From the NCBI RefSeq assembly GCF_027941775.1, contig NZ_CP115917.1, positions 405,001 through 469,000 on the forward strand: a stretch of DNA of 64,000 nt, in the 5' to 3' direction. The position numbers and the translations under genes were made by a program. Below, in pieces: positions 1-64,000 of the stretch (its first letter is position 1; each line of letters begins with the position of its first letter). The stretch comes from Tenacibaculum pacificus (lineage in GTDB: Bacteria > Bacteroidota > Bacteroidia > Flavobacteriales > Flavobacteriaceae). Below the pieces are notes generated by a model. It worked only from the letters and a program-made list of their open reading frames with translations. It did not search any database and had not been told where the DNA came from.

Positions 1-375
1 CGATTCTAAATCAGAAGTAATATATTCTAAGTTTTTTTGTTTTCTGAAGATATCTAAAAAGCATTGTTCAGGTGCAATATGAAGTACTTTTAATTTTTTA
101 TCCGAAGAATTATTTGAAGATAAAAAAGTAGTTTCATTTTGTAAATACAACCATAATAAACGATGTCTTTCTAAAGATAGAGTAGAAGGTGAAAGTGCAT
201 TTTCTCTTTGAATTCCGTATCCGTAAGGCAAAAATTTTCTGAATGATTTTCCGTCAATAGGATCGGTAAAAACATCACCTTTTAACCACCATGCAATTAT
301 TGGACTAACCAAATAACTAGCTTTAATTAATAAAGGTCGTGGAATGGTATTTAATATGGATTTGAATATTTTCAA
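1..375 (-). CDS. SAM-dependent methyltransferase, N-terminal part (partial)
   Basis: The reverse strand is open from a TTG at 375 to the window edge, giving 125 codons of the N-terminal part. An in-frame TAG directly precedes the TTG, so no earlier start exists. The protein opens with a basic, hydrophobic segment, then a FTDPIDGKSFRKFLPYGYG stretch and a VLHIAPE motif, which resembles motif I of class I methyltransferases in this Bacteroidetes family. The substrate is unknown. It lies 56 bp downstream of map, behind a hairpin, so it may be only partly co-transcribed with it. The C-terminal catalytic part lies outside the window. Confidence 0.7.
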   Translation of the reverse strand, partial: MKIFKSILNTIPRPLLIKASYLVSPIIAWWLKGDVFTDPIDGKSFRKFLPYGYGIQRENALSPSTLSLERHRLLWLYLQNETTFLSSNNSSDKKLKVLHIAPEQCFLDIFRKQKNLEYITSDLES

Positions 376-391
376 CTAGTAATAAATTAAA

Positions 392-424
392 AAATCAGCC
401 TTTAAAATAAGTAAAGGCTGATTT
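392..424 (-). terminator. Hairpin terminator downstream of map
   Basis: A perfect 13-bp stem (392-404 with 412-424) around a 7-nt loop lies directly after the map stop codon. On the minus strand it is followed by an A/T-rich stretch. It probably ends or attenuates the gpmI-map transcript before the methyltransferase gene. Confidence 0.7.
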
Positions 425-431
425 ATATTTT

Positions 432-1235
432 TTATGCTCTAAATTCGTCTTCTTCGTTAGTTTCAATACCTAACGCTTCGTGCACATATTTAAAGGTAGA
501 AAGTAATTCTGGTTTTCCATTAACAATAGCAACATCATGTTCAAAATGAGCAGAAGGCTTGTTGTCTAAAGTTGTAATTGTCCAACCGTCATCATGTTGT
601 AAAATCTTGTGAGTTCCTAAGTTTGTCATCGGTTCAATGGCAACAACCATTCCTTCAATAAACTTTTTACCACGACCTCTTTGACCGTAATTAGGCATTT
701 CTGGGTCTTCGTGCATTACACGTCCTAAACCATGACCAACTAATTCACGAACTACTCCGTAACCATGTTTTTCAGTAAAGTTTTGAATAGCAAAACCAAC
801 ATCACCAACACGATTTCCTACTTTTAATTCACGAATACCAACGTATAAACTTTCTCTAGTTACGTCTAATAATTTTTGAGTTTCAGCAGCAATTTCACCA
901 ACAGCAAAAGTGTAGGCATGATCTCCGTAAAAACCATTTTTAAGAGCTCCACAATCAATCGAAATAATATCGCCTTCAATTAAAGGAGTTTTGTTAGGGA
1001 TTCCGTGTACTACTTGCGAGTTTGGACTCATACAAAGTGTATTTGGAAAATCATATAATCCTAAAAAACCAGGAATTGCTCCTTCTGCGCGGATAAAATC
1101 TTCAGCAAGTTTATCTAAGTATAAAGTAGAAACTCCAGGTTTTACCTCTTTAGCTAACATTCCTAAAGTTTTTGATACTATTAATGCACTTTCACGCATT
1201 ATTTCTATTTCTTCTCTAGTTTTTGGTTTGATCAT
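432..1235 (-). CDS. map: Type I methionyl aminopeptidase
   Basis: This enzyme removes the initiator methionine from nascent proteins in the cytoplasm. The start is placed at the second in-frame Met (1235), where the conserved MIKPKTREEIE begins. An upstream Met at 1256 would add seven residues that do not look conserved. In the 267-aa protein the pita-bread fold residues are visible: H77 (VVHGIP) and the metal ligands D94 (SIDCG), D105 (GDHAYT), H168 (GHGLGR), E201 (IEP) and E232. The gene lies 65 bp behind gpmI on the same strand and is probably co-transcribed with it. Confidence 0.95.
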   Translation of the reverse strand: MIKPKTREEIEIMRESALIVSKTLGMLAKEVKPGVSTLYLDKLAEDFIRAEGAIPGFLGLYDFPNTLCMSPNSQVVHGIPNKTPLIEGDIISIDCGALKNGFYGDHAYTFAVGEIAAETQKLLDVTRESLYVGIRELKVGNRVGDVGFAIQNFTEKHGYGVVRELVGHGLGRVMHEDPEMPNYGQRGRGKKFIEGMVVAIEPMTNLGTHKILQHDDGWTITTLDNKPSAHFEHDVAIVNGKPELLSTFKYVHEALGIETNEEDEFRA

Positions 1236-1300
1236 TTTAAAAATATTGAAAGGCAAATTTACGGTTATTTTTGATTTTAAAATTCGAAATACTTAAATCT

Positions 1301-2818
1301 TTAAATTAACGAATTTTGTGTCATTTCTTTAGGTTGAGGTACATTCATTAAATGTAAAATAGTTGGTGCAATATCACCTAAAACACCGCTTTTTATATTT
1401 TTTAATTCTTTATCAACCAAAACCATTGGTACAGGGTTTGTGGTGTGAGCTGTATTTGGTGAACCATCAGGATTCATCATTGTTTCACAATTCCCATGAT
1501 CGGCAATTACAATAGTTGTATAATCGTTTTCTAAAGCCGTTGTAATTACATCTTTTACGCAATTATCAACCGTTTCACAAGCTTTTACAGCTGCTTCAAA
1601 AACACCTGTATGACCAACCATATCGCCATTTGCAAAGTTTAAACATACAAAATCAACAGCGCCTTCTTTTAATTCAGGAATAATTGCATCACGAATTTCG
1701 TAAGCGCTCATTTCTGGTTGTAAATCGTACGTTGCTACTTTTGGCGATGGACATAATAAACGTTTTTCACCTTTAAATTCTTGTTCTCTTCCTCCAGAAA
1801 AGAAAAATGTTACGTGTGGATATTTTTCAGTTTCAGCAATTCTAATTTGAGTTTTTCCTGCACTTTCTAAAACTTCACCTAAAGTATTTTCAATATTATT
1901 ACTATTGTAAATTACTTTAATATCTTTAAAAGTTTCATCATAGTTTGTCATGGTAACAAAGTATAATGGTAATTTTTTGGTATTAAGTTCAGGGAAATCT
2001 TTTTGATTCAGAATTTCAGTTAATTCACGACCCCTATCTGTTCTAAAATTAAAAAAGATAACAACATCATCTTCTTTAATAGTTGTTTTAGGCTGATTTT
2101 TTTCATCAACCATAATAATAGGTTTTACGAATTCATCCGTAATATTTTCATCATAACTTTTTTGAATACTTTGGGTCGCATCAGTAGAAAAACTTCCTTT
2201 TCCGTTTACTAAAGCATCGTAAGCTAATTGCACTCTTTCCCAACGATTATCTCTATCCATAGCAAAATAACGACCTGTAATTGTTGCCAATTCACCCGTT
2301 GTTTTTTGCATGTGTTCCTGAATATCGTTGATAAAATATTTTCCAGATTTAGGATCACAATCTCTACCATCAGTAAAAGCGTGTAAAAAAACATTCGATA
2401 AACCAAAATCAGCGGCAGCACTAAGCAATCCTTTTGTATGATTTATATGAGAATGAATTCCGCCATTAGAAACCAATCCTAAAAAGTGAACATTTTTATT
2501 GTTTTTCTTGGCATAATCAAACGCTTTTAATAATTCAGTTTCTTGCGCTAACGTACCTTCATCAACAGCTTTGTTGATTTTTGCAAGATTCTGATATACA
2601 ATTCTACCAGCACCTAAATTCATGTGTCCAACTTCCGAATTTCCCATTTGCCCTTCAGGTAATCCAACATGATTTCCGTCAGTACGTAATTCGGCGTGCG
2701 GAAATTTGTCGTATAAAGAATTTATAAACGGAGTTTTGGCATTGTATATAGCAGATACTTTTGGATCTTGGGTAATTCCCCAGCCGTCAAGTATCATTAA
2801 AATAACTTTTTTGTTCAT
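1301..2818 (-). CDS. gpmI: 2,3-bisphosphoglycerate-independent phosphoglycerate mutase
   Basis: This glycolytic enzyme interconverts 3- and 2-phosphoglycerate using two Mn ions. The start is set at MNKKVILMILDGWG (2818), giving 505 aa, the usual family length. A longer upstream reading to 2878 adds 20 non-conserved residues. Alkaline-phosphatase-superfamily signatures are present: the DGWG metal site near residue 11, the phosphorylated Ser61 in GQMGNSEVGH, FTDGRD, and near the C-terminus IADHGNCE and HTTNPVP. It is the first gene of a gpmI-map unit. A dispersed repeat element lies about 85 bp upstream of its start. Confidence 0.96.
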   Translation of the reverse strand: MNKKVILMILDGWGITQDPKVSAIYNAKTPFINSLYDKFPHAELRTDGNHVGLPEGQMGNSEVGHMNLGAGRIVYQNLAKINKAVDEGTLAQETELLKAFDYAKKNNKNVHFLGLVSNGGIHSHINHTKGLLSAAADFGLSNVFLHAFTDGRDCDPKSGKYFINDIQEHMQKTTGELATITGRYFAMDRDNRWERVQLAYDALVNGKGSFSTDATQSIQKSYDENITDEFVKPIIMVDEKNQPKTTIKEDDVVIFFNFRTDRGRELTEILNQKDFPELNTKKLPLYFVTMTNYDETFKDIKVIYNSNNIENTLGEVLESAGKTQIRIAETEKYPHVTFFFSGGREQEFKGEKRLLCPSPKVATYDLQPEMSAYEIRDAIIPELKEGAVDFVCLNFANGDMVGHTGVFEAAVKACETVDNCVKDVITTALENDYTTIVIADHGNCETMMNPDGSPNTAHTTNPVPMVLVDKELKNIKSGVLGDIAPTILHLMNVPQPKEMTQNSLI

Positions 2819-2903
2819 TTTTGTTGAATTGGACGGTAAAAATAAGAAACATTTTATCGTTTTATAAAAAATAAACAAATGGATTATTTGCTATAAAATT
2901 TTT

Positions 2904-2990
2904 TTGAAGCAATTTCCCGCTTTCCGCACTCGCTTTTTTTTGAAGAAAAATCAAAAAAAGAGCTCAAACAAATGCTTCAATCGGGGCTAG
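2904..2990 (+). repeat. Dispersed intergenic element, copy 1 (87 bp)
   Basis: This is one of four related copies in the window (others at 21211, 34735 and 46315), all in plus orientation. It runs from TTGAAGCAATTTCCCGC to TCGGGGCTAG. The ends form an outer stem (TTGAAGCA with TGCTTCAA). A second stem, CTTTTTTTTGA with TCAAAAAAAG, sits in the middle. This copy lies between the 3' side of the M48 protease gene and the upstream side of gpmI. Its function is unknown; it could be a non-coding RNA, a 3'-end structure or a small mobile element. Confidence 0.85.
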
Positions 2991-3004
2991 GGTTTTGTGC
3001 TAAA

Positions 3005-3037
3005 AAAATGCTTTCAGAAATCATCTAAAAGCATTTT
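3005..3037 (-). terminator. Terminator of the M48 protease gene
   Basis: Arms 3005-3018 and 3024-3037 pair over 14 bp with a 5-nt loop. The single imperfect position is a C-A mismatch on the plus strand but a G-U wobble in minus-strand RNA. That favours the minus-strand transcript, which comes from the M48 gene ending 18 bp away. Confidence 0.7.
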
Positions 3038-3054
3038 GAGTTATTTTTTAATAT

Positions 3055-3828
3055 TTATTTACGATACTTACGAATAGCGCTTTTAATTTTTTCGATTCTA
3101 TTTTCAGGGTCGGGATGTGTACTTTGAAATTCTGGAGTTTTGTTAGGTCCTGCGGCAGCTTTTAAAATTTGCATTACGCCAATTAAACTTTCAGGATTAT
3201 AACCTGCATCAAGCATTAATTTAACGCCAATTTCGTCACTTTCTAATTCGTCACCTCTACCATATTTCACGTTAATAACATTTGCAATTCCTGCCATTCC
3301 TTGTGCGGTACTTGGGTCAAAACCAACAGAAGCACCCGAAAGTAAACCTTGAGTTAAATCTTGTTTTGCCATACGAGCTGCCGAATGTCGCCCGATAACG
3401 TGTCCAATTTCATGACCTAAAACACCTGCTAATTGGTCTTTGTTTTTTAATTTATTGAATAACGCAAAAGTTATAAAAACTTGTCCGCCAGGTAAAGCAA
3501 AAGCATTGATAGTTCTATCATCTCTTAATAAATGAAATTCAAAAGGATATCCAGATTCTCTAGCAATACTATTATCAACTAATTCTTTACCAATTTTATC
3601 AACTAAATCTTGATGTTTTTGGCTAGGATATAAACCTCCGTGTTGCTGTGCCATTTGTGGTGCGCTACTTAAACCGATAGCAATTTCTTGTTTTGGAGAA
3701 ATAGAAATATGTTGTTTTTTACCTGTATAAGGATTTACCTCTGCACTAGAACAGTATTTAAATAAAGCAAAAAGTGCGATAGCAGCACCAATTAAAAGTT
3801 TAACTTTTGCACTTCCGCGATTTTTCAT
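3055..3828 (-). CDS. M48 family zinc metalloprotease
   Basis: The 257-aa protein has an N-terminal hydrophobic segment (about residues 9-25) followed by a Cys, so it is exported and possibly a lipoprotein, although the box is not canonical. The catalytic HEIGH motif lies at H139-E140-H143, and a DELESDE motif around residues 193-199 supplies the third zinc ligand. It resembles periplasmic M48 proteases of the LoiP/YggG type, thought to act in envelope protein quality control. It stands alone, between the repeat/terminator region and a divergent hydroxylase gene. No substrate can be assigned. Confidence 0.88.
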   Translation of the reverse strand: MKNRGSAKVKLLIGAAIALFALFKYCSSAEVNPYTGKKQHISISPKQEIAIGLSSAPQMAQQHGGLYPSQKHQDLVDKIGKELVDNSIARESGYPFEFHLLRDDRTINAFALPGGQVFITFALFNKLKNKDQLAGVLGHEIGHVIGRHSAARMAKQDLTQGLLSGASVGFDPSTAQGMAGIANVINVKYGRGDELESDEIGVKLMLDAGYNPESLIGVMQILKAAAGPNKTPEFQSTHPDPENRIEKIKSAIRKYRK

Positions 3829-3935
3829 AGTCTATTTTTTATTTTTTTTTGATGAAAGTAAAGATACAAAATATATAATTTAATAAATATCAACCATAAA
3901 AAACTTAAATTTACAAAGCAAAAATATATAATAAT

Positions 3936-5684
3936 ATGAATCCTCATTTCGAGTTAAATGAAGTAACTAAAAAGTTACCAAAGCACTTACATAAATTTAT
4001 CGTAAAACAACCATACAACGAATATACCGCACAAAATCAAGCGGTCTGGCGATATGTAATGCGTATGAATGTTAATTATTTAGGTAAAGTTGCTCATTCA
4101 TCATATTTAAAAGGATTAGAAAAAACAGGAATATCAATAAATAACATTCCGTACATGGAAGGAATGAATCGTATTTTAAAAGAAATCGGTTGGTCGGCAG
4201 TTTCGGTTGATGGTTTTATTCCTCCAAATGCTTTTATGGAATTTCAAGCCTATAATGTATTGGTAATTGCCTCGGATATTCGTACCATAAATCATATTGA
4301 ATACACGCCAGCACCAGATATTATTCACGAAGCAGCAGGACACGCTCCAATTATTGCAAATCCTGAATATTCAGAATATTTACGTCGTTTTGGAGAAATA
4401 GGTTCAAAAGCAATTTCATCATCAAAAGATTATGAAATGTATGAAGCAATTCGTTTGTTATCAATTTTAAAAGAAGATCCTAATGCGACTAAAAAATCAA
4501 TAGATGACGCACAAGAAAAGGTAACTTGGTTACAGGATAATATGGGCGAATTATCTGAAATGGCACAAATAAGAAACTTGCATTGGTGGACGGTTGAATA
4601 TGGATTAATCGGAACTCCTGAAAATCCGAAGATATACGGCGCAGGTTTATTATCATCCATAGGAGAAAGCACTTGGTGTATGCAATCGGAAGTTAAAAAA
4701 GTGCCGTATTCAGTTGCCGCAGCTACTCAGAATTTTGATATTACAAAACCACAACCTCAATTATTTGTTACGCCAAATTTTGCTTATTTAAGTTTGGTTT
4801 TAAATGAATTTGCCAACACAATGGCACTTAGAACAGGAGGTTTAAAAGGTGTTCAAAAATTAATCAATTCTAAAAATTTAGGAACTGTCGAATTAAGTAC
4901 AGGAATTCAAATATCAGGAATGTTTACCAATGTTATTGAAGATGAAAAAGGGAATATAGCCTACATACAAACAACAGGAAATACTGCTTTATCAAACAGA
5001 GATAAAGAATTAATTGGTCACGGAATTAGTTATCATGCTGAAGGTTTTGGAAGTCCCGTAGGAAAATTAAAAGGTATTAATTTGCCTATTGAAGATATGA
5101 GTCCACGAGATTTAAAAGCCTATGGAATTTATGAAGGCGAAATAATAAATCTAGAATTTGAAAGTGGTGTAGTTGTTGCAGGTAAAATTATTACAGGAAC
5201 ACGTGATTTAAGAGGTAAAATTTTAATCGTGTCTTTAAAAGATTGTACAGTTACTTATAAGGAACAAATTTTATTTGAACCATCTTGGGGAATTTACGAT
5301 ATGGCAATAGGAAAAGAATTAGTTTCTGCATACTCAGGACCTGCAGATGTTGATTCTTTTGGTGATATGGGGAAAGTATCTGAAACCAAAACACATAAAA
5401 TTCAATATTCGGAAGCTGATAATAAATTATATCAAATGTATGCTGATGTAAGAAAGTGTAGAGAAGAAGATACGGTTAACGAAAAGATGATTGAAACAAT
5501 TTTAAAGATACTTAAAAATGAATATCCAAAGGATTGGTTATTAGTTTTAGAGTTATACGAATTGGCTTTTAAGAATGATTTTTTAATAAAAACAACTCTA
5601 AAAAAATATTTAGAAAGCTTAAAAAGTAACAATGGTTACAAAGCTTTAATAGAAAACGGATTATATTTGCTGTCTGAGAAATAA
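3936..5684 (+). CDS. Biopterin-dependent aromatic amino acid hydroxylase (phenylalanine 4-monooxygenase type)
   Basis: The iron ligands of the family are visible: H131 and H136 in HEAAGH, and E221 in WTVEYGL, the position equivalent to Glu330 of mammalian PAH. It probably converts phenylalanine to tyrosine with a tetrahydropterin cofactor and O2. At 582 aa it is much longer than compact bacterial PhhA (about 260-300 aa). The extra C-terminal half, from about residue 300, is typical of the Bacteroidetes form and has no assigned role. A rhodanese gene overlaps its stop by one base. Pterin synthesis genes (PTPS and folE at 16323-17391, a second folE at 50607) lie in the same window. Confidence 0.9.
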   Translation: MNPHFELNEVTKKLPKHLHKFIVKQPYNEYTAQNQAVWRYVMRMNVNYLGKVAHSSYLKGLEKTGISINNIPYMEGMNRILKEIGWSAVSVDGFIPPNAFMEFQAYNVLVIASDIRTINHIEYTPAPDIIHEAAGHAPIIANPEYSEYLRRFGEIGSKAISSSKDYEMYEAIRLLSILKEDPNATKKSIDDAQEKVTWLQDNMGELSEMAQIRNLHWWTVEYGLIGTPENPKIYGAGLLSSIGESTWCMQSEVKKVPYSVAAATQNFDITKPQPQLFVTPNFAYLSLVLNEFANTMALRTGGLKGVQKLINSKNLGTVELSTGIQISGMFTNVIEDEKGNIAYIQTTGNTALSNRDKELIGHGISYHAEGFGSPVGKLKGINLPIEDMSPRDLKAYGIYEGEIINLEFESGVVVAGKIITGTRDLRGKILIVSLKDCTVTYKEQILFEPSWGIYDMAIGKELVSAYSGPADVDSFGDMGKVSETKTHKIQYSEADNKLYQMYADVRKCREEDTVNEKMIETILKILKNEYPKDWLLVLELYELAFKNDFLIKTTLKKYLESLKSNNGYKALIENGLYLLSEK

Positions 5685-6007
5685 TGCAACAAATGGGATT
5701 ATTTAACTTATTTAAAAAGAAAAACATGAGTAAAGAAATACAAGAGTATTTAGGTAACGAAGCAGTTATTTTAGATGTAAGAACTATAGCAGAGTGGAAT
5801 GAAGGTCACTCAGAAGGAGCAAAACACATTGTTTTAAATTTTATTCCTGAGCAAGTTGAGCAAATTAAAGCAGTGGGAAAACCTGTAATTGCTGTTTGTA
5901 GAAGTGGCGCTAGAAGTGGTCAGGCAACTGATTTTTTAGTAGCACAAGGAATTGATGTAATTAACGGAGGACCTTGGGAAAATGTAGATCAGTATTTAAT
6001 AAAATAA
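5684..6007 (+). CDS. Rhodanese-like domain protein
   Basis: A single-domain rhodanese of 107 aa or slightly less. The LDVRT...EW..GH motif near residues 30-42 and the active-site loop CRSGARS with Cys72 are intact, so sulfurtransferase or persulfide chemistry is possible. The first ATG overlaps the hydroxylase stop (TAATG), indicating translational coupling; Met4 is an alternative start. The pairing with the pterin-dependent hydroxylase has no known functional meaning that I can cite. Confidence 0.85.
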   Translation: MQQMGLFNLFKKKNMSKEIQEYLGNEAVILDVRTIAEWNEGHSEGAKHIVLNFIPEQVEQIKAVGKPVIAVCRSGARSGQATDFLVAQGIDVINGGPWENVDQYLIK

Positions 6008-6042
6008 GTACTGATTTTAAAATTTAATAAAAGGAAATGCTT

Positions 6043-6966
6043 TTAGAAGTGTTTCTTTTTTTGTTCGATATTTTTTAAAAATTTTTGATGTGCTTCTGAT
6101 GTCGGATTAAAAGAACGATGTGTTAACCCTTTTTGTATCGTTGCTACTTTTTGCATGGTTTCTTTGCTTTGTTCAGAAATCCAAACTTCTATAAATTTTT
6201 CCCAAATATAATTGATTGCTGTATTATTTGGATGAATCATATCTTCAGCATAAAAACGATAATCACGTAATTCATCCATCATAATTTCATAAGAAGGAAA
6301 GTAATAAATGTTCTTTTTAGCATCAATAATTGAATGAATCGCACTTAATAAATGCGCTTTACTTTGTTGATTTTCAATAAAACCATCTTTTATATGACGA
6401 ACAGGCGAAACTGTGAAAATAATTGAAATATCAGGATTAACAGATTTTGTTAAAGCAATAATAGCATCTAAACTTTCAGCGATTTCATCAATAGTTAAAA
6501 TTTCTTTTAAAAAATTTTTCTGCGGAATTTTATGGCAATTTGCTACAATAGCATTCGAAGAAATTTTACGATACACCCAAGAAGTGCCAAGTGTAATTAT
6601 TATATGACTCGCATTTTTTAAATGCTTAAATGTTGCCGTATTTGCAGTGTTTAAATTATTTAAAACTTCTTTTTTATCCAAAGAACTTAAACTAGAATGT
6701 GCATTAAAACAATGCCAAGATTCATTGTGATAAAAAATATCTTCTTCTGTATATTTTTTTTGATTAATAGCATCCGTAATTAATTTTTCAATAGCTTTAG
6801 GATGAAATAAAATTCCAAATGGATTTTGTTCTGATTGAAATTTATAAAATGATAATTTATTTCCGATGTTTTCAGAAAAACAAGAACCTAATAAAAGTAA
6901 TTTAGAATTATAATCTATTAAATTATAAGATTGTTTCTTTAAAGGTATTTGTGTTTGAAGCTTCAT
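6043..6966 (-). CDS. GSCFA domain protein
   Basis: The family signature GSCFSENIG lies at about residues 27-35. It resembles the first block of SGNH/GDSL-type hydrolases, with the conserved Ser before Cys. A later DMIHPNN near residue 245 fits the last catalytic block (Asp-x-x-His). This suggests an esterase/acyl hydrolase fold, but the substrate is unknown for the family. At 307 aa its length is normal. No signal peptide is evident. It is convergent with the rhodanese gene and stands alone. Confidence 0.8.
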   Translation of the reverse strand: MKLQTQIPLKKQSYNLIDYNSKLLLLGSCFSENIGNKLSFYKFQSEQNPFGILFHPKAIEKLITDAINQKKYTEEDIFYHNESWHCFNAHSSLSSLDKKEVLNNLNTANTATFKHLKNASHIIITLGTSWVYRKISSNAIVANCHKIPQKNFLKEILTIDEIAESLDAIIALTKSVNPDISIIFTVSPVRHIKDGFIENQQSKAHLLSAIHSIIDAKKNIYYFPSYEIMMDELRDYRFYAEDMIHPNNTAINYIWEKFIEVWISEQSKETMQKVATIQKGLTHRSFNPTSEAHQKFLKNIEQKKKHF

Positions 6967-7045
6967 TTTATAAAAATAATCAGCATCAAAAATAAAGATA
7001 AAAAAGTCAATTTATAAGTCTTTAGATTAATTTGAATGAAAAATG

Positions 7046-7082
7046 TATCTTTGTTTAATAAAAAATAAAATAAATTGAACAA
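7046..7082 (+). promoter_or_regulatory. Promoter of the B12-MerR gene with overlapping dyad
   Basis: A Bacteroidetes-type -7 element, TATCTTTG, lies at 7046-7053. Overlapping it is TTGTTTA (7051-7057), paired 25 bp further on with TGAACAA (7076-7082), one mismatch from the ideal TAAACAA. The same dyad occurs at the crtI promoter and two satellite promoters. Its right arm covers the TTG start codon. A regulator bound here would block its own transcription, so autoregulation is inferred. No good -33 TTTG at the usual distance was found. Confidence 0.5.
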
Positions 7083-7968
7083 TATAAAGAAGTCATTTAC
7101 AATAAAAGACCTTGAAAATATTTCAGGAATTAAAGCACATACTATTCGTATTTGGGAAAAGCGATATAATTTATTATCGCCAGAAAGAACCGATACGAAT
7201 ATTAGGTATTACTCTTCAGAAAATTTATTGAAATTGTTAAATGTTGTTTTGTTAAATAAAAACAATTACAAAATATCTAAAATTTCACAAATGTCTGATA
7301 AGTCTATTTTGTTAGTGGCAAGAGAGTTGGCTTTTAAAACTGCCATAAGTGATGAGGCTATAAATGCTTTGAAAATGTCAATGTTTCAGTTTGATAAGGT
7401 TTTATTTAATAACACCTATAATCAATTATTAAACAAAAAAACATTTAGAGAAATTTTTAAAGATGTTTTTGTGCCTTTTTTAAATCATATAGGATTATTG
7501 TGGCAAACAGATACATTATTACACGCACACGAACATTTTATATCGAATTTAATAGCTCAGAAAATTCAAATTAGTACTGAAAGATTAGAGTATTCAATAA
7601 TAGATTCAGAGGTTATTTATGTGTTGTTTTTACCCGAAAATGAAATTCATGAATTAGGATTAATGTATTTAAATTATGAATTGGTTTTAAGAGGAAATAA
7701 AACCATATATTTAGGACAAAGTTTACCATTAAGTAATTTGAATTATTTTTTTGAAAGTGATACCGAAGTACGATTTATCACCTCATTAACTGTTCAGCCT
7801 TATGACGATAAAATAATGGATTACTTTCAAGAAATAGAGATAGCTTTAAAAGGTAAAAAACATCAATTTATTGCTGTAGGTAATAAAACATCAAAAGTAA
7901 AAGATGTAAATTTTGAAGCAAATATTTCTCTTTATAGTTCTGTTATAGAGTTTTTAAAAGTTTTGTAA
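7075..7968 (+). CDS. MerR-type regulator with cobalamin-binding domain (CarH/LitR-like photoreceptor)
   Basis: The N-terminus (residues 7-75) is a MerR winged helix with the HTIRIWEKRY signature. Residues about 95-170 match the four-helix bundle and 178-297 the Rossmann B12 domain of CarH-type light sensors. The AdoB12 contact pattern of Thermus CarH is preserved in spacing: W143, then E153-H154 (W-x9-E-H), and a probable lower axial ligand H192 in ENEIHELG. Proteins of this class repress carotenoid genes in the dark and release DNA when light breaks the Co-C bond. The start is TTG at 7075; no upstream ATG is usable. It sits directly upstream of the carotenoid operon. Confidence 0.88.
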   Translation: MNNIKKSFTIKDLENISGIKAHTIRIWEKRYNLLSPERTDTNIRYYSSENLLKLLNVVLLNKNNYKISKISQMSDKSILLVARELAFKTAISDEAINALKMSMFQFDKVLFNNTYNQLLNKKTFREIFKDVFVPFLNHIGLLWQTDTLLHAHEHFISNLIAQKIQISTERLEYSIIDSEVIYVLFLPENEIHELGLMYLNYELVLRGNKTIYLGQSLPLSNLNYFFESDTEVRFITSLTVQPYDDKIMDYFQEIEIALKGKKHQFIAVGNKTSKVKDVNFEANISLYSSVIEFLKVL

Positions 7969-7972
7969 ATAA

Positions 7973-8020
7973 TTTTGTTTAACTAATTTTTGTTTTTGTT
8001 AAACAAAAATTGTAATTTTG
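7973..8020 (+). promoter_or_regulatory. Operator/promoter of the carotenoid operon
   Basis: The elements are -33 TTTG at 7989-7992, -7 TAATTTTG at 8013-8020, and a 20-bp spacer. A perfect 11-bp inverted repeat (TTTTGTTTAAC 7973-7983; GTTAAACAAAA 7998-8008) and a nested one (AATTTTTGTTT 7985-7995; AAACAAAAATT 8001-8011) fill the -33/-7 region. That is where a MerR repressor would compete with polymerase. The core TTGTTTA-N18-TAAACAA is shared with three other promoters in the window. The hairpin could instead terminate the regulator gene, but the overlap with the promoter and the shared spacing favour an operator. Confidence 0.7.
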
Positions 8021-8090
8021 AAAGGTCTAATTACTTTATCTCTTAAATAGCATTAGGTAAGTGAATTATTAATCCTTATAAAATATACAA

Positions 8091-9554
8091 TTGAAAAAAA
8101 CAATACATATAATAGGTTCCGGTTTTTCATCATTATCAGCTTCTTGTTATTTAGCGAAAGCAGGATACGATGTTGTAATTTTAGAAAAAAATGAAACAGT
8201 AGGAGGTAGAGCTCGTCAATTAATAAAAGATGGATTTACTTTTGATATTGGTCCAACGTGGTATTGGATGCCAGATGTTTTTGAGAAGTTTTTTGCGGAT
8301 TTTGGTAAAAAACCATCAGATTATTACGAGCTAGAAAAGTTAGATCCAGCATATCAAGTTTATTTTGATACCGCAGATTCTATAACAATACCAGGTAGCG
8401 TTGAAGAGATTTATGAAATTTTTGAAGCAGAAGAAAAAGGAAGTTCTGTTCATCTAAAAGAGTTTTTAAAATCAGCAGCATATAATTATGATGTTTCTAT
8501 AAACGATTTGGTATATAATCCAGGTGTTTCGCCTTTAGAATTGGTAACTCCTGTTACGATTGGGAAAATAACACAGTTTTTTTCAACGATTAGAAAAGTC
8601 GTTCGTAAAAAAATAAAAAGTAAAAAGTTAATTCAAATTTTAGAGTTTCCTGTTTTGTTTTTAGGTGCAAAACCAAGTAATACTCCTGCTTTTTATAACT
8701 TTATGAATTATGCAGATTTTGTTTTAGGAACTTGGCACCCGAAAGGAGGAATGTATAAAGTTATTGAAGCAATGATAACTTTGGCTAAAGATTTAGGAGT
8801 AACTTTTAAAACTGAAGCCAATGTTGAAGAAATTAAACTTAATCAATCAGGAGAAGCTATTGGTTTAGTAGTAAATGGTGATTTTATTGCTTCGGATATT
8901 GTTTTAAGCGGTGCTGATTATCATCATACAGAAACATTATTACCTAAAGATTATAGACAGTATTCTGAAAAATATTGGGATAAAAAAGTTTTTGCGCCAT
9001 CATCATTATTATTTTATGTTGGTTTTGATAAAAAACTAAAAGATGTTTGTCATCATACATTATTTTTTGATACTGATTTTGACGTACATGCTGCATCAAT
9101 ATATGATAATCCAAGTTGGCCAAAAGATCCGATGTTTTATGCCAGTTTCCCTTCATTAACAGAAGATTCTTTTGCGCCATCAGGTAAAGAAGCAGCTACT
9201 TTTTTAATTCCGATAGCTCCAGGTGTTGAAGATACTCCTGAACTAAGAGAAAAGTACTTTAATTTAATTATCAATAGATTAGAGAAATTAACGCAGCAAT
9301 CTGTGAAAGAAAGTATTATCTTTAAGGAGAGTTTTTGTGTAAAGGATTTTGTGAAAGATTATAACTCGTACAAAGGTAATGCTTACGGATTAGCAAATAT
9401 TTTAACACAAACAGCTTTTTTAAGACCAAAAATAAAAAGTAAAAAAGTAAAGAATTTATTCTTTACAGGACAATTAACGGTTCCAGGGCCGGGTGTACCA
9501 CCGTCATTAATTTCGGGTAAAATAGCTTCAGATTTAATTTTAAAACACCATTAA
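8091..9554 (+). CDS. crtI: Phytoene desaturase
   Basis: This FAD enzyme desaturates phytoene to lycopene. The N-terminus carries the dinucleotide fold IIGSGFSSLSASCYLA followed by VILEKNETVGGRARQ, and the C-terminus carries the CrtI signature FTGQLTVPGPGVPPSLISG. At 487 aa it has the usual length. The start is TTG at 8091, immediately before the FAD motif, after a leader of about 70 nt from the predicted promoter. It is the first gene of an operon running without a gap of more than 23 bp to 21150. Dark repression by the upstream B12-MerR protein is inferred. Confidence 0.95.
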   Translation: MKKTIHIIGSGFSSLSASCYLAKAGYDVVILEKNETVGGRARQLIKDGFTFDIGPTWYWMPDVFEKFFADFGKKPSDYYELEKLDPAYQVYFDTADSITIPGSVEEIYEIFEAEEKGSSVHLKEFLKSAAYNYDVSINDLVYNPGVSPLELVTPVTIGKITQFFSTIRKVVRKKIKSKKLIQILEFPVLFLGAKPSNTPAFYNFMNYADFVLGTWHPKGGMYKVIEAMITLAKDLGVTFKTEANVEEIKLNQSGEAIGLVVNGDFIASDIVLSGADYHHTETLLPKDYRQYSEKYWDKKVFAPSSLLFYVGFDKKLKDVCHHTLFFDTDFDVHAASIYDNPSWPKDPMFYASFPSLTEDSFAPSGKEAATFLIPIAPGVEDTPELREKYFNLIINRLEKLTQQSVKESIIFKESFCVKDFVKDYNSYKGNAYGLANILTQTAFLRPKIKSKKVKNLFFTGQLTVPGPGVPPSLISGKIASDLILKHH

Positions 9555-9556
9555 AA

Positions 9557-10399
9557 ATGAAACAATTATTTGATGAGGTTTCTTATGCTTGTAGTAAGTT
9601 AGTTACTCAAAAATATAGTACTTCTTTTTCTTTAGCTACTAGAATGTTATCGCCTAGCATACGTGATGCTATTTATAATATTTATGGTTTTGTACGTTTT
9701 GCTGATGAAATAGTAGATTCTTTTCACACATATAATAAAGAAGATTTATTAATTAGATTTGAAAATGAGTATTATCTTTCAAAAAAAGAAGGCATTAGTT
9801 TAAATCCTATTTTAAATTCATTTGTTCAAACTGTTGAAAAATATAAAATTACAGATGATTTAATTCAAGCTTTTTTAAAGAGTATGAAAGCAGATTTACA
9901 TCAAACAGAATATACTACAGAAGAAGCATATAAACAATATATTTATGGCTCTGCCGATGTTGTTGGATTAATGTGTTTACGTGTTTTTGTAAATGGTGAT
10001 GCGAATCAATATAATGAGTTAAAAGGTGCTGCAATGCGTTTAGGTTCTGCATTTCAAAAAGTCAATTTTTTAAGAGATTTAAAAGATGATATTCAAGTAT
10101 TGAATCGTTCTTATTTTCCTAATGTAGATCTTAAAGAATTAGACCAAATATCCAAAGAAATTATTATTAAAGATATTGAAGCTGATTTTGACTATGCCTA
10201 TGAAAACGGTATTTTAAAATTACCTGTTGAAGCAAAGTTTGGTGTTTACATGGCGTATCGATATTATAAAAAATTGCTTAATAAATTAAAAGCAACGCCA
10301 TCATCAGAAATAATGGACACAAGAATTAGAATATCAGACCCAATGAAAATTAATTTATTGGCAAGAAGTTATGTGAAATATAAACTAAATCTTATTTAA
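9557..10399 (+). CDS. crtB: Phytoene synthase
   Basis: It condenses two geranylgeranyl diphosphates to phytoene. The two Asp-rich Mg-diphosphate sites of squalene/phytoene synthases are present: FADEIVDSF near residue 54 and NFLRDLKDD near residue 172. At 280 aa it has the normal length. It starts 2 bp after the crtI stop, so the two are co-translated; crtI-crtB is the core of Bacteroidetes carotenoid clusters. No prenyl-diphosphate synthase gene is present in this operon, so precursor supply must come from elsewhere in the genome. Confidence 0.95.
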   Translation: MKQLFDEVSYACSKLVTQKYSTSFSLATRMLSPSIRDAIYNIYGFVRFADEIVDSFHTYNKEDLLIRFENEYYLSKKEGISLNPILNSFVQTVEKYKITDDLIQAFLKSMKADLHQTEYTTEEAYKQYIYGSADVVGLMCLRVFVNGDANQYNELKGAAMRLGSAFQKVNFLRDLKDDIQVLNRSYFPNVDLKELDQISKEIIIKDIEADFDYAYENGILKLPVEAKFGVYMAYRYYKKLLNKLKATPSSEIMDTRIRISDPMKINLLARSYVKYKLNLI

Positions 10400-10400
10400 A

Positions 10401-10847
10401 ATGTTATTTATAATTACAACTCTGGTAACTTTTATAATAATGGAAGCCGTTACTTGGTTTACCCATAAATATATAATGCACGGTTTTGGATGGTATTTAC
10501 ACGAAGACCATCACCAGCCAGGGTATCCAAATGTTTTTGAAAAAAATGATGCATTTTTTGTGGTTTTCGCCATACCGAGTATGTTGTTGTTTTACTTCGG
10601 AATTAATCCCGAATTAAATTATTTGTTTTTTATTGGATTAGGGATTTTATGTTACGGATTAGCGTATTTTTTAATTCACGATGTTTTAATTCACAGACGC
10701 TTTAATTGGTTTAAAAACACGAATAATCAATATTTAAAAGGATTAAGAAAAGCACATAAAATTCATCACAAACACTTAGGTAAACCAGATGGAGAATGCT
10801 TTGGAATGTTGTTTGTTCCGTTTAAATATTTTAAAACAAGACAATAA
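10401..10847 (+). CDS. crtZ: Beta-carotene hydroxylase
   Basis: This is a small membrane di-iron hydroxylase that adds 3-hydroxyls to beta-carotene, giving zeaxanthin. The histidine clusters of the family are visible: THKYIMHG, HEDHHQ, and near the C-terminus HKIHHKH. About four hydrophobic helices span 148 aa. It begins one base after crtB. With the desaturase, synthase and cyclase it suggests that zeaxanthin is a product; a ketolase is not seen in this operon. Confidence 0.92.
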   Translation: MLFIITTLVTFIIMEAVTWFTHKYIMHGFGWYLHEDHHQPGYPNVFEKNDAFFVVFAIPSMLLFYFGINPELNYLFFIGLGILCYGLAYFLIHDVLIHRRFNWFKNTNNQYLKGLRKAHKIHHKHLGKPDGECFGMLFVPFKYFKTRQ

Positions 10848-10861
10848 AAATAATTAAGACA

Positions 10862-11563
10862 ATGAGTGAGTACTTGTATCTAATATTAAATTTAGGAAGT
10901 TTAAGTATTCCTTTAGGTTATAGTGTTTTTGAGAAGAAATTTCATTTTATACAGTTTTTTAAAATAGCATTTATTAGTATTTTATTGATAGCTATTCCGT
11001 TTTTAATTTGGGATGCTTTTTTTACGAAAATTGGTGTTTGGGGTTTTAATGCTGATTATTATTTAGGAATAAAATTATTTGAAATGCCAATTGAAGAATG
11101 GTTGTTTTTCTTTTGTATTCCGTATGCTTGTTTGTTTACGCACGAGGTTTTAAAATATTTAGCACCTCAATTTAAGTTATCTAAGTCGGTAACTATATTG
11201 TTAAGTTTTTTATTGATTTTGATAGCATTTATACTATTGGTTTTCAATTTTGGAAAATGGTACACAACTGTAAATTTCAGTGCTTTTTTAGTATTAATGT
11301 TTTTCGGATTAAAATATAACTTAAAAGCTTTACAGGAATATTATCCGAGCTTTTTGGTTGTTTTAGTTCCTTTTTTAGTAGTAAACGGAATTTTAACAGG
11401 AAGTTTTATTGATGCTCCTGTGGTTTGGTATAACAATGCAGAAAATTTGAATTTTAGAATTTTTACAATTCCTTTTGAAGATGTTTTTTATGCCTTTACT
11501 TTATTATTTTCGATACAATTAATTTTTAATTATCTGAAAAAACAAAAAAATGAAACAAAATAA
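10862..11563 (+). CDS. Lycopene beta-cyclase, membrane CrtYc-CrtYd type
   Basis: This integral membrane protein of 233 aa has about seven hydrophobic helices. Two homologous halves each carry the lycopene cyclase domain motif: PIEEWLFFF in the first half (about residues 77-85) and PFEDVFYAF in the second (about residue 203). This fused heterodimer-like cyclase is common in flavobacteria, in place of the flavoprotein CrtY. It supplies beta-carotene to CrtZ. Its 3' end overlaps the next gene by 14 bp. Confidence 0.88.
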   Translation: MSEYLYLILNLGSLSIPLGYSVFEKKFHFIQFFKIAFISILLIAIPFLIWDAFFTKIGVWGFNADYYLGIKLFEMPIEEWLFFFCIPYACLFTHEVLKYLAPQFKLSKSVTILLSFLLILIAFILLVFNFGKWYTTVNFSAFLVLMFFGLKYNLKALQEYYPSFLVVLVPFLVVNGILTGSFIDAPVVWYNNAENLNFRIFTIPFEDVFYAFTLLFSIQLIFNYLKKQKNETK

Positions 11564-12023
11564 ATACATACGTTTTCTACTATTTTTAGTAGTTAATTTT
11601 TTAGCATTGGCAATTGGCGTTTTATTAATGCAAGATGGTCCAAAAACAGATTGGTATTTATCATTAAATAAAGCACCTTGGACACCTGCTGGGTGGGTTT
11701 TTGGAGCAGCTTGGACTACAATTATGCTATTATTTGCTTTTTACGTGACAAAATTGAGTCTTAAATTTCCTTTTTTAGATAAAAAAATAACACTACTTTT
11801 TAGTGTTCAGTGGATTTTAAATATAGGTTGGAATTACTTTTTTTTCAATCAACATTTAACTCTTATCGGATTAGTAATTATTACTTTATTATGGTTGTTA
11901 ATCGGGTATTTTACCTTTAAAAATTTAAGAGAATTAAAAGGGATTACATTATTTATACTTCCATATTTAATATGGATGACTATTGCAACAAGTTTAAACG
12001 CCTACATCGTATTTTATAATTAA
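11550..12023 (+). CDS. TspO/MBR family tryptophan-rich sensory protein
   Basis: A 157-aa protein with five predicted helices and the family's Trp-rich segments (NKAPWTPAGWVFGAAWT near residue 38, and later Trp residues). TspO proteins bind porphyrins and similar ligands, and in photosynthetic bacteria they modulate pigment gene expression. In this carotenoid operon a role in tetrapyrrole or photo-oxidative stress handling is plausible but not shown. It overlaps the cyclase gene by 14 bp and lies 4 bp before the TetR-like gene. Confidence 0.9.
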   Translation: MKQNKYIRFLLFLVVNFLALAIGVLLMQDGPKTDWYLSLNKAPWTPAGWVFGAAWTTIMLLFAFYVTKLSLKFPFLDKKITLLFSVQWILNIGWNYFFFNQHLTLIGLVIITLLWLLIGYFTFKNLRELKGITLFILPYLIWMTIATSLNAYIVFYN

Positions 12024-12027
12024 AATT

Positions 12028-12681
12028 ATGGGAAATCAAGAAATTATTACAGAAGATAAAATTATAGAATTGTATATGGACACGGTTTTAATTTCAGGAA
12101 AACCAGCCTCTATTTACGCTTTTGCTCAAAAAAATGAGTTTGAAGAGTCTGAATTTTACAAATATTTTTCAAGTTTTGAAAATTTAGAAAAATCAATATT
12201 TGGGGTTTTTGCAAAAGAAACAATTCACTTGTTACATAAAACAGAAGCTTATAAAGATTATACATCAAAAGATAAATTATTAAGTTTTTATTTTACTTTT
12301 TTTGAATTATTAACAGCAAACAGATCGTATGTTTTATTACAATTTCAGCATATAAAATCAGATTTTTCAAAACTATCAGTTTTAAAAGAATTACGTTCAG
12401 AATTTCTAAAATATGTTAGTAACATTGAATTAGAAAAAATTGATTTTAAGAATGATAAAATCAATAAAATTCAAGATAAAACAATAACCGAAGCTTATTG
12501 GTTACAGTTATTAATGATTTTAAAATTTTGGATTGATGATAAATCTTCAAACTTCGAAAAAACAGATGTTTTTATTGAAAAATCAATTAAAGTAGCTTTT
12601 GATATTCAGCAAATAACTCCCGTAAAAAGCGTTATTGATTTAGCGAAATTTTTATGGAAAGAAAAAGGAACTTCAGTATGA
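12028..12681 (+). CDS. TetR-like regulatory protein
   Basis: The first 60 residues resemble a TetR helix-turn-helix (SIYAFAQKNEFEESEFYKYFSSFENLEKSIF), and the rest is helical, fitting a ligand-binding domain of this superfamily (217 aa). The DNA-binding half is divergent, so DNA binding is not certain. Its stop overlaps the start of the ABC1 kinase gene (ATGA), and this pair recurs in flavobacteria. It may regulate or modulate the kinase module rather than the whole operon; this is inference. Confidence 0.7.
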   Translation: MGNQEIITEDKIIELYMDTVLISGKPASIYAFAQKNEFEESEFYKYFSSFENLEKSIFGVFAKETIHLLHKTEAYKDYTSKDKLLSFYFTFFELLTANRSYVLLQFQHIKSDFSKLSVLKELRSEFLKYVSNIELEKIDFKNDKINKIQDKTITEAYWLQLLMILKFWIDDKSSNFEKTDVFIEKSIKVAFDIQQITPVKSVIDLAKFLWKEKGTSV

Positions 12682-13988
12682 AAAGATTAGATAAAATACC
12701 CACGTCAAAAATAGAAAGAACAACTAAATTAGTTACTACAGGACTAAAATTAGGTGTAAACTATGCAAAGTATTACGGAAATAAAATCACAAAATCGGAA
12801 GAAGAAGCAAGAGCGCAGTTAAATGAAGATAATGCAACCGATATTTATGATGGTTTAAAAGAATTAAAAGGTTCGGCATTAAAAGTAGCGCAGATGTTAA
12901 GCGTGGAAAAGAATTTATTGCCAAGTGCTTATGTTGAAAAATTTTCGTTATCACAATTTTCTGTTCCGCCACTTTCAGGACCTTTAGTAGTTAAAACTTT
13001 TAAAAAATATTTTAACAAAACACCTGAAGATGTTTTTGATACGTTTACAGCAGAATCTGTAAATGCAGCAAGTATCGGGCAGGTTCACAGAGCTACGATA
13101 GGCGAAAAAGTATTGGCTGTTAAAATTCAATATCCTGGTGTTGCTAATAGTATTTCTACAGATTTAGCATTGGTAAAACCGATTGCGATGAAAATGTTCA
13201 ATATAAGAGGCGAAGGTTCTGATGAATACTTTAAAGAAGTTGAAAATAAGTTATTAGAAGAAACTAATTACGTTTTAGAGTTAGCACAGAGTAACGAAAT
13301 AACGAATGCTTGTGCACATATTCCAAATTTAAAATTTCCGAAATATTACGAAGAGTTTTCTACGGATAGAATTTTAACAATGGATTGGATGGATGGAATT
13401 CATTTATCTGAATTTACATCAAAAGGATATGATGAACAAACGGCAAATAAATTAGGACAAGCTTTATGGGATTTTTATATGTATCAAATGCATACTATAA
13501 AAAAAGTTCATGCCGACCCGCATCCTGGTAATTTTTTGGTATCCAAAGAAAACGATTTAATTGTTATCGATTTTGGATGTATGAAAGAAGTGCCAATGGC
13601 TTTTTATACCCCATACTTCGAATTAGCTAAACGTGAAAATATTGAAAATCCTACTTTTTTTGAAAGTAAATTATATGAATTAGAAATTTTGAAAAAAGAC
13701 GATTCCGAAGAAGAAAAAGCCTTTTTTAAAGAATTGTTTTACGAAATGTTGTATTTATTTACATCGCCTTTTCAGCAAGAATATTTTGATTTTTCTGATG
13801 GTGTTTTCTTTGGTAAAATAGCCGATTTAGGACAAAAATATGCAAAAAGTACTGAGCTTAAAAAAATGAACGGTAACAGAGGTTCGAAACATTTTATTTA
13901 TATCAACAGAACATTTTTTGGTTTGTATAATTTAATGCACGATTTAAAATCGACTCATATAAAAATTAATAATTATAAGAATTTATAA
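12678..13988 (+). CDS. ABC1/UbiB-family atypical kinase
   Basis: The ABC1 signatures are clear: LKGSALKVAQMLS (the KxGQ-like region, here KVAQ), AASIGQVHRA, an invariant-Lys-like AVKIQYPG, HADPHPGNF in the catalytic loop, and VIDFGCM as the metal-binding motif. Family members support quinone synthesis and, in plastids, prenyl-lipid metabolism, which fits the carotenoid and oxidative-stress setting. The start is set at 12678 (ATGA overlap with the upstream stop) rather than at an upstream ATG inside that gene. The protein is 436 aa. Confidence 0.88.
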   Translation: MKRLDKIPTSKIERTTKLVTTGLKLGVNYAKYYGNKITKSEEEARAQLNEDNATDIYDGLKELKGSALKVAQMLSVEKNLLPSAYVEKFSLSQFSVPPLSGPLVVKTFKKYFNKTPEDVFDTFTAESVNAASIGQVHRATIGEKVLAVKIQYPGVANSISTDLALVKPIAMKMFNIRGEGSDEYFKEVENKLLEETNYVLELAQSNEITNACAHIPNLKFPKYYEEFSTDRILTMDWMDGIHLSEFTSKGYDEQTANKLGQALWDFYMYQMHTIKKVHADPHPGNFLVSKENDLIVIDFGCMKEVPMAFYTPYFELAKRENIENPTFFESKLYELEILKKDDSEEEKAFFKELFYEMLYLFTSPFQQEYFDFSDGVFFGKIADLGQKYAKSTELKKMNGNRGSKHFIYINRTFFGLYNLMHDLKSTHIKINNYKNL

Positions 13989-14600
13989 ATGCATTTATCA
14001 AGAAAAGCTATAGATAAGATGAATCATCTGTATAAAATAAATTTAATGAACAGTATTTCTGGTTATAAACCAGCAAATTTAATTGCTACAAAATCGGAAG
14101 ATGGAATTAGTAATGTAGCTGTTTTTAGTTCTGTAGTTCATTATGGTTCTAGTCCTGCAATTTTAGGGTTTGTTTTGCGTCCGACAACCGTAGCTAGAAA
14201 TACCTATGATAACATTAAAAAAACGGGTTTTTATACTATAAATGCTATTAATGAAGCAATTATTGAAGATGCACATCATACATCAGCAAAATATCCGTCA
14301 GGAGTTTCGGAGTTTGATAAAACGGATTTAACGGAAGCTTATAAAGATGATTTTTTTGCACCTTATGTGGCAGAATCGCCCATAAAAATAGGAATGAAAT
14401 TTTTAGAAGAACATCATATAAAAGTAAACGGAACTATTTTAATCTTAGGTGAAGTAACCGATTTGTATTTTAAAGATTCAATGCTTTCTGAGGATGGTTT
14501 TTTAAATTTATCCGAAGAAAAAATTGCAGCAATTAATGGTTTAGATACCTATATGGTTGCAAAAGAATATCAAAGATTATCATATCAAAGACCAAAATAA
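13989..14600 (+). CDS. Flavin reductase-like / FMN-binding split-barrel protein
   Basis: The 203-aa sequence matches the flavin-reductase-like split barrel: NLIATKSEDGISNVAVFSS near residues 26-44, FVLRP near residue 61 and FYTINAI near residue 80. Proteins of this type bind FMN and reduce flavins or act as small oxidoreductases. The gene abuts the kinase gene directly. A flavin-handling enzyme fits an operon that ends in FAD-dependent CrtI and photolyase functions, but its substrate is unknown. Confidence 0.8.
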   Translation: MHLSRKAIDKMNHLYKINLMNSISGYKPANLIATKSEDGISNVAVFSSVVHYGSSPAILGFVLRPTTVARNTYDNIKKTGFYTINAINEAIIEDAHHTSAKYPSGVSEFDKTDLTEAYKDDFFAPYVAESPIKIGMKFLEEHHIKVNGTILILGEVTDLYFKDSMLSEDGFLNLSEEKIAAINGLDTYMVAKEYQRLSYQRPK

Positions 14601-14622
14601 ACGAATGTAAAACATCAAGAAA

Positions 14623-16011
14623 ATGAAAATTTTAATCACAGGAACAACAGGATATATAGCAAAAAGATTGGTATTGAAATTATTAGATGCTGGTCATGAA
14701 TTAATATGCTGTGTCCGTGATTTAAAACGAATTCCTGATGAAATAGAATACAAAGATAATATTTCATTTATAAAAGTTGATTTTTTACAGACCGAACAAA
14801 TTGTTTTTCCTTCGGATATTGATGTTGCGTATTATCTGATTCATTCTATGGCTACGGATGCTAATAATTTTGAAGATTTAGAGCAAACTTGCGCTAAGAG
14901 CTTTAAAAATATTATTGAAAAAACAAACTGTAAGCAAGTCATTTATTTAAGTGGTATTGTAAACGATAGTTCTTTATCTAAGCATTTAGCTTCTCGTTTT
15001 CAGGTAGAGAAAAATTTAGCTTCAAAAAAATATGCATTGACCACTTTTAGAGCAGGAATTATTGTTGGAAGTGGTAGTGCATCCTTTGAAATTATTAGAG
15101 ACATTGTTGAAAAATTACCCGTAATGGTTACGCCAAAATGGTTGAATACAAAATCGCAACCAATTGCAATTAGAGATGTATTAATTTTTTTAGAACGTGC
15201 CGTTGGAAATGAAAAATTGTATAACAAATCCTTTGATATTTGTGGTACAGAAGTACTTACTTATAAAGAAATGCTTTTACAATTTGGAGAGGTAAGAGGC
15301 TTTAAGCGTTACATTTTAACATTACCACTTTTAACGCCAAAATTATCGTCGTATTGGTTATACTTTGTAACTTCTACGTCTTTTAATTTAGCACAAGCTT
15401 TGGTAGATAGTATGAAAGTTGAGGTAATTGCCAAGCCAAGTAATATTAATCAAATTTTAAATATATCGCCTATTTCTTATAAAGAATCGGTTGATTTAGC
15501 TTTTCAAAGAATAGAACAAAACGCTGTAATATCAAGTTGGAAAGATGCAATCAGTAGCGGTGTTTTTCAAGCTCAATTATCGGATTATATTCAAATACCA
15601 CAATATGGTTGTTTTGTAGATAAACGTACTATAAAAGTTTCTGATGATGCTTTTACACTTGATAAAATTTGGTCGATTGGAGGAAAAAATGGTTGGTATA
15701 GTTTTAATTGGTTATGGAAAATAAGAGGTTATGCCGATAAAATTTTCGGAGGAGTTGGCTTGCGTAGAGGAAGAACACACGATACATCATTAGAAGCTGG
15801 TGACCCATTAGATTTTTGGCGTGTTTTATTGGCTGATAAAAAAGAAAAAAGACTTTTGTTATTTGCAGAAATGAAATTACCTGGCGAAGCTTGGTTAGAA
15901 TTTAAAATAGTAAATGACACTTTACATCAAAAAGCAGTTTTCAGACCTAAAGGAGTTTTAGGGCGTCTGTATTGGTATTCCGTTTTACCATTTCAATGCT
16001 TTTGTATTTAA
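14623..16011 (+). CDS. NAD(P)-binding SDR/DUF2867-type protein, C-terminus frameshifted
   Basis: The N-terminus is an atypical SDR Rossmann fold (ITGTTGYIAKRLV) and the C-terminal part matches the DUF2867 region (FGGVGLRRGR, FWRVLLADK). As written, the frame ends at 16011 after CCA TTT CAA TGC. Removing one A (15995 or 15996) restores CCA TTT CAT GCT and reads on to a TGA at 16052-16054. That gives 476 aa and a 4-bp ATGA overlap with the next gene, the spacing seen elsewhere in this operon. The frameshift is therefore likely an error or very recent. The reaction is unknown. Confidence 0.8.
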   Translation: MKILITGTTGYIAKRLVLKLLDAGHELICCVRDLKRIPDEIEYKDNISFIKVDFLQTEQIVFPSDIDVAYYLIHSMATDANNFEDLEQTCAKSFKNIIEKTNCKQVIYLSGIVNDSSLSKHLASRFQVEKNLASKKYALTTFRAGIIVGSGSASFEIIRDIVEKLPVMVTPKWLNTKSQPIAIRDVLIFLERAVGNEKLYNKSFDICGTEVLTYKEMLLQFGEVRGFKRYILTLPLLTPKLSSYWLYFVTSTSFNLAQALVDSMKVEVIAKPSNINQILNISPISYKESVDLAFQRIEQNAVISSWKDAISSGVFQAQLSDYIQIPQYGCFVDKRTIKVSDDAFTLDKIWSIGGKNGWYSFNWLWKIRGYADKIFGGVGLRRGRTHDTSLEAGDPLDFWRVLLADKKEKRLLLFAEMKLPGEAWLEFKIVNDTLHQKAVFRPKGVLGRLYWYSVLPFQCFCI

Positions 16012-16050
16012 AGGAATGATAAACGCTTTGGTAAAAAATAATCAAAAATT

Positions 16051-16317
16051 ATGAATCACAGAGATATAGATAGAATAATAGAAATGGCTTGGGAAGATAG
16101 AACCACATTCGATGCTATAAAGTTTCAATTTGGTTTAAAAGAGCAACAAGTAATTGAATTAATGCGTAAAGAATTAAAACTGTCTAGTTTTAAATTATGG
16201 AGAGCAAGAGTTCAAGGACGTTCAACTAAACATCAAGCAAAACGAATTTTCGAAAAAGGAAGGTTCAAATGTACAAGGCAAAAAAGTATTAGTAATAATA
16301 AAGTTTCTAAGAGATAA
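16051..16317 (+). CDS. TIGR03643 family protein
   Basis: An 88-aa basic protein starting MNHRDIDRIIEMAWEDRT, with FGLKEQQVIELMRKELK and LWRARVQGRSTKH. It matches the TIGR03643 family as I remember it, which often sits near cryptochrome/photolyase genes. The middle resembles a helix-turn-helix and the tail is Lys/Arg-rich, so nucleic acid binding is possible. Its start overlaps the restored stop of the upstream gene. The function is not established. Confidence 0.75.
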   Translation: MNHRDIDRIIEMAWEDRTTFDAIKFQFGLKEQQVIELMRKELKLSSFKLWRARVQGRSTKHQAKRIFEKGRFKCTRQKSISNNKVSKR

Positions 16318-16322
16318 AATAA

Positions 16323-16733
16323 ATGAATAAAATAGCTATTACAAGAAGAGAACATTTTAATGCTGCTCACAGACTTCATAATCATAATTGGTCAATAGAG
16401 AAAAATAAAGAAGTATTCGGTAAATGTAATAATGAAAATTACCATGGTCATAATTACGATTTAGAAGTAACTATTATTGGTGAAATTAATCCTGAAACAG
16501 GATATGTAATAGATACCAAGATACTTTCGAATCATATTAAAAGAGAAATACTAGAGCCTTTTGATCATAAAAACTTAAATCTTGATACAGAAGATTTTGA
16601 GTTTTTAAATCCAACTGTAGAAAATATTGCAGTTGTAATTCATAATAAATTAAAAAAAGTAATAAGTAACGATTTAGAAATAAAAATTAAACTATATGAA
16701 ACAGCCAGAAACTTTGTTGAATATCCCTATTAA
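16323..16733 (+). CDS. 6-pyruvoyl-tetrahydropterin synthase / QueD-family protein
   Basis: The 136-aa T-fold protein has the zinc histidines HRLHNHNW near residue 16 and HGHNYDLEV near residue 40, plus the Cys of KCNNENYHGHNY. QueD family members act on dihydroneopterin triphosphate, the FolE product, giving either 6-pyruvoyl-tetrahydropterin or the queuosine intermediate. The neighbours (folE overlapping its 3' end by 38 bp, an SDR two genes on) and the absence of queC/queE favour a pterin cofactor role over queuosine, but this is inference. Confidence 0.85.
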   Translation: MNKIAITRREHFNAAHRLHNHNWSIEKNKEVFGKCNNENYHGHNYDLEVTIIGEINPETGYVIDTKILSNHIKREILEPFDHKNLNLDTEDFEFLNPTVENIAVVIHNKLKKVISNDLEIKIKLYETARNFVEYPY

Positions 16734-17391
16734 AAATGGTTATAACGGTTTGTCTGTAGAAGAGATAGGAGATAATCATTTATCAATAGGTATTGATACA
16801 CCAATGACACCTGATGCATTTTTAATGTCAGATAAAGAAAAGAAGCAAAAAATAGCAATGCTTTTTAAAGAAATTATGCAAACGATGGGTTTAGACTTAA
16901 ATGACGATTCGTTAAAAGGTACCCCAAATAGAGTTGCAAAAATGTATATAGATGAAATATTTTCAGGGTTAAATCCAGAAAATAAACCCAAAATAGCATT
17001 GTTTGATAACAAGTATCAATATAATCAGATGTTGGTAGAAAAAGATATTACTTTTTACTCTAATTGTGAACATCATTTTGTTCCAATAATAGGAAAAGCA
17101 CATATAGCTTATATATCATCAGGAAAAGTAATAGGACTATCTAAATTAAACAGAATAGTACAATATTATGCAAAACGTCCACAAGTACAAGAGCGTTTAA
17201 CTAATCAAATTGCAACAGATTTAAAACAGATATTAGACACCGAAAATGTTGCAGTAATAATAGATGCAAAACATTTATGTGTATCATCTAGAGGAGTAGA
17301 GGATAATGCATCATCTACTTTAACTTGTTATTATGGAGGTGTTTTTAATACTTCAGAGAAAATTGTTGAACTTCAAAATTATTTAAAATGA
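16696..17391 (+). CDS. folE: GTP cyclohydrolase I (operon copy)
   Basis: It converts GTP to 7,8-dihydroneopterin triphosphate, the first step of folate and biopterin synthesis. The zinc and catalytic motifs are intact: SNCEHHFVPI and KHLCVSSRG. The 231-aa protein has a short variable N-terminus (residues 1-35) that aligns in layout with the second copy at 50607. The two copies are nearly identical from DDSLKGTPNRVAKMYIDE to the end. The start overlaps the PTPS gene by 38 bp. folE-PTPS-SDR in one light-associated operon suggests synthesis of a reduced pterin, possibly as cofactor or chromophore. Confidence 0.95.
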   Translation: MKQPETLLNIPIKNGYNGLSVEEIGDNHLSIGIDTPMTPDAFLMSDKEKKQKIAMLFKEIMQTMGLDLNDDSLKGTPNRVAKMYIDEIFSGLNPENKPKIALFDNKYQYNQMLVEKDITFYSNCEHHFVPIIGKAHIAYISSGKVIGLSKLNRIVQYYAKRPQVQERLTNQIATDLKQILDTENVAVIIDAKHLCVSSRGVEDNASSTLTCYYGGVFNTSEKIVELQNYLK

Positions 17392-17612
17392 GCACATTAA
17401 ATTTAGTAGAAGAAGCATTAGATTTTGAAAAAAATCACAAATCTTTTAGAACAAGAAACGAAAAAATAGTAGCTTCTAGAAAAGCTAAAGAAATAGTTTT
17501 AGCTATAAATGAAATTTATAAGAAAAGTAGAGATAAAAAATTAATGGATATTATGAAGCGTATTACATTGATTAAACAGAAAATTGAAAAAAGGTTAAAA
17601 GGAAGATTATGA
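17388..17612 (+). CDS. Conserved small protein of the light operon
   Basis: A 74-aa, highly charged, helical protein (about 30% Lys+Arg) with no signal peptide or membrane segment. It overlaps both neighbours by 4 bp (folE stop and SDR start), so it is certainly translated as part of the operon if the operon is expressed. I do not recognise a domain. It could be a nucleic-acid-binding or partner subunit for one of its neighbours. Confidence 0.6.
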   Translation: MSTLNLVEEALDFEKNHKSFRTRNEKIVASRKAKEIVLAINEIYKKSRDKKLMDIMKRITLIKQKIEKRLKGRL

Positions 17613-18286
17613 AAACAATTGTAGTAGTAGGAGGTAGCTCGGGTATCGGAAAAGCTATTGTAAATAAATTAAAAGATACACATAAAATCATCAATATAAG
17701 TAGAACAGTACCCGAAGAACACGAAAATGTAACGCATTATTCATGTGATGTTTTAAATGATGAATTACCAGTTTTAGAAGATATTAATGGATTGGTATAT
17801 TGTCCTGGAAGTATCAATTTAAAATCATTTACGCGACTTAAAATTGCCGATTTTAAAACTGATTTTGAAATAAATGTTATAGGAGCAATCAATACTTTAA
17901 AAGCATACGAAACTAGTTTGGCAAAAAACAACGGAAGTGTTGTATTATTTAGTACAGTTGCTTCTGCTTTAGGAATGCCTTTTCACGCAAGTATTGCTAC
18001 AAGTAAATCGGCAGTTGAAGGCTTAACAAAATCGTTAGCGGCAGAGTATGCAACTAAAATTCGTTTTAACGCTATTGCTCCAACCGTAACAGATACGCCA
18101 CTTGCAAAGCGTTTGTTAAGAAACGAAAAGCAACAAGAGAGTATGCAAGACAGGCATCCGCTAAAAAAATATTTAACGCCACAAGAAGTAGCAGGTTTGG
18201 CTAGTTATTTATTATCAGAGGATGCAAGTTCAATAACAGGGCAAATTATTCCTATGGATGCAGGAATTGTAAGTGTAAAATTATAA
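17609..18286 (+). CDS. Short-chain dehydrogenase lacking the canonical tyrosine
   Basis: A classical-length SDR (225 aa) with the NAD(P) motif GGSSGIGKA near residue 8, INV near residue 90, and IAPTVTDTP. At the catalytic YxxxK position it reads SIATSK: Lys is kept but Tyr is Ile, so the usual Ser-Tyr-Lys triad is incomplete. It follows PTPS and folE, so a sepiapterin- or pteridine-reductase-like role was considered. The missing Tyr argues for another chemistry or a non-catalytic role. It overlaps the small upstream gene by 4 bp. Confidence 0.85.
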   Translation: MKTIVVVGGSSGIGKAIVNKLKDTHKIINISRTVPEEHENVTHYSCDVLNDELPVLEDINGLVYCPGSINLKSFTRLKIADFKTDFEINVIGAINTLKAYETSLAKNNGSVVLFSTVASALGMPFHASIATSKSAVEGLTKSLAAEYATKIRFNAIAPTVTDTPLAKRLLRNEKQQESMQDRHPLKKYLTPQEVAGLASYLLSEDASSITGQIIPMDAGIVSVKL

Positions 18287-18296
18287 TTGTACTCGA

Positions 18297-18821
18297 ATGA
18301 AATGGCTAATTTTATTCACTATTTTTTTATGTATGAATGATGAGGTAATAATTTTTGATAAAAATACAATTCCCAAAAACTGGATTATAACAAATGATGA
18401 TGTTATGGGAGGAGTATCTACATCATCTATGAAATTGAATAACGATAAACAACTTGTTTTTTCGGGAGCTGTTTCTTTAGATAATAACGGCGGTTTTGCA
18501 ATGACAAGATTACCTATCGCTATTAATTTTGATGATAAAAAAACAAATCTAGTTATAAAGTTAAAAGGCGATGGTAAAAATTATCAGTTTAGAATAAAAG
18601 CCAAAGAAGACCAGCGTTTCTGGTATGTGCAATCGTTTGAAACTACTAATAAATCAACAGAAATTGTTTTGCCTTTAAATAAGTTTTATGCATCTTTTAG
18701 AGGATATTCATTAAATGTAGCTAATTTTTCGGCAACTACTATTTCGGAAATAGCAATTCTGATAGGTAACAAAAAGAACGAAAAATTTAATGTATCAATA
18801 GAAAAAATAACGCTTCAGTAA
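18297..18821 (+). CDS. CIA30-family protein
   Basis: The 174-aa sequence fits the complex I intermediate-associated protein 30 (CIA30) beta-sandwich: WIITNDDVMGGVSTSS near residue 30, FSGAVSLDNNGGFA near residue 56, and FRIKAKEDQRFWY in the middle. Its N-terminus is hydrophobic, so it may be exported, though no clear cleavage site is seen. Bacterial CIA30 proteins have no firm function; the fold resembles carbohydrate-binding domains. It lies 10 bp after the SDR gene. Confidence 0.75.
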   Translation: MKWLILFTIFLCMNDEVIIFDKNTIPKNWIITNDDVMGGVSTSSMKLNNDKQLVFSGAVSLDNNGGFAMTRLPIAINFDDKKTNLVIKLKGDGKNYQFRIKAKEDQRFWYVQSFETTNKSTEIVLPLNKFYASFRGYSLNVANFSATTISEIAILIGNKKNEKFNVSIEKITLQ

Positions 18822-19388
18822 ATGAAAATAGTTAAAATAACTTTACTTATAACTTTATCAATAATACTACTTATGACACTATTTAGTTTTTTATCAAATT
18901 CGGAAACAGTATCTCCTAATCAATCTTTATATGACATAGAAATTAAAGGAATTGATGGAAAAAAATTAGATTTAAATCAATATAAAGGTAAAAAAATATT
19001 ATTTGTAAATGTTGCCTCTAAATGTGGATTTACAAAGCAATATGATGGATTACAAGAATTATCATCAAAATATACTGATAAATTAGTAGTCATCGGTTTG
19101 CCGTGTAATCAATTTGGAGCACAAGAACCTGGAGAGGCATCAGAAATAAAATCATTTTGTAAGTTAAATTTTGGAGTAGATTTTCCATTAACCGAAAAAA
19201 TAGCCGTTAAAGGAGAAGAGAAACATCCGTTATATCAATGGTTAACTGAAAAAGAAAAAAATGCAAAAATGGATTCGTCTGTAAAATGGAATTTTCAAAA
19301 ATATTTAGTTGATGAAGAAGGAAGATTAATTGATATTTTCTACTCAATTACAAAACCAATGAGTTCTAAAATAACAAGCCTTTTATAA
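18822..19388 (+). CDS. Glutathione-peroxidase-family thiol peroxidase, membrane-anchored or exported
   Basis: The peroxidatic Cys68 lies in ASKCGFTKQY, with the family blocks LPCNQFGAQEPG and KWNFQKYLVD. A second Cys in EIKSFCKLNFG is the usual resolving residue of thioredoxin-dependent family members. Residues 5-24 form a single hydrophobic segment, so the enzyme probably faces the periplasm, unlike the second copy at 51370, which lacks it. It abuts its neighbours with no gap. A role in removing lipid peroxides formed in light is inferred from context. Confidence 0.9.
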   Translation: MKIVKITLLITLSIILLMTLFSFLSNSETVSPNQSLYDIEIKGIDGKKLDLNQYKGKKILFVNVASKCGFTKQYDGLQELSSKYTDKLVVIGLPCNQFGAQEPGEASEIKSFCKLNFGVDFPLTEKIAVKGEEKHPLYQWLTEKEKNAKMDSSVKWNFQKYLVDEEGRLIDIFYSITKPMSSKITSLL

Positions 19389-19874
19389 ATGATGAATTTT
19401 AAAAAACACTCAGGAATTTATACGCTAGAAACAGCACAAGAATTAAAAATGCCGTTAGAAAAAGCATGGGATTATTTTTCATCACCAGAAAATTTAGCAA
19501 AAATTACGCCCAAAAAAATGGGTTTTAATATCACTTCAAAAGTTGATAAAAAAGCATATCCTGGGCAAATAATAACGTATAAAGTATCGCCTGTTCCGTT
19601 TGTGAAAACAAATTGGGTAACAGAAATAACGCAAGTAAAAGAACAAGCTTTTTTTATTGATGAGCAACGTTTCGGACCTTATTCAATGTGGCATCACGAA
19701 CATTTTTTTGAAGCCTTGCCAAACGGAAATACCTTAATGAAAGATAAAATTTCCTATAAAATACCGTTCGGTTTTTTAGGACATATAGCACAAGCTCTTT
19801 TTATCAAAAAACAATTAAAAAGTATTTTCGAATATCGATTTATAATTTTAGAAAAAATGTTTAATGGTAAATAA
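19389..19874 (+). CDS. SRPBCC-family ligand-binding protein
   Basis: A 161-aa protein with the START/SRPBCC layout: a beta strand with amphipathic helix LEKAWDYFSSPENLAKITP near residue 24, then GPYSMWHHEHFFE and a C-terminal long helix. Such proteins bind hydrophobic ligands or act as cyclases. In photolyase clusters of other bacteria the same type of protein often precedes the photolyase gene. It overlaps that gene here by 11 bp. The ligand is unknown. Confidence 0.82.
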   Translation: MMNFKKHSGIYTLETAQELKMPLEKAWDYFSSPENLAKITPKKMGFNITSKVDKKAYPGQIITYKVSPVPFVKTNWVTEITQVKEQAFFIDEQRFGPYSMWHHEHFFEALPNGNTLMKDKISYKIPFGFLGHIAQALFIKKQLKSIFEYRFIILEKMFNGK

Positions 19875-21150
19875 ATTAGCGATATTTTGGTTTCGTAGAG
19901 ATTTGCGTTTAGAAGATAACGTAGCTTTATTTAATGCTTTAAATTCATCAAATAAAGTACTGCCGATATTTATTTTTGATGAAGAAATTTTAGATAAATT
20001 GCCAGAAAACGATGCCCGAGTTTCATTTATTTATCAAAGATTACAGCAGTTAGATACCGATTTAAAAGTAGTCGGTTCATCTTTATTGATAAAAAAAGGA
20101 AATCCTCTTGAAGTTTGGAAAACAATAATTTCGGAGTTTGATATTTCAGCAGTTTATACAAATAAAGATTACGAACCGTATGCCTTACAAAGAGATGCAG
20201 AAATTAGCGATTTTTTAAAATCAAAAAGTATTAATTTTTTAAACTATAAAGACCAAGTTATTTTTGAAAAATCTGAGGTTACCAAAAATGACGGATTACC
20301 ATATACCATTTATACGCCCTATAAAAATAAGTGGTTGCAGAAATTTAATGCCGAAGAAGATTTAAAAAATCATGATATAAATTTTAATAATTTTTATCAA
20401 TTTACATCAGAAATACCTTCTTTAAAATTTATAGGATTTAACGAAAGTAGTATAAAAGTACCCCCTTATAATTTATCAAATTTAACAAATTACGATGAAA
20501 TTCGTGATTTTCCTTTCATCGATAAAACATCTTATTTATCGCCTTATTTTCGTTTCGGATTGGTAAGTGTTCGTAAAATGGTGCAATTTGCTTTAAAAAC
20601 CAATGCAACTTTTTTAAACGAACTGATTTGGCGAGAATTTTTTATGCAAGTATTATTTCATTTTCCCAAAGTGGTTACGAATAATTTTAAGCAAAAATAC
20701 GATGCCGTTCCGTGGAGAAATAACGAAGCCGAATTTGAAAAATGGTGTAAAGGAGAAACGGGTTATCCGATGGTTGATGCAGGTATGCGACAGTTAAATA
20801 AAACGGGGTATATGCACAATCGGGTACGCATGATTACGGCAGGTTTTTTATGTAAACATCTGTTAATTGATTGGCGTTGGGGCGAAGCTTATTTTGCCGA
20901 AAAACTATTAGATTACGAATTGTCGGCAAACAACGGAAACTGGCAATGGGCAGCAGGAACGGGTTGCGATGCTGCGCCATATTTTAGAGTTTTTAATCCT
21001 GAAGCACAATTAAAAAAGTTCGATAAAGATTTACAATATATTAGAAAATGGATTGAAAATTTTGATGAATTAACCTATCCACAGCCAATGGTTGAACATA
21101 AATTTGCCCGAGAAAGAGCAATTTCGACTTATAAAGAAGCATTAAATTAA
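19864..21150 (+). CDS. Cryptochrome/photolyase family protein, class I CPD photolyase type
   Basis: The N-terminal Rossmann-like antenna domain starts IFWFRRDLRLEDN; the FAD-binding helical domain follows, with WREFFMQ, CKGETGYPMVDAGMRQL, MHNRVRM and NWQWAAGTGCDAAPYFRVFNP. The Asn-rich and Trp-rich motifs at the flavin and lesion pocket are those of class I photolyases. At 428 aa it is slightly shorter than the E. coli enzyme. It probably repairs cyclobutane pyrimidine dimers with light. It is the last gene of the crtI operon, followed 10 bp later by a strong terminator. Confidence 0.92.
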   Translation: MVNKLAIFWFRRDLRLEDNVALFNALNSSNKVLPIFIFDEEILDKLPENDARVSFIYQRLQQLDTDLKVVGSSLLIKKGNPLEVWKTIISEFDISAVYTNKDYEPYALQRDAEISDFLKSKSINFLNYKDQVIFEKSEVTKNDGLPYTIYTPYKNKWLQKFNAEEDLKNHDINFNNFYQFTSEIPSLKFIGFNESSIKVPPYNLSNLTNYDEIRDFPFIDKTSYLSPYFRFGLVSVRKMVQFALKTNATFLNELIWREFFMQVLFHFPKVVTNNFKQKYDAVPWRNNEAEFEKWCKGETGYPMVDAGMRQLNKTGYMHNRVRMITAGFLCKHLLIDWRWGEAYFAEKLLDYELSANNGNWQWAAGTGCDAAPYFRVFNPEAQLKKFDKDLQYIRKWIENFDELTYPQPMVEHKFARERAISTYKEALN

Positions 21151-21160
21151 TTGCGAAATA

Positions 21161-21196
21161 AAAAAGGTTCAAAGAATTAAATCTTTGAACCTTTTT
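21161..21196. terminator. Bidirectional terminator at the end of the light operon
   Basis: Arms 21161-21175 and 21182-21196 pair perfectly over 15 bp around a 6-nt loop, with A-run and T-run flanks on both strands. It closes the operon after the photolyase gene. It can also serve the convergent alaS gene, although a repeat element lies between it and alaS. Confidence 0.85.
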
Positions 21197-21210
21197 AATA
21201 TTATTTTTAT

Positions 21211-21297
21211 TTGAAGCAATTTCCCGCTTTCCGCACTCGCTTTTTTTTGAAGAAAAATCAAAAAAAGAGCTCAAACAAATGCTTCAATCGGGGCTAG
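21211..21297 (+). repeat. Dispersed intergenic element, copy 2 (87 bp)
   Basis: Its sequence is essentially identical to copy 1 over the full 87 bp. It sits between the convergent photolyase and alaS genes, right after the operon terminator. The outer stem TTGAAGCA/TGCTTCAA and the inner T-rich/A-rich stem are both present. Confidence 0.85.
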
Positions 21298-21327
21298 AAT
21301 TTTCTGCTATCTTTTTTAATATTGTTG

Positions 21328-23955
21328 TTAAACGATATATTCTTTAGCACCTTCTAAAGCTTTAGGAATTCCGCCAGGATTTTTACCTCCAGCAGTTGCA
21401 AAGAAATTTTGTCCACCACCGCCACCGTTGATTAATTTTCCTAATTCTCTAACAACTTTACCAGCATCGTAACCACGTTCTTCAACTAATTCTTTCGAAA
21501 TATAGCAAGTTAACATAGCTTTATCAGCTTTTTCAGAAGAGGCAAAAAACAAGAATAAATTTTTAAAATCTTTACCTAAAGCAAATGCTAAATTTTTAAT
21601 TCCGTTGGCATCTAAAGCAACTTTAGTCGCTAAAAATTGCACACCGTTTATTTCTTGTAATTGATTTCTTAATTCACCAGATAAGTTTTCTGCTTTTTCT
21701 TTAAGTAATTGTTCTATTTGCTTTTTTAAAGCAGTGTTTTCATCTTGTAAATTAGTTACCGACTTTACAACATCTTTAGGATTTTTAAATAGTTGTTTTA
21801 TATCACTAAAGTTGCGTTCAACATCTTCAAAATAATCACCAACAGCTACATTTGTAATTGCTTCAATTCTTCTAATTCCAGAAGCAACAGCACCTTCCGA
21901 TTTTATTTTGAAATACCAAATATCACCTGTTTGTGGAACGTGAGTTCCTCCACACAACTCCATTGATTGCCCAAATTTTATAGCTCTTACGGCATCGCCA
22001 TATTTTTCGCCAAATAAAGCAATAGCCCCTTCATCAATAGCTTGTTGCATCGGAATATTTCTTCTTTCAACTAAGCTTAAGTTTTCACGAATACGAGCAT
22101 TTACAAAATCTTCAATTTCTTGTAATTCATCCGAAGTTACTTTAGAGAAATGAGAAAAATCGAAACGTAAATGTTTAGGACTCACTAACGAACCTTTTTG
22201 CTCAACATGAGTTCCTAAAATTGTACGCAATGCTTGATGTAATAAATGCGTAGCAGTATGATTACTTGCAGATAAATTTCTACTATTTTTATTTACTACA
22301 GCTTTAAACCTTTCTGTTAAATTAGAAGGTAAAGTTTTAGTATAGTGAATAATTAAATTGTTTTCTTTTTTAGTGTTTACCACGTAAATTAAATCTCCGT
22401 TAGAAGTTTCAATATGCCCAACATCACCAACTTGTCCACCGCCTTCAGGATAAAAAGGAGTCATGTTAAAAACTAATTGATATTGTTCACCATCTTTTTT
22501 AGTGGTTACTTTTCTGTATCTAGTTAATTTTACATCAGCAGTTAAGGTGTCGTAACCGATAAACTCTTCCTCGTCATCTTCAATTAAAACATTCCAATCA
22601 TCAGTTTCAATAGCCGTTGCAGCTCTTCCTCTGTCCTGTTGTTGTTTTAAAGCTTCTTTATATTCTTCTTTATTATAATCTAATCCTTTTTCAGATAAAA
22701 CTAAGGCTGTTAAATCTTCAGGAAAACCGTAAGTATCTTTTAATTCAAATACTTTTTTACCAGAAATTACTTTGCTTCCAGCATTAGCTGTCATAGTATC
22801 TAGTAATAACAAACCTTGCTCTAATGTTTTTAAGAAAGATTGTTCTTCTTCTTTAATAACATTTCTAGCTAATTGTTCTTGTGCTTTTATTTCAGGAAAA
22901 GCATCACCCATTTGGTCGCTTAAAGTTGCGACTAATTTATAGATAAAAGGTTCTTTCTGATTTAAGAACGTAAATCCGTAACGAATAGCTCTTCTTAATA
23001 TTCTTCGGATTACATATCCTGCACCAGTATTACTTGGTAATTGACCATCGGCAATAGAAAATGCAACGGCACGAACGTGGTCAGCAATTACACGAATTGC
23101 GATATCTGTTTCATCACCAGTAATTTCAGTATTTTCGTATTTTACGTTTGTAATAGTTTCTATTTCTCTGATAATCGGAGTAAAAACATCGGTATCATAA
23201 TTAGATTGTACGTCTTGTAAAGCCATACATAAACGCTCAAATCCCATACCTGTATCGATATGTGTTTTAGGTAAGTTTTCTAAACTTCCATCAGCTTTAC
23301 GGTTGAATTGCATGAAAACTAAATTCCAAACTTCTACAACGTGCGGATGATCTAAATTTACTAATGATGCACCAGAAACTTTTGCTTTTTCATCCGCAGA
23401 ACGAATATCAATATGAATTTCAGAACAAGGTCCACAAGGTCCTTGTGCGCCCATTTCCCAAAAATTATCTTTTTTATTTCCTAATAAAATACGGTCTTCA
23501 GCAATGTATTGTTTCCAAATATCATATGCTTCTGTATCTTTTTCTAAACCTTCTTTTTCATCACCTTCAAAAATAGTAACATATAAAATGTCTTTATCTA
23601 TTTTGTAAACTTCAGTAAGTAATTCCCAAGCCCAAGCAATCGCTTCTTTTTTGAAATAATCGCCAAAAGACCAGTTACCAAGCATTTCAAATAATGTATG
23701 ATGATACGTATCTTTTCCAACTTCTTCTAAATCGTTATGTTTTCCAGAAACACGTAAACATTTTTGAGAATCGGCAACTCTAGCATCAACTATTTTTTTT
23801 TGTCCTAAAAAATATTCTTTAAAAGGAACCATTCCCGCATTTACAAACATTAAAGTAGGATCGTTCTTTAATACCATTGGCGAAGATGGAACGATAGCAT
23901 GGTTTTTAGATTTATAGAATTCTAAAAATTTTGATCTTATTTCTTGAGATTTCAT
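21328..23955 (-). CDS. alaS: Alanyl-tRNA synthetase
   Basis: It charges tRNA-Ala. The 875-aa protein has the class II core at the N-terminus ([10 protein letters not shown], then [16 protein letters not shown]), the editing domain with [11 protein letters not shown] and the zinc-binding CGGTHV near residue 670, and a C-terminal C-Ala domain ending in a glycine-rich stretch. The start ATGAAATCTCAAG at 23955 fits the family N-terminus. The upstream region holds the first copy of a 49-bp repeat. Confidence 0.97.
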
Positions 23956-23973
23956 ATGTTTTGAGCTCGAAAA

Positions 23974-24022
23974 TTTTGTTAAATAATCATTAAAAAACAG
24001 CTAATTAGAAGTAGTTTTAAAA
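23974..24022 (+). repeat. 49-bp direct repeat, left copy
   Basis: It matches 29540-29588 at 45 of 49 positions, in the same orientation; the common start is TTTTGTTAAAT and the common end AGTAGTTTTAAAA. It lies just upstream of alaS. The two copies flank the FecI-FecR-TonB receptor-DUF4249 cassette. It may mark an insertion boundary or be a shared regulatory site. Confidence 0.8.
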
Positions 24023-24198
24023 TAGTTATTATATTAGTTGCTAAGTATTGTATTTTTATTACTTACTTGAAAAAGACAAAAATAAGATATTTAGTAGTAT
24101 GAAAGCAAAATGTTTTTTTAATCAGCTTGAATAAAAATAAGATTAATTTAAGCGTATTTAAAAGAACGTATTAAGTGAATTTTTAGCATTAAAAATTG

Positions 24199-24699
24199 AT
24201 GAAATTAAAAGAAAAGGTAGATTTTTCAGTATTGTTTGATACACATTATGAAAAATTATATAACTACGCTATTAAAATAGTGAAAGATGAAAGTATATCG
24301 AATGATTTATTACAAGAGACTTTTATAAAGTTATGGGAAAATATCGATTCGATGAAAATAAATCATCGATCTATAGAATCTTTTTTAATTATAACGTTAA
24401 AAAATAAAATTGTAGATCATTTTAGAAAAGAAAACGTAAAAAATAAACATTTAAATCTGTATGTTTTAAATAAAGATATTGAAGAAGAAATAAATAATGA
24501 ATGGGATTTACTAAAAACAATAGAAGAAGTATATACGTTACTTCCTCAAAAAACAATTGAAATATTTAAGCTTTCAAGAGATAAAGGACATACTTACGCT
24601 GAAATAGCGTCTATCAAAAATATATCAATAAAAACTGTAGAAGCTCATATTTCAAAGGCTTTGCAAGTTTTTAGAAAAGAATTAGTGAGTTTTTTATAA
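24199..24699 (+). CDS. FecI-type ECF RNA polymerase sigma factor
   Basis: Region 2 (LFDTHYEKLYNYAIKIVKDESISNDLLQETF cut in two: HYEKLYNYA and LLQETFIKLWENID) and region 4 (LPQKTIEIFKLSRDKGHTYAEIA, then SIKTVEAHISKAL) match ECF sigma factors of the Bacteroidetes FecI group. The ATG at 24199 is preferred over the TTG three bases upstream. The protein is 166 aa. The FecR gene follows 53 bp on, so this is a cell-surface signalling set controlling the downstream receptor. Confidence 0.9.
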   Translation: MKLKEKVDFSVLFDTHYEKLYNYAIKIVKDESISNDLLQETFIKLWENIDSMKINHRSIESFLIITLKNKIVDHFRKENVKNKHLNLYVLNKDIEEEINNEWDLLKTIEEVYTLLPQKTIEIFKLSRDKGHTYAEIASIKNISIKTVEAHISKALQVFRKELVSFL

Positions 24700-24752
24700 A
24701 AAAAAATAGGGTACTTGTTGTTTAGAAACGTTTTATAATAAATCTCATACTT

Positions 24753-25727
24753 ATGAAGCGAGAAAAAATTAAAGAAACAGACCTTTGGGCTTATGTATCA
24801 AACACAGCAAGTGTTGGTCTTAAAGCTAAGGTTGAGCGATGGAAAAACTCAACAGAATATGATGAACAATTATTTGAGGAAATCAAAAAAATAAATCAAA
24901 TTACTAAAGAAAATATTAGTGTAGCTACACCTAATATAGAAAAGAATAAAACCGCCTTTTTCAAAAAGATAGAAAGTAAGGAAAATAAAAATAACTTTAA
25001 AAAGCTTTTCTTTAAATATGCTGCCGCAGCAATAATAGTATTAAGTACTTCTTTTTTTACCTATTTTATAACACAATCTAAAGAAATATATATAGCAACA
25101 ACTTACGGAGAACAAAAGGAAGTAACGCTTTCAGATGGATCTGTAGTTTGGTTAAATGCTTCGAGTAAAATTTCATATAAAGAGAATTCTCCAAGAACTA
25201 TCCGTTTAGAAGGTGAAGCTTTTTTTGAAGTAGCAAAAGATAAAAAACATCCTTTTACGGTAGAAACTCCAGATAATGTTATAGTTAAAGCTTTAGGGAC
25301 TAGCTTTAATATTAAATCTTATAACGAAAATGATTATTATGAAACTGTTCTATTTACAGGAAAAGTAGCAGTTAATGTTAAAGATTCTGACAAAAATAAA
25401 ATGATAATGTTACCTAATGATAAAATAAGAATTCTGAAGAAAAATAAACATGTTTTTAAATCTGTTATAACAAATAAAATGAATACTATTTCTTGGAGAG
25501 AAGGTAAAATTCAATTTAAGAACAAAACATTTAAAGAAATAGCAACCGATTTTAAGAATCAATATAATTTGAAGTTTCATTTTGAAAATGAAAAAATATC
25601 AAATGTAAAATTTACAGGAACTTTTGAAAAAACAATGCCTATAAGAGAAATTTTAGAAATTTTAAAAATAACAAAACCTTTTGAATATCATTTTAATACT
25701 CAAAAAAATACTTGGATTATTAAATAA
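24753..25727 (+). CDS. FecR-family anti-sigma factor
   Basis: This 324-aa inner membrane protein has a cytoplasmic N-terminal part (1-90) that would hold the sigma factor, one transmembrane helix near residues 92-109, a periplasmic FecR domain (TTYGEQKEVTLSDGSVVWLNASSK onwards, about 116-210) and a C-terminal DUF4974 domain (about 250-324). It should relay occupancy of the downstream STN-containing receptor to the sigma factor. A hairpin directly after its stop may reduce read-through into the receptor gene. Confidence 0.92.
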   Translation: MKREKIKETDLWAYVSNTASVGLKAKVERWKNSTEYDEQLFEEIKKINQITKENISVATPNIEKNKTAFFKKIESKENKNNFKKLFFKYAAAAIIVLSTSFFTYFITQSKEIYIATTYGEQKEVTLSDGSVVWLNASSKISYKENSPRTIRLEGEAFFEVAKDKKHPFTVETPDNVIVKALGTSFNIKSYNENDYYETVLFTGKVAVNVKDSDKNKMIMLPNDKIRILKKNKHVFKSVITNKMNTISWREGKIQFKNKTFKEIATDFKNQYNLKFHFENEKISNVKFTGTFEKTMPIREILEILKITKPFEYHFNTQKNTWIIK

Positions 25728-25728
25728 A

Positions 25729-25756
25729 AAATAGGAGAACTGCAATTCTCCTATTT
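25729..25756 (+). terminator. Hairpin between the anti-sigma and receptor genes
   Basis: Arms 25729-25739 and 25746-25756 form a perfect 11-bp stem with a 6-nt loop right after the FecR stop, followed by an A/T-rich stretch. It is probably a terminator or attenuator separating regulatory genes from the receptor gene. Confidence 0.7.
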
Positions 25757-25814
25757 AAAATTGCTGATAAATTTAATTTTAACTGAACAAAACCATTTAA
25801 CAACATTCAAATCT

Positions 25815-28619
25815 ATGAAAAACAAACAATTTATAACCCAATTAGGGTTAAAAAATGTATCAAAAAAACATTCGTTTTTAATGAAACTCACCTTATCAAT
25901 TTTTTTATTTTGTTGCTTACAAATAGCAGCAACTAATACTTTTTCTCAAAAAAATGTAACACTAAACTATGAAAATACAACTTTAGAAGCTATTTTAAAT
26001 CAAATAGAAAAACAAACTAATTATAACTTTGTTTTTAATAATGATGAAGTTAATATTCAACAAAAATTTAATATTAATGTAGTTAATAAAAATGTTAACA
26101 AAGCCATAGAGTTACTGTTTAAAAACACATTAATAAAGCATCAAATAAAAAATGAATTAATTATTTTATCTAAAGATAAAGAGACTTATCAAAAGAATAT
26201 TTTAAAAAATCAGCAACTAAAATATACCATTAGTGGAACTGTAAAAGATGCTACAACTGGTGAAACATTATTAGGAGCAAATGTTGTAATAAAAGACGCT
26301 TTAAAAGGAACTATAACCAATGAATATGGTTTTTATTCGATGACAATTTTAAAAGGTATTTATGTTTTAGAGATTTCTTATGTAGGATATAAAAGCAAAG
26401 AAATTAAGATAAACTTAAATAGTAATATTAAGAAGAACTTTGAATTAACTTTAAGTGAAAATGCACTAGAAGAAGTTGTTGTAAACTCTACAAACAAAAG
26501 TCAAAGTCAGGTTAAAACAATTTTAACAGGAGTATCAAGCATAAAAACAGCTGAGATTAAAAAGCTTCCTGCATTTTTTGGTGAGCCAGATATAACTAGA
26601 GTTATTTTAACACAACCAGGAGTTAGCTCGGTAGGAGAAGGCGCTAGTGGGTTTAATGTTAGAGGAGGTAATATTGATCAGAATTTATTATTGTTAGATG
26701 AAGCACCATTGTATAACTCGTCTCATTTATGGGGGCTTTTTTCGGCAATTAATGCCGATGCATTGAAAGATTTAAAGTTTTATAAAGGAGGTATTCCTGC
26801 ACGTTTTGGTGGTAGAGCTTCTTCTGTATTAGATATGAGACAGAAAGAAGGTAGTTCTAAAGTTTTTAAAGGAGAAGGAGGTTTAGGATTATTATTTTCA
26901 AGATTAACCTTAGAAGGACCTATAAAAAAAGATAAACTTAGTTTCTTAGTCTCTGGACGTAGAACTTATTTTGATTTGTTTTTTCCGTTAGCAGGAGATG
27001 ATTTAAAAAATCAAAAAATGTATTTTTATGATTTAAACACAAAACTATCTTGGAATATAAATGATAATAATAAATTATACTTATCAGGATATTTTGGTAA
27101 AGATGTAATGAGGTTTAAAGGAGAAGAAGAAACAGAATTTGATGAAGAAACACAAACAGAAAAAACTGAACCAGCAGGTAAAATAGATTTTTCATGGAAT
27201 AATGCTACTACAAGCTTACGTTGGAATCATGTGTTTTCTAATAAATTATTTATGAATTTATCAACCATTTATAGTTCATATAAATATTCGTTAGCTGCTG
27301 AAAATGATGGTCCTTCACAAACAGATTCAGGCAGTTCATTTGAGTGGACATCATCTGTAGAAAACTATATCTTTAAACCAGATTTTACGTATTATTTGAA
27401 TTTAGATACAAAGATGAGGTTTGGTATCAATGGAACTTATTATAGGTTTACACCAGCAAAAATAACCAATAATGAAGAAGGAGTTAAGAGTGTTTTAGAT
27501 TTATCAGTAGAAAAAGGTTTAGAGATAGCTCCATATTATGAAATAGAAAAAAAATGGGATAAATTATCAGTCAATTTAGGAGCTCGTTATTCTTTTTTTA
27601 GAAATATAGGAGCTTATGAAGTGGCAACTTACGCATCGGGTTTACCTAAAACACCAAGTACAATAACAGGACAGGTTAAATATAAAAGTGGAGAAACTAT
27701 AGCAAAATATGGTGGTTTTGAACCTCGTTTATCTTTAAAATATGATGTTGATGATCGAAAATCTTTAAAAATCGGATATAATAAAATGTATCAGTATATA
27801 CATTTAATGAGTAACAGTAGTGCTGCATTACCTTTTGATGTTTGGAAACTTTCAGGAAAATATGTTAAGCCTTTAGAGGTAAATCAATATTCTTTTGGGT
27901 TTGCTTTTGATAGTAAAAATAGAAATTATAATTTTTCTGTAGAAGGATATTATAAAGATTTTAAAAACTTGGTAGAGTATGTAAATAATGCCGATTTGTT
28001 TATCAATAAAAATATTGAAACACAATTACTTCCTGCAAAAGGATATGCTTATGGAACAGAATTTTCCGTACATAAAACTAAAGGGAAATTGACGGGTAAT
28101 TTAAATTATACGTACTCGGTTTCTAAAAGAAAAACTGTCAGTGAATTTTCATCAGAAAATATAAATAATGGCGAATATTTTTCATCAAATTATGATAAGC
28201 CTCACATATTTAATGCAACTGCTAATTATAAATTTAGTGATAAATGGACTATGGGAACTTTTTTTACTTTCCAATCAGGAAGACCAACTACATTAATAAC
28301 AGGAAGAGGTACTTATGGTGAAAATGAAAATCAATCTATTTTTACATATTCTGATAGAAATGCATACCGAATGAAAAATACACATCGATTAGATGTTTCA
28401 TTAACATATACGCCAGAATCTAGTTTATATTCAAAATGGAAAGGAAGTTGGAGTTTTGGAGTTTATAATATTTATGGAAGAAAAAATGCTTTTTCTAATT
28501 ATTATACTTTCTCTAATAATGAAAATCAAAATGTAGGGATATCTAAAACATTAAACAAGAAACAGTTTTCGTTGTTTGGAGCTCCAATACCATTTATTAC
28601 GTATAATTTTAAATTTTAA
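25815..28619 (+). CDS. TonB-dependent outer membrane receptor with STN domain
   Basis: The start is set at MKNKQFITQ (25815), giving 934 aa; an upstream ATG adds 18 unlikely residues. In order: a signal peptide (to about residue 45, ending near NTFSQ), an STN signalling domain (about 48-115), a carboxypeptidase-like regulatory domain (YTISGTVKDATTGETLLGAN, about 140-220), a plug (GVSSVGEGASGFNVRGG) and a beta-barrel ending in an aromatic residue. With FecI/FecR it forms a trans-envelope signalling unit. The substrate is not evident. The DUF4249 gene follows after 4 bp. Confidence 0.92.
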   Translation: MKNKQFITQLGLKNVSKKHSFLMKLTLSIFLFCCLQIAATNTFSQKNVTLNYENTTLEAILNQIEKQTNYNFVFNNDEVNIQQKFNINVVNKNVNKAIELLFKNTLIKHQIKNELIILSKDKETYQKNILKNQQLKYTISGTVKDATTGETLLGANVVIKDALKGTITNEYGFYSMTILKGIYVLEISYVGYKSKEIKINLNSNIKKNFELTLSENALEEVVVNSTNKSQSQVKTILTGVSSIKTAEIKKLPAFFGEPDITRVILTQPGVSSVGEGASGFNVRGGNIDQNLLLLDEAPLYNSSHLWGLFSAINADALKDLKFYKGGIPARFGGRASSVLDMRQKEGSSKVFKGEGGLGLLFSRLTLEGPIKKDKLSFLVSGRRTYFDLFFPLAGDDLKNQKMYFYDLNTKLSWNINDNNKLYLSGYFGKDVMRFKGEEETEFDEETQTEKTEPAGKIDFSWNNATTSLRWNHVFSNKLFMNLSTIYSSYKYSLAAENDGPSQTDSGSSFEWTSSVENYIFKPDFTYYLNLDTKMRFGINGTYYRFTPAKITNNEEGVKSVLDLSVEKGLEIAPYYEIEKKWDKLSVNLGARYSFFRNIGAYEVATYASGLPKTPSTITGQVKYKSGETIAKYGGFEPRLSLKYDVDDRKSLKIGYNKMYQYIHLMSNSSAALPFDVWKLSGKYVKPLEVNQYSFGFAFDSKNRNYNFSVEGYYKDFKNLVEYVNNADLFINKNIETQLLPAKGYAYGTEFSVHKTKGKLTGNLNYTYSVSKRKTVSEFSSENINNGEYFSSNYDKPHIFNATANYKFSDKWTMGTFFTFQSGRPTTLITGRGTYGENENQSIFTYSDRNAYRMKNTHRLDVSLTYTPESSLYSKWKGSWSFGVYNIYGRKNAFSNYYTFSNNENQNVGISKTLNKKQFSLFGAPIPFITYNFKF

Positions 28620-28623
28620 AAAA

Positions 28624-29454
28624 ATGAAATCACCATATATATTATTCATAATTTTTATAAGCATATTTACTTTTTTCGGTTGTTCAAAAACCATTCCGTT
28701 AGATGATATATACGAACCTCATGTAATAATAAGAGGAGGAATAACACAAGATAATGTTGTTTATGTCGATATACAACAAACTGTTCCTGTAGATGTAATA
28801 ACTAAGAAACCTATTAATACCGCAAAAGTATCTTTGTATACTAAAGGAGAAAATATTTTAGATACAAAAATAGCTGATTTATTAATTTTAGATGAAAAAG
28901 ATGGAAAGTATGCTATCGAAAATCAGTTTAATCCAATTGTAGGAAATTATTATTGGCTAACAATAATTTTAGAAGATGGTACTATTTTAGAATCAATTCC
29001 TGAATTATTTAAAGCGAAAGTTGAAATAAAGGAAATTACACAAGAAGATGAAAATACACGTGTAACTTTTAAAGATTTTTTAGGAGATCAAAAAGATTTT
29101 TACTTAATAACTTATAAGTTTTATAATGAACAAGGTGATTTTGTTTTTACTGATTTTTATATAGAAAATGATGTCTTTTTTGAAGAAGGTGAAGATGCTT
29201 CTTCAGAAATAGAGTATACTTCAAAAAGTGTAGAAGTTGAAATATCAAGCATAAGTTTTAATAATTATAATTTTTTTAAAAGTTATTTAACTCAAATAGA
29301 AACACAAGATGTTGAAGATGGAGATTTCTTTTCGCAATTATTTTCTGGTCCACCCGCTAATTTAGAAGGTAATATTGTAAATAAAAAGACTGGAAGAAAG
29401 GAGTTAGGTTTTTTTGGATTATTTAATCCAACTATTAAAAAACAAGATTTTTAA
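28624..29454 (+). CDS. DUF4249 lipoprotein, partner of the TonB receptor
   Basis: The start is ATG 28624, 4 bp after the receptor stop; an upstream ATG lies inside the receptor gene. A lipoprotein signal with Cys20 (FTFFGCSK) leads into a 276-aa DUF4249-type beta-rich domain. DUF4249 proteins are regularly encoded after TonB receptors in Bacteroidetes and may act like surface lipoprotein partners. It is the last gene of the cassette, followed by a strong terminator. Confidence 0.85.
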   Translation: MKSPYILFIIFISIFTFFGCSKTIPLDDIYEPHVIIRGGITQDNVVYVDIQQTVPVDVITKKPINTAKVSLYTKGENILDTKIADLLILDEKDGKYAIENQFNPIVGNYYWLTIILEDGTILESIPELFKAKVEIKEITQEDENTRVTFKDFLGDQKDFYLITYKFYNEQGDFVFTDFYIENDVFFEEGEDASSEIEYTSKSVEVEISSISFNNYNFFKSYLTQIETQDVEDGDFFSQLFSGPPANLEGNIVNKKTGRKELGFFGLFNPTIKKQDF

Positions 29455-29500
29455 ATAAATTATAATTTTTTGTAATTGTGATAAAACACATAAAAATATA

Positions 29501-29526
29501 AAAGGAACGTTTTTTAACGTTCCTTT
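29501..29526 (+). terminator. Terminator after the receptor-DUF4249 unit
   Basis: Arms 29501-29511 and 29516-29526 form a perfect 11-bp stem with a 4-nt loop, followed by a T run. It ends the FecI/FecR/receptor cassette. Confidence 0.85.
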
Positions 29527-29539
29527 TTTTGATTTTATT

Positions 29540-29588
29540 TTTTGTTAAATTATCATTAAAAAACAACTAAATAAAAGTAGTTTTAAAA
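29540..29588 (+). repeat. 49-bp direct repeat, right copy
   Basis: It matches 23974-24022 with four mismatches in 49 bp and lies just after the cassette terminator, upstream of the M23 peptidase gene. A -7-like element TAGATTTG (29596-29603) follows directly, so the repeat abuts the M23 promoter. Confidence 0.8.
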
Positions 29589-29671
29589 CATTTTGTAGAT
29601 TTGTGTGTTATAAACAATGTTTTTAAACAAAATAGTCTGTTTAATAAGTACAAAATATTACATTTAGCATT

Positions 29672-30640
29672 ATGGCGAAAGTAAAATATCATTACGATCC
29701 TGAAACGTTATCATATAGGAAAGTAGAGTCTAAAAAAAGCGAAACTTACAAGAAATCTTTCTTGATAATTGTTAGTGCTTTATTAATCGCTTTTTTTGGT
29801 TTTATTGGATTCAGTCAGTTTTTAATGTCACCTAATGAAAGATCTCAAAAACGAGAACTTGAAAATTTTAAGTTGCATGCAGAGTTGATGTCTAAAGAAT
29901 TAGGAATGTTATCTGAACGTTTATCAGAATTACAAGAAAGAGATGATAATATTTATAGAACTTATTTTGAAGCAAGTCCGATACCAGAAGAACAGCGTAC
30001 TGCTGGTTTTGGTGGTGTAAATAGATATAAACATTTAGAAGGTTTTAAAAATACGGCAATGATTACCAACGTTACCAAAGAAATAGAAATTTTATCTAAA
30101 CAAATGGTAGTGCAATCAAAATCATTAGATGAAATTGTTACTTTGGCTAAAGAAAAAGAAAAAATGTTAGCTTCAATACCTGCAATTCAACCTGTAAAAA
30201 ATCAAGATTTAAAAAGAATGGCTTCGGGTTATGGTATGCGATTACATCCTATTTTAAAATCGTGGAGAATGCATAACGGAATGGATTTTACAGCGCCAAC
30301 AGGTGCACCTATTTTTGCATCAGGAAATGGAAGGATAAAAAAAGCACATCGTAGTGCTACTTTTGGTAATGTAGTTTATATAGATCATGGTTACGGGTAT
30401 GAAACAGTTTATGCACATATGAGTAAAATAAAAGCTAAACAAGGACAAAAAGTAAAAAGAGGAGATGTAATTGGTTATGTAGGAAATACAGGTCGTTCGG
30501 CTGCTGCTCATTTACATTATGAAGTACATAAAAACGGTAGACCAGTAAATCCTATTTATTATTATTATGGAGATTTAACACCCGAAGAATTTATAGCAAT
30601 GCAAAAGGCATCACAACAAAAAGGACAATCATACGATTAA
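29672..30640 (+). CDS. M23 (LytM) family peptidase
   Basis: A 322-aa membrane-anchored protein: a cytoplasmic N-terminus, one transmembrane helix near residues 29-48, a coiled coil (about 60-110 and 135-170), then an M23 domain with HNGMDF and HLHYEV zinc-ligand motifs intact. It likely cuts peptidoglycan cross-links or organises cell division. It heads a set with the MerR, LemA and TPM genes. Elsewhere in flavobacteria, by my recollection, this gene is next to alaS and divergent; here the receptor cassette separates them. Confidence 0.9.
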   Translation: MAKVKYHYDPETLSYRKVESKKSETYKKSFLIIVSALLIAFFGFIGFSQFLMSPNERSQKRELENFKLHAELMSKELGMLSERLSELQERDDNIYRTYFEASPIPEEQRTAGFGGVNRYKHLEGFKNTAMITNVTKEIEILSKQMVVQSKSLDEIVTLAKEKEKMLASIPAIQPVKNQDLKRMASGYGMRLHPILKSWRMHNGMDFTAPTGAPIFASGNGRIKKAHRSATFGNVVYIDHGYGYETVYAHMSKIKAKQGQKVKRGDVIGYVGNTGRSAAAHLHYEVHKNGRPVNPIYYYYGDLTPEEFIAMQKASQQKGQSYD

Positions 30641-30667
30641 TTAAAATCTACAAAGAATACATTATAA

Positions 30668-30997
30668 ATGCATGTAGAATTACCTGAAAAGAGATATTAT
30701 AAAATTGGAGAAGTTTCTAAAGCTTTTGGTGTTAATGTATCATTAATAAGATTTTGGGAACAAGAATTTGATGTGATTAAACCTAAAAAAAATGCTAAAG
30801 GAAATAGGTTATTTACTAAAGAAGATATTGATAATTTTAAATTAATTTTTAACTTAGTAAAAGAAAGAGGTTTTACTTTAGAAGGTGCAAAACAAAAATT
30901 AAAGATAAACCCAACCGATGTTATAAATAATCACGAAATTATTAGTAGATTAGAAGCTATAAAAGCAACTTTACAAAAAATTAAAAATCAATTATAA
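30668..30997 (+). CDS. Small MerR-family regulator
   Basis: A 109-aa protein consisting of a MerR winged helix (KIGEVSKAFGVNVSLIRFWEQEF) and a short helical tail. No effector domain is present, so it cannot be the light sensor. It lies 27 bp after the M23 gene and 15 bp before lemA, so it is co-transcribed. Its targets are unknown. Confidence 0.88.
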   Translation: MHVELPEKRYYKIGEVSKAFGVNVSLIRFWEQEFDVIKPKKNAKGNRLFTKEDIDNFKLIFNLVKERGFTLEGAKQKLKINPTDVINNHEIISRLEAIKATLQKIKNQL

Positions 30998-31012
30998 AAA
31001 TTAAAAAGAAAG

Positions 31013-31609
31013 ATGAAAAAATTTATACCTATAATTATAGTAGCAGTAATTGCTTTAGGGTTATACAATTGGGGAGTAGGTTTTCAAAATACAGCAGTAG
31101 AGTATCAAGAAAATGCTAAAACAACTTGGTCTAATGTCGAAAGTTCATATCAACGTAGAAATGATTTAATAGGAAACCTTGTAAAAACTGTACAAGGAGC
31201 TGCAGATTTTGAAAAAAGTACCTTAGTAGATGTTATTCAAGCAAGAGCTAAAGCAACTTCTGTAAATATCAATGCAGGAGATTTAACGCCTGAAAACATG
31301 GCACAATTCCAAAAAGCACAAGCTGGTTTAAGTGGAGCTTTATCTAAATTATTAGTGTCTGTTGAACGTTACCCTGATATTAAAGCAAATAAGAATTTTT
31401 TAGAATTACAAAGTCAATTAGAAGGAACTGAAAATAGAATTAATGTAGCGCGTGACCGTTTTAACGAAAGTGTAAATATTTATAATAAATTAATTAAAAA
31501 ATTTCCAGGATCATTATTAGCTGGTCTTTTTAATTTTGATGAAATGAATCGTTACAAATCGGATGCTGGTTCAGAAAACGCGCCAAACATCAATTTTAAT
31601 TTTAAATAA
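31013..31609 (+). CDS. lemA: LemA family protein
   Basis: A 198-aa protein with one N-terminal transmembrane segment (residues 4-20) and the helical LemA domain: VESSYQRRNDLIGNLVKTV, then LSKLLVSVERYPDIKANKNF and RINVARDRFNE, ending with FPGSLLAGLF. The family's function is unsettled, though it is always found with TPM-domain genes, as here, suggesting a membrane complex. Confidence 0.93.
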   Translation: MKKFIPIIIVAVIALGLYNWGVGFQNTAVEYQENAKTTWSNVESSYQRRNDLIGNLVKTVQGAADFEKSTLVDVIQARAKATSVNINAGDLTPENMAQFQKAQAGLSGALSKLLVSVERYPDIKANKNFLELQSQLEGTENRINVARDRFNESVNIYNKLIKKFPGSLLAGLFNFDEMNRYKSDAGSENAPNINFNFK

Positions 31610-31615
31610 AAGTAA

Positions 31616-32053
31616 ATGTCTAAAGTAGAAAGTTTTCTTACTATTCAAGAAGAACAAGAAATTATTTCTGCTATTCAAATTGCAGAGAAAAACACTTCTG
31701 GTGAAATTAGAGTTCATATAGAAGCATCTACTAATAAAGATGTTTTTGAACGAGTATTAGAAGTGTTTCAACTGCTAAAAATGGTTGATACCAAAGCTAG
31801 AAATTCCGTATTAATTTATATAGCTGTAAATGATAAAAAATTTGTTATTTATGGAGACGATGGTATTCATAAAGTAGTACCTGAAAATTTTTGGGATACT
31901 ACAAAAAATGCAATGCAAGTTCATTTTATAAAAGGAAATTTTAAACAAGCAATTGTTACAGGTATTTTAAAAGCAGGAGAAGAATTAAAAGCTCATTTTC
32001 CTTGGCAAATTGATGATGAAAATGAATTGTCGAATGAAATATCTAAAGGATGA
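31616..32053 (+). CDS. TPM domain protein (short, no membrane anchor)
   Basis: A 145-aa TLP18.3/Psb32/MOLO-1 (TPM) domain: TSGEIRVHIE near residue 28, VLIYIAVNDKKFVIYGDDGIHK in the middle. There is no signal peptide or membrane helix. It overlaps the next, larger TPM gene by 4 bp, and both follow lemA. The domain has acid phosphatase activity in plants; its role in bacteria is unclear. Confidence 0.87.
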   Translation: MSKVESFLTIQEEQEIISAIQIAEKNTSGEIRVHIEASTNKDVFERVLEVFQLLKMVDTKARNSVLIYIAVNDKKFVIYGDDGIHKVVPENFWDTTKNAMQVHFIKGNFKQAIVTGILKAGEELKAHFPWQIDDENELSNEISKG

Positions 32054-32871
32054 TTCAAAAAAAAACATTAAACATAGCCTTATTTTTTAGTTTTACTTTT
32101 TTACTTTTAAGTATTCAAACTGTTTTTTCTCAAGGATTTAAAATTCCAGAAAAACCAGCTTTTGAAACTAGTGTTTACGATTATGTAGGATTACTTTCTC
32201 GTGCACAAAAATCTCGTTTAGAAAGTAAGTTAATTAAATATTCAGATACTACTTCTACTCAAATAGTCGTTGCGATAATCAAATCCACCGAAGGTGAAAA
32301 TATTAATTATTTAGCCGCTAATTGGGGTGAAAAATGGGGGTTTGGGCAGGCAAAAGAAGATAATGGTGTCTTTGTTTTATTAGCAAGAGAAGATCGTAGA
32401 ATATCTATTCAAGCAGGTAAAGGAACTGAGCATTTATTAACCGATTTTGCATCTAAAAGAATTATCGAAAGAAATATTATTCCAGCTTTTAAACAAGGTG
32501 ATTATTATGCAGGTTTAGATAAAGGTTCAGATGCTATTTTTAAAACGTTAAATGGCGAATATCAAGGTACTCGAAAAAAAGAAACTGAAGGATTTAGCTT
32601 TCCACCAATCTTATTTATTATCATTATAATTATTTTTTTTATTATCATATTTAGAGGTAATAAAAATAATAGAGGTGGAGGAAGTCGTTCAAGAAAAGGA
32701 GATATTACAGGTAGTATTTTAGAAACAATAATTTTAACTAATTCAGGTCGTGGTAGCTTTGGAGGTGGAAGTTTTGGAGGTTCATCAAGTGGTGGATTTG
32801 GAAGCGGAGGTTTCGGAGGAGGCTTTGGTGGTGGTAGTTTTGGAGGTGGAGGAGCTTCTGGAGGTTGGTAG
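32050..32871 (+). CDS. TPM domain membrane protein with glycine-rich tail
   Basis: The 273-aa protein has a signal peptide (to about residue 28), a TPM domain (about 36-165: VYDYVGLLS, STQIVVAII, GVFVLLAREDRRISIQAGKG), one transmembrane helix near residues 185-200 and a C-terminal Gly/Ser/Phe-rich tail (about 228-273) ending GGW. Such tails are usual in this family. It is the last gene of the M23-MerR-LemA-TPM set. Confidence 0.9.
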   Translation: MIQKKTLNIALFFSFTFLLLSIQTVFSQGFKIPEKPAFETSVYDYVGLLSRAQKSRLESKLIKYSDTTSTQIVVAIIKSTEGENINYLAANWGEKWGFGQAKEDNGVFVLLAREDRRISIQAGKGTEHLLTDFASKRIIERNIIPAFKQGDYYAGLDKGSDAIFKTLNGEYQGTRKKETEGFSFPPILFIIIIIIFFIIIFRGNKNNRGGGSRSRKGDITGSILETIILTNSGRGSFGGGSFGGSSSGGFGSGGFGGGFGGGSFGGGGASGGW

Positions 32872-32949
32872 AATTAGTATAAACTTAAATTAACTTTAAG
32901 GAAAACTAGCCTAATTACTTTTGCTGAAAATTAATTTAGCAAAAAATAG

Positions 32950-34650
32950 ATGGCAACAAATATTAAAAGGAGAAATTTTATAAAAAATACTCTTTTAGCA
33001 AGTGGAGGAATACTTTTTGCAGCAAACTTTATAAGCTGTAATAATGATGACCCTATAACAAACCCAATTCCTACTAATTTATCCGAAGAAAACTTTAATG
33101 AAGGTGTTGCAAGTTTCGATCCTACAAATTCTCAAGTAATTATTTGGACACGTTATACAACCAATAAACCATCTGCTTCAATAGTTTGGCAAGTATCAAA
33201 AGACAAAGAATTTAAAGATATTGTACGTGAATCGACAGTGATAACCGATGCTTCTCGTGATTATACATTAGCTGTTGAGGTAAAAGATTTAACCGAAAAT
33301 CAAAAATTATATTACCGTTTTATCAATATTGAAGACAAAACAACTTCTGTAATAGGAGAAACTTTAACTTTTGGAGCTAAAACTACCGATGTAAAATTAG
33401 CCGTAACTTCTTGTGCAAATTATGCTTACGGATATTTTAATGTTTATGAAGCAATCAACAAATCGGAAGCCGAAATTGTAATTCATTTGGGCGATTATAT
33501 TTATGAATATGGCGAAAATACTTATGGCTCATTTAGAACGCCAAATCCAAAAGGTGAACTAATTTCTTTAGACGATTACAGAACTCGTTACCGTCAATAT
33601 CGTTCAGATAGCAAGCTAAAAGATTTACACCAAAAGAAACCATTTATTTGTATTTGGGACGACCACGAAGTAGCAAACGATTCGTATAAAGGTGGTGCTG
33701 AAAATCATCAAGAAAACGAAGGAAGTTATACCGCTAGAAAAAATAGTGCTCTACAAGCATACAGCGAATATTTACCAAATACGACGAATATCGCGGATAA
33801 TGAAATTATCTACAGAAATTTAAAAATAGGAAATTTAGCCGATTTAATTTTATTAGATACCCGAATTATAGGGCGTGACAAACAATTAGAATACGCTAAT
33901 TTTTACACCTCAAAAGGAGAATTTGACGTTGCTTCTTTTCAAAAAGAATGGCTAAATCCTAACAGAACCATGTTAGGAACGACTCAAAAAACGTGGTTTA
34001 CAAATCAAATAGCATTATCAAATTCGAGTTGGCAAATTATAGGGCAACAAGTTTTAATGGGTAAAATGCTAATGCCTGCTGAATTGTTACCAATTTTAGC
34101 CCGTGTTTCGGCAGAAGCAGCAGCTGGAGGAGCATCGGCAGAGACTTTTGGTATTTTTCAGAAAGCTATTACCGAATTGGTGATTATCAAAACAAGATTT
34201 TTGAAAAAAGACCCAAGTTTAACCCCGCAAGAAATAGCTAGAATAAAAACCGTTTTACCTTATAATTTAGACGCTTGGGACGGTTACTTTATGGAAAGAG
34301 AAGCGCTTTTAGCAAGCTTTAAAAATAAAAAAGTAGTTGTTTTAGCAGGCGATACTCATAATGCTTGGCAAAGTGATTTAACCAATGTAAGCGGTGAAAA
34401 AGTAGGCGTAGAATTGGCAACAAGCTCGGTATCATCACCAGGTTTAGAAAAATATTTAGGTGCAGGAGCATTACAATTAGAAAAGGCATTACAGCTTTTA
34501 GTAGATGATTTAAAGTATAGCGATTTTTCGAAAAGAGGCTTTATGGAATTGCAAATAAATCAAGCATCTGTAGTTTCAAATTGGAATTATGTAAATACTG
34601 TAACCAACGAAACCTACACCACAGAAATAGGGCATAGTGTAACGGTTTAA
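32950..34650 (+). CDS. PhoD-like alkaline phosphatase, Tat-exported lipoprotein
   Basis: The N-terminus has a twin-arginine motif (KRRNFIKNT), a hydrophobic stretch and a Cys (FISCNN), indicating Tat export and lipid anchoring. Metal-binding motifs of PhoD follow: HLGDYIYEYGEN near residue 178, WDDHEVANDS near residue 237, and GDTHNAW near residue 472. It releases phosphate from phosphodiesters or monoesters outside the cell. The length (566 aa) is typical. No Pho-box could be identified. A terminator and a repeat element follow. Confidence 0.9.
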   Translation: MATNIKRRNFIKNTLLASGGILFAANFISCNNDDPITNPIPTNLSEENFNEGVASFDPTNSQVIIWTRYTTNKPSASIVWQVSKDKEFKDIVRESTVITDASRDYTLAVEVKDLTENQKLYYRFINIEDKTTSVIGETLTFGAKTTDVKLAVTSCANYAYGYFNVYEAINKSEAEIVIHLGDYIYEYGENTYGSFRTPNPKGELISLDDYRTRYRQYRSDSKLKDLHQKKPFICIWDDHEVANDSYKGGAENHQENEGSYTARKNSALQAYSEYLPNTTNIADNEIIYRNLKIGNLADLILLDTRIIGRDKQLEYANFYTSKGEFDVASFQKEWLNPNRTMLGTTQKTWFTNQIALSNSSWQIIGQQVLMGKMLMPAELLPILARVSAEAAAGGASAETFGIFQKAITELVIIKTRFLKKDPSLTPQEIARIKTVLPYNLDAWDGYFMEREALLASFKNKKVVVLAGDTHNAWQSDLTNVSGEKVGVELATSSVSSPGLEKYLGAGALQLEKALQLLVDDLKYSDFSKRGFMELQINQASVVSNWNYVNTVTNETYTTEIGHSVTV

Positions 34651-34678
34651 ACATGTAAAGTAAAAAAACAGTAATATT

Positions 34679-34718
34679 AAAAAGAGTTCCTTAAAATTTA
34701 TTTTGAGGAGCTTTTTTG
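34679..34718 (+). terminator. Terminator of the PhoD gene
   Basis: The arms AAAAAGAGTTCCT (34679-34691) and AGGAGCTTTTTTG (34706-34718) form a stem of about 12-13 bp with G-U wobbles, followed by T-rich sequence. It lies 28 bp after the stop codon. Confidence 0.75.
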
Positions 34719-34734
34719 TTTTTAAATATTTTTT

Positions 34735-34828
34735 TTGAAGCAATTTCCCGCTTTCCGCACTCGCTTTTTTTATTTTTCAAAAGAAAAAAATAAAAAAGAG
34801 CTCAAACAATTGCTTCAATCGGGGCTAG
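34735..34828 (+). repeat. Dispersed intergenic element, copy 3 (94 bp, variant inner stem)
   Basis: The outer ends and the CCCGCTTTCCGCACTCGC block match copies 1 and 2. The inner stem is different in sequence and longer (CTTTTTTTATTTTTC with GAAAAAAATAAAAAAG), yet still pairs. Changes on both arms that keep pairing suggest that the fold, not the sequence, is maintained. The outer stem is also improved by the right arm AATTGCTTCAA. Confidence 0.85.
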
Positions 34829-34920
34829 GTTTTTTACAACATATTAAAATTATAGAAATAATGAAGCTTTTTCTCTAAAGAATAAAATCGTATCATTGTG
34901 TTTAATAACAGTGTTTTTTT

Positions 34921-35769
34921 ATGAAAAGAATAATGATGTGTCTTGCTTTTATTTCACTAATTAGTTGTGAAAATTTTGGCGGATTAAAAGTACTTGTTAA
35001 TTTACCAAAAAAATTAGAAGAAGTTTCAGGAATTGAACAAATAAAACATTCAAAATTACTTTGGATGCTTAATGATAGCGGAAATAAAGCAATTATTTAT
35101 GGTGTTAATACCGATGGTAAAATTATCCGTGAAGTTGCTGTAAATGCTAAAAATAATGATTGGGAAGATATCGCATCCGATGAAAAAGGAAACTTATATA
35201 TTGCCGATTTTGGAAATAACGATAATAAACGTAAAAATTTAAAAATCCTTAAAATAAATCATCAAGATTTATTAGAAAAAGATATTGTTGATGTAGAAAA
35301 AATTAAGTTTTCGTATGCTTCGCAAAATAATTTTCCTCCTAAAAAGAAAAAGCGTTTTTTTGATGCCGAAAGTTTACTATATAAAAACGGATTTTTATAT
35401 ATTTTCACTAAAAGTAGAGTTAAAAATAGTTACGGAACAACAACATTATATAAAGTTCCTGCTAAAAAAGGGAATCATATAGCAAAGCGTATTTCAACTT
35501 TTGAAACTTGTAACGCTTTACCTTGTTGGATTACAGCATCAGCAATATCTTCTGATGGAAAAAAAATAGCCTTATTAAATAGTCAATCGGTTTTTATATT
35601 GACTGATTTTAATGATGATGATTTTTTCTCTGGAAATATTAAAGAATTTTCATTAGGGCATATATCTCAAAAAGAAAGTGTCACTTTTAAAGATAATAAT
35701 ACCCTTTATATTGCTGATGAAAAAGCACATGGAAAAGGAGGAAAGTTATATGAGTTTTCGCTTAAATAA
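34921..35769 (+). CDS. Putative lipoprotein with beta-propeller-like repeats
   Basis: A 282-aa protein with a short lipoprotein signal and Cys16 (ISLISCEN). The body has repeated strands of the type NLYIADFGNNDN, FLYIFTKSR and TLYIADEKAHG, which suggest a beta-propeller fold. I do not recognise a defined family or active site. It stands alone between the repeat element and a convergent DUF423 gene, overlapping the latter's 3' end by 8 bp. Confidence 0.6.
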   Translation: MKRIMMCLAFISLISCENFGGLKVLVNLPKKLEEVSGIEQIKHSKLLWMLNDSGNKAIIYGVNTDGKIIREVAVNAKNNDWEDIASDEKGNLYIADFGNNDNKRKNLKILKINHQDLLEKDIVDVEKIKFSYASQNNFPPKKKKRFFDAESLLYKNGFLYIFTKSRVKNSYGTTTLYKVPAKKGNHIAKRISTFETCNALPCWITASAISSDGKKIALLNSQSVFILTDFNDDDFFSGNIKEFSLGHISQKESVTFKDNNTLYIADEKAHGKGGKLYEFSLK

Positions 35770-36133
35770 AGGAAAACAATAATAATGTCCATCCGATAAC
35801 TAATAATAAACCACCTAAAGGCGTTATTGGTCCTAAGAATTTCATTTTTTTTCCTTTTGCAGAGGATAAAACTAATCCGTAAATGCTAAAAGAAAATAGA
35901 ATAATTCCTATAAAAAAAGCCCAACTCATAAATTGATTTGGAGTAGGGAAATAACTTCCTATAAACAATAAAACAATGGCATGATACATTTGATATTTTA
36001 CGCCTGTTTCAAACGAGTTTAATTGTTCTTCTGATAAAATTTTCTTTAAAGCATGTGCGCCAAAAGCACCAAAAATTATCGATAAGCCTCCAAATAAAGC
36101 TCCTGATATTAATACTATTTGTTGTGTAATCAT
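35762..36133 (-). CDS. DUF423 small membrane protein
   Basis: A 123-aa protein with four hydrophobic helices; the N-terminal GAFGAHALKK and the C-terminal FLGPITPLGG motifs are characteristic of DUF423 (YgdD-like). The function is unknown. It follows the large metallophosphatase gene by 16 bp, a spacer made only of ATT repeats, so the two are probably co-transcribed. Confidence 0.9.
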   Translation of the reverse strand: MITQQIVLISGALFGGLSIIFGAFGAHALKKILSEEQLNSFETGVKYQMYHAIVLLFIGSYFPTPNQFMSWAFFIGIILFSFSIYGLVLSSAKGKKMKFLGPITPLGGLLLVIGWTLLLFSFI

Positions 36134-36149
36134 ATTATTATTATTATTA

Positions 36150-39100
36150 TTAAAAATTAAAACCTAAAGAAAAAGCTATTTGTAAGCCTTCTTGGCTATT
36201 AAATGCAGAAACTTTAGCTGTCATCATATTTGCAGCATTAAAAAACATACCTCCACCAATAGAGGTATTCCATTTATCAGAATCCATATTTTTCATCCAT
36301 ACTTTACCATAATCAAAACCTCCGTAAACTCCAATGTATAAAGGAACTAAACTTGTTTTTAAAGTGGTTAAATTTAGGCGAATATCAGTACTATGATAAA
36401 AAGCATTTTTACCTGTAAAACGTTCATTTCTATATCCGCGTAATCCGTTATTTGCTCCTAAACTGGCTCCTTGGTAAAACTCAAAACCATCACCAAAGGT
36501 AAGATGTCCTTTAAACTTTGTAGCTAGTACTAATTGACTGCTAGAAATTAGTTTGTAATCAAAAGAAACAGATGGAATTGTATATGCAAACTTGTTCTTA
36601 TTACTCAAATTTGAAGTATAACCAACTTGTAACGCAGTTTTCATTCCCATAGTAGTAAAAGCAGGATTGTCAGTGTTTTCAAAAGTATAACTAGCTTCGG
36701 CATTTAAAAAGTTTTGACGGTCAAAATTCATTGTTTGTGTTGTGATAAATCGACCAGAAGTTTCATCAATTTTAAATGATTGATAGTTAATTCCTAGTTT
36801 TATTTCAGCAGCTAAATCACTTTTCCAATGAATAGAGGAACCTGCAATTAATTTTCTAATTTTAACTCGATTATAGTTTTTATCTTTAAGATTATCAGCC
36901 TCTAAGTTTATAGAATTATTTCCAAATCCGAAGAAGTTTATAGCATAATTAGGACTTGTGTACATTGCGTTAAATCCTAAATTCCAATTACCGATAATAT
37001 TTGCAAATTCATTGGAATAATTTAATTCAAAACCATCAGTAGCAAAATAATATGCCCCAGAAATTTTATGCTGTGTTGTAAACGGATTTCTTTCAAAACC
37101 GTAAGTCGTATAGGTATTAGAAACACCTATTTTAAAACCGTCATCAGGATTTGTGCCAATAATAGGCACTAAAACATTGGTGTTATTTTTTAATTTTTTA
37201 TAATCGTATATGTTTATTTCGTAATCGTCAGTTAATTTTTTACGTCCTTTATTGGTGATAAAAGTATTTTTCTTTGATTTATAATCGTAAACTTTTACTT
37301 TTTTACCATTTCGAATATCATAATTATCATTGTTTTGACCACCAATAATTCGAAGTTTAATCAGATTATTTCCATTACCTTTTACTACAAAAACATCGTC
37401 ATCATCTAAACCATATATCCATATTTCTTTAGTTTCAGAATGATTATAAGTTCTCTGATGAAAAACAGCACCTTTTTCTCCTTTTTTAATTCTGTAGGCG
37501 GTAACGTTTGTTTGTCCGTTTGGTAATCGATTAATTTCAAACCAATCGTCTTTATTAGTTCCTTTAATTATTTGAAATTTATTAATATGATTAAAATAAA
37601 TATCAGATATTTTTTGCAGATTTTGTCTTCTTCCTTGTAATTTTTTCTTGATGATTTTAATTGTTTCACCTTGTACTTCATCAGGAAAATTATTGAAAGC
37701 TTCTGTTATAATTTCATCTGTAATTGTAGCTGTAATATGTTTTACTTGAGCATCCCAAACTTTTTTATCGGATTGACTAATTAAAGACATATCTAAAGGA
37801 TACGGCTCTAAATTAAACCATTTCGGACTTTTTAAATCTTCTTGATATGCTTTCATTAAGCGTAAATCAGGAATTATTCTGGTAGCGATATTTAATAAAA
37901 AACCATCTCCCATAATAGAAAAAGCTTGATCTCTATCTCTAGGAACAGGGCGATAAATAGTGTGTCCATTTTCCTTAAAAACAGCCCAACGCCATTGGTC
38001 TTCGTGTCTGTCCCAGTCGCCAATTAACATATCAAACAAACGAGCTTTTATATAAGCAGGTTCATCTAATATGTGTTTTTCACTTTTAGCTAATTTTTTT
38101 AATAAATCATCTGTGCTAATTATTTTATCAGAAAAACCAAAACTTGCTTTATCGCCATGACCAGAAGCGGCACGTTCTTCAATCATATATAATTCATCAC
38201 CAAATTCAGTATTAAAAGAACCCAATGCATTTTGTTTTGGAATATAATATAAAACAGGATTTGTATGATAAATTCCAGCAGCTTTAGATAGCGTTCCGAT
38301 GGTAAAAGGTGCGTAAGGATGCGAGCCTGTAAATGCGTCTAATAATAAGTTTTCTGTATATGTATCATCAAATTGATCCTTTAAATATTGATCTTTAAAA
38401 GCAACTGCTTGTAAATATTGAACAGCATTTTTACGCAAAGCACGCATTACATATTCACGTCCTTTTTTATCGCGTAAGCGTAATGATTTAGATTGATTTC
38501 CACCACCTTTTCTAATAGGTCTTAATCCGCCAAAAAGAGTATCTAAATTTACAGTTGGCGCTGTTACTTTTGTTCCGAAATCTTTTCGATAACGTTTTCC
38601 CCAAAAATATTCGAATGCTTTTGCTTTTTTGACTTCCTTATCACTGTAAATACTAGCCGATTTTTCTTTAATATTTCGATAAGGATAGGTAATAAAATTC
38701 TTGTTTTTATCCGCAGGGAAAATAGTAGTTTGATAGACTACTTTATTTTCATTTACAGAATAAAAACGAACATTAGAACTTCCATCTTTATAAATATCTA
38801 ATTTAGCAAAACCTTGACTTCCGTAAGTGAATTTTGCACCTCCAGCTAATTTAGTAGCACTATTTTTTGATCCTGAACCACTAATTATTTGTGGTAAATT
38901 ATCTTCAACAATGTATTGTAAACTATGCTCGTGACCAGATACAAAAATGGTTTTTTCATTTTCTTGAGCTAAAGTTACAATGTGTTTTTTAAGTTCGTTA
39001 TATTTTTTATTTTGTAAATCAACATTGGCAATACCTGTAGTTTTTCTTAGGATATTTTTTAATGTTCCTAAAACAGGAAGTGGGCTCATGTGACTTTTAA

Positions 39101-39830
39101 ATGAATAATAACCACCGTGAGAACCATTGGTAAACATCGGGTGATGCATGGCAATAATTGTTGTTTTTCCTCTTGCTTTTTTAATTAATCCTTTAAATTC
39201 ATCAAAGAATTTTTTCCGTGTTTTTATATTGCAATTATCATTTATTTTAGGATGATTATCCCAATTAGTAACATACCAATGAGTGTCGACAATAATTAAT
39301 ACGACATCTTTCGAAATAGTTACTTTTTTTAATGGACAGCCATTTTCGGGTAAAAAAGAATTTTTTCCTAATGCTTTTTTAACTAATTTTTCTTGTCTTT
39401 TTAAGCCATCTAAACCATTGTACCAATCATGATTTCCAGGGATAAATATTGAATTACCTGCAAATTTTTCAGCAATATCGGTTTGTACTTTAATTCGATG
39501 TTTTGCTAATGAATATTTTTTTGATTTTTTAGATGGAACTCCTGTTTCGTACACGTTATCACCTAAAAAAAGTAAAGTCGAATTTTTTGGCGCTGTACGA
39601 ATATGGTTATTCAAATATTTCAATGCAGGTGATGTTTTTCCTAAGTCAGAATTTCCAGCATCGCCAATTAAATAAAAAGTATGAGCGATTTTTTTATCAG
39701 TATTTAAATTGTTTTTTGTTTCTTTATTCAAATATTTTACAGCCTTTTTATCGGCATATTGAGCGTTATAAGTTGCACAGCCAGTAAGTAGATTAATGGC
39801 GAAAAAAACCAGCAAATATTTAAACTTCAT
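36150..39830 (-). CDS. Calcineurin-like phosphoesterase fused to an outer membrane beta-barrel
   Basis: The 1226-aa protein has a lipoprotein-type signal (Cys18 in NLLTGCATY), a metallophosphoesterase domain with GDAGNSD, GDNVYE, PGNHDWYNG, HHPMF and GHEHSLQ (about residues 55-330), a middle region without recognised domains (about 400-850), and a C-terminal surface-antigen/BamA-like barrel (about 900-1226) ending in Phe. The barrel would place the phosphoesterase at the outer membrane. The substrate is unknown. DUF423 follows in the same direction. Confidence 0.8.
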   Translation of the reverse strand: MKFKYLLVFFAINLLTGCATYNAQYADKKAVKYLNKETKNNLNTDKKIAHTFYLIGDAGNSDLGKTSPALKYLNNHIRTAPKNSTLLFLGDNVYETGVPSKKSKKYSLAKHRIKVQTDIAEKFAGNSIFIPGNHDWYNGLDGLKRQEKLVKKALGKNSFLPENGCPLKKVTISKDVVLIIVDTHWYVTNWDNHPKINDNCNIKTRKKFFDEFKGLIKKARGKTTIIAMHHPMFTNGSHGGYYSFKSHMSPLPVLGTLKNILRKTTGIANVDLQNKKYNELKKHIVTLAQENEKTIFVSGHEHSLQYIVEDNLPQIISGSGSKNSATKLAGGAKFTYGSQGFAKLDIYKDGSSNVRFYSVNENKVVYQTTIFPADKNKNFITYPYRNIKEKSASIYSDKEVKKAKAFEYFWGKRYRKDFGTKVTAPTVNLDTLFGGLRPIRKGGGNQSKSLRLRDKKGREYVMRALRKNAVQYLQAVAFKDQYLKDQFDDTYTENLLLDAFTGSHPYAPFTIGTLSKAAGIYHTNPVLYYIPKQNALGSFNTEFGDELYMIEERAASGHGDKASFGFSDKIISTDDLLKKLAKSEKHILDEPAYIKARLFDMLIGDWDRHEDQWRWAVFKENGHTIYRPVPRDRDQAFSIMGDGFLLNIATRIIPDLRLMKAYQEDLKSPKWFNLEPYPLDMSLISQSDKKVWDAQVKHITATITDEIITEAFNNFPDEVQGETIKIIKKKLQGRRQNLQKISDIYFNHINKFQIIKGTNKDDWFEINRLPNGQTNVTAYRIKKGEKGAVFHQRTYNHSETKEIWIYGLDDDDVFVVKGNGNNLIKLRIIGGQNNDNYDIRNGKKVKVYDYKSKKNTFITNKGRKKLTDDYEINIYDYKKLKNNTNVLVPIIGTNPDDGFKIGVSNTYTTYGFERNPFTTQHKISGAYYFATDGFELNYSNEFANIIGNWNLGFNAMYTSPNYAINFFGFGNNSINLEADNLKDKNYNRVKIRKLIAGSSIHWKSDLAAEIKLGINYQSFKIDETSGRFITTQTMNFDRQNFLNAEASYTFENTDNPAFTTMGMKTALQVGYTSNLSNKNKFAYTIPSVSFDYKLISSSQLVLATKFKGHLTFGDGFEFYQGASLGANNGLRGYRNERFTGKNAFYHSTDIRLNLTTLKTSLVPLYIGVYGGFDYGKVWMKNMDSDKWNTSIGGGMFFNAANMMTAKVSAFNSQEGLQIAFSLGFNF

Positions 39831-39893
39831 ATATTGATTAATTAGACTGTAAAAATACTTTATATTCTTTGAAATGATTAATAAAATAGTAGA

Positions 39894-41460
39894 TTAAGAA
39901 CTACAACTTAAAGCAGAACAGCCAACTTTATTACGAGCCCATTCTGGACGTTTTGCAAACCATTTTTGATGCTTTTCTTGTTCATCATAAGGGTTTTTTA
40001 ACAACTCATATAATTTATCAATTAAATTATAATCACCTTTATTGGCATCATCAATAGCTAATTGTGCCATATAATTTCGCAATACATATTTCGGATTTAC
40101 AGCATTCATTTTTTCTTTTCTTACTGAATTAGAAAAAGTTTCTTGTTGCAATCTTTTTAAATAACGATTAAACCAATCTTGCCAATGATTTTTAATCGCG
40201 TCTTTTACTTCTATAATCGTATAAAATGCCTCTTTTATTTTATCAAAAGCAGTTTCAAAACTATCATCTGAAGAAATTAATGATAAATTTCTAAAGAAAA
40301 GTGTCATATCAATTTCCGTTAATTGTAGCGTTTCTTCTAAGCGTCCAATTAATTCATAATCGTTAGTATCTTCAGAAAATAAACCGATTTTCGATGTCAT
40401 CATTTCTAAATATTTCTTTTGATAAATATCAGAATATTCATCTAAAATTTCTTGTAAAGGCGGCGCTTCTTCGATAAGTGGAAACAATGAATTTGCTAAT
40501 TGAAATAGATTCCAAACACCAATTTGTGATTGATTTCCGTAACGATATCGCTTGTGCTGATTGTCGGTTGTATTTGGTGTCCAGCCAGCATCGTAGCCTT
40601 CTAACCATCCGTAAGGACCATAATCTATGGTTAATCCGAGGATAGACATATTGTCGGTATTCATAACGCCGTGAACAAAACCAACACGTTGCCAATCGAC
40701 AATCATTTCAATAGTTCGGTTTCTTATTTGGGTTAAAAAATCGAGATATTTTTGTTTTCCTTCGGATGTAATTTCAGGGTAAAAATGCTTGATTGTATAA
40801 TCTGCTAATGTTTTTAAAGCAGGATGATTTTTTCTAGAGGATAAAATTTCAAAGCTTCCAAAACGGATAAAACTTGGTGCTAAACGGCTTACAATTGCGC
40901 CTTTTTCGTAGGCTTGATTTCCGTTGTATAACATATCTCTTAAAACGTCATCACCCGATAAACTCAAGGATAAAGCTCGAGTTGTTGGAACGCCCAAATG
41001 AAACATAGCTTCGCTACATAAATATTCTCTTACCGATGAGCGTAAAACCGCCAAACCATCTGCAGTTCTTGAATATGGAGTTCCTCCAGCACCTTTTAAT
41101 TGTATTGCCCAACGTTTATTATTGTGTACAACTTCGGTTAAATTGATTGCTCTACCATCGCCTAATTGCCCTGCCCAATTTCCAAATTGATGTCCGCCAT
41201 AACACATCGCAAATGGATGCGTGTTTTCTAAGACTTTATTTCCTGTAAAAACATTTACAAAATCTTCTGATTTAGCATCTTTTTCAGTTAATCCAATTGC
41301 TGTTAACATTTCTTGGGAAACATTGAAGTAACTTCGGATTTGCTGTTTTTTTAGGTTCAACAAACGAAAAGCAAGCATCTAAAACTTGTCTTCGGGTATT
41401 TTCTAAAATTTTATCAGCAGGTAATTCTTTTGTAAAAGTATTTTGAATGTTAAGCTTCAT
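39894..41460 (-). pseudogene. selO: Protein adenylyltransferase SelO, frameshifted
   Basis: As written, the gene is split: an N-terminal piece from ATG 41460 (MKLNIQNTFTKEL...) reads CTT CAA TGT and leaves frame, while a 494-codon piece ends at 39894. Deleting one base at 41323/41324 turns CTTCAATG into CTTCATG, joins the pieces and gives 521 aa. SelO motifs are intact: YGGHQFGNWAGQLGDGRA, QLKGAGGTPYSRTADG and the C-terminal CSALSCSS. SelO AMPylates proteins in redox stress, consistent with msrA/msrB upstream in the same direction. It may be functional if the frameshift is an error. Confidence 0.85.
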
Positions 41461-41498
41461 TGTTTTTTGGATAAATGGATTGACAAAATTACGGTAAA

Positions 41499-42038
41499 TT
41501 ACTTTAATTTATGAGCATGTAATTTTCGAAGTGTTGCTAATTTTGGCGAAATAACAAAACTACAATAACCTTGTGTTTGGTTTTGTCTGTAATAATTTTG
41601 ATGTGCTTTTTCTGCCTCATAAAAAATAGTATATGAACTAACTTCGGTAACAATTTTATCTTCATAAAAAGGAGCAACTTCAGTTAAAACAATTTCTGAA
41701 ATTTCTTTTTGAGCTTCATTATGATAAAAAATTACAGAACGATATTCAGTTCCTTTATCCGCCCCCTGCTGATTTAAGGTTGTCGGATTGTGAGTTGTCA
41801 TAAAAATTATTAAAATATCTTGATACGAAATTATATTAGCATCAAAAGTAAGTTGAATTACTTCGGCATGTCCTGTTAATCCGCTACAAACTTCTCTATA
41901 TGTTGGATGCCCAGGAACATTTCCGCCAGCATAACCAGAAACTACTTTTTCAATACCTTTTACTTCCTGAAAAACTGCTTCTGTACACCAAAAACATCCA
42001 CCGCCTAAAGTGGCTATTTGTAAATTTTGATTAGTCAT
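41499..42038 (-). CDS. msrA: Peptide-methionine (S)-S-oxide reductase
   Basis: The catalytic Cys lies in GGGCFWCTEAVF near residue 15, followed by GYAGGNVPGHPTY, the HAEV block and the GTEYRS motif. It reduces the S epimer of methionine sulfoxide. At 179 aa it has the normal length, and there is no signal peptide, so it acts in the cytoplasm. It lies 14 bp after msrB and 38 bp before selO on the same strand, forming a redox-repair set. Confidence 0.96.
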   Translation of the reverse strand: MTNQNLQIATLGGGCFWCTEAVFQEVKGIEKVVSGYAGGNVPGHPTYREVCSGLTGHAEVIQLTFDANIISYQDILIIFMTTHNPTTLNQQGADKGTEYRSVIFYHNEAQKEISEIVLTEVAPFYEDKIVTEVSSYTIFYEAEKAHQNYYRQNQTQGYCSFVISPKLATLRKLHAHKLK

Positions 42039-42052
42039 TAAATTGAATTATT

Positions 42053-42499
42053 TTAATTTTTATTTAAAATCATTGATTCCGAATTGATGCAATATCTTAA
42101 ACCACTAGGTTCAGGACCATCAGGAAAAACATGTCCTAAATGTGCATCACAACTATTGCATAAAACTTCTACTCGTACCATTCCAAAAGTTGTATCTCTA
42201 TGATATTTAATAGCATTTTCGGTAATTGGTTGTGTAAAACTTGGCCATCCAGAGCTTGAATCAAACTTAATAGTAGAATCAAATAAAGGAGTATCGCAAC
42301 AAATACAGTTGTATTTTCCTTGATCATAAGCAGTACATAATTCTCCAGAAAAAGGACGTTCAGTTCCTTTTAAACGGGTAATTCTGAATTGTTCATTAGT
42401 TAATAATTCTTTCCATTTTTCTTCGGATTTTTCAACCCTTTTTATTGGTGTTGGGTTTCCGTTTACTGCAAAGTGAATAATATTTTTCCAAGTAAGCAT
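42053..42499 (-). CDS. msrB: Peptide-methionine (R)-S-oxide reductase
   Basis: This 148-aa enzyme reduces the R epimer of methionine sulfoxide. The zinc-site pairs CICC and CNSCDAHLGH and the catalytic region GLRYCINSESM, which contains the active-site Cys, are all present. There is no signal peptide. It leads the msrB-msrA-selO set on the minus strand. Confidence 0.95.
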   Translation of the reverse strand: MLTWKNIIHFAVNGNPTPIKRVEKSEEKWKELLTNEQFRITRLKGTERPFSGELCTAYDQGKYNCICCDTPLFDSTIKFDSSSGWPSFTQPITENAIKYHRDTTFGMVRVEVLCNSCDAHLGHVFPDGPEPSGLRYCINSESMILNKN

Positions 42500-42643
42500 C
42501 TTAAAATATTTTGGTGATTAATTGTAATAATTTGTTTTTTCTGTAATCTTATATATTGGTAGTAATAGAGTCGTTTTAATCTTGTCAAAATTACAATTAA
42601 TAAGAGTAGAATAATATCCTTAATTTAGCAAAAAATCTTTTTG

Positions 42644-43850
42644 ATGGAAAATTTATTAATTGAAGCTGAAAATTTTGTTGTTACTCTTTTAAATGAAAAA
42701 TTAGATACTTCATTTATATATCATAATGTACTTCATACCCAACGAGTAGTAGCAAAAACGAAAGAATTAATAAAAGAAGCAGAATTAACAACTGAATTAT
42801 CAAATATATTATTGTTAACAGCGTGGTTTCAATGATACAGGTTATACAAAATCAATAAAAAATCATGAAGAAGAAAGCGTTAAAATAGCAACAAAATTTT
42901 TAAAAAAACATGATGTTTCTGAAGCTGTTATTTTACAAGTTTCAGAGTTGATTTTAGTTACTAAAATTTGTGTAAAACCTGTAACCAAGTTAGAAAAAAT
43001 AATTAAAGATGCTGATTGTGCTCATTTAGGAAGTAAAAATTTTAGCGATTATACATTATTATTAAGAAAAGAGTGGGAGCTGACTAAAGTAGCTGTTTTT
43101 TCTGATGAAAAATGGCTAGAAGAAAATATTAAATTCTTAACAAAACAACGTTTTTATACAGATTTTGCAGTTAAAAACTGGAGTAAAATAGCAAGTAAAA
43201 ATTTAGCTGAATTATTAAAAAATCAACAAAAATTAAAACAAGAAAATAAGAGATTACAACATAAAAAAGAGGAATTAGCTTTTAAAAAAAACAAAGTAGA
43301 GTTACCCGAAAGAGGTATTGAAACGATGTTTCGTGTTGCTTTAAGAAATCATATTACTTTAAGTGATATTGCAGATACGAAAGCGAATATTTTGTTATCG
43401 GTAAATGCTATTATTATTTCGATGAGTTTATCTACTTTAATTCCAAAATTAGACAATCCGACGAATCATTATTTAATAATTCCATCGTTAATATTTGTTT
43501 TGTTTACGGTGGCTTCTATTATATTGTCTGTAATGGCAACCCGTCCAAATGTAACACAAGGGAAGTTTACTAAAGAAGATGTTGCGAATAAAAAAGTAAA
43601 TTTATTGTTTTTTGGAAATTTTCATCAAATGAATCTTCCTGATTTTGAATGGGCAATGAATGAAATGATGAAAGACCGTGATTATTTATACGGTTCATTA
43701 ACCAAAGATTTATATTTTTTAGGCTTAGTTTTAAACAGAAAATATAAATTACTAAGAACAACTTATACTGTTTTTATGATAGGAATTATTATAAGTGTAA
43801 TTGCTTTTGTTGTAGCATTTCAAATACAAGAAAATTCAAATATTTTATAA
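42644..43850 (+). pseudogene. HD-domain plus Pycsar-effector membrane protein, frameshifted
   Basis: As written, the first 64 codons end at TGG TTT CAA TGA. Deleting one A at 42831/42832 gives TGG TTT CAT GAT (WFHD, the HD motif) and restores 401 aa. The N-terminal HD phosphohydrolase half has HNVLHTQRV and a later DADCAHLG. A coiled coil (about 180-215) follows. The C-terminal part matches the two-helix Pycsar effector domain (RNHITLSDIADTKANILLSVNA, then helices near 276-310 and 375-395). No pyrimidine cyclase gene is nearby. It is convergent with the GAF gene. Confidence 0.8.
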
Positions 43851-43865
43851 ATAATATAGGTTAAG

Positions 43866-46259
43866 TTAATTTTTAAACTCTTCGATTAAAGTATCAATTG
43901 TTATTGTTTTTTTAGCGTCAAAATCAGATTGATAAAGTACCGCTACACGAAGTGCTTTTAAACCAGAAACTCCTTGTAAATCTTCTAACTCTAAAGTTTC
44001 AACTTCACCTAATAAATTTTTAGCTTGTAGGTATTTAATATATTTTAAATATTCTTTAGCATCTTTACTTTGTGAATAAACAATAGAAATTTTACCAGGG
44101 ATAGTAAGACGTTTTTTGGTGCTTTTTATATGAATTTTGTCAATTCTTTTTTTGATGATTTCATAACGAATATTATAAGCTCCATCAACATCAAATTGTT
44201 TTTCATCCATTCTAAATTTAATAGATAAAGGCGTGCTGTGTACTAAAATTAACGATGCAACTTGTAAATCATGCTCCATAGATTTACGTGTCGTATTCGC
44301 TACATTTTCCATTTCGCACATAAGTTGTAATTGCCATAAACGAAGATTATAAAGGTATAATTCATCGAAATTTTTATTTTTAGTTAAAGATTGCCCGATA
44401 TACATATTGTATTCTACACCATCAGTTTTATAGCGTTCAAAATAATGCGGAAACATTATTTGTGCATCTTCTTGTTTACAATCTATAAATTTAGCTAATT
44501 TATCATTTAATAAAGTAACACTTTGTTCGTAGGCTTTTCGTTTTTCATAAACAACGTGCAAATTGCTATCTAAACGGTTCATGTAAGTATTTACAACAAC
44601 CAATAAGTTGTTATTAAGTGTTTTTATGTGTTTAAAAACAGGATAAATTTCACGTTTTAAAAACTCTAAAATACCAATTTCATCACCAGCTTTTAAACCT
44701 GTATTCACATCTTTTAAATAGTCATTTACTCGAAACATCAATTCATTATAAATAGGTAATTTCTCAGATACACAAGCTTCTTTTAATACTGAAATAGCTA
44801 AGGTAAGTTGAGTAATTAAATCTTCTTTAATAGCTTCATTTCTGGCAAAAGATGAGCCTTTTATATCTGATTGACCATATAAAGGGTACACATTATTAAA
44901 TACTATTTGTTCAATTTTTACATTTTCTTTTTCGGCATAAATATCGGCTTGATATTGTTCGGCAGCTTCATAAAATTTCCATTTTACAGTTTCGTGTAAA
45001 GAGGTGTAGTGTTCTTGTATAGTAGCTTCTAAAATGTTTGAATACTCTTCTGATGAGCGATTAACAGCCACTTTAAAAACAGGAATAATATCTTTTAATT
45101 TTTGCTGATTTACAGAGTTTAATTCATAAGGTCTTGGAGAAGCTATTTCTAATAATGCTAAGTCGTTATTGTTGCTTGCTTTAATAGGAATTAATAAAAT
45201 ACTTCCAATATTCTGATTTCTTAATCTTTTAGAAAATTCATTTTCTTTTGATGAATTTCCGTAGTTTTTGGTGTCAGATATAGCAATTATTTTTTGCTCT
45301 TTAAATACTTTAGTAACTATATCATTACAAAAAAAGGTACTACAAGTTATTTTGTTTTCATTTTTTAATAAAATGATACTTTCTGTTCTTTTAATACGTG
45401 TTGATTGTAATGATAAATCAGTGCTGTCAAATACTGAAAAACCGACTTTTAAATCTTTAATATTATAGAATTCACTTAATTCTTTGCGTAGTTTTTCAAC
45501 AATAGTACCATCATCTTTTTGTAGTAAAGTTGTTCTTATTGATGAAATATTTTCATCAACAGTAACATCAAATAAATTCATAATACCAAAGCCTTTAAAA
45601 ATATAGCTGTTTGGCGGAAATTTTTCTTTCCAAATAGCTATGTTATCATAACTATTTATAAGAATTTTAATATCATCTTCAGTAATTTCAGGAGCATTCT
45701 CTGAACGAGTAATCTCCATAAAATCGGCATTAAAAGCTACTCTGTAATGTTTTATTATGTCTAAATTTTTATCAGGAATATCAAAAAAAAATGGACGTTT
45801 TAAGTCAATAGGTTGTTTGTATACAATGTTTAAAATAAAAGTACATGCCATAATGTACATTTTATCGTCTTCAAAATCTCTAACTTTTAAAACATATTCT
45901 TCTCCAGCATTTTCAAGAATATTTTCTAATCGTTTTGTAAATTTAAACGACGTAAAAGAAAAAGGGACAGTAGCGGCTTTAATTTCATTTAATGTTAACA
46001 TTTCAGGAAATAGAGTTTCTAGCAAAACATCTATAATATCTTCGTGTTTTTTTAATAATGAAAGGTCAGAAAATCCATTAATTAGTTCAGGATATTTTTC
46101 TACTTTATTTATAATTATGTTAGCCGATGCATTAAACGGATGTTTTTTAGCAGTATTACTAGCATATTCTTTAAGCATATTATATATTTTCTTAAAACTA
46201 ATATTTAGTTGTAAGGGAAGTTCAATATCTTTAAAGGCGTCTAGTTTTCTAATTTCCAT
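43866..46259 (-). CDS. Large GAF-domain protein
   Basis: This 797-aa cytoplasmic protein has a stretch (about 265-400) with GAF-like strands (VGFSVFDST..., IGSILLIPIKASNNNDLALLEIASP) and long helical regions on both sides. I recognise it as a flavobacterial conserved type annotated as a GAF protein, without known ligand or output domain. It ends 15 bp from the HD-Pycsar gene (convergent). A role in signalling is only suggested by the domain. Confidence 0.6.
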   Translation of the reverse strand: MEIRKLDAFKDIELPLQLNISFKKIYNMLKEYASNTAKKHPFNASANIIINKVEKYPELINGFSDLSLLKKHEDIIDVLLETLFPEMLTLNEIKAATVPFSFTSFKFTKRLENILENAGEEYVLKVRDFEDDKMYIMACTFILNIVYKQPIDLKRPFFFDIPDKNLDIIKHYRVAFNADFMEITRSENAPEITEDDIKILINSYDNIAIWKEKFPPNSYIFKGFGIMNLFDVTVDENISSIRTTLLQKDDGTIVEKLRKELSEFYNIKDLKVGFSVFDSTDLSLQSTRIKRTESIILLKNENKITCSTFFCNDIVTKVFKEQKIIAISDTKNYGNSSKENEFSKRLRNQNIGSILLIPIKASNNNDLALLEIASPRPYELNSVNQQKLKDIIPVFKVAVNRSSEEYSNILEATIQEHYTSLHETVKWKFYEAAEQYQADIYAEKENVKIEQIVFNNVYPLYGQSDIKGSSFARNEAIKEDLITQLTLAISVLKEACVSEKLPIYNELMFRVNDYLKDVNTGLKAGDEIGILEFLKREIYPVFKHIKTLNNNLLVVVNTYMNRLDSNLHVVYEKRKAYEQSVTLLNDKLAKFIDCKQEDAQIMFPHYFERYKTDGVEYNMYIGQSLTKNKNFDELYLYNLRLWQLQLMCEMENVANTTRKSMEHDLQVASLILVHSTPLSIKFRMDEKQFDVDGAYNIRYEIIKKRIDKIHIKSTKKRLTIPGKISIVYSQSKDAKEYLKYIKYLQAKNLLGEVETLELEDLQGVSGLKALRVAVLYQSDFDAKKTITIDTLIEEFKN

Positions 46260-46314
46260 TAAATTATTTTCTTAATACGTTGCAAATTTATAAAATTGTG
46301 TACAATTAATTTTT

Positions 46315-46401
46315 TTGAAGCAACTTCCCGCTTTCTGCACTCGCTTTTTTTTGAAGAAAAATCAAAAAAAGAGCTCAAACAAATGCTTCAATCGGGGCTA
46401 G
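46315..46401 (+). repeat. Dispersed intergenic element, copy 4 (87 bp), in a 301-bp gene-free gap
   Basis: It differs from copy 1 at few positions (CAACTTCCCGCTTTCTGC against CAATTTCCCGCTTTCCGC). It lies in the gap 46260-46560 between the GAF gene start and the der stop. The rest of this gap (46402-46560) is A/T-rich with runs of A and T; I see no gene, and no clear terminator in it. Confidence 0.85.
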
Positions 46402-46560
46402 GCATACTAACTTATTTATTAAAATTATTTTTTAAATTTAGTAAATAAATAGCATTAAAATAAGCACAAAAAAAATAGTTTTTTCAGTTTTTTTTGCAAA
46501 TTGATTTAATAATTTGAAAAGAAAATGAAAAAACTATTTTAATTTTTTTTAGACTAAAAA

Positions 46561-47865
46561 TTATTTTTGTCTAAAATATATAATAATAGGAACTCCGTTA
46601 AAGTTATAATGCTGACGAAGTTGATTTTCTAAATAACGTCTGTACGGATCTCTAACATACTGCGGTAAATTCGCAAAAAATGCAAACTGTGGCGTGTATG
46701 TAGGTAATTGCATACAGTATTTAATTTTGATGTATTTTCCTTTAATTGCAGGAGGTGGATTTTGTTCTAAAATCTCTAACATCGTTTCGTTTAACTTACT
46801 TGTTTGAATACGACGTTTTCTGTTTTCAAAAACTTCAACAGCCGTTTCAATAGCTTTAAAAATACGTTGTTTTGTTAATACCGAAGTAAATACAATTGGC
46901 ACATCACTAAAAGGTGAAATTTGCTGTCTTATTTTTGCTTCAAAGTCACGCATAGTATTGGTTTCTTTCTCTACCAAATCCCACTTGTTAACAAGTATTA
47001 CAATTCCTTTTTTATTCTTTTCAGCTAGCCAAAATATTTTTTCATCTTGTCCTTCAAAATCACGAGTTGCATCAATAACTAAAATAGCAACATCACAATG
47101 TTCAATAGCACGAACGGCACGCATTACAGAGTAAAATTCTAAATCTTCTTTTACTTTTGATTTTTTACGAATCCCAGCAGTATCTACTAAGTTAAATTCA
47201 AAACCAAAACGATTGTATTTCGTATCAATAGAATCACGCGTAGTACCTGCAATATTAGTTACGATATTTCTATCTTCACCAATTAAAGCATTAATAAACG
47301 ACGATTTTCCTGCATTCGGACGTCCTACAATTGCAAAACGAGGAAGTTCATTTTGTTCTTCTTCTTCTTCAAAAGGAATTTCTTCAGCAACGGCATCTAA
47401 TAATTCACCTGTTCCACTACCATTTATTGAAGAAATAGTGTGATATCCTCCTAAACCAAGGTTATAGAATTCAACTGCATCTGCATCACGCATTGCATTA
47501 TCTACCTTGTTAACAGCCATAATAATAGGCTTTTTAACTTGGCGTAATATTTTTGCAACTTCAGCATCCATAGGAGTAATTCCTTGTTCAACATCAACAA
47601 CAAAAATAATTATATCAGCTTCTTCAATAGCTAATTGCACTTGTTTACGTATTTCTCCTTCAAAAATATCATCAGATCCGACAACATATCCACCAGTATC
47701 AATTACAGAAAATTCCTTTCCGTTCCATTCAGATTTTCCGTAATGTCTATCTCTGGTTACTCCACTTACAGAATCAACAATCGCTTCACGACGTTGTACT
47801 AAACGATTAAATAAAGTGGACTTACCTACATTCGGTCTTCCAACAATGGCTACAATACTACTCAT
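46561..47865 (-). CDS. der: Ribosome biogenesis GTPase Der
   Basis: Two tandem GTPase domains: the first begins [16 protein letters not shown] at residue 5, with DTGGY and NKVD; the second begins [13 protein letters not shown] near residue 178, with [10 protein letters not shown] and NKWDL. A C-terminal KH-like domain follows. It acts in 50S subunit assembly. The start is set at [11 protein letters not shown] (47865); an upstream ATG adds nine residues not typical for Der. The protein is 434 aa. Confidence 0.96.
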
Positions 47866-47965
47866 TATACTAAAATTTTTGCAAAGATACAACTTACCTT
47901 ACTATTATGAGCTGAATTTTAAAGACTATAATTTTTAGTACATTGTAGCAGAATAACTTTATACT

Positions 47966-48472
47966 ATGGATGATAAATTATATAATCAAATTTTTTTAAA
48001 GCCAAGGTTTCAAATTGATTTTCAAATGAATTCAGAAGTGCTACTTAATGAAATAAAAAAGCATTTATCTGATGAAACAACTTATAAAATGAAAGTGGTA
48101 GATAATCATGTAATTATTGATGTTCCTGATAAAGAAACTCATTTTTGGTCTCCTCAGTTACAGTTGGAAGTAGAGGAAGTTACAGAAACAACATCTAAAA
48201 TAAAAGGGTTATTTGGTCCAAAACCACAAGTTTGGACTTTTTTTATGTTCTTACATTTCGTAATAGCGACTGCTTTTTTTATCTTCGGAGTTGTAGCTTA
48301 TAGTAATTGGTCGCTAAAAAAAACAGCAATACTACCCATAGTAATGTTGGTTGTTTTACCAATTATATGGGTAGTATTTTATTTTGTAGGAACTTTAGGA
48401 AAGGCTACAGGTAAAAAGCAAATGGATGAATTAAAAAGTTTTGCTAAAATATTATTGATGAAAATAAATTAG
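47966..48472 (+). CDS. Conserved two-helix membrane protein of unknown function
   Basis: A 168-aa protein: a cytosolic, beta-rich N-terminal half (about 1-90) with VDNHVIIDVPDKETHFWSPQLQLEVEE, then two transmembrane helices (about 92-113 and 120-142) and a basic tail. I recognise no named domain. It overlaps the convergent era gene by 4 bp and is divergent from der. The layout is common for small flavobacterial membrane proteins, but no role can be given. Confidence 0.65.
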   Translation: MDDKLYNQIFLKPRFQIDFQMNSEVLLNEIKKHLSDETTYKMKVVDNHVIIDVPDKETHFWSPQLQLEVEEVTETTSKIKGLFGPKPQVWTFFMFLHFVIATAFFIFGVVAYSNWSLKKTAILPIVMLVVLPIIWVVFYFVGTLGKATGKKQMDELKSFAKILLMKIN

Positions 48473-49350
48473 TCTTTATATCCAAAACGTTTTAACTGTT
48501 TGTCGTTAGAACGCCAGTTTTTATTTACTTTAACATATAATTCTAAAAACACTTTTTTATCAAAAAACAGTTCTAAATCTTTACGAGATTCTGTACCTAC
48601 TCGTTTAAGTGCAGTACCTTTATGTCCTATAATAATTCCTTTTTGAGTATCACGTTCTACCATAATAACCGAACGGATTTTGATGATATTTTCTTCTTCA
48701 AAAAATTCTTCGGTTTCTACTTCAATAGAATATGGAATTTCTTTTTTATAGTGTGTTAATATTTTTTCACGTATTTTTTCATTGACAAAAAAGCGTTCAG
48801 GCTTATCTGTTAATTGATCCTTCGGATAAAAAGCAGGACCTTCAGGAAGTAATTCTATAATTTTAGTGAAAACAGAATCCACATTAAATTTTTCTAAAGC
48901 CGAAATTACATAGACAAAAGCATTTGGTACTTTATTTTTCCAGTATTCTATTTTTTCTTCAACTTCGTCTTGTGATGATTTGTCAATTTTATTTAATAAT
49001 AAAATAACAGGAATTTCACTGTGGATTATTCTATTAAAAAAAGCTTCATTTTTTAATTCTTTTTCTCCAACTTCTACCATATAAATTAATACATCGGCAT
49101 CATCAAAAGCTGATTTTACAAAATCCATCATTGAATTTTGTAGTTCATAAGCAGGTTTTATAATTCCTGGAGTATCAGAAAAAATAACTTGATGATTATC
49201 ATCATTTACAATTCCTAAAATACGATGTCTAGTAGTTTGTGCTTTAGCTGTAATAATTGATAATTTTTCACCAACTAAAGCGTTCATTAAAGTTGATTTC
49301 CCAACATTTGGGTTTCCGATGATGTTTACAAATCCTGATTTATGTGTCAT
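48469..49350 (-). CDS. era: GTPase Era
   Basis: It acts in 16S rRNA maturation and 30S assembly. The N-terminal GTPase domain has [24 protein letters not shown] and LLNKIDK; the C-terminal KH domain has MVERDTQKGIIIGHKGTALKRVG. At 293 aa it has the normal length. An initiator tRNA gene lies about 140 bp upstream on the other strand. Confidence 0.96.
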   Translation of the reverse strand: MTHKSGFVNIIGNPNVGKSTLMNALVGEKLSIITAKAQTTRHRILGIVNDDNHQVIFSDTPGIIKPAYELQNSMMDFVKSAFDDADVLIYMVEVGEKELKNEAFFNRIIHSEIPVILLLNKIDKSSQDEVEEKIEYWKNKVPNAFVYVISALEKFNVDSVFTKIIELLPEGPAFYPKDQLTDKPERFFVNEKIREKILTHYKKEIPYSIEVETEEFFEEENIIKIRSVIMVERDTQKGIIIGHKGTALKRVGTESRKDLELFFDKKVFLELYVKVNKNWRSNDKQLKRFGYKD

Positions 49351-49487
49351 TTGGCAAAGATAAGCTGTTTAAATTAGAAATTAATTTTTTTATAGTGCTG
49401 TTATTGTATTAGTTAAAAAACATTTTACTTAAAAGTTTATTTTATTAGGTTAACTAGAATAAAAGAACGTATATTTGCACTCGAAAT

Positions 49488-49560
<73 letters not shown>

Positions 49561-49568
49561 CTAAGCTC

Positions 49569-49599
49569 AAAAGCTTCACAGAAATGTGAAGCTTTTTTT
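49569..49599 (+). terminator. Terminator of tRNA-fMet copy 1
   Basis: The stem AAAAGCTTCACA / TGTGAAGCTTTT with a GAAA loop is followed by a T run, 8 bp after the tRNA. Confidence 0.9.
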
Positions 49600-49610
49600 A
49601 TTTCTGTTAA

Positions 49611-50372
49611 TTATAATAGTTTTCGAATACTTATAAAAACGAGAATCATTACAGAGTACCACAAGAAAAATGTAACAATGTATTCTTTTAAACCTAAAAC
49701 TAACAGTAAACTTATAATTAGTAGTTGAAATCCAAGTCCGAAGGTAGATAAAGCTGTCATTAATAAATTAGGAAAGCGTTTTGTTTCTGGTGCATTTGAG
49801 TCTAATGCATAAATTGTTTTGTCAAATATTCCATATAGTGCTTTGTAAATTTTGAACAAAAGGTTTACATTTTTTTGTTTTTCTCCTTTTAAAGCTTTTG
49901 GTGTATTGTATTCAAAAATTCTACTTGTAGTATCGCCATTAACGTTGTTTCTTAGAATAACGTAATAGTAATTATATAGTGTTCCTTGTAATTGAATTGC
50001 TAAAAAGGCTAAAAAACTATAGACAAAAAAGGTATCTGTAATATACCATAGTGCTGCGAAAATAAAGAAGTTTAAAATAATATCAGCAACAGAATCAAGG
50101 TATCTACCTGTATGTGAAGGTGTTTTTTTTACTCTAGCTAGTTCTCCATCAGCTGCATCAAGTATCGATTTAAATAGTAAAAAAAAAGCAGCAGCCCAAT
50201 AATAACCTAATAGTATACAGGCGATTCCCGTAACACCTGAAATGATAAACCATATAGTAACATCAATAGGAGTGTATGAAGTTTCTTTAATTTGATTAAC
50301 TATTATTCTTGCTACTGGTCTTCCGTAGTCAGAAAGATCTATAAATTTATATTCTTTAGGTAATTTAGACAT
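49611..50372 (-). CDS. CDP-alcohol phosphatidyltransferase family protein
   Basis: The 253-aa membrane enzyme has the family signature D-G-x2-A-R-x8-G-x3-D-x3-D, seen as DAADGELARVKK followed by GRYLDSVAD (about residues 71-98). About six hydrophobic helices surround it. It would join a CDP-activated lipid or headgroup to an alcohol; the acceptor cannot be told. It lies inside the stretch bounded by the tRNA-fMet repeats but is not obviously linked to the light genes. It is divergent from the second folE. Confidence 0.85.
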   Translation of the reverse strand: MSKLPKEYKFIDLSDYGRPVARIIVNQIKETSYTPIDVTIWFIISGVTGIACILLGYYWAAAFFLLFKSILDAADGELARVKKTPSHTGRYLDSVADIILNFFIFAALWYITDTFFVYSFLAFLAIQLQGTLYNYYYVILRNNVNGDTTSRIFEYNTPKALKGEKQKNVNLLFKIYKALYGIFDKTIYALDSNAPETKRFPNLLMTALSTFGLGFQLLIISLLLVLGLKEYIVTFFLWYSVMILVFISIRKLL

Positions 50373-50493
50373 ATTTTATTTTGAAAAATTTGAAAACTAT
50401 ATTGTTAATTAATTCTAAAAAGAGGTTTTATATTTTTAGTGGGCGACAAATATACGATAGCTTAATATATAATTGATATTAGTATTTCTTTTT

Positions 50494-50538
50494 TTGTTTA
50501 CTCTTTTTGTGTTTTTATTAAACAATTGTTTAGCTTTG
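50494..50538 (+). promoter_or_regulatory. Operator/promoter of the second folE
   Basis: TTGTTTA (50494-50500) and TAAACAA (50519-50525) form the same dyad, with the same 25-bp offset, as at crtI. The right arm extends into a 14-bp palindrome TAAACAATTGTTTA (50519-50532). -33 TTTG lies at 50506-50509 and -7 TAGCTTTG at 50531-50538. The -7 starts 12 bp after the right arm start (13 at crtI). Repression by the B12-MerR regulator is inferred. Confidence 0.68.
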
Positions 50539-50606
50539 CTGAATAGTCTTAAAAGTACTGACTGTATCTAATTTTTTAATAGTAAGAATATTTATACAGA
50601 GAAAAT

Positions 50607-51305
50607 ATGAAATCAAAAATAAAAAATATACAGATTAATAATGATAATATAATTAGTAATTTTTCTATTGATGATATAGGTGATGACCATATGTACACTG
50701 GTTTAGAAACTCCTATGAAAGCTGATGCTTTTTTGTTATCTGATCATCAAAAGAAAGAGAAAATTTCTGATTTATTTGCCCAAATAATGGATGTTATGGG
50801 TTTAGATCTTACAGATGATTCTTTAAAAGGTACTCCAAATAGGGTTGCCAAAATGTATATAGATGAAGTGTTTTCAGGACTTAACCCTGCTAATAAACCT
50901 AAAATTGCATTATTTGACAATAAATATCAATATAACCAAATGTTGGTTGAAAAGAACATTACTTTTTATTCTAATTGCGAACATCACTTTGTACCTATAA
51001 TTGGTAAAGCACATATTGCGTATGTGTCTTCAGGTAAAGTTATTGGTATTTCTAAGTTGAATAGAATTGTACAATATTATGCAAAACGACCTCAGGTGCA
51101 GGAGCGTTTAACAAATCAGATAGTAACAGATTTAAAAGCTATTTTAGATACAGAGAATATTGCCGTTATTATTGATGCAAAACATTTATGTGTTTCATCT
51201 AGAGGAGTAAAAGATGATGCTTCTGCTACAGTTACTTCTTTTTATGGTGGCGTATTTAATACATCAGAGAAAATTACAGAGTTACAAAATTATTTAAATC
51301 AGTAG
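50607..51305 (+). CDS. folE: GTP cyclohydrolase I (satellite copy)
   Basis: It has the same length range (232 aa) and motifs as the operon copy (SNCEHHFVPI, KHLCVSSRG) and is highly similar from about residue 60 to the end. The first 35 residues and the codon usage differ, so the duplication is not recent at the DNA level. It is the first gene of a short plus-strand unit with a GPx and a membrane protein, behind a promoter carrying the crtI-type dyad. Confidence 0.95.
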   Translation: MKSKIKNIQINNDNIISNFSIDDIGDDHMYTGLETPMKADAFLLSDHQKKEKISDLFAQIMDVMGLDLTDDSLKGTPNRVAKMYIDEVFSGLNPANKPKIALFDNKYQYNQMLVEKNITFYSNCEHHFVPIIGKAHIAYVSSGKVIGISKLNRIVQYYAKRPQVQERLTNQIVTDLKAILDTENIAVIIDAKHLCVSSRGVKDDASATVTSFYGGVFNTSEKITELQNYLNQ

Positions 51306-51369
51306 TTTTATTACTTTTTTCTGAATTTTATTTATCAATAATAATTAATCATTTGTATTAGAAAAAACG

Positions 51370-51894
51370 ATGAAAAGAATATCAAAAGCAAAATTAACGG
51401 GAAGTGTTGTTATTAAAAAAAATCCCGAATCGATTTATAATATAGCAATCAATGGCCTAAATGGACAACCAATTTTGCTTTCAGCATTTAAAGGAAAGAA
51501 ACTACTTTTTGTAAATGTTGCTTCTTCGTGTGGTTTTACCAAGCAATATAAAGAATTACAGGATTTAAGCGATAAGTATGCCGATAAACTTGTAGTTATT
51601 GGTGTTCCTTGTAATCAGTTTGGAAGTCAAGAGAAAGGAAATGCATCAGAAATTCAAGAATTTTGTGAGTTAAATTTTGGAGTTACTTTTTTGTTAACGG
51701 AAAAAGTAGCGGTTAAAGGAAATTATCAGCATCCTTTATATAAATGGCTTACTTCTGAAGCTAAAAACGGAGTTAAAAGTTCAAGTGTAAAATGGAATTT
51801 TCAAAAGTATTTAGTAGATTGTACAGGAAATTTTATTGATTATTATTACTCAACGACCACACCAATGAGTTCAAGAATAACAATGTATTTATAA
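51370..51894 (+). CDS. Glutathione-peroxidase-family thiol peroxidase (satellite copy)
   Basis: Peroxidatic Cys54 in ASSCGFTKQY, then VPCNQFGSQEKG, the resolving Cys in IQEFCELNFG, and KWNFQKYLVD. Unlike the operon copy at 18822 it lacks the N-terminal membrane segment, so it is probably cytoplasmic. The 174-aa protein follows folE by 64 bp and abuts the next gene. Both folE and GPx are thus duplicated between the two light loci. Confidence 0.9.
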   Translation: MKRISKAKLTGSVVIKKNPESIYNIAINGLNGQPILLSAFKGKKLLFVNVASSCGFTKQYKELQDLSDKYADKLVVIGVPCNQFGSQEKGNASEIQEFCELNFGVTFLLTEKVAVKGNYQHPLYKWLTSEAKNGVKSSSVKWNFQKYLVDCTGNFIDYYYSTTTPMSSRITMYL

Positions 51895-52313
51895 TGGTTT
51901 TAGATAATATAACACTTTTAGTAGATTTTGGACTTGTTGTTTTAATTTGGATTGTACAGCGTATTATATATCCAAGTTTTTTATATTATAAAACTTCAAA
52001 ATTACTTATTTGGCATACCGAGTACATGGCACGTTTTAGTGCTATTGTAATACCATTGATGCTTGGTCAACTGGCTATTTCCATATATCAGCTTTTTATT
52101 GATATTAATAGTAATTCCTTTATAAGTTTTGGAATTATAGTATTATTATGGATGTCTACTTTTTTACAATTTGTACCGATACACACTCATATTTCAAAAG
52201 GAATTGTTACTGAAGAAATGTTAAAATCATTAGTGCATAAAAACTGGATACGAACTGTTTTATGGACATTATTATTTTTATATCATTTTATATTATCCAT
52301 CGTAATAATCTAA
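51894..52313 (+). CDS. Four-helix membrane protein of unknown function
   Basis: A 139-aa protein with four predicted transmembrane helices, a WHTEYMARFS motif near residue 41 and FVPIHTHISKG near residue 94. These conserved His residues could bind metal or heme, but that is speculation. Its ATG shares a base with the GPx stop (TAATG), so it is translationally coupled. Its 3' end overlaps the convergent gene at 52293 by 21 bp. I do not recognise a named family. Confidence 0.65.
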   Translation: MVLDNITLLVDFGLVVLIWIVQRIIYPSFLYYKTSKLLIWHTEYMARFSAIVIPLMLGQLAISIYQLFIDINSNSFISFGIIVLLWMSTFLQFVPIHTHISKGIVTEEMLKSLVHKNWIRTVLWTLLFLYHFILSIVII

Positions 52314-52718
52314 GTTTAAAAAAGTATTTTTAAAGTCTGTCATTTTTTGGATGAACTTTTTATTTTCTTTATAGTTTTTGTTCTTTATAAATTGAATAAA
52401 ACTTCCGTTAGCGTGTATGCTAAATGTTTCATTACTATATATAACAAGGCGATAGTAAGGAATTATCCAAGAATAACGTCCTAATTTATTGGTAAAATGA
52501 ACTATAATTCCTTTTGGTCTTAATTCAATATTAGCATATTTTATGGCATATGATTCGTTGCTTTTAGGTTGTAACTTAGTACTTAATTCTTTTATAATAA
52601 ATCGACTAGACCCTACACCACCAATTTTAATTTTATCAAAAAAAGAAAAAGATTTTCCTAGTTTTTGTTTACTTTCTGTAATGTAGTTTTTATTAGTATA
52701 AGTTGTATTAAATAACAT
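52293..52718 (-). CDS. Conserved protein of unknown function in the photolyase cluster
   Basis: A 141-aa soluble, beta-rich basic protein (FFDKIKIGGVGSSRF, LRPKGIIVHFTNKLGRYSWIIPYYRLVIY). There is no signal peptide. It lies 24 bp after the photolyase-related gene on the same strand and is probably the last gene of that unit. No function can be assigned. Confidence 0.6.
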   Translation of the reverse strand: MLFNTTYTNKNYITESKQKLGKSFSFFDKIKIGGVGSSRFIIKELSTKLQPKSNESYAIKYANIELRPKGIIVHFTNKLGRYSWIIPYYRLVIYSNETFSIHANGSFIQFIKNKNYKENKKFIQKMTDFKNTFLNLDYYDG

Positions 52719-52742
52719 TATGTATGTATTTTAATTTATATT

Positions 52743-54237
52743 TTAATGAGAAATAGCTAAATTTATTAAATATTTTTCACCATTATTTAGGTGTATTTGT
52801 TGTTTTTCGATAGGCATTTTATCAAACATACGTACTAGCATTCCTAACCTTGGATTTGATAAAAAGAAATTACGATGTATGTGCATAAACCTCCAAAATA
52901 GTCCATCCCAAACAGCTTGCCATTCTCCTTTTTTATAATTACTCATTTTAAGAATATAGTTGCTACCACTTATATAAGGTTTTGTAGCTATTAATCCACC
53001 ATCTGAAAACTGACTCATTCCGTAAATATTGGTAACCATTACCCAGTCGTAAGCATCAATAAAAAGTTCCATAAACCATTTATATACTTCATCAGGGTCA
53101 AATTCGCAAAGCATCATTGAAATTACCTAATATCATTAAGCGTTCTATATGATGACAATAGCCAGTTTGTAATACTTTTTTTATCGTTTTATCGATAGGA
53201 GGAATGCCTGTAGTTCCGTTATAAAATGAAGCGGGTATTTTCTTTTTAAATTTCCAAAAGTTAGTAGTGCGTTCTTCACTTCCTCTAGTTTCATAAACAC
53301 CTCTTACAAACTCTCGCCAACCTATAATTTGTCTAACAAAACCTTCTGTAGAGTTAATTGGGATATTGTTTTCCTCTGCGTAGGTTAGACAGGTTTCTAT
53401 GATTTCATTAGGAGTTATCAATCCTACGTTTAGCATAGGAGTTAATACACTATGATTAAGTATTGAATTTTCTGAAACAATAGCATCTTCGTATGTTCCA
53501 AATTCTAAAAATCGTTGTTCTAAAAACTGAACGAACCACTGTTTTGTGTTTTTAAAATTAGTTGGATATAATGAGTATTCTGTTAAGTTTCCTAAGTTAG
53601 AAGAAAAGTGAGTTTGTACATATTGTATAGCTTCTTTATAATAACTGTCTGTGTTAGGAAATTGAATTGGAGGAGGTGTTTTTTTTGCAGGATATTTTTT
53701 TCTGTTTTCGGTATCAAAAGTCCATTTTCCACCTGTAGGTGTTCCATCTGGTTCTATAAGTATATTACGTTTTTTTCGTTGTTCAGTATAAAAAGTTGTT
53801 TGATGGTATTTTTTTTTATCCTTTTTAAAGAAGCTTGTTAACTCTTCTTTTGTATTTATAAATAAAGGTGATTTGTATATTTTAGTTGTAATATTATTAT
53901 CTAAACATCCTTTTTTTATTCTTTTTTCAAGCCAATTATCCGTAGTGTCTATATAATTAATATGAGTAATATTTTTGTTTTTTAAATAAGGAATTAATAT
54001 TCTTATATCAGAAATGGGGTTAATACTTTCAATATAATATATTTCGATATTTTTAATATTACTAATGTAATTGGCATAGTGCTTCATAGTGGCTCTATGA
54101 AATGCTATTTTTTGTTTATGAAAAGAGTATTGCTTAAAAAATAAATATTCTTCAATAATATATATACGAGTATTATTTTCAAAAATAGGAGAGTTTTGAA
54201 ATAATTGATGAGGGAATACTAGATTAACTTGTTTCAT
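52743..54237 (-). pseudogene. Photolyase/cryptochrome-related (DPRP/FeS-BCP family) protein, frameshifted
   Basis: Two overlapping frames (54237-53098 and 53117-52743) encode one 497-aa family protein once one base at 53117/53118 is removed. That turns TTCAATGATG into TTCATGATG and joins HHIERLMILGNF to MMLCEFDPDEV. The family folds like photolyases and binds FAD; its prototype, Agrobacterium PhrB, repairs (6-4) lesions. The region that carries a CxxC and a further Cys for the 4Fe-4S cluster in PhrB here reads KMSNYKKGEWQAVWDG, with no Cys. It heads towards 52293 and is preceded by DUF2256 with a 4-bp overlap. Confidence 0.85.
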
Positions 54238-54362
54238 TTTTTATTTCGAGAACGTTGACTGCAATATTTTACTTCATTCCAGTTTTTTTCCCACTTTTTA
54301 CGCCATGTAAAGGGTAGTTTACATACTAGACATATTTTTTGAGGGAGATGTTGCTTTTTCAT
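54234..54362 (-). CDS. DUF2256 zinc-finger-like small protein
   Basis: The start is set at MKKQHLPQK (54362), giving 42 aa as usual for DUF2256; an upstream ATG at 54419 adds non-conserved residues. The motif is CLVCKLPF, then WRKKWEKNW and [12 protein letters not shown]. Family members usually end in YCS-x-x-C, but here the last Cys is Ser, so one zinc ligand seems lost. Its TGA overlaps the photolyase-related ATG (ATGA). DUF2256 commonly accompanies photolyase-family genes. Confidence 0.85.
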
Positions 54363-54390
54363 TTTTTTAAATTCATAATTTTTTTTGCTA

Positions 54391-54792
54391 TTACACTTTT
54401 TCCCATATTTGATCAACATTTAAATAAAAACTGCCTAATGAGTTAAAAGTACATTCTTCTGGTGCTATAATCGAAAGAAATGATTCACCATTATCTCTTT
54501 TATAAAGATGATAAATTTGTCCTATAATTGGTTCAAAAGTAAATTTTGCTTCAAAAATAAGTTTGTTGTATTCAAAATCTTCCATCATTTTATCATAGGC
54601 TACTTTTAACTCTAAGTACTGTGTAGCTACTTTATGATTTATTTTATTGATGCTTCTATTTTTCCAAGCAATAGTATCTGTTGTAGTAATTACTGGTGCT
54701 CCTACAGATGTTGCATATGGTTTAAGATAGGCATCGTATTTTTGAGTTTCTGCATTAAAAACTACATTATCAGGTTTTTTATTTTTAGTCAT
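54391..54792 (-). CDS. DUF2452 family protein
   Basis: A 133-aa soluble protein with [23 protein letters not shown] near the start and [30 protein letters not shown] near the end, which match DUF2452. In other bacteria DUF2452 genes occur beside cryptochrome/photolyase genes. The function is unknown. It lies 28 bp before the DUF2256 start and 14 bp after the Lacal_2735 stop, in one unit. Confidence 0.82.
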
Positions 54793-54806
54793 TTTATAAA
54801 ATGGTA

Positions 54807-54971
54807 TTAATTAAGTTTTTCTATTTTTAGCATAACTTCTTCTGCTTCAAAACTTTTTTTATCACTCATTTTTCTATTTGTTGTAGATAGTGTATGTGCT
54901 TCTTTTAAAAGTTTTTCATATTGATATTGAAGTTTTTCTTTTTCTGTTTTCTTTTTAAATATTCCAAACAT
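54807..54971 (-). CDS. Lacal_2735-family small protein
   Basis: A 54-codon frame (MFGIFKKKTEKEKLQYQYEK at the start, ending KIEKLN). It matches the Lacal_2735 family as I know it: MFG-[IL]-FKKK start, then LLKEAHTLSTTNRK and a second short helix. It is predicted to be all-helical and cytoplasmic. It is the first gene of the minus-strand photolyase-related unit, about 45 bp after the predicted promoter. No function is known. Confidence 0.75.
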   Translation of the reverse strand: MFGIFKKKTEKEKLQYQYEKLLKEAHTLSTTNRKMSDKKSFEAEEVMLKIEKLN

Positions 54972-55014
54972 TTTTTATTAGGTTTTATAGTTATATTTCT
55001 GATTAATTATTTTA

Positions 55015-55058
55015 TAAAGATAATAAATGTTTAATTAATTTTATAATTTGTTAAACAA
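55015..55058 (-). promoter_or_regulatory. Operator/promoter of the photolyase-related unit
   Basis: Read on the minus strand: TTGTTTA (55058-55052), 25 bp on TAAACAT (55033-55027, one mismatch to TAAACAA), then a -7-like TATCTTTA (55022-55015) starting 11 bp after the right arm start. The geometry is the same as at crtI and folE. The minus-strand gene Lacal_2735 starts at 54971. A -33 TTTG is not clear. Confidence 0.55.
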
Positions 55059-55203
55059 AACATCAAGTTAAATAGTTTCTAATGATGTAAACTATTGTTA
55101 GACTGCTTTTTTACGCTTTTATTTTTATCAAAAAAAAATATTTAAAAAAAACTGTATTTATTAGGTTAACTAGAATAAAAAAACGTATATTTGCACTCGA
55201 AAT

Positions 55204-55276
<73 letters not shown>

Positions 55277-55284
55277 CTAAGCTC

Positions 55285-55315
55285 AAAAGCTTCACAGAAA
55301 TGTGAAGCTTTTTTT
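55285..55315 (+). terminator. Terminator of tRNA-fMet copy 2
   Basis: It is the same hairpin as after copy 1 (12-bp stem, GAAA loop, T run). Confidence 0.9.
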
Positions 55316-55393
55316 GTGCGTAAAATAAAATAAATAAAAAACATTTTTATTTATTACGTAATAGAAAAAGGTTGTATATTTGCACCCACAAAT

Positions 55394-55466
<73 letters not shown>

Positions 55467-55470
55467 CTAT

Positions 55471-55502
55471 AAAAAGAGTAATCAGCAATGATTACTCTTT
55501 TT
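55471..55502 (+). terminator. Terminator of tRNA-fMet copy 3
   Basis: A perfect 14-bp stem (55471-55484 with 55489-55502), GCAA tetraloop, followed by a long T run. Its sequence is unrelated to the terminator of copies 1 and 2. Confidence 0.92.
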
Positions 55503-55607
55503 TTTTGTTAAATTTTCAAAATAACTGCAAATTTTTTTTTGATGTAATCGTATTTGATGTAGAAAGATGTTATTTTTACAGAAAATATCAATACAACTAT
55601 TAATTAA

Positions 55608-56060
55608 ATGATAATGAGGGAATTACTGACAATCGCAATATTTTTCGTAAGTGTTTTTTCTTACGGACAAATGGATAACCCTGTAAAATGGACTACTGCA
55701 GTAGAAAAAATATCAGAAGAAGAAATTGAATTAATAGCGATAGTAACTCTAGAGGATGAATGGCATATTTATTCTCAAAAAATGGAAGAAGGAGGTCCTG
55801 TAGCAACTTCGTTCTCTTTTAGAGGAGATCAACGTTATATTAAAAAAGGAAATACTGAAGAGGAAGAAGGGCATATTGTAAATGATGAAATATTTGCAAT
55901 GAGTATTAAGTATTTTAATAATACAGCAGTATTTAAACAACGAATTAGATTAAATACAAATGAAAAATTTATCATAAAAGGAACTGTTGAATATATGGTT
56001 TGTTCTAATGAAAGTTGTTTGCCTCCTGAAGAGGTAGCTTTGTCTTTTCAAGTTAATTAA
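55608..56060 (+). CDS. Stand-alone DsbD N-terminal (DsbD-alpha) domain protein
   Basis: A 150-aa exported protein: signal peptide to about residue 20 (FSYGQ), then the immunoglobulin-like DsbD-alpha domain. The redox Cys pair is present in CSNESCLPP near residue 132. It is closely related to the N-terminal domain of the following DsbD, 18 bp away, so it arose by partial duplication. It likely receives electrons from DsbD and passes them to periplasmic partners. Met3 is an alternative start. Confidence 0.85.
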   Translation: MIMRELLTIAIFFVSVFSYGQMDNPVKWTTAVEKISEEEIELIAIVTLEDEWHIYSQKMEEGGPVATSFSFRGDQRYIKKGNTEEEEGHIVNDEIFAMSIKYFNNTAVFKQRIRLNTNEKFIIKGTVEYMVCSNESCLPPEEVALSFQVN

Positions 56061-56078
56061 CCCCCATAATAAATTTAT

Positions 56079-58055
56079 ATGAAAAAAATATGCATATTTT
56101 TTGTCTTATTGATAAACTTATCAGTAACAGCTCAGATATTTAATCCTATTCAATGGAAGACCAAAGTAGAAAAGATAACTGATTCAAAATATAAATTAAT
56201 TACAGAAGCTACAATTAAAGATAGTTGGAGCTTATATTCTCAAGAAGTACCTAAAGGAGGGCCAATTCCGACAACTTTTTTTTATAATGATAAAGAAAAT
56301 AAGATAAAATTAATAGGAAAGACAGAAGAACCTAAGGGAAAAATTAAGTTTACAAAACTATTTAATGACGAAGGAATGTCTATTAAGTCATTTGCTTATA
56401 AAGCAGTTTTTAAGCAAGAAATAGACTTAACTGATCCTACTGTAAAAACAATTAATGCTTTTGTCGAATTTATTGCTTGTACAGATGAGCAATGTTTACC
56501 TCCAAAAGAAATCGATTTAGTTTTTGATTTAACGAAAGCTATTGTAAAAAAACAAAATATTTCAGAGGTTAATAAATCAACTAATACTAATAAGAAAGAT
56601 AAAAAAGGAATGATAGCTATCTTTTTTATTGCTTTTTTATCAGGATTTGCAGCTTTGTTAACGCCTTGTGTTTTTCCAATGATTCCAATGACAGTAAGCT
56701 TTTTTACCAAACAAAGTAAAAGTAAAGCTGAAGGAATTAGAAATGCTATTATTTATGGAGTATCAATAATTGGAATATATGTATTATTAGGAAGTGTAGT
56801 AACGGGTGTTTTTGGTGCCGATGCTTTAAATGCGTTGTCAACAAATGTATGGTTTAATGTCGCTTTCTTTTTGATATTAGTAATTTTTGCAGTATCATTT
56901 TTAGGTGCTTTTGAAATAACATTGCCAAGTTCTTGGGCTACTAAAGTAGATTCTCAAGCAGATAGAGGTGGTTTAATTGGTATCTTTTTTATGGCATTGG
57001 CTTTAGCAATTGTATCGTTTTCATGTACAGGACCAATTGTAGGAACATTATTAGTAGAGTCTGCATCAAAAGGAGGTATCGCACCTATTGTTGGTATGTT
57101 AGGTTTTTCTTCAGCAATAGCAATACCATTTGCATTATTTGCAATGTTTCCAGGTTGGTTAAATTCATTACCAAAATCGGGTGGATGGTTAAATACAGTA
57201 AAAGTAGTTTTAGGATTTTTAGAATTAGCCTTGGCTTTTAAATTTTTATCGAATGCCGATTTAGTTTTACAATTACATTTATTTGAAAGAGAAGTTTTTA
57301 TTGCTATTTGGATAGCAATATTCGGAGCTTTAGCATTATATTTATTAGGTAAAATTAAGTTACCACATGATGATTCTCAAACTCATATTTCTGTAGGAAG
57401 ATTGTTTTTAGGTTTAATTGTAGGAGCTTTTACCGTATATATGTTACCAGGTTTATGGGGAGCACCTTTAAATTTAATTAGTGCTTTTCCACCACCACAA
57501 CATTATAGTGAATCTCCATATGGAGTAGGATTTACAAAGAAAAATACGCAGGTAGTTTCAGTTACTAATTCTGAAAAAACGCATACAGGTTTACCTGAAG
57601 GAGCACATTTAATGCCTCCTCATGATATTATTTCTTTTCATGATTATGATAAAGGATTGGCCTACGCTAAAAAAGTAGGAAAACCTGTTATGATTGATTT
57701 TACAGGTCATGCTTGTGTAAATTGTAGAAAAATGGAACAAAACGTTTGGGTAAAACCTAATGTTTTAGATGTATTAAAAACCAAAGTAGTTTTAATTTCT
57801 TTGTATGTTGATGATAAAAGAAAGTTAAAAGATGATGAGGTTGTTGAGTCTAAATTAAACCCAGGAAAAAAGTTAAAGTATATAGGTCAAAAGTGGAGCG
57901 AATTACAAACTATAAAGTATAAAGCAAATACGCAACCTTTTTATGTATTAATGGCGCATGACGAATCTAATTTAATTGATCCAGTTTCTTATACACCAGA
58001 TCCTTCTGAATATTATGATTGGTTAACAAAAGGAGTATCAAACTTTAAGAAATAG
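56079..58055 (+). CDS. dsbD: Protein-disulfide reductase DsbD
   Basis: The 658-aa protein has a signal peptide (to about 19), a DsbD-alpha domain with CTDEQCLPP near residue 132, a membrane domain of eight or so helices with the redox cysteines in [11 protein letters not shown] and SCTGPIVG, and a C-terminal thioredoxin domain with CVNC in [11 protein letters not shown]. It carries electrons from cytoplasmic thioredoxin to the periplasm. It is co-transcribed with the upstream alpha-domain gene and followed by a strong terminator. Confidence 0.94.
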
Positions 58056-58084
58056 AAAATACGACTTTCAAAATATCATAAAAT

Positions 58085-58118
58085 AAAAAACACTTTAGAA
58101 ATTTCTAAAGTGTTTTTT
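58085..58118. terminator. Bidirectional terminator between dsbD and the S37 peptidase gene
   Basis: A perfect 34-bp palindrome (arms 58085-58101 and 58102-58118) with A and T runs lies between two convergent stop codons. Confidence 0.88.
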
Positions 58119-58152
58119 TGTAAATAATATTATATCAATATAAAAAATAAGC

Positions 58153-59463
58153 CTATTTTAAAGGATATAATTTTACATCTTTACCTAACCAAGCTTGTAA
58201 CTTAGCGTAAATTTTTTGTTGATCTTCATCAGAAAAATCTTTAATTCTAGTAGTATGAGACCCATCTTTTAAAACCATTTTTAAAGCATCAACTCCTTCA
58301 TTAGGTGTTGGTCCGCAAGCTCCCCAAGGATCGTTACCTCCTTGAATATGTAAAACATTAGTTCCTTTTGTTTCAATAATGTTTCTTATCTCTTTAATAT
58401 AAGAAGGATTGTAAGTTAAGTCTACATTTTTAGGAGCAAATCTACTATTAGTACTACTTTTAACAACCTTTAATAAGTCTTTTACAGGTTCTAAATCAAA
58501 ACCATAGTACCCTAATTCTCTCATGTGTTGATAAAAAGAAGGTAAAAGCTTTTTGTATCCTGAATCACTAAAAACATAAAAACCAGAAATTTTAACTAAG
58601 TAGTTAAATAATTCTTCTGATGATGCATTTTCTGCAGGTACATCTTCACATTTTCCGCTACCCCATTGCCAGAAAGAAAAAGGAAATTCTAATACAGCAT
58701 ATTCTAAAGCTTCCTCTTGAGAAAGTTCAGTGAAATTTAATTTTTTATCTTTAGCATAAGTTGCTAATAATGCTAAAACTTCTTTTCTGTTATTTAAAAC
58801 AGTTTTTTGATATTTTCTGATATCAGCTCTACATTCATCACTACCAACAGAATTAATTAATTCATTAGTTCTAGGGTCTTCTAAGGTATTAATTAACGGA
58901 GCAACATAAGGTACAGCAACATCAATATCATTAGGATATTTAGCTTTGTAAATTAAAGTAGTTTCTCCTCCTTTACTAATTCCTGATGATAACCATTTAC
59001 CGCTATAAACAGTTTTTAATTTGTTAACAACACTATGATAATCTTCAATAGCATTATCATTTGTTAAATATTTCCAAGGAATAGAATCAGGTCTTGATTT
59101 ACCATACATTCTGTATTCAACAATCACTTGGTTACCTTTAAATACTTTACTTAGCTCAGTAGTTCTGTTCCATGAGTCGTAACCATCTGTAATTAAAACA
59201 GTAGGACTCTTATAATTTGTATGTGAAACATACATATGATGGTCAAATGTTCCTTCAGAAGGATTTTTAGGATTTAAATTTTGTTTTAAAACAACTTTAT
59301 ACGCTTCTGTAAAATGGTCTTTAGCTTCAATAGAGTCTATTTGAGCTTTAGGAAAAGTACTTTGTAGTTTTTGTTTAAATGATACGATTTTACTCTCTTT
59401 AGTCGTTTTGCATGATGCAAAAATAGCTAAAGATAGCAGAAGAAATAATTGTATTTTTTTCAT
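58153..59463 (-). CDS. S28/S37-type serine tripeptidyl peptidase lipoprotein
   Basis: A lipoprotein signal with Cys18 (LAIFASCKT) leads a 436-aa alpha/beta-hydrolase. The nucleophile motif GISKGGE gives Ser163; NDPWGACG near residue 377 would hold the acid and DGSHTTR near residue 397 the histidine. It matches the PS-10/S37 family of secreted prolyl tripeptidyl aminopeptidases, which trim proline-rich peptides. The divergent neighbours convert 3-hydroxyproline to proline, so use of collagen-like peptides is a reasonable inference. Confidence 0.82.
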   Translation of the reverse strand: MKKIQLFLLLSLAIFASCKTTKESKIVSFKQKLQSTFPKAQIDSIEAKDHFTEAYKVVLKQNLNPKNPSEGTFDHHMYVSHTNYKSPTVLITDGYDSWNRTTELSKVFKGNQVIVEYRMYGKSRPDSIPWKYLTNDNAIEDYHSVVNKLKTVYSGKWLSSGISKGGETTLIYKAKYPNDIDVAVPYVAPLINTLEDPRTNELINSVGSDECRADIRKYQKTVLNNRKEVLALLATYAKDKKLNFTELSQEEALEYAVLEFPFSFWQWGSGKCEDVPAENASSEELFNYLVKISGFYVFSDSGYKKLLPSFYQHMRELGYYGFDLEPVKDLLKVVKSSTNSRFAPKNVDLTYNPSYIKEIRNIIETKGTNVLHIQGGNDPWGACGPTPNEGVDALKMVLKDGSHTTRIKDFSDEDQQKIYAKLQAWLGKDVKLYPLK

Positions 59464-59597
59464 TTTGGTTCTTGTTTTCGCTAAAAATACAGGCTTTATA
59501 GTATTTCATATTATACTATATTAACAATGTCTTTGCTTATATTATTCTTTATAAAGATACTGTATAATAATGTTTGTATAAATAACTATTTTACGGC

Positions 59598-60557
59598 ATG
59601 GAAAAAATTATTCAAATAGATAACAATTATATAGAAGATAATACAAGTTTTTTAGAACTGATTTCTGAATTAAAATCTTCATTTTCATCGCAAGATACTA
59701 TTGTACCTATGCGTCATCATCACGATTTTGCAAATCCAGAGGTAAATGCAGATTCTACGTTATTATTAATGCCAGCTTGGACACCAAGTAAAACAGCTGG
59801 AGTTAAAATAGTAACTGTAAGTCCTGAAAATAGCCAGTTTGATTTACCTTCTATCAACGGAACTTATATTTATTTAGATGCTGTTAAAGGAACAATTAAA
59901 GCAATTTTAGAGGCTAAAAGTTTAACAGTAAAGCGTACTGCTGCGGCTTCAGCTTTAGCGTCATCTTTTTTATCAATAGAAAACGCTTCTTCATTATTAA
60001 TGATTGGTACAGGTGCTTTATCTGTTAATTTAATTAAGGCACACGCTTCAGTTCGTCCTATTAAAAATGTATTTATTTGGGGACGTAATTTTTCTAAAGC
60101 TCAAGCTATTTGTGAAACATTAAAAGATGAAGATTTTACAATTACAGCTATAGAGAATATTGAAGAGAAAATTTCAGATGTTGATATTATTTCATGTGCA
60201 ACATTATCTAAAAATCCATTAGTTTTTGGAAAGTATTTAAAGGCTGGGCAACATGTTGATTTAGTTGGAGCTTATAAAAAAGGCATGAGAGAAGCTGATG
60301 ATGAAACAATAACTAAAGGAGCTGTTTATGTTGATACTTATCAAGGTGGATTAAAAGAAAGTGGTGATATTCTTATTCCGTTACAAACAGGAGTATTAAA
60401 GGAAGAGGATATTAATGCTGATTTATTTGAATTATCTTCAAGTAAAAAAACAGGAAGAAAAACCGATGAAGAAATTACAGTTTTTAAATCTGTAGGTCAT
60501 GCCTTAGAAGATTTAGCAGCTGCAAATTATTTTTATAAAAAATATACTAATGAGTAA
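59598..60557 (+). CDS. Ornithine cyclodeaminase-family protein, probable delta-1-pyrroline-2-carboxylate reductase
   Basis: The 319-aa protein has the mu-crystallin/OCD fold: VKRTAAASALASSFLS, the NAD(P) motif MIGTGALSVNLIKAHASV near residue 135, and DIISCATLSKNPLVFG. It overlaps by 8 bp a trans-3-hydroxyproline dehydratase, whose product, delta-1-pyrroline-2-carboxylate, is reduced to L-proline by OCD-family enzymes of this kind. Ornithine cyclodeaminase activity cannot be excluded from sequence alone. Confidence 0.83.
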   Translation: MEKIIQIDNNYIEDNTSFLELISELKSSFSSQDTIVPMRHHHDFANPEVNADSTLLLMPAWTPSKTAGVKIVTVSPENSQFDLPSINGTYIYLDAVKGTIKAILEAKSLTVKRTAAASALASSFLSIENASSLLMIGTGALSVNLIKAHASVRPIKNVFIWGRNFSKAQAICETLKDEDFTITAIENIEEKISDVDIISCATLSKNPLVFGKYLKAGQHVDLVGAYKKGMREADDETITKGAVYVDTYQGGLKESGDILIPLQTGVLKEEDINADLFELSSSKKTGRKTDEEITVFKSVGHALEDLAAANYFYKKYTNE

Positions 60558-61617
60558 AACATATCAAAATATACTAGCTAAAACAGATTTTGTACCACAT
60601 AAAGATTGGTTAAAAATTAAAACCATTGATATGCACACAGGTGGTGAGCCTTTACGTGTAATTGTTGATGGTTTTCCAGAGTTAAAAGGAAATTCAGTTT
60701 TAGATTACAGACGTTATTGTAAAGAAAATTATGATGAATTACGTACTGCATTAATGTTTGAACCACGTGGTCATGCTGATATGTATGGGTGTATTTTATT
60801 ACCTCCTAATGATGATGAAGGTGATTTTGGAATTATATTTTTACATAACGAAGGATATTCAACAATGTGTGGGCGTGCAATTATTGCTATTTCTACTTTA
60901 GCTGTTGAAATGAATTGGGTTGATGTTAAAGAAGGTGAAAATATTTTAAAAATTGATGCTCCTTGTGGACGAATTACTTCTTTTGCAAATGTAAAAGATG
61001 GAAAAGTAACAGGTGTTCGTTTTCATTGTGTACCAAGTTTTGTAGTTGGTTTAGATAGAACTGTTGAGGTTGACGGGTTAGGAACAGTAACTTACGATTT
61101 AGCTTACGGAGGTGCTTTTTATGCCTATGTCGATATCGCTAAAAACAACTTTGATTTTGATTTAAGTACTGATTCTTACAGAGCTTTAATAACAAATGGT
61201 ATGAAAATTAAACATGCCGTTATGCAAGCTGATAAAGAAATATTACATCCAATAGAGGAAGATTTAAGTTTCTTATACGGTACTATTTTTATTGATAATA
61301 CAAAACAAGCTTCTGGAACTGATAGTAGAAACGTTTGTATTTTTGCTGAAGGAGAAGTAGATAGATGTCCTACAGGTTCGGGTGTTTCAGGAAGAATGGC
61401 TATTCATAAAAAGCGAAATGAAATTCAATATGGTGAAACCATGACAATTGAAAGTATTACTGATTCGGTATTTATAGGATCTGTAGTTTCTGAAGAGAAA
61501 TATGGTCCTTTTAATGCGGTTATTCCACAAGTAGAAGGAACGGCTTATATTACAGGAATGCAAACGTTTACAATTGATCCAAATGATCCAATGAAAGACG
61601 GGTTTATTTTAAGATAA
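60550..61617 (+). CDS. Trans-3-hydroxy-L-proline dehydratase (proline racemase superfamily)
   Basis: The proline racemase fold is clear (MHTGGEPLRV, HNEGYSTMCGRA with Cys107). The second catalytic position, Cys in racemases and epimerases (SPCGTG), is Thr275 here (CPTGSG). A Cys/Thr pair is the hallmark of trans-3-hydroxy-L-proline dehydratase, as in human L3HYPDH. The enzyme removes water to give delta-1-pyrroline-2-carboxylate. It overlaps the reductase gene and ends at a bidirectional terminator. The length is 355 aa. Confidence 0.85.
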   Translation: MSKTYQNILAKTDFVPHKDWLKIKTIDMHTGGEPLRVIVDGFPELKGNSVLDYRRYCKENYDELRTALMFEPRGHADMYGCILLPPNDDEGDFGIIFLHNEGYSTMCGRAIIAISTLAVEMNWVDVKEGENILKIDAPCGRITSFANVKDGKVTGVRFHCVPSFVVGLDRTVEVDGLGTVTYDLAYGGAFYAYVDIAKNNFDFDLSTDSYRALITNGMKIKHAVMQADKEILHPIEEDLSFLYGTIFIDNTKQASGTDSRNVCIFAEGEVDRCPTGSGVSGRMAIHKKRNEIQYGETMTIESITDSVFIGSVVSEEKYGPFNAVIPQVEGTAYITGMQTFTIDPNDPMKDGFILR

Positions 61618-61640
61618 TAATATCTAATTTATAAAAAACA

Positions 61641-61672
61641 AAAAGGGTTGTCAATATATTGACAACCCTTTT
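61641..61672. terminator. Bidirectional terminator between the dehydratase and susD genes
   Basis: Arms 61641-61654 and 61659-61672 pair perfectly over 14 bp around TATA, with A and T runs at the ends, between two convergent genes. Confidence 0.9.
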
Positions 61673-61717
61673 CTATTCAAATAAAAGACTAACTTAACAC
61701 ACTATAACAATATAAAT

Positions 61718-63262
61718 TTAATTTACTTCTGAATTAGTTTGAATTTCTGTTAAAGGTACTGGTAAATAAGAATGTTGTGAAGCATTAAAACCTGTTCTTC
61801 CTGCATCTTGCATTGCTTTATCTAACATTCCCCATCTTCTTAAATCAAAGAAACGTACAGATTCTAATGTTAACTCCATAGTTCTTTCATGGATAATCTG
61901 TGTTTTTACAGCATCTTTAGATGTTATTGTTATTGCAGGCATATTTCCATGTATAGCTCTTACCTTGTTTATATGAGTTATTGCTTCAGTTGTAGCTCCA
62001 GTTTCATTTAAAGCTTCAGCATACATTAATAATACATCAGCATAACGCATTAATACTACATTTAAACCTATATAAGAATTATCATAGACATAATTTGGTA
62101 ACCATTTTCTAAAATAAGCATGATTTTCATAAGTATCATTATACTGCCAATCCATTAATTGATCCCAAGTATATCCTTGCATTTCATTGGTGTTTGTATC
62201 ATTAAAGAAAGGATCTCTAAAATATACTGAACCATATAACCTACTATCATAACGTCCTGTTGTAGCAATCATTCCTTCTGCTTTCATTTCAGTAACAATA
62301 GCAGGGCTTGCTTCAATACCTCCCCAGCCACCTAAAGACCAATCACCTACAAAAGCATGTAATCTTGTAGCATTCCAAGAATTGTCATCACCACTTTTAA
62401 ATTGTAATTCAAAAATAGATTCTTGATTATTTTCATTTTCACCATTAAACAAGCTTAAAAAGTTTGGCTCTAAATTATATGAACCAGCATTTCCATTAAC
62501 AATTTTTTTGAATGCAGCTGCTGCATTTTCATAATCACTAGCATCTGAAGATGTTGCGTCACCAGCTTTATACATGTAGGCTTTTCCTAAATAAGCTAAA
62601 GCAGCTCCTTTAGTAGCTCTTCCTGCTTGTGTATCTCCAACAAGACTTAGCATTGCTTCAGCATCTTGAAAATCTTTAATAACAACTCCCCAAGCTTCTT
62701 TCCTTGTTGCTAATGCTTTATTTAATGTTTCCGTATTAATCATTTCTGTTCTTAATACTATTTTTTCAAATAATGTTAATAATTTAAAATGATAATACCC
62801 TCTTAAAAAAGTTGCTTCACCAATAATTTGTTTTTTTTCTTTTACTGAAATTTGTTCAGCAGTCATTTCATTAACTTTTGTAATTACTTGATTAGAAAAG
62901 TTTAAACCTTTATAATTAGTTTTCCAAAGTACATTTAAAAATGTATGTCCGTTGGTATAATTAAAATTAAAAATAGATAACCAATGTCCGTAATTAATAG
63001 CATCTGGACCTGGTAAAGCATAATCTGACCTAAAATACTCTACAACAGGTCTTCCTTCTTGCCATCCATCCCAAAAGTTACTTCTAGCTTCTAGTTCTGA
63101 GTAAGCAGCAGTTAATCCTGATTGTGCATCTTCTGCATTTCTCCAAAATGAATCTGAAGTTAATTGATCTGGTGATACTTGCTGAATAAAAGCATCATCA
63201 TCACAGGCTATTATTGTAACTGTAAAAACAGTAGCTATAATTATTTTATATATGTTTTTCAT
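61718..63262 (-). CDS. SusD/RagB-family nutrient-binding outer membrane lipoprotein
   Basis: The 514-aa protein has a lipoprotein signal with Cys20 (IIACDDD), the N-terminal SusD TPR part (FLRGYYHFKLLTLF near residue 148, ALAYLGKAYMYKAG near 223) and the C-terminal part with RYADVLLMYAEALNE and LRRWGMLDKA. It captures a ligand at the cell surface for the SusC partner, which starts 11 bp upstream on the same strand. The substrate is not evident; its position near the hydroxyproline genes suggests peptides or proteins, but this is weak. Confidence 0.92.
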   Translation of the reverse strand: MKNIYKIIIATVFTVTIIACDDDAFIQQVSPDQLTSDSFWRNAEDAQSGLTAAYSELEARSNFWDGWQEGRPVVEYFRSDYALPGPDAINYGHWLSIFNFNYTNGHTFLNVLWKTNYKGLNFSNQVITKVNEMTAEQISVKEKKQIIGEATFLRGYYHFKLLTLFEKIVLRTEMINTETLNKALATRKEAWGVVIKDFQDAEAMLSLVGDTQAGRATKGAALAYLGKAYMYKAGDATSSDASDYENAAAAFKKIVNGNAGSYNLEPNFLSLFNGENENNQESIFELQFKSGDDNSWNATRLHAFVGDWSLGGWGGIEASPAIVTEMKAEGMIATTGRYDSRLYGSVYFRDPFFNDTNTNEMQGYTWDQLMDWQYNDTYENHAYFRKWLPNYVYDNSYIGLNVVLMRYADVLLMYAEALNETGATTEAITHINKVRAIHGNMPAITITSKDAVKTQIIHERTMELTLESVRFFDLRRWGMLDKAMQDAGRTGFNASQHSYLPVPLTEIQTNSEVN

Positions 63263-63273
63263 TGTTTAATTTT

Positions 63274-64000
63274 TTAAAATTTAAATTGGACACCTAAAAT
63301 AAATGATTTATACTTTGGATATAAAGACCTATCAATACCTTTAGATAAAGTAGATCCTCCTACTTCAGGATCTAAACCACTATAATCTGTAATTGTAAAT
63401 AAATTTTGCCCTGTAACATATAATCTTAACTTATCAATTTGTAAGTTATTTAATACTTTTTTAGGTAAGCTATATCCTAATTGAATTGTTTTAACTCTTA
63501 AATATGCACCATTTTCAAGAAAACGTGTTGATGCTCTATTGTTTTGATTAGGGTCTCCTAAAACAGCTCTAGGAACTGAAGTATTTGTATTTGTAGGTGT
63601 CCAAGAATTTAAAGCTTCTGTTTCAAAGTTTCTTCCTGCATCTAAACCTAGAGATTCAAAACGGTTTCCATTGTATATTTTATTTCCACCAACTCCTTGA
63701 AAGAAAATATTAAAATCAATTCCTTTATAATCGGCAGATAAATTTAAACTATATTCAAACTTAGGAATTGCTGTACCTTTATATACTTCATCCTTACTAT
63801 CAATAATACCATCATTATTCTGGTCAATAAAACGAATATCTCCTGGTTTAGCAAATTTTTGCATAGCATTATCTGCTCCATGAAGAGCAATACTATTTGC
63901 GTTATGCTTATCAATTTCTGCTTGATTTTGAAAAATACCATCAGCTACAGGTAAAAAGTAAGCTCCAGGTTCATAACCTATTTTAGTTTGGTTTACAAAA
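63274..64000 (-). CDS. SusC/RagA-family TonB-linked outer membrane protein, C-terminal part (partial)
   Basis: The reverse strand is open from the window edge to 63274, about 242 codons of the C-terminal beta-barrel. It has the SusC-type stretch GDIRFIDQNNDGIIDSKDE, then FNIFFQGVGGNKIYNG and LYVTGQNLFTITDYSGLDPEVG, and ends GVQFKF with the terminal aromatic residue needed for barrel insertion. The N-terminal signal, plug and first strands lie outside the window. It pairs with the downstream susD. Confidence 0.93.
   Translation of the reverse strand, partial: FVNQTKIGYEPGAYFLPVADGIFQNQAEIDKHNANSIALHGADNAMQKFAKPGDIRFIDQNNDGIIDSKDEVYKGTAIPKFEYSLNLSADYKGIDFNIFFQGVGGNKIYNGNRFESLGLDAGRNFETEALNSWTPTNTNTSVPRAVLGDPNQNNRASTRFLENGAYLRVKTIQLGYSLPKKVLNNLQIDKLRLYVTGQNLFTITDYSGLDPEVGGSTLSKGIDRSLYPKYKSFILGVQFKF

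Follow-up and report, generated by a model that had tools for sequence, protein, structure and literature searches.

The DNA stretch under study, in the following called the window, comprises 64,000 nucleotides of the Tenacibaculum pacificus genome. Near its start it contains a gene for a regulator with a MerR and a B12-binding domain, which is followed by a dyad in the promoter of a long operon with carotenoid, pterin and photolyase genes. Similar dyads are found at the start of the regulator gene and at two further promoters. The features are as follows:

7046..7053, + strand: −7 box of the regulator promoter, TATCTTTG, with a TTG that also belongs to the left arm of the next dyad (sequence)
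7051..7082, + strand: predicted autoregulatory dyad with 1 mismatch, its right arm TGAACAA overlapping the TTG start codon at 7075 (pattern scan, matrix)
7075..7968, + strand: gene for a CarH-type regulator with a MerR winged helix and a B12-binding domain, start codon TTG (Pfam, alignments, PDB sequence match, model/Foldseek)
7973..8008, + strand: predicted operator dyad of the crtI operon, TTTTGTTTAAC (7973-7983)-N14-GTTAAACAAAA (7998-8008) (direct reading, matrix, alignment)
7990..7992, + strand: −33 TTG of the crtI promoter, within the dyad spacer (sequence, Bacteroidota promoter grammar)
8013..8020, + strand: −7 box of the crtI promoter, TAATTTTG, 6 bp beyond the dyad core (sequence)
8091..21150, + strand: 18-gene operon (ORFs, Pfam families, gene order)
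21161..21196, + strand: terminator-like hairpin of 15 pairs (4 G-C) with a T-rich tail, directly after the photolyase gene
50494..50525, + strand: second exact dyad (pattern scan, matrix), with a −7 box TAGCTTTG at 50531-50538
55027..55058, − strand: third promoter dyad with 1 mismatch (pattern scan, matrix), with a −7-like box TATCTTTA at 55015-55022 on the minus strand

The Dyad in the crtI Promoter

A preliminary description of this DNA had reported the motif TTGTTTA-N18-TAAACAA within a perfect 11-bp inverted repeat, lying across the crtI promoter and directly downstream of the B12-MerR gene, and all three statements were verified. Direct reading revealed that TTTTGTTTAAC and GTTAAACAAAA are perfect inverted copies of each other over 11 bp and lie 14 bp apart, and a pattern scan of the window located the exact core within this repeat at 7975-8006. 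The regulator gene ends 6 bp before this core. The dyad spans the −33 element and much of the promoter spacer, and its core ends 6 bp short of the −7 box.

Promoters of the Bacteroidota have a TTG element at −33. In the crtI promoter this element is separated from the −7 box by 20 nt, a spacing that is presumably ordinary. A generic sigma-70 scan stayed at the level of shuffled sequences (75 matches versus 75.6), as expected because the bacterium uses another promoter type; an excerpt of PMC9723704 gives the −7 box of the Bacteroidota as TAnnTTTG. In an alignment of the window with eight relatives the left-arm sequence TGTTTA was identical in 9/9 and the right arm TAAACAA in 7/9 sequences, and the flanks diverged. 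T. dicentrarchi and T. ovolyticum have a TANNTTTG box at the same place as the crtI −7 box. Judged from the position of this box, the crtI leader (8009-8090) is apparently long in this species and its close relatives, about 65-70 nt; in several other genomes of the family the operator abuts the crtI start codon. A plasmid search gave no match.

The operon contains, in this order, crtI, crtB, and genes for a crtZ-like hydroxylase, a lycopene cyclase, TspO, a TetR-like protein (12028), an ABC1 kinase, a flavin reductase, an SDR-DUF2867 protein, a DUF2805 protein and PTPS, then folE, a 74-aa ORF (17388-17612), and genes for an SDR, CIA30, GPx, an unknown protein of 161 aa and a photolyase; the crt names are based on Pfam families and gene order, not on a crt-specific search. 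The operon had been described as 18 genes long and reaching to 21150. This was corroborated, with the 74-aa ORF included in the count: every intergenic gap is at most 40 bp, and the hairpin follows the last gene. Six terminator-like sites were found in the region, compared with 4.2 expected in shuffles, and the stem at 21161-21196 was by far the longest. Pterin genes (PTPS, two copies of folE, SDRs) and two glutathione peroxidase genes are present in clusters that are preceded by the dyad (16323-17391, 50607-51894). This suggests light-induced pterin synthesis, perhaps for a photolyase antenna or for redox cofactors.

The Adjacent Gene Encodes a Regulator of the CarH Type

The regulator was found to have an N-terminal MerR winged helix (PF13411, E 7.6e-15, Pfam), and its best PDB profile matches were CarH proteins (E 5e-15). 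According to excerpts of PMC8156234, CarH homologues are defined by the B12 motif and the Wx9EH motif in combination, and CarA lacks the latter. Both motifs are present in the regulator. In alignments of 14 and of 31 sequences, including that of the window, the ExHxxG cobalamin-binding motif (E190, H192, G195) was invariant, as were W143 and E153 of the Wx9EH motif, which lies over the adenosyl group; H154 was invariant in the 14 sequences and conserved in at least 90% of the 31. An AlphaFold model had a mean pLDDT of 87.7. Its top Foldseek matches, and thus its best matches among solved structures, were those of full-length Thermus thermophilus CarH, 5c8f and 5c8e (E 3e-12, TMq 0.50–0.57, with the domains turned), and many B12-domain structures matched at TMt 0.75–0.81. 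The model has the CarH fold, that is, a helix bundle and a Rossmann B12 domain. Signature motifs and structural matches thus bear out the earlier assignment of the regulator to the CarH type.

The protein is 96% identical to its T. dicentrarchi counterpart. The genome contains an open copy of a gene for a PduO-type cobalamin adenosyltransferase (1110243-1110746), and therefore the chromophore could come from imported cobalamin. A second cobalamin adenosyltransferase-like sequence was present in two pieces with a stop (genome positions 1047589-1048102).

Co-occurrence of the Dyad and the Regulator

The exact motif TTGTTTA-N18-TAAACAA was searched for in 149 genomes of the family, which was taken as Flavobacteriaceae from the named relatives. 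It was detected 292 times, compared with 37 matches of the reversed control and 29 of the motif with N17; the latter total and the regulator and site counts were compiled by hand from listings. The presence of an exact site was strongly associated with that of the regulator (Fisher p 1.6e-14, with genomes treated as independent): sites were found in 105 of the 111 genomes with a close regulator homologue (six had none), in 3/9 with a divergent homologue and in 7/29 without one, two genomes with a MerR-domain match only being counted as regulator-negative. The seven regulator-negative genomes hold 14 sites, half of them in one fragmented genome.

A similar result was obtained for the remainder of the class, which we take to be Bacteroidia. 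Outside of the family, 112 regulator-positive genomes had 128 sites (in 71 genomes) versus 17 for the control, and 80 regulator-negative genomes had 10 sites (in nine genomes) versus 14. Among the matches listed, which came from 32 distant genomes, 16 of the 24 regulator-positive ones had a site at most 400 bp from the regulator gene and eight had no site beside it. The pairing of dyad and regulator thus extends through the class.

A Dyad at the Start Codon of the Regulator Gene

The best 80 named loci, which had been selected by the regulator protein alone, were scanned for the dyad with up to one mismatch and with spacings from 10 to 26. At spacing 18, the region around the regulator start gave 52 matches (in 51/80 loci), and the first 250 bp behind the stop codon gave 36 (in 33/80). 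Every other spacing yielded at most five matches, and spacing 18 was absent from 3-kb control stretches. With up to one mismatch, 29 of these 80 loci were without an N18 site at the start and 47 without one within 250 bp after the stop. TTGTTTA was located at exactly −24 relative to the start codon in 59/80 of these loci, and a TANNTTTG box ending on TTGTTTA was present in 72/80, a number that is in part subject to the caveat that this TTG belongs to the left arm.

Read in codons, the right arm TGAACAA covers the last two bases of the start codon, all of codon 2 and most of codon 3. In the best 80 named loci codon 2 was AAC in 73 cases and AAT in one, compared with 539 AAC and 1178 AAT codons in the rest of the same genes; the sequences are related, so that these are not 74 independent events. 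The bias towards AAC is a constraint at the DNA level within a coding sequence, because selection on the protein alone would not favor AAC over its synonym AAT. Taken together, the co-occurrence across genomes, the adjacency and the site at the regulator's start codon lend strong support to the earlier proposal that the dyad is the predicted operator of the adjacent regulator.

Sites in the Window and in the Genome

The preliminary description had listed the same dyad at three more promoters. The dyad at 50494 (no mismatch) precedes folE2 (50607-51305), a GPx gene (51370-51894) and a 139-aa ORF. The dyad at 55027 (one mismatch) precedes a 54-aa ORF (54807-54971), a DUF2452 gene (54391-54792) and a photolyase-related DPRP gene (53098-54237), and in two relatives a dyad also lies 201–233 bp before DUF2452. 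Between the 55027 dyad and DsbD-like genes there is a tandem pair of tRNA-Met(CAT) genes that almost adjoin each other (55204-55277 and 55394-55467). The third candidate is the dyad at 7051 (one mismatch).

A genome scan with at most one mismatch, which had been proposed as a check, discriminated only weakly. In the genome, a single contig of 2.79 Mb, 16 sites were found versus 11 for the reversed control, and 6 of the 15 inspected were located within genes; one site within a gene, at 44052, looks like a chance match. When up to three mismatches were allowed, the window contained 42 sites versus 38.6 expected in shuffles, which is no enrichment. The counting of mismatches was near chance at both settings and was dropped as a test; therefore, the analysis was based instead on exact sites, on controls with altered spacing or reversed pattern, and on a matrix. 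Exact sites did separate from the control in the genome, with two versus none, and both of them are in the window. The matrix, a sequence-only covariance model of 40 positions, was built from 58 sites of relatives and none of the window. Its top four places in the whole genome were 7975, 55027, 50494 and 7051 (E 7.8e-6, 2.9e-4, 1.0e-3 and 2.1e-3), and thus the three additional candidates rank directly with the crtI site. Rank 5 (695882-695912; about 1501-1531 of locus L201; E 0.007) lies upstream of a gene for an ECF-like sigma factor, at a distance of about 140 bp, and has no obvious connection to light; it may connect the regulon to a sigma cascade, or may be due to chance.

Position of the Dyad Relative to the −7 Box

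The position of the −7 box was analyzed with 93 unique exact sites, i.e., 186 orientations; seven loci judged to be chance matches (in genes or with an unlike spacer) were omitted, which biases the counts towards the motif. The −7 consensus TANNTTTG was found at dyad position 17 in 35/186 orientations and at positions 37–39 in 11/186. Other offsets had 0–3 matches each, except −4 (24/186). The −4 register was dropped as evidence, as the arm supplies the TTG and the chance expectation is almost as high by our own arithmetic. At 37/93 sites none of the three registers contained a consensus −7 box. In one frequent layout, the −7 box thus lies within the dyad; in another, seen at crtI and folE2 here, the dyad sits just upstream of the box, over the −33 element. 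With both layouts, a bound protein would be expected to exclude RNA polymerase.

The half-site TnnACA was in excess at offset 5 (40/186), and spacer composition was biased towards A18/A20 in the 61 of 66 sites that were used, a selection that again favors the motif. Both features are read as the embedded −7 box. Additional 11-bp direct repeats hidden in the spacer were also considered and were rejected, because TnnACA occurred 11 bp from the arms in only 2 + 1 of 186 orientations versus a background of 1.2.

Predicted Target Genes in Relatives Include Rhodopsin Genes

The gene context was analyzed for 66 of the 292 exact sites of the family, among the matches listed. Three of these were within genes, and 59 had a gene start at most 250 bp away. 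At 22 sites the downstream gene was homologous to a gene of one of the light clusters of the window, compared with 2/88 ORFs facing the sites. These 22 were crtI (8), the 161-aa photolyase neighbor (5), TetR-like (3), SDR-DUF2867 (2), DUF2452 (2), flavin reductase (1) and folE (1). Other targets (30 proteins, Pfam) comprised proteins with a fasciclin domain, MsrA, HSP90-like, fatty-acid desaturase, TonB-plug, DUF4397 and Porph_ging proteins as well as a rhodopsin; several had no Pfam match. Many of the predicted targets in relatives (fasciclin, HSP90, Porph_ging) lack an established role in light responses. The operator recurs in nine loci at genes divergent from a gene of 395–412 aa, which was tRNA methyltransferase/MnmA-like in the two loci tested. 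Five of these nine loci encode fasciclin-domain proteins, and the others were assigned by layout only.

Rhodopsin genes were analyzed separately, with 28 of 30 matches in the family (one broken and one below the cut-off were omitted; one other had no upstream DNA). An N18 dyad with up to one mismatch was present at 15/28 genes, 39–99 bp before the first ATG. The upstream regions contained 16 matches at spacing 18, compared with five at all other spacings combined. The dyad preceded 13/21 rhodopsin genes in genomes in which the regulator was found and 2/6 in those in which it was not, both from assemblies that are less than 82% complete. A −7-like box at position 16 was seen in 13/26 rhodopsin dyads. 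Tandem dyads with starts 34–44 bp apart occur at some rhodopsin promoters and one fasciclin promoter (six loci); at one of them one copy is weaker.

In 36 named genomes, eight had rhodopsin matches, 11 in total. Eight of these genes were grouped as proteorhodopsin-type by score and length, and seven had the dyad with at most one mismatch, i.e., those of Spongiivirga citrea, Kordia aestuariivivens, Pelagihabitans pacificus, Maribacter spongiicola, Polaribacter irgensii 23-P (one mismatch), Polaribacter sp. BAL334 and Gillisia limnaea. The eighth, that of Aureicoccus marinus, had two mismatches. The three further matches in these genomes, two longer rhodopsins and one fragment, lacked the N18 dyad. 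The family search gave no rhodopsin match in the T. pacificus genome. The regulon postulated earlier is thus backed by the four window sites, the best in the genome, and by relatives that carry the motif before the same kinds of genes and additionally before rhodopsin genes.

Discussion

The most probable reading, to which we assign a probability of roughly 0.86, is that the adjacent CarH-type AdoCbl photoreceptor-repressor uses the dyad as its operator and is released from it by light; the site is predicted from the DNA and the light release by analogy to the CarH family. In the dark, the B12-loaded regulator would occupy the two inverted TnnACA half-sites, 25 bp apart from center to center, and would block the access of RNA polymerase to the −33 and −7 elements. 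Light would break the cobalt-carbon bond, the oligomer would fall apart, and the operon would be transcribed, as known for the family. The dyad copy that covers the −7 box and the start codon of the regulator gene may enable the regulator to repress its own synthesis. The predicted regulon comprises the 18-gene carotenoid/pterin/photolyase operon, the folE2-GPx genes and the DUF2452-photolyase-related cluster, and in relatives probably also other photoprotective genes and proteorhodopsin.

The regulator resembles CarH of T. thermophilus and Bacillus megaterium, as it has MerR and AdoCbl domains and both signature motifs. Operator similarities include the half-site TnnACA in each arm (TAAACA, and TGAACA at the regulator start), in accordance with the published half-site nnnnTnnACAn (excerpt of PMC9304148), and the overlap with carotenoid promoter elements. 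In excerpts of PMC8156234 and PMC9304148, the operators of T. thermophilus and B. megaterium are described as three or four tandem 11-bp direct repeats. In contrast, the dyad consists of two inverted half-sites 25 bp apart, without tandem repeats, and the predicted regulon reaches beyond crt genes. As an 11-bp repeat in the same direction is missing, the dyad is not classed as a CarH tandem direct-repeat operator. It is a variant of the CarH operator and not in contradiction to the published ones, because plasticity of CarH operators has been documented (PMC9304148, excerpt). CarA and CarH of Myxococcus xanthus and Cystobacter belong to the same protein family. For the crt operator of M. xanthus, inverted repeats that cover the −35 element and the DNA upstream of it have been described, although the accessible passages of PMC9304148 suggest that also CarA recognizes direct repeats and not the inverted ones. 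Here, by comparison, many families of one class share the inverted repeat with its fixed N18 spacing. Chryseobacterium lacus is, like T. pacificus, a member of the Bacteroidota with crt genes, and their induction by light has been reported; its regulator may differ, since the authors report no car/lit genes, according to an excerpt of PMC7064467.

The main uncertainty concerns the signal, not the site. The regulator could bind the dyad and respond to the B12 status (or to redox) instead of light, and thus be a B12-responsive or CarA-like repressor. A light response is not readable from sequence, and CarA of M. xanthus works without B12 (PMC8156234, excerpt). This explanation is nevertheless regarded as improbable, since the Wx9EH motif, which CarA lacks according to the same excerpt, is invariant or nearly so in this regulator family, and the targets include photolyase, carotenoid and rhodopsin genes. 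Furthermore, excerpts of PMC9040609 report that proteorhodopsin is light-responsive in strains of Dokdonia, as are cryptochrome and photolyase in one strain, which agrees with an operator released by light.

MerR proteins can activate as well as repress, and the regulator might thus bend the promoter within the dyad like classical MerR proteins. Family membership and the +17 register, which places the −7 box within the dyad, are in line with this. The classical MerR operator is a single pseudo-palindrome of about 18–23 bp in a long −35/−10 spacer; here, the arms span 32–36 bp and several promoter registers occur. At the regulator gene the dyad extends from the −7 box to beyond the start codon, a position implausible for activation, and the 20-nt spacing of the crtI elements appears ordinary. 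Activation is therefore considered very unlikely. That the dyad belongs to another factor, e.g., the TetR-like protein encoded at 12028 within the operon (tetR genes are also among the targets in relatives), or is an AT-rich chance repeat, as its chance-level frequency at up to three mismatches might suggest, can be virtually dismissed in view of its association with and adjacency to the B12-MerR gene throughout the class, of the peak at spacing 18 and of the constraint within the regulator coding sequence.

CarH itself and the control of crt genes by CarH were known before. Among the matches listed of a literature search in the main texts of open-access papers, this operator, a CarH regulon of the Bacteroidota and a CarH-controlled proteorhodopsin were unreported, and a regulator of the light-responsive proteorhodopsin and photolyase expression of flavobacteria was not named. 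An excerpt of PMC8582858 names CarH and proteorhodopsin in unrelated passages, and a query with the arm letters returned unrelated titles only. The analysis offers a concrete candidate regulator, a defined operator and a list of targets for the flavobacterial light response, and for CarH proteins an operator geometry unlike the tandem repeats in the cited excerpts of PMC8156234 and PMC9304148. We regard it as fairly probable that in the Flavobacteriaceae, and perhaps in much of the class, one B12 photoreceptor with an inverted-repeat N18 operator switches a sunlight regulon that includes proteorhodopsin, a proton pump driven by light. If this is true, a single B12-dependent light switch governs phototrophy, photoprotection and the photorepair of DNA. 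The analysis also suggests that the supply of B12 could gate the light response of these bacteria.
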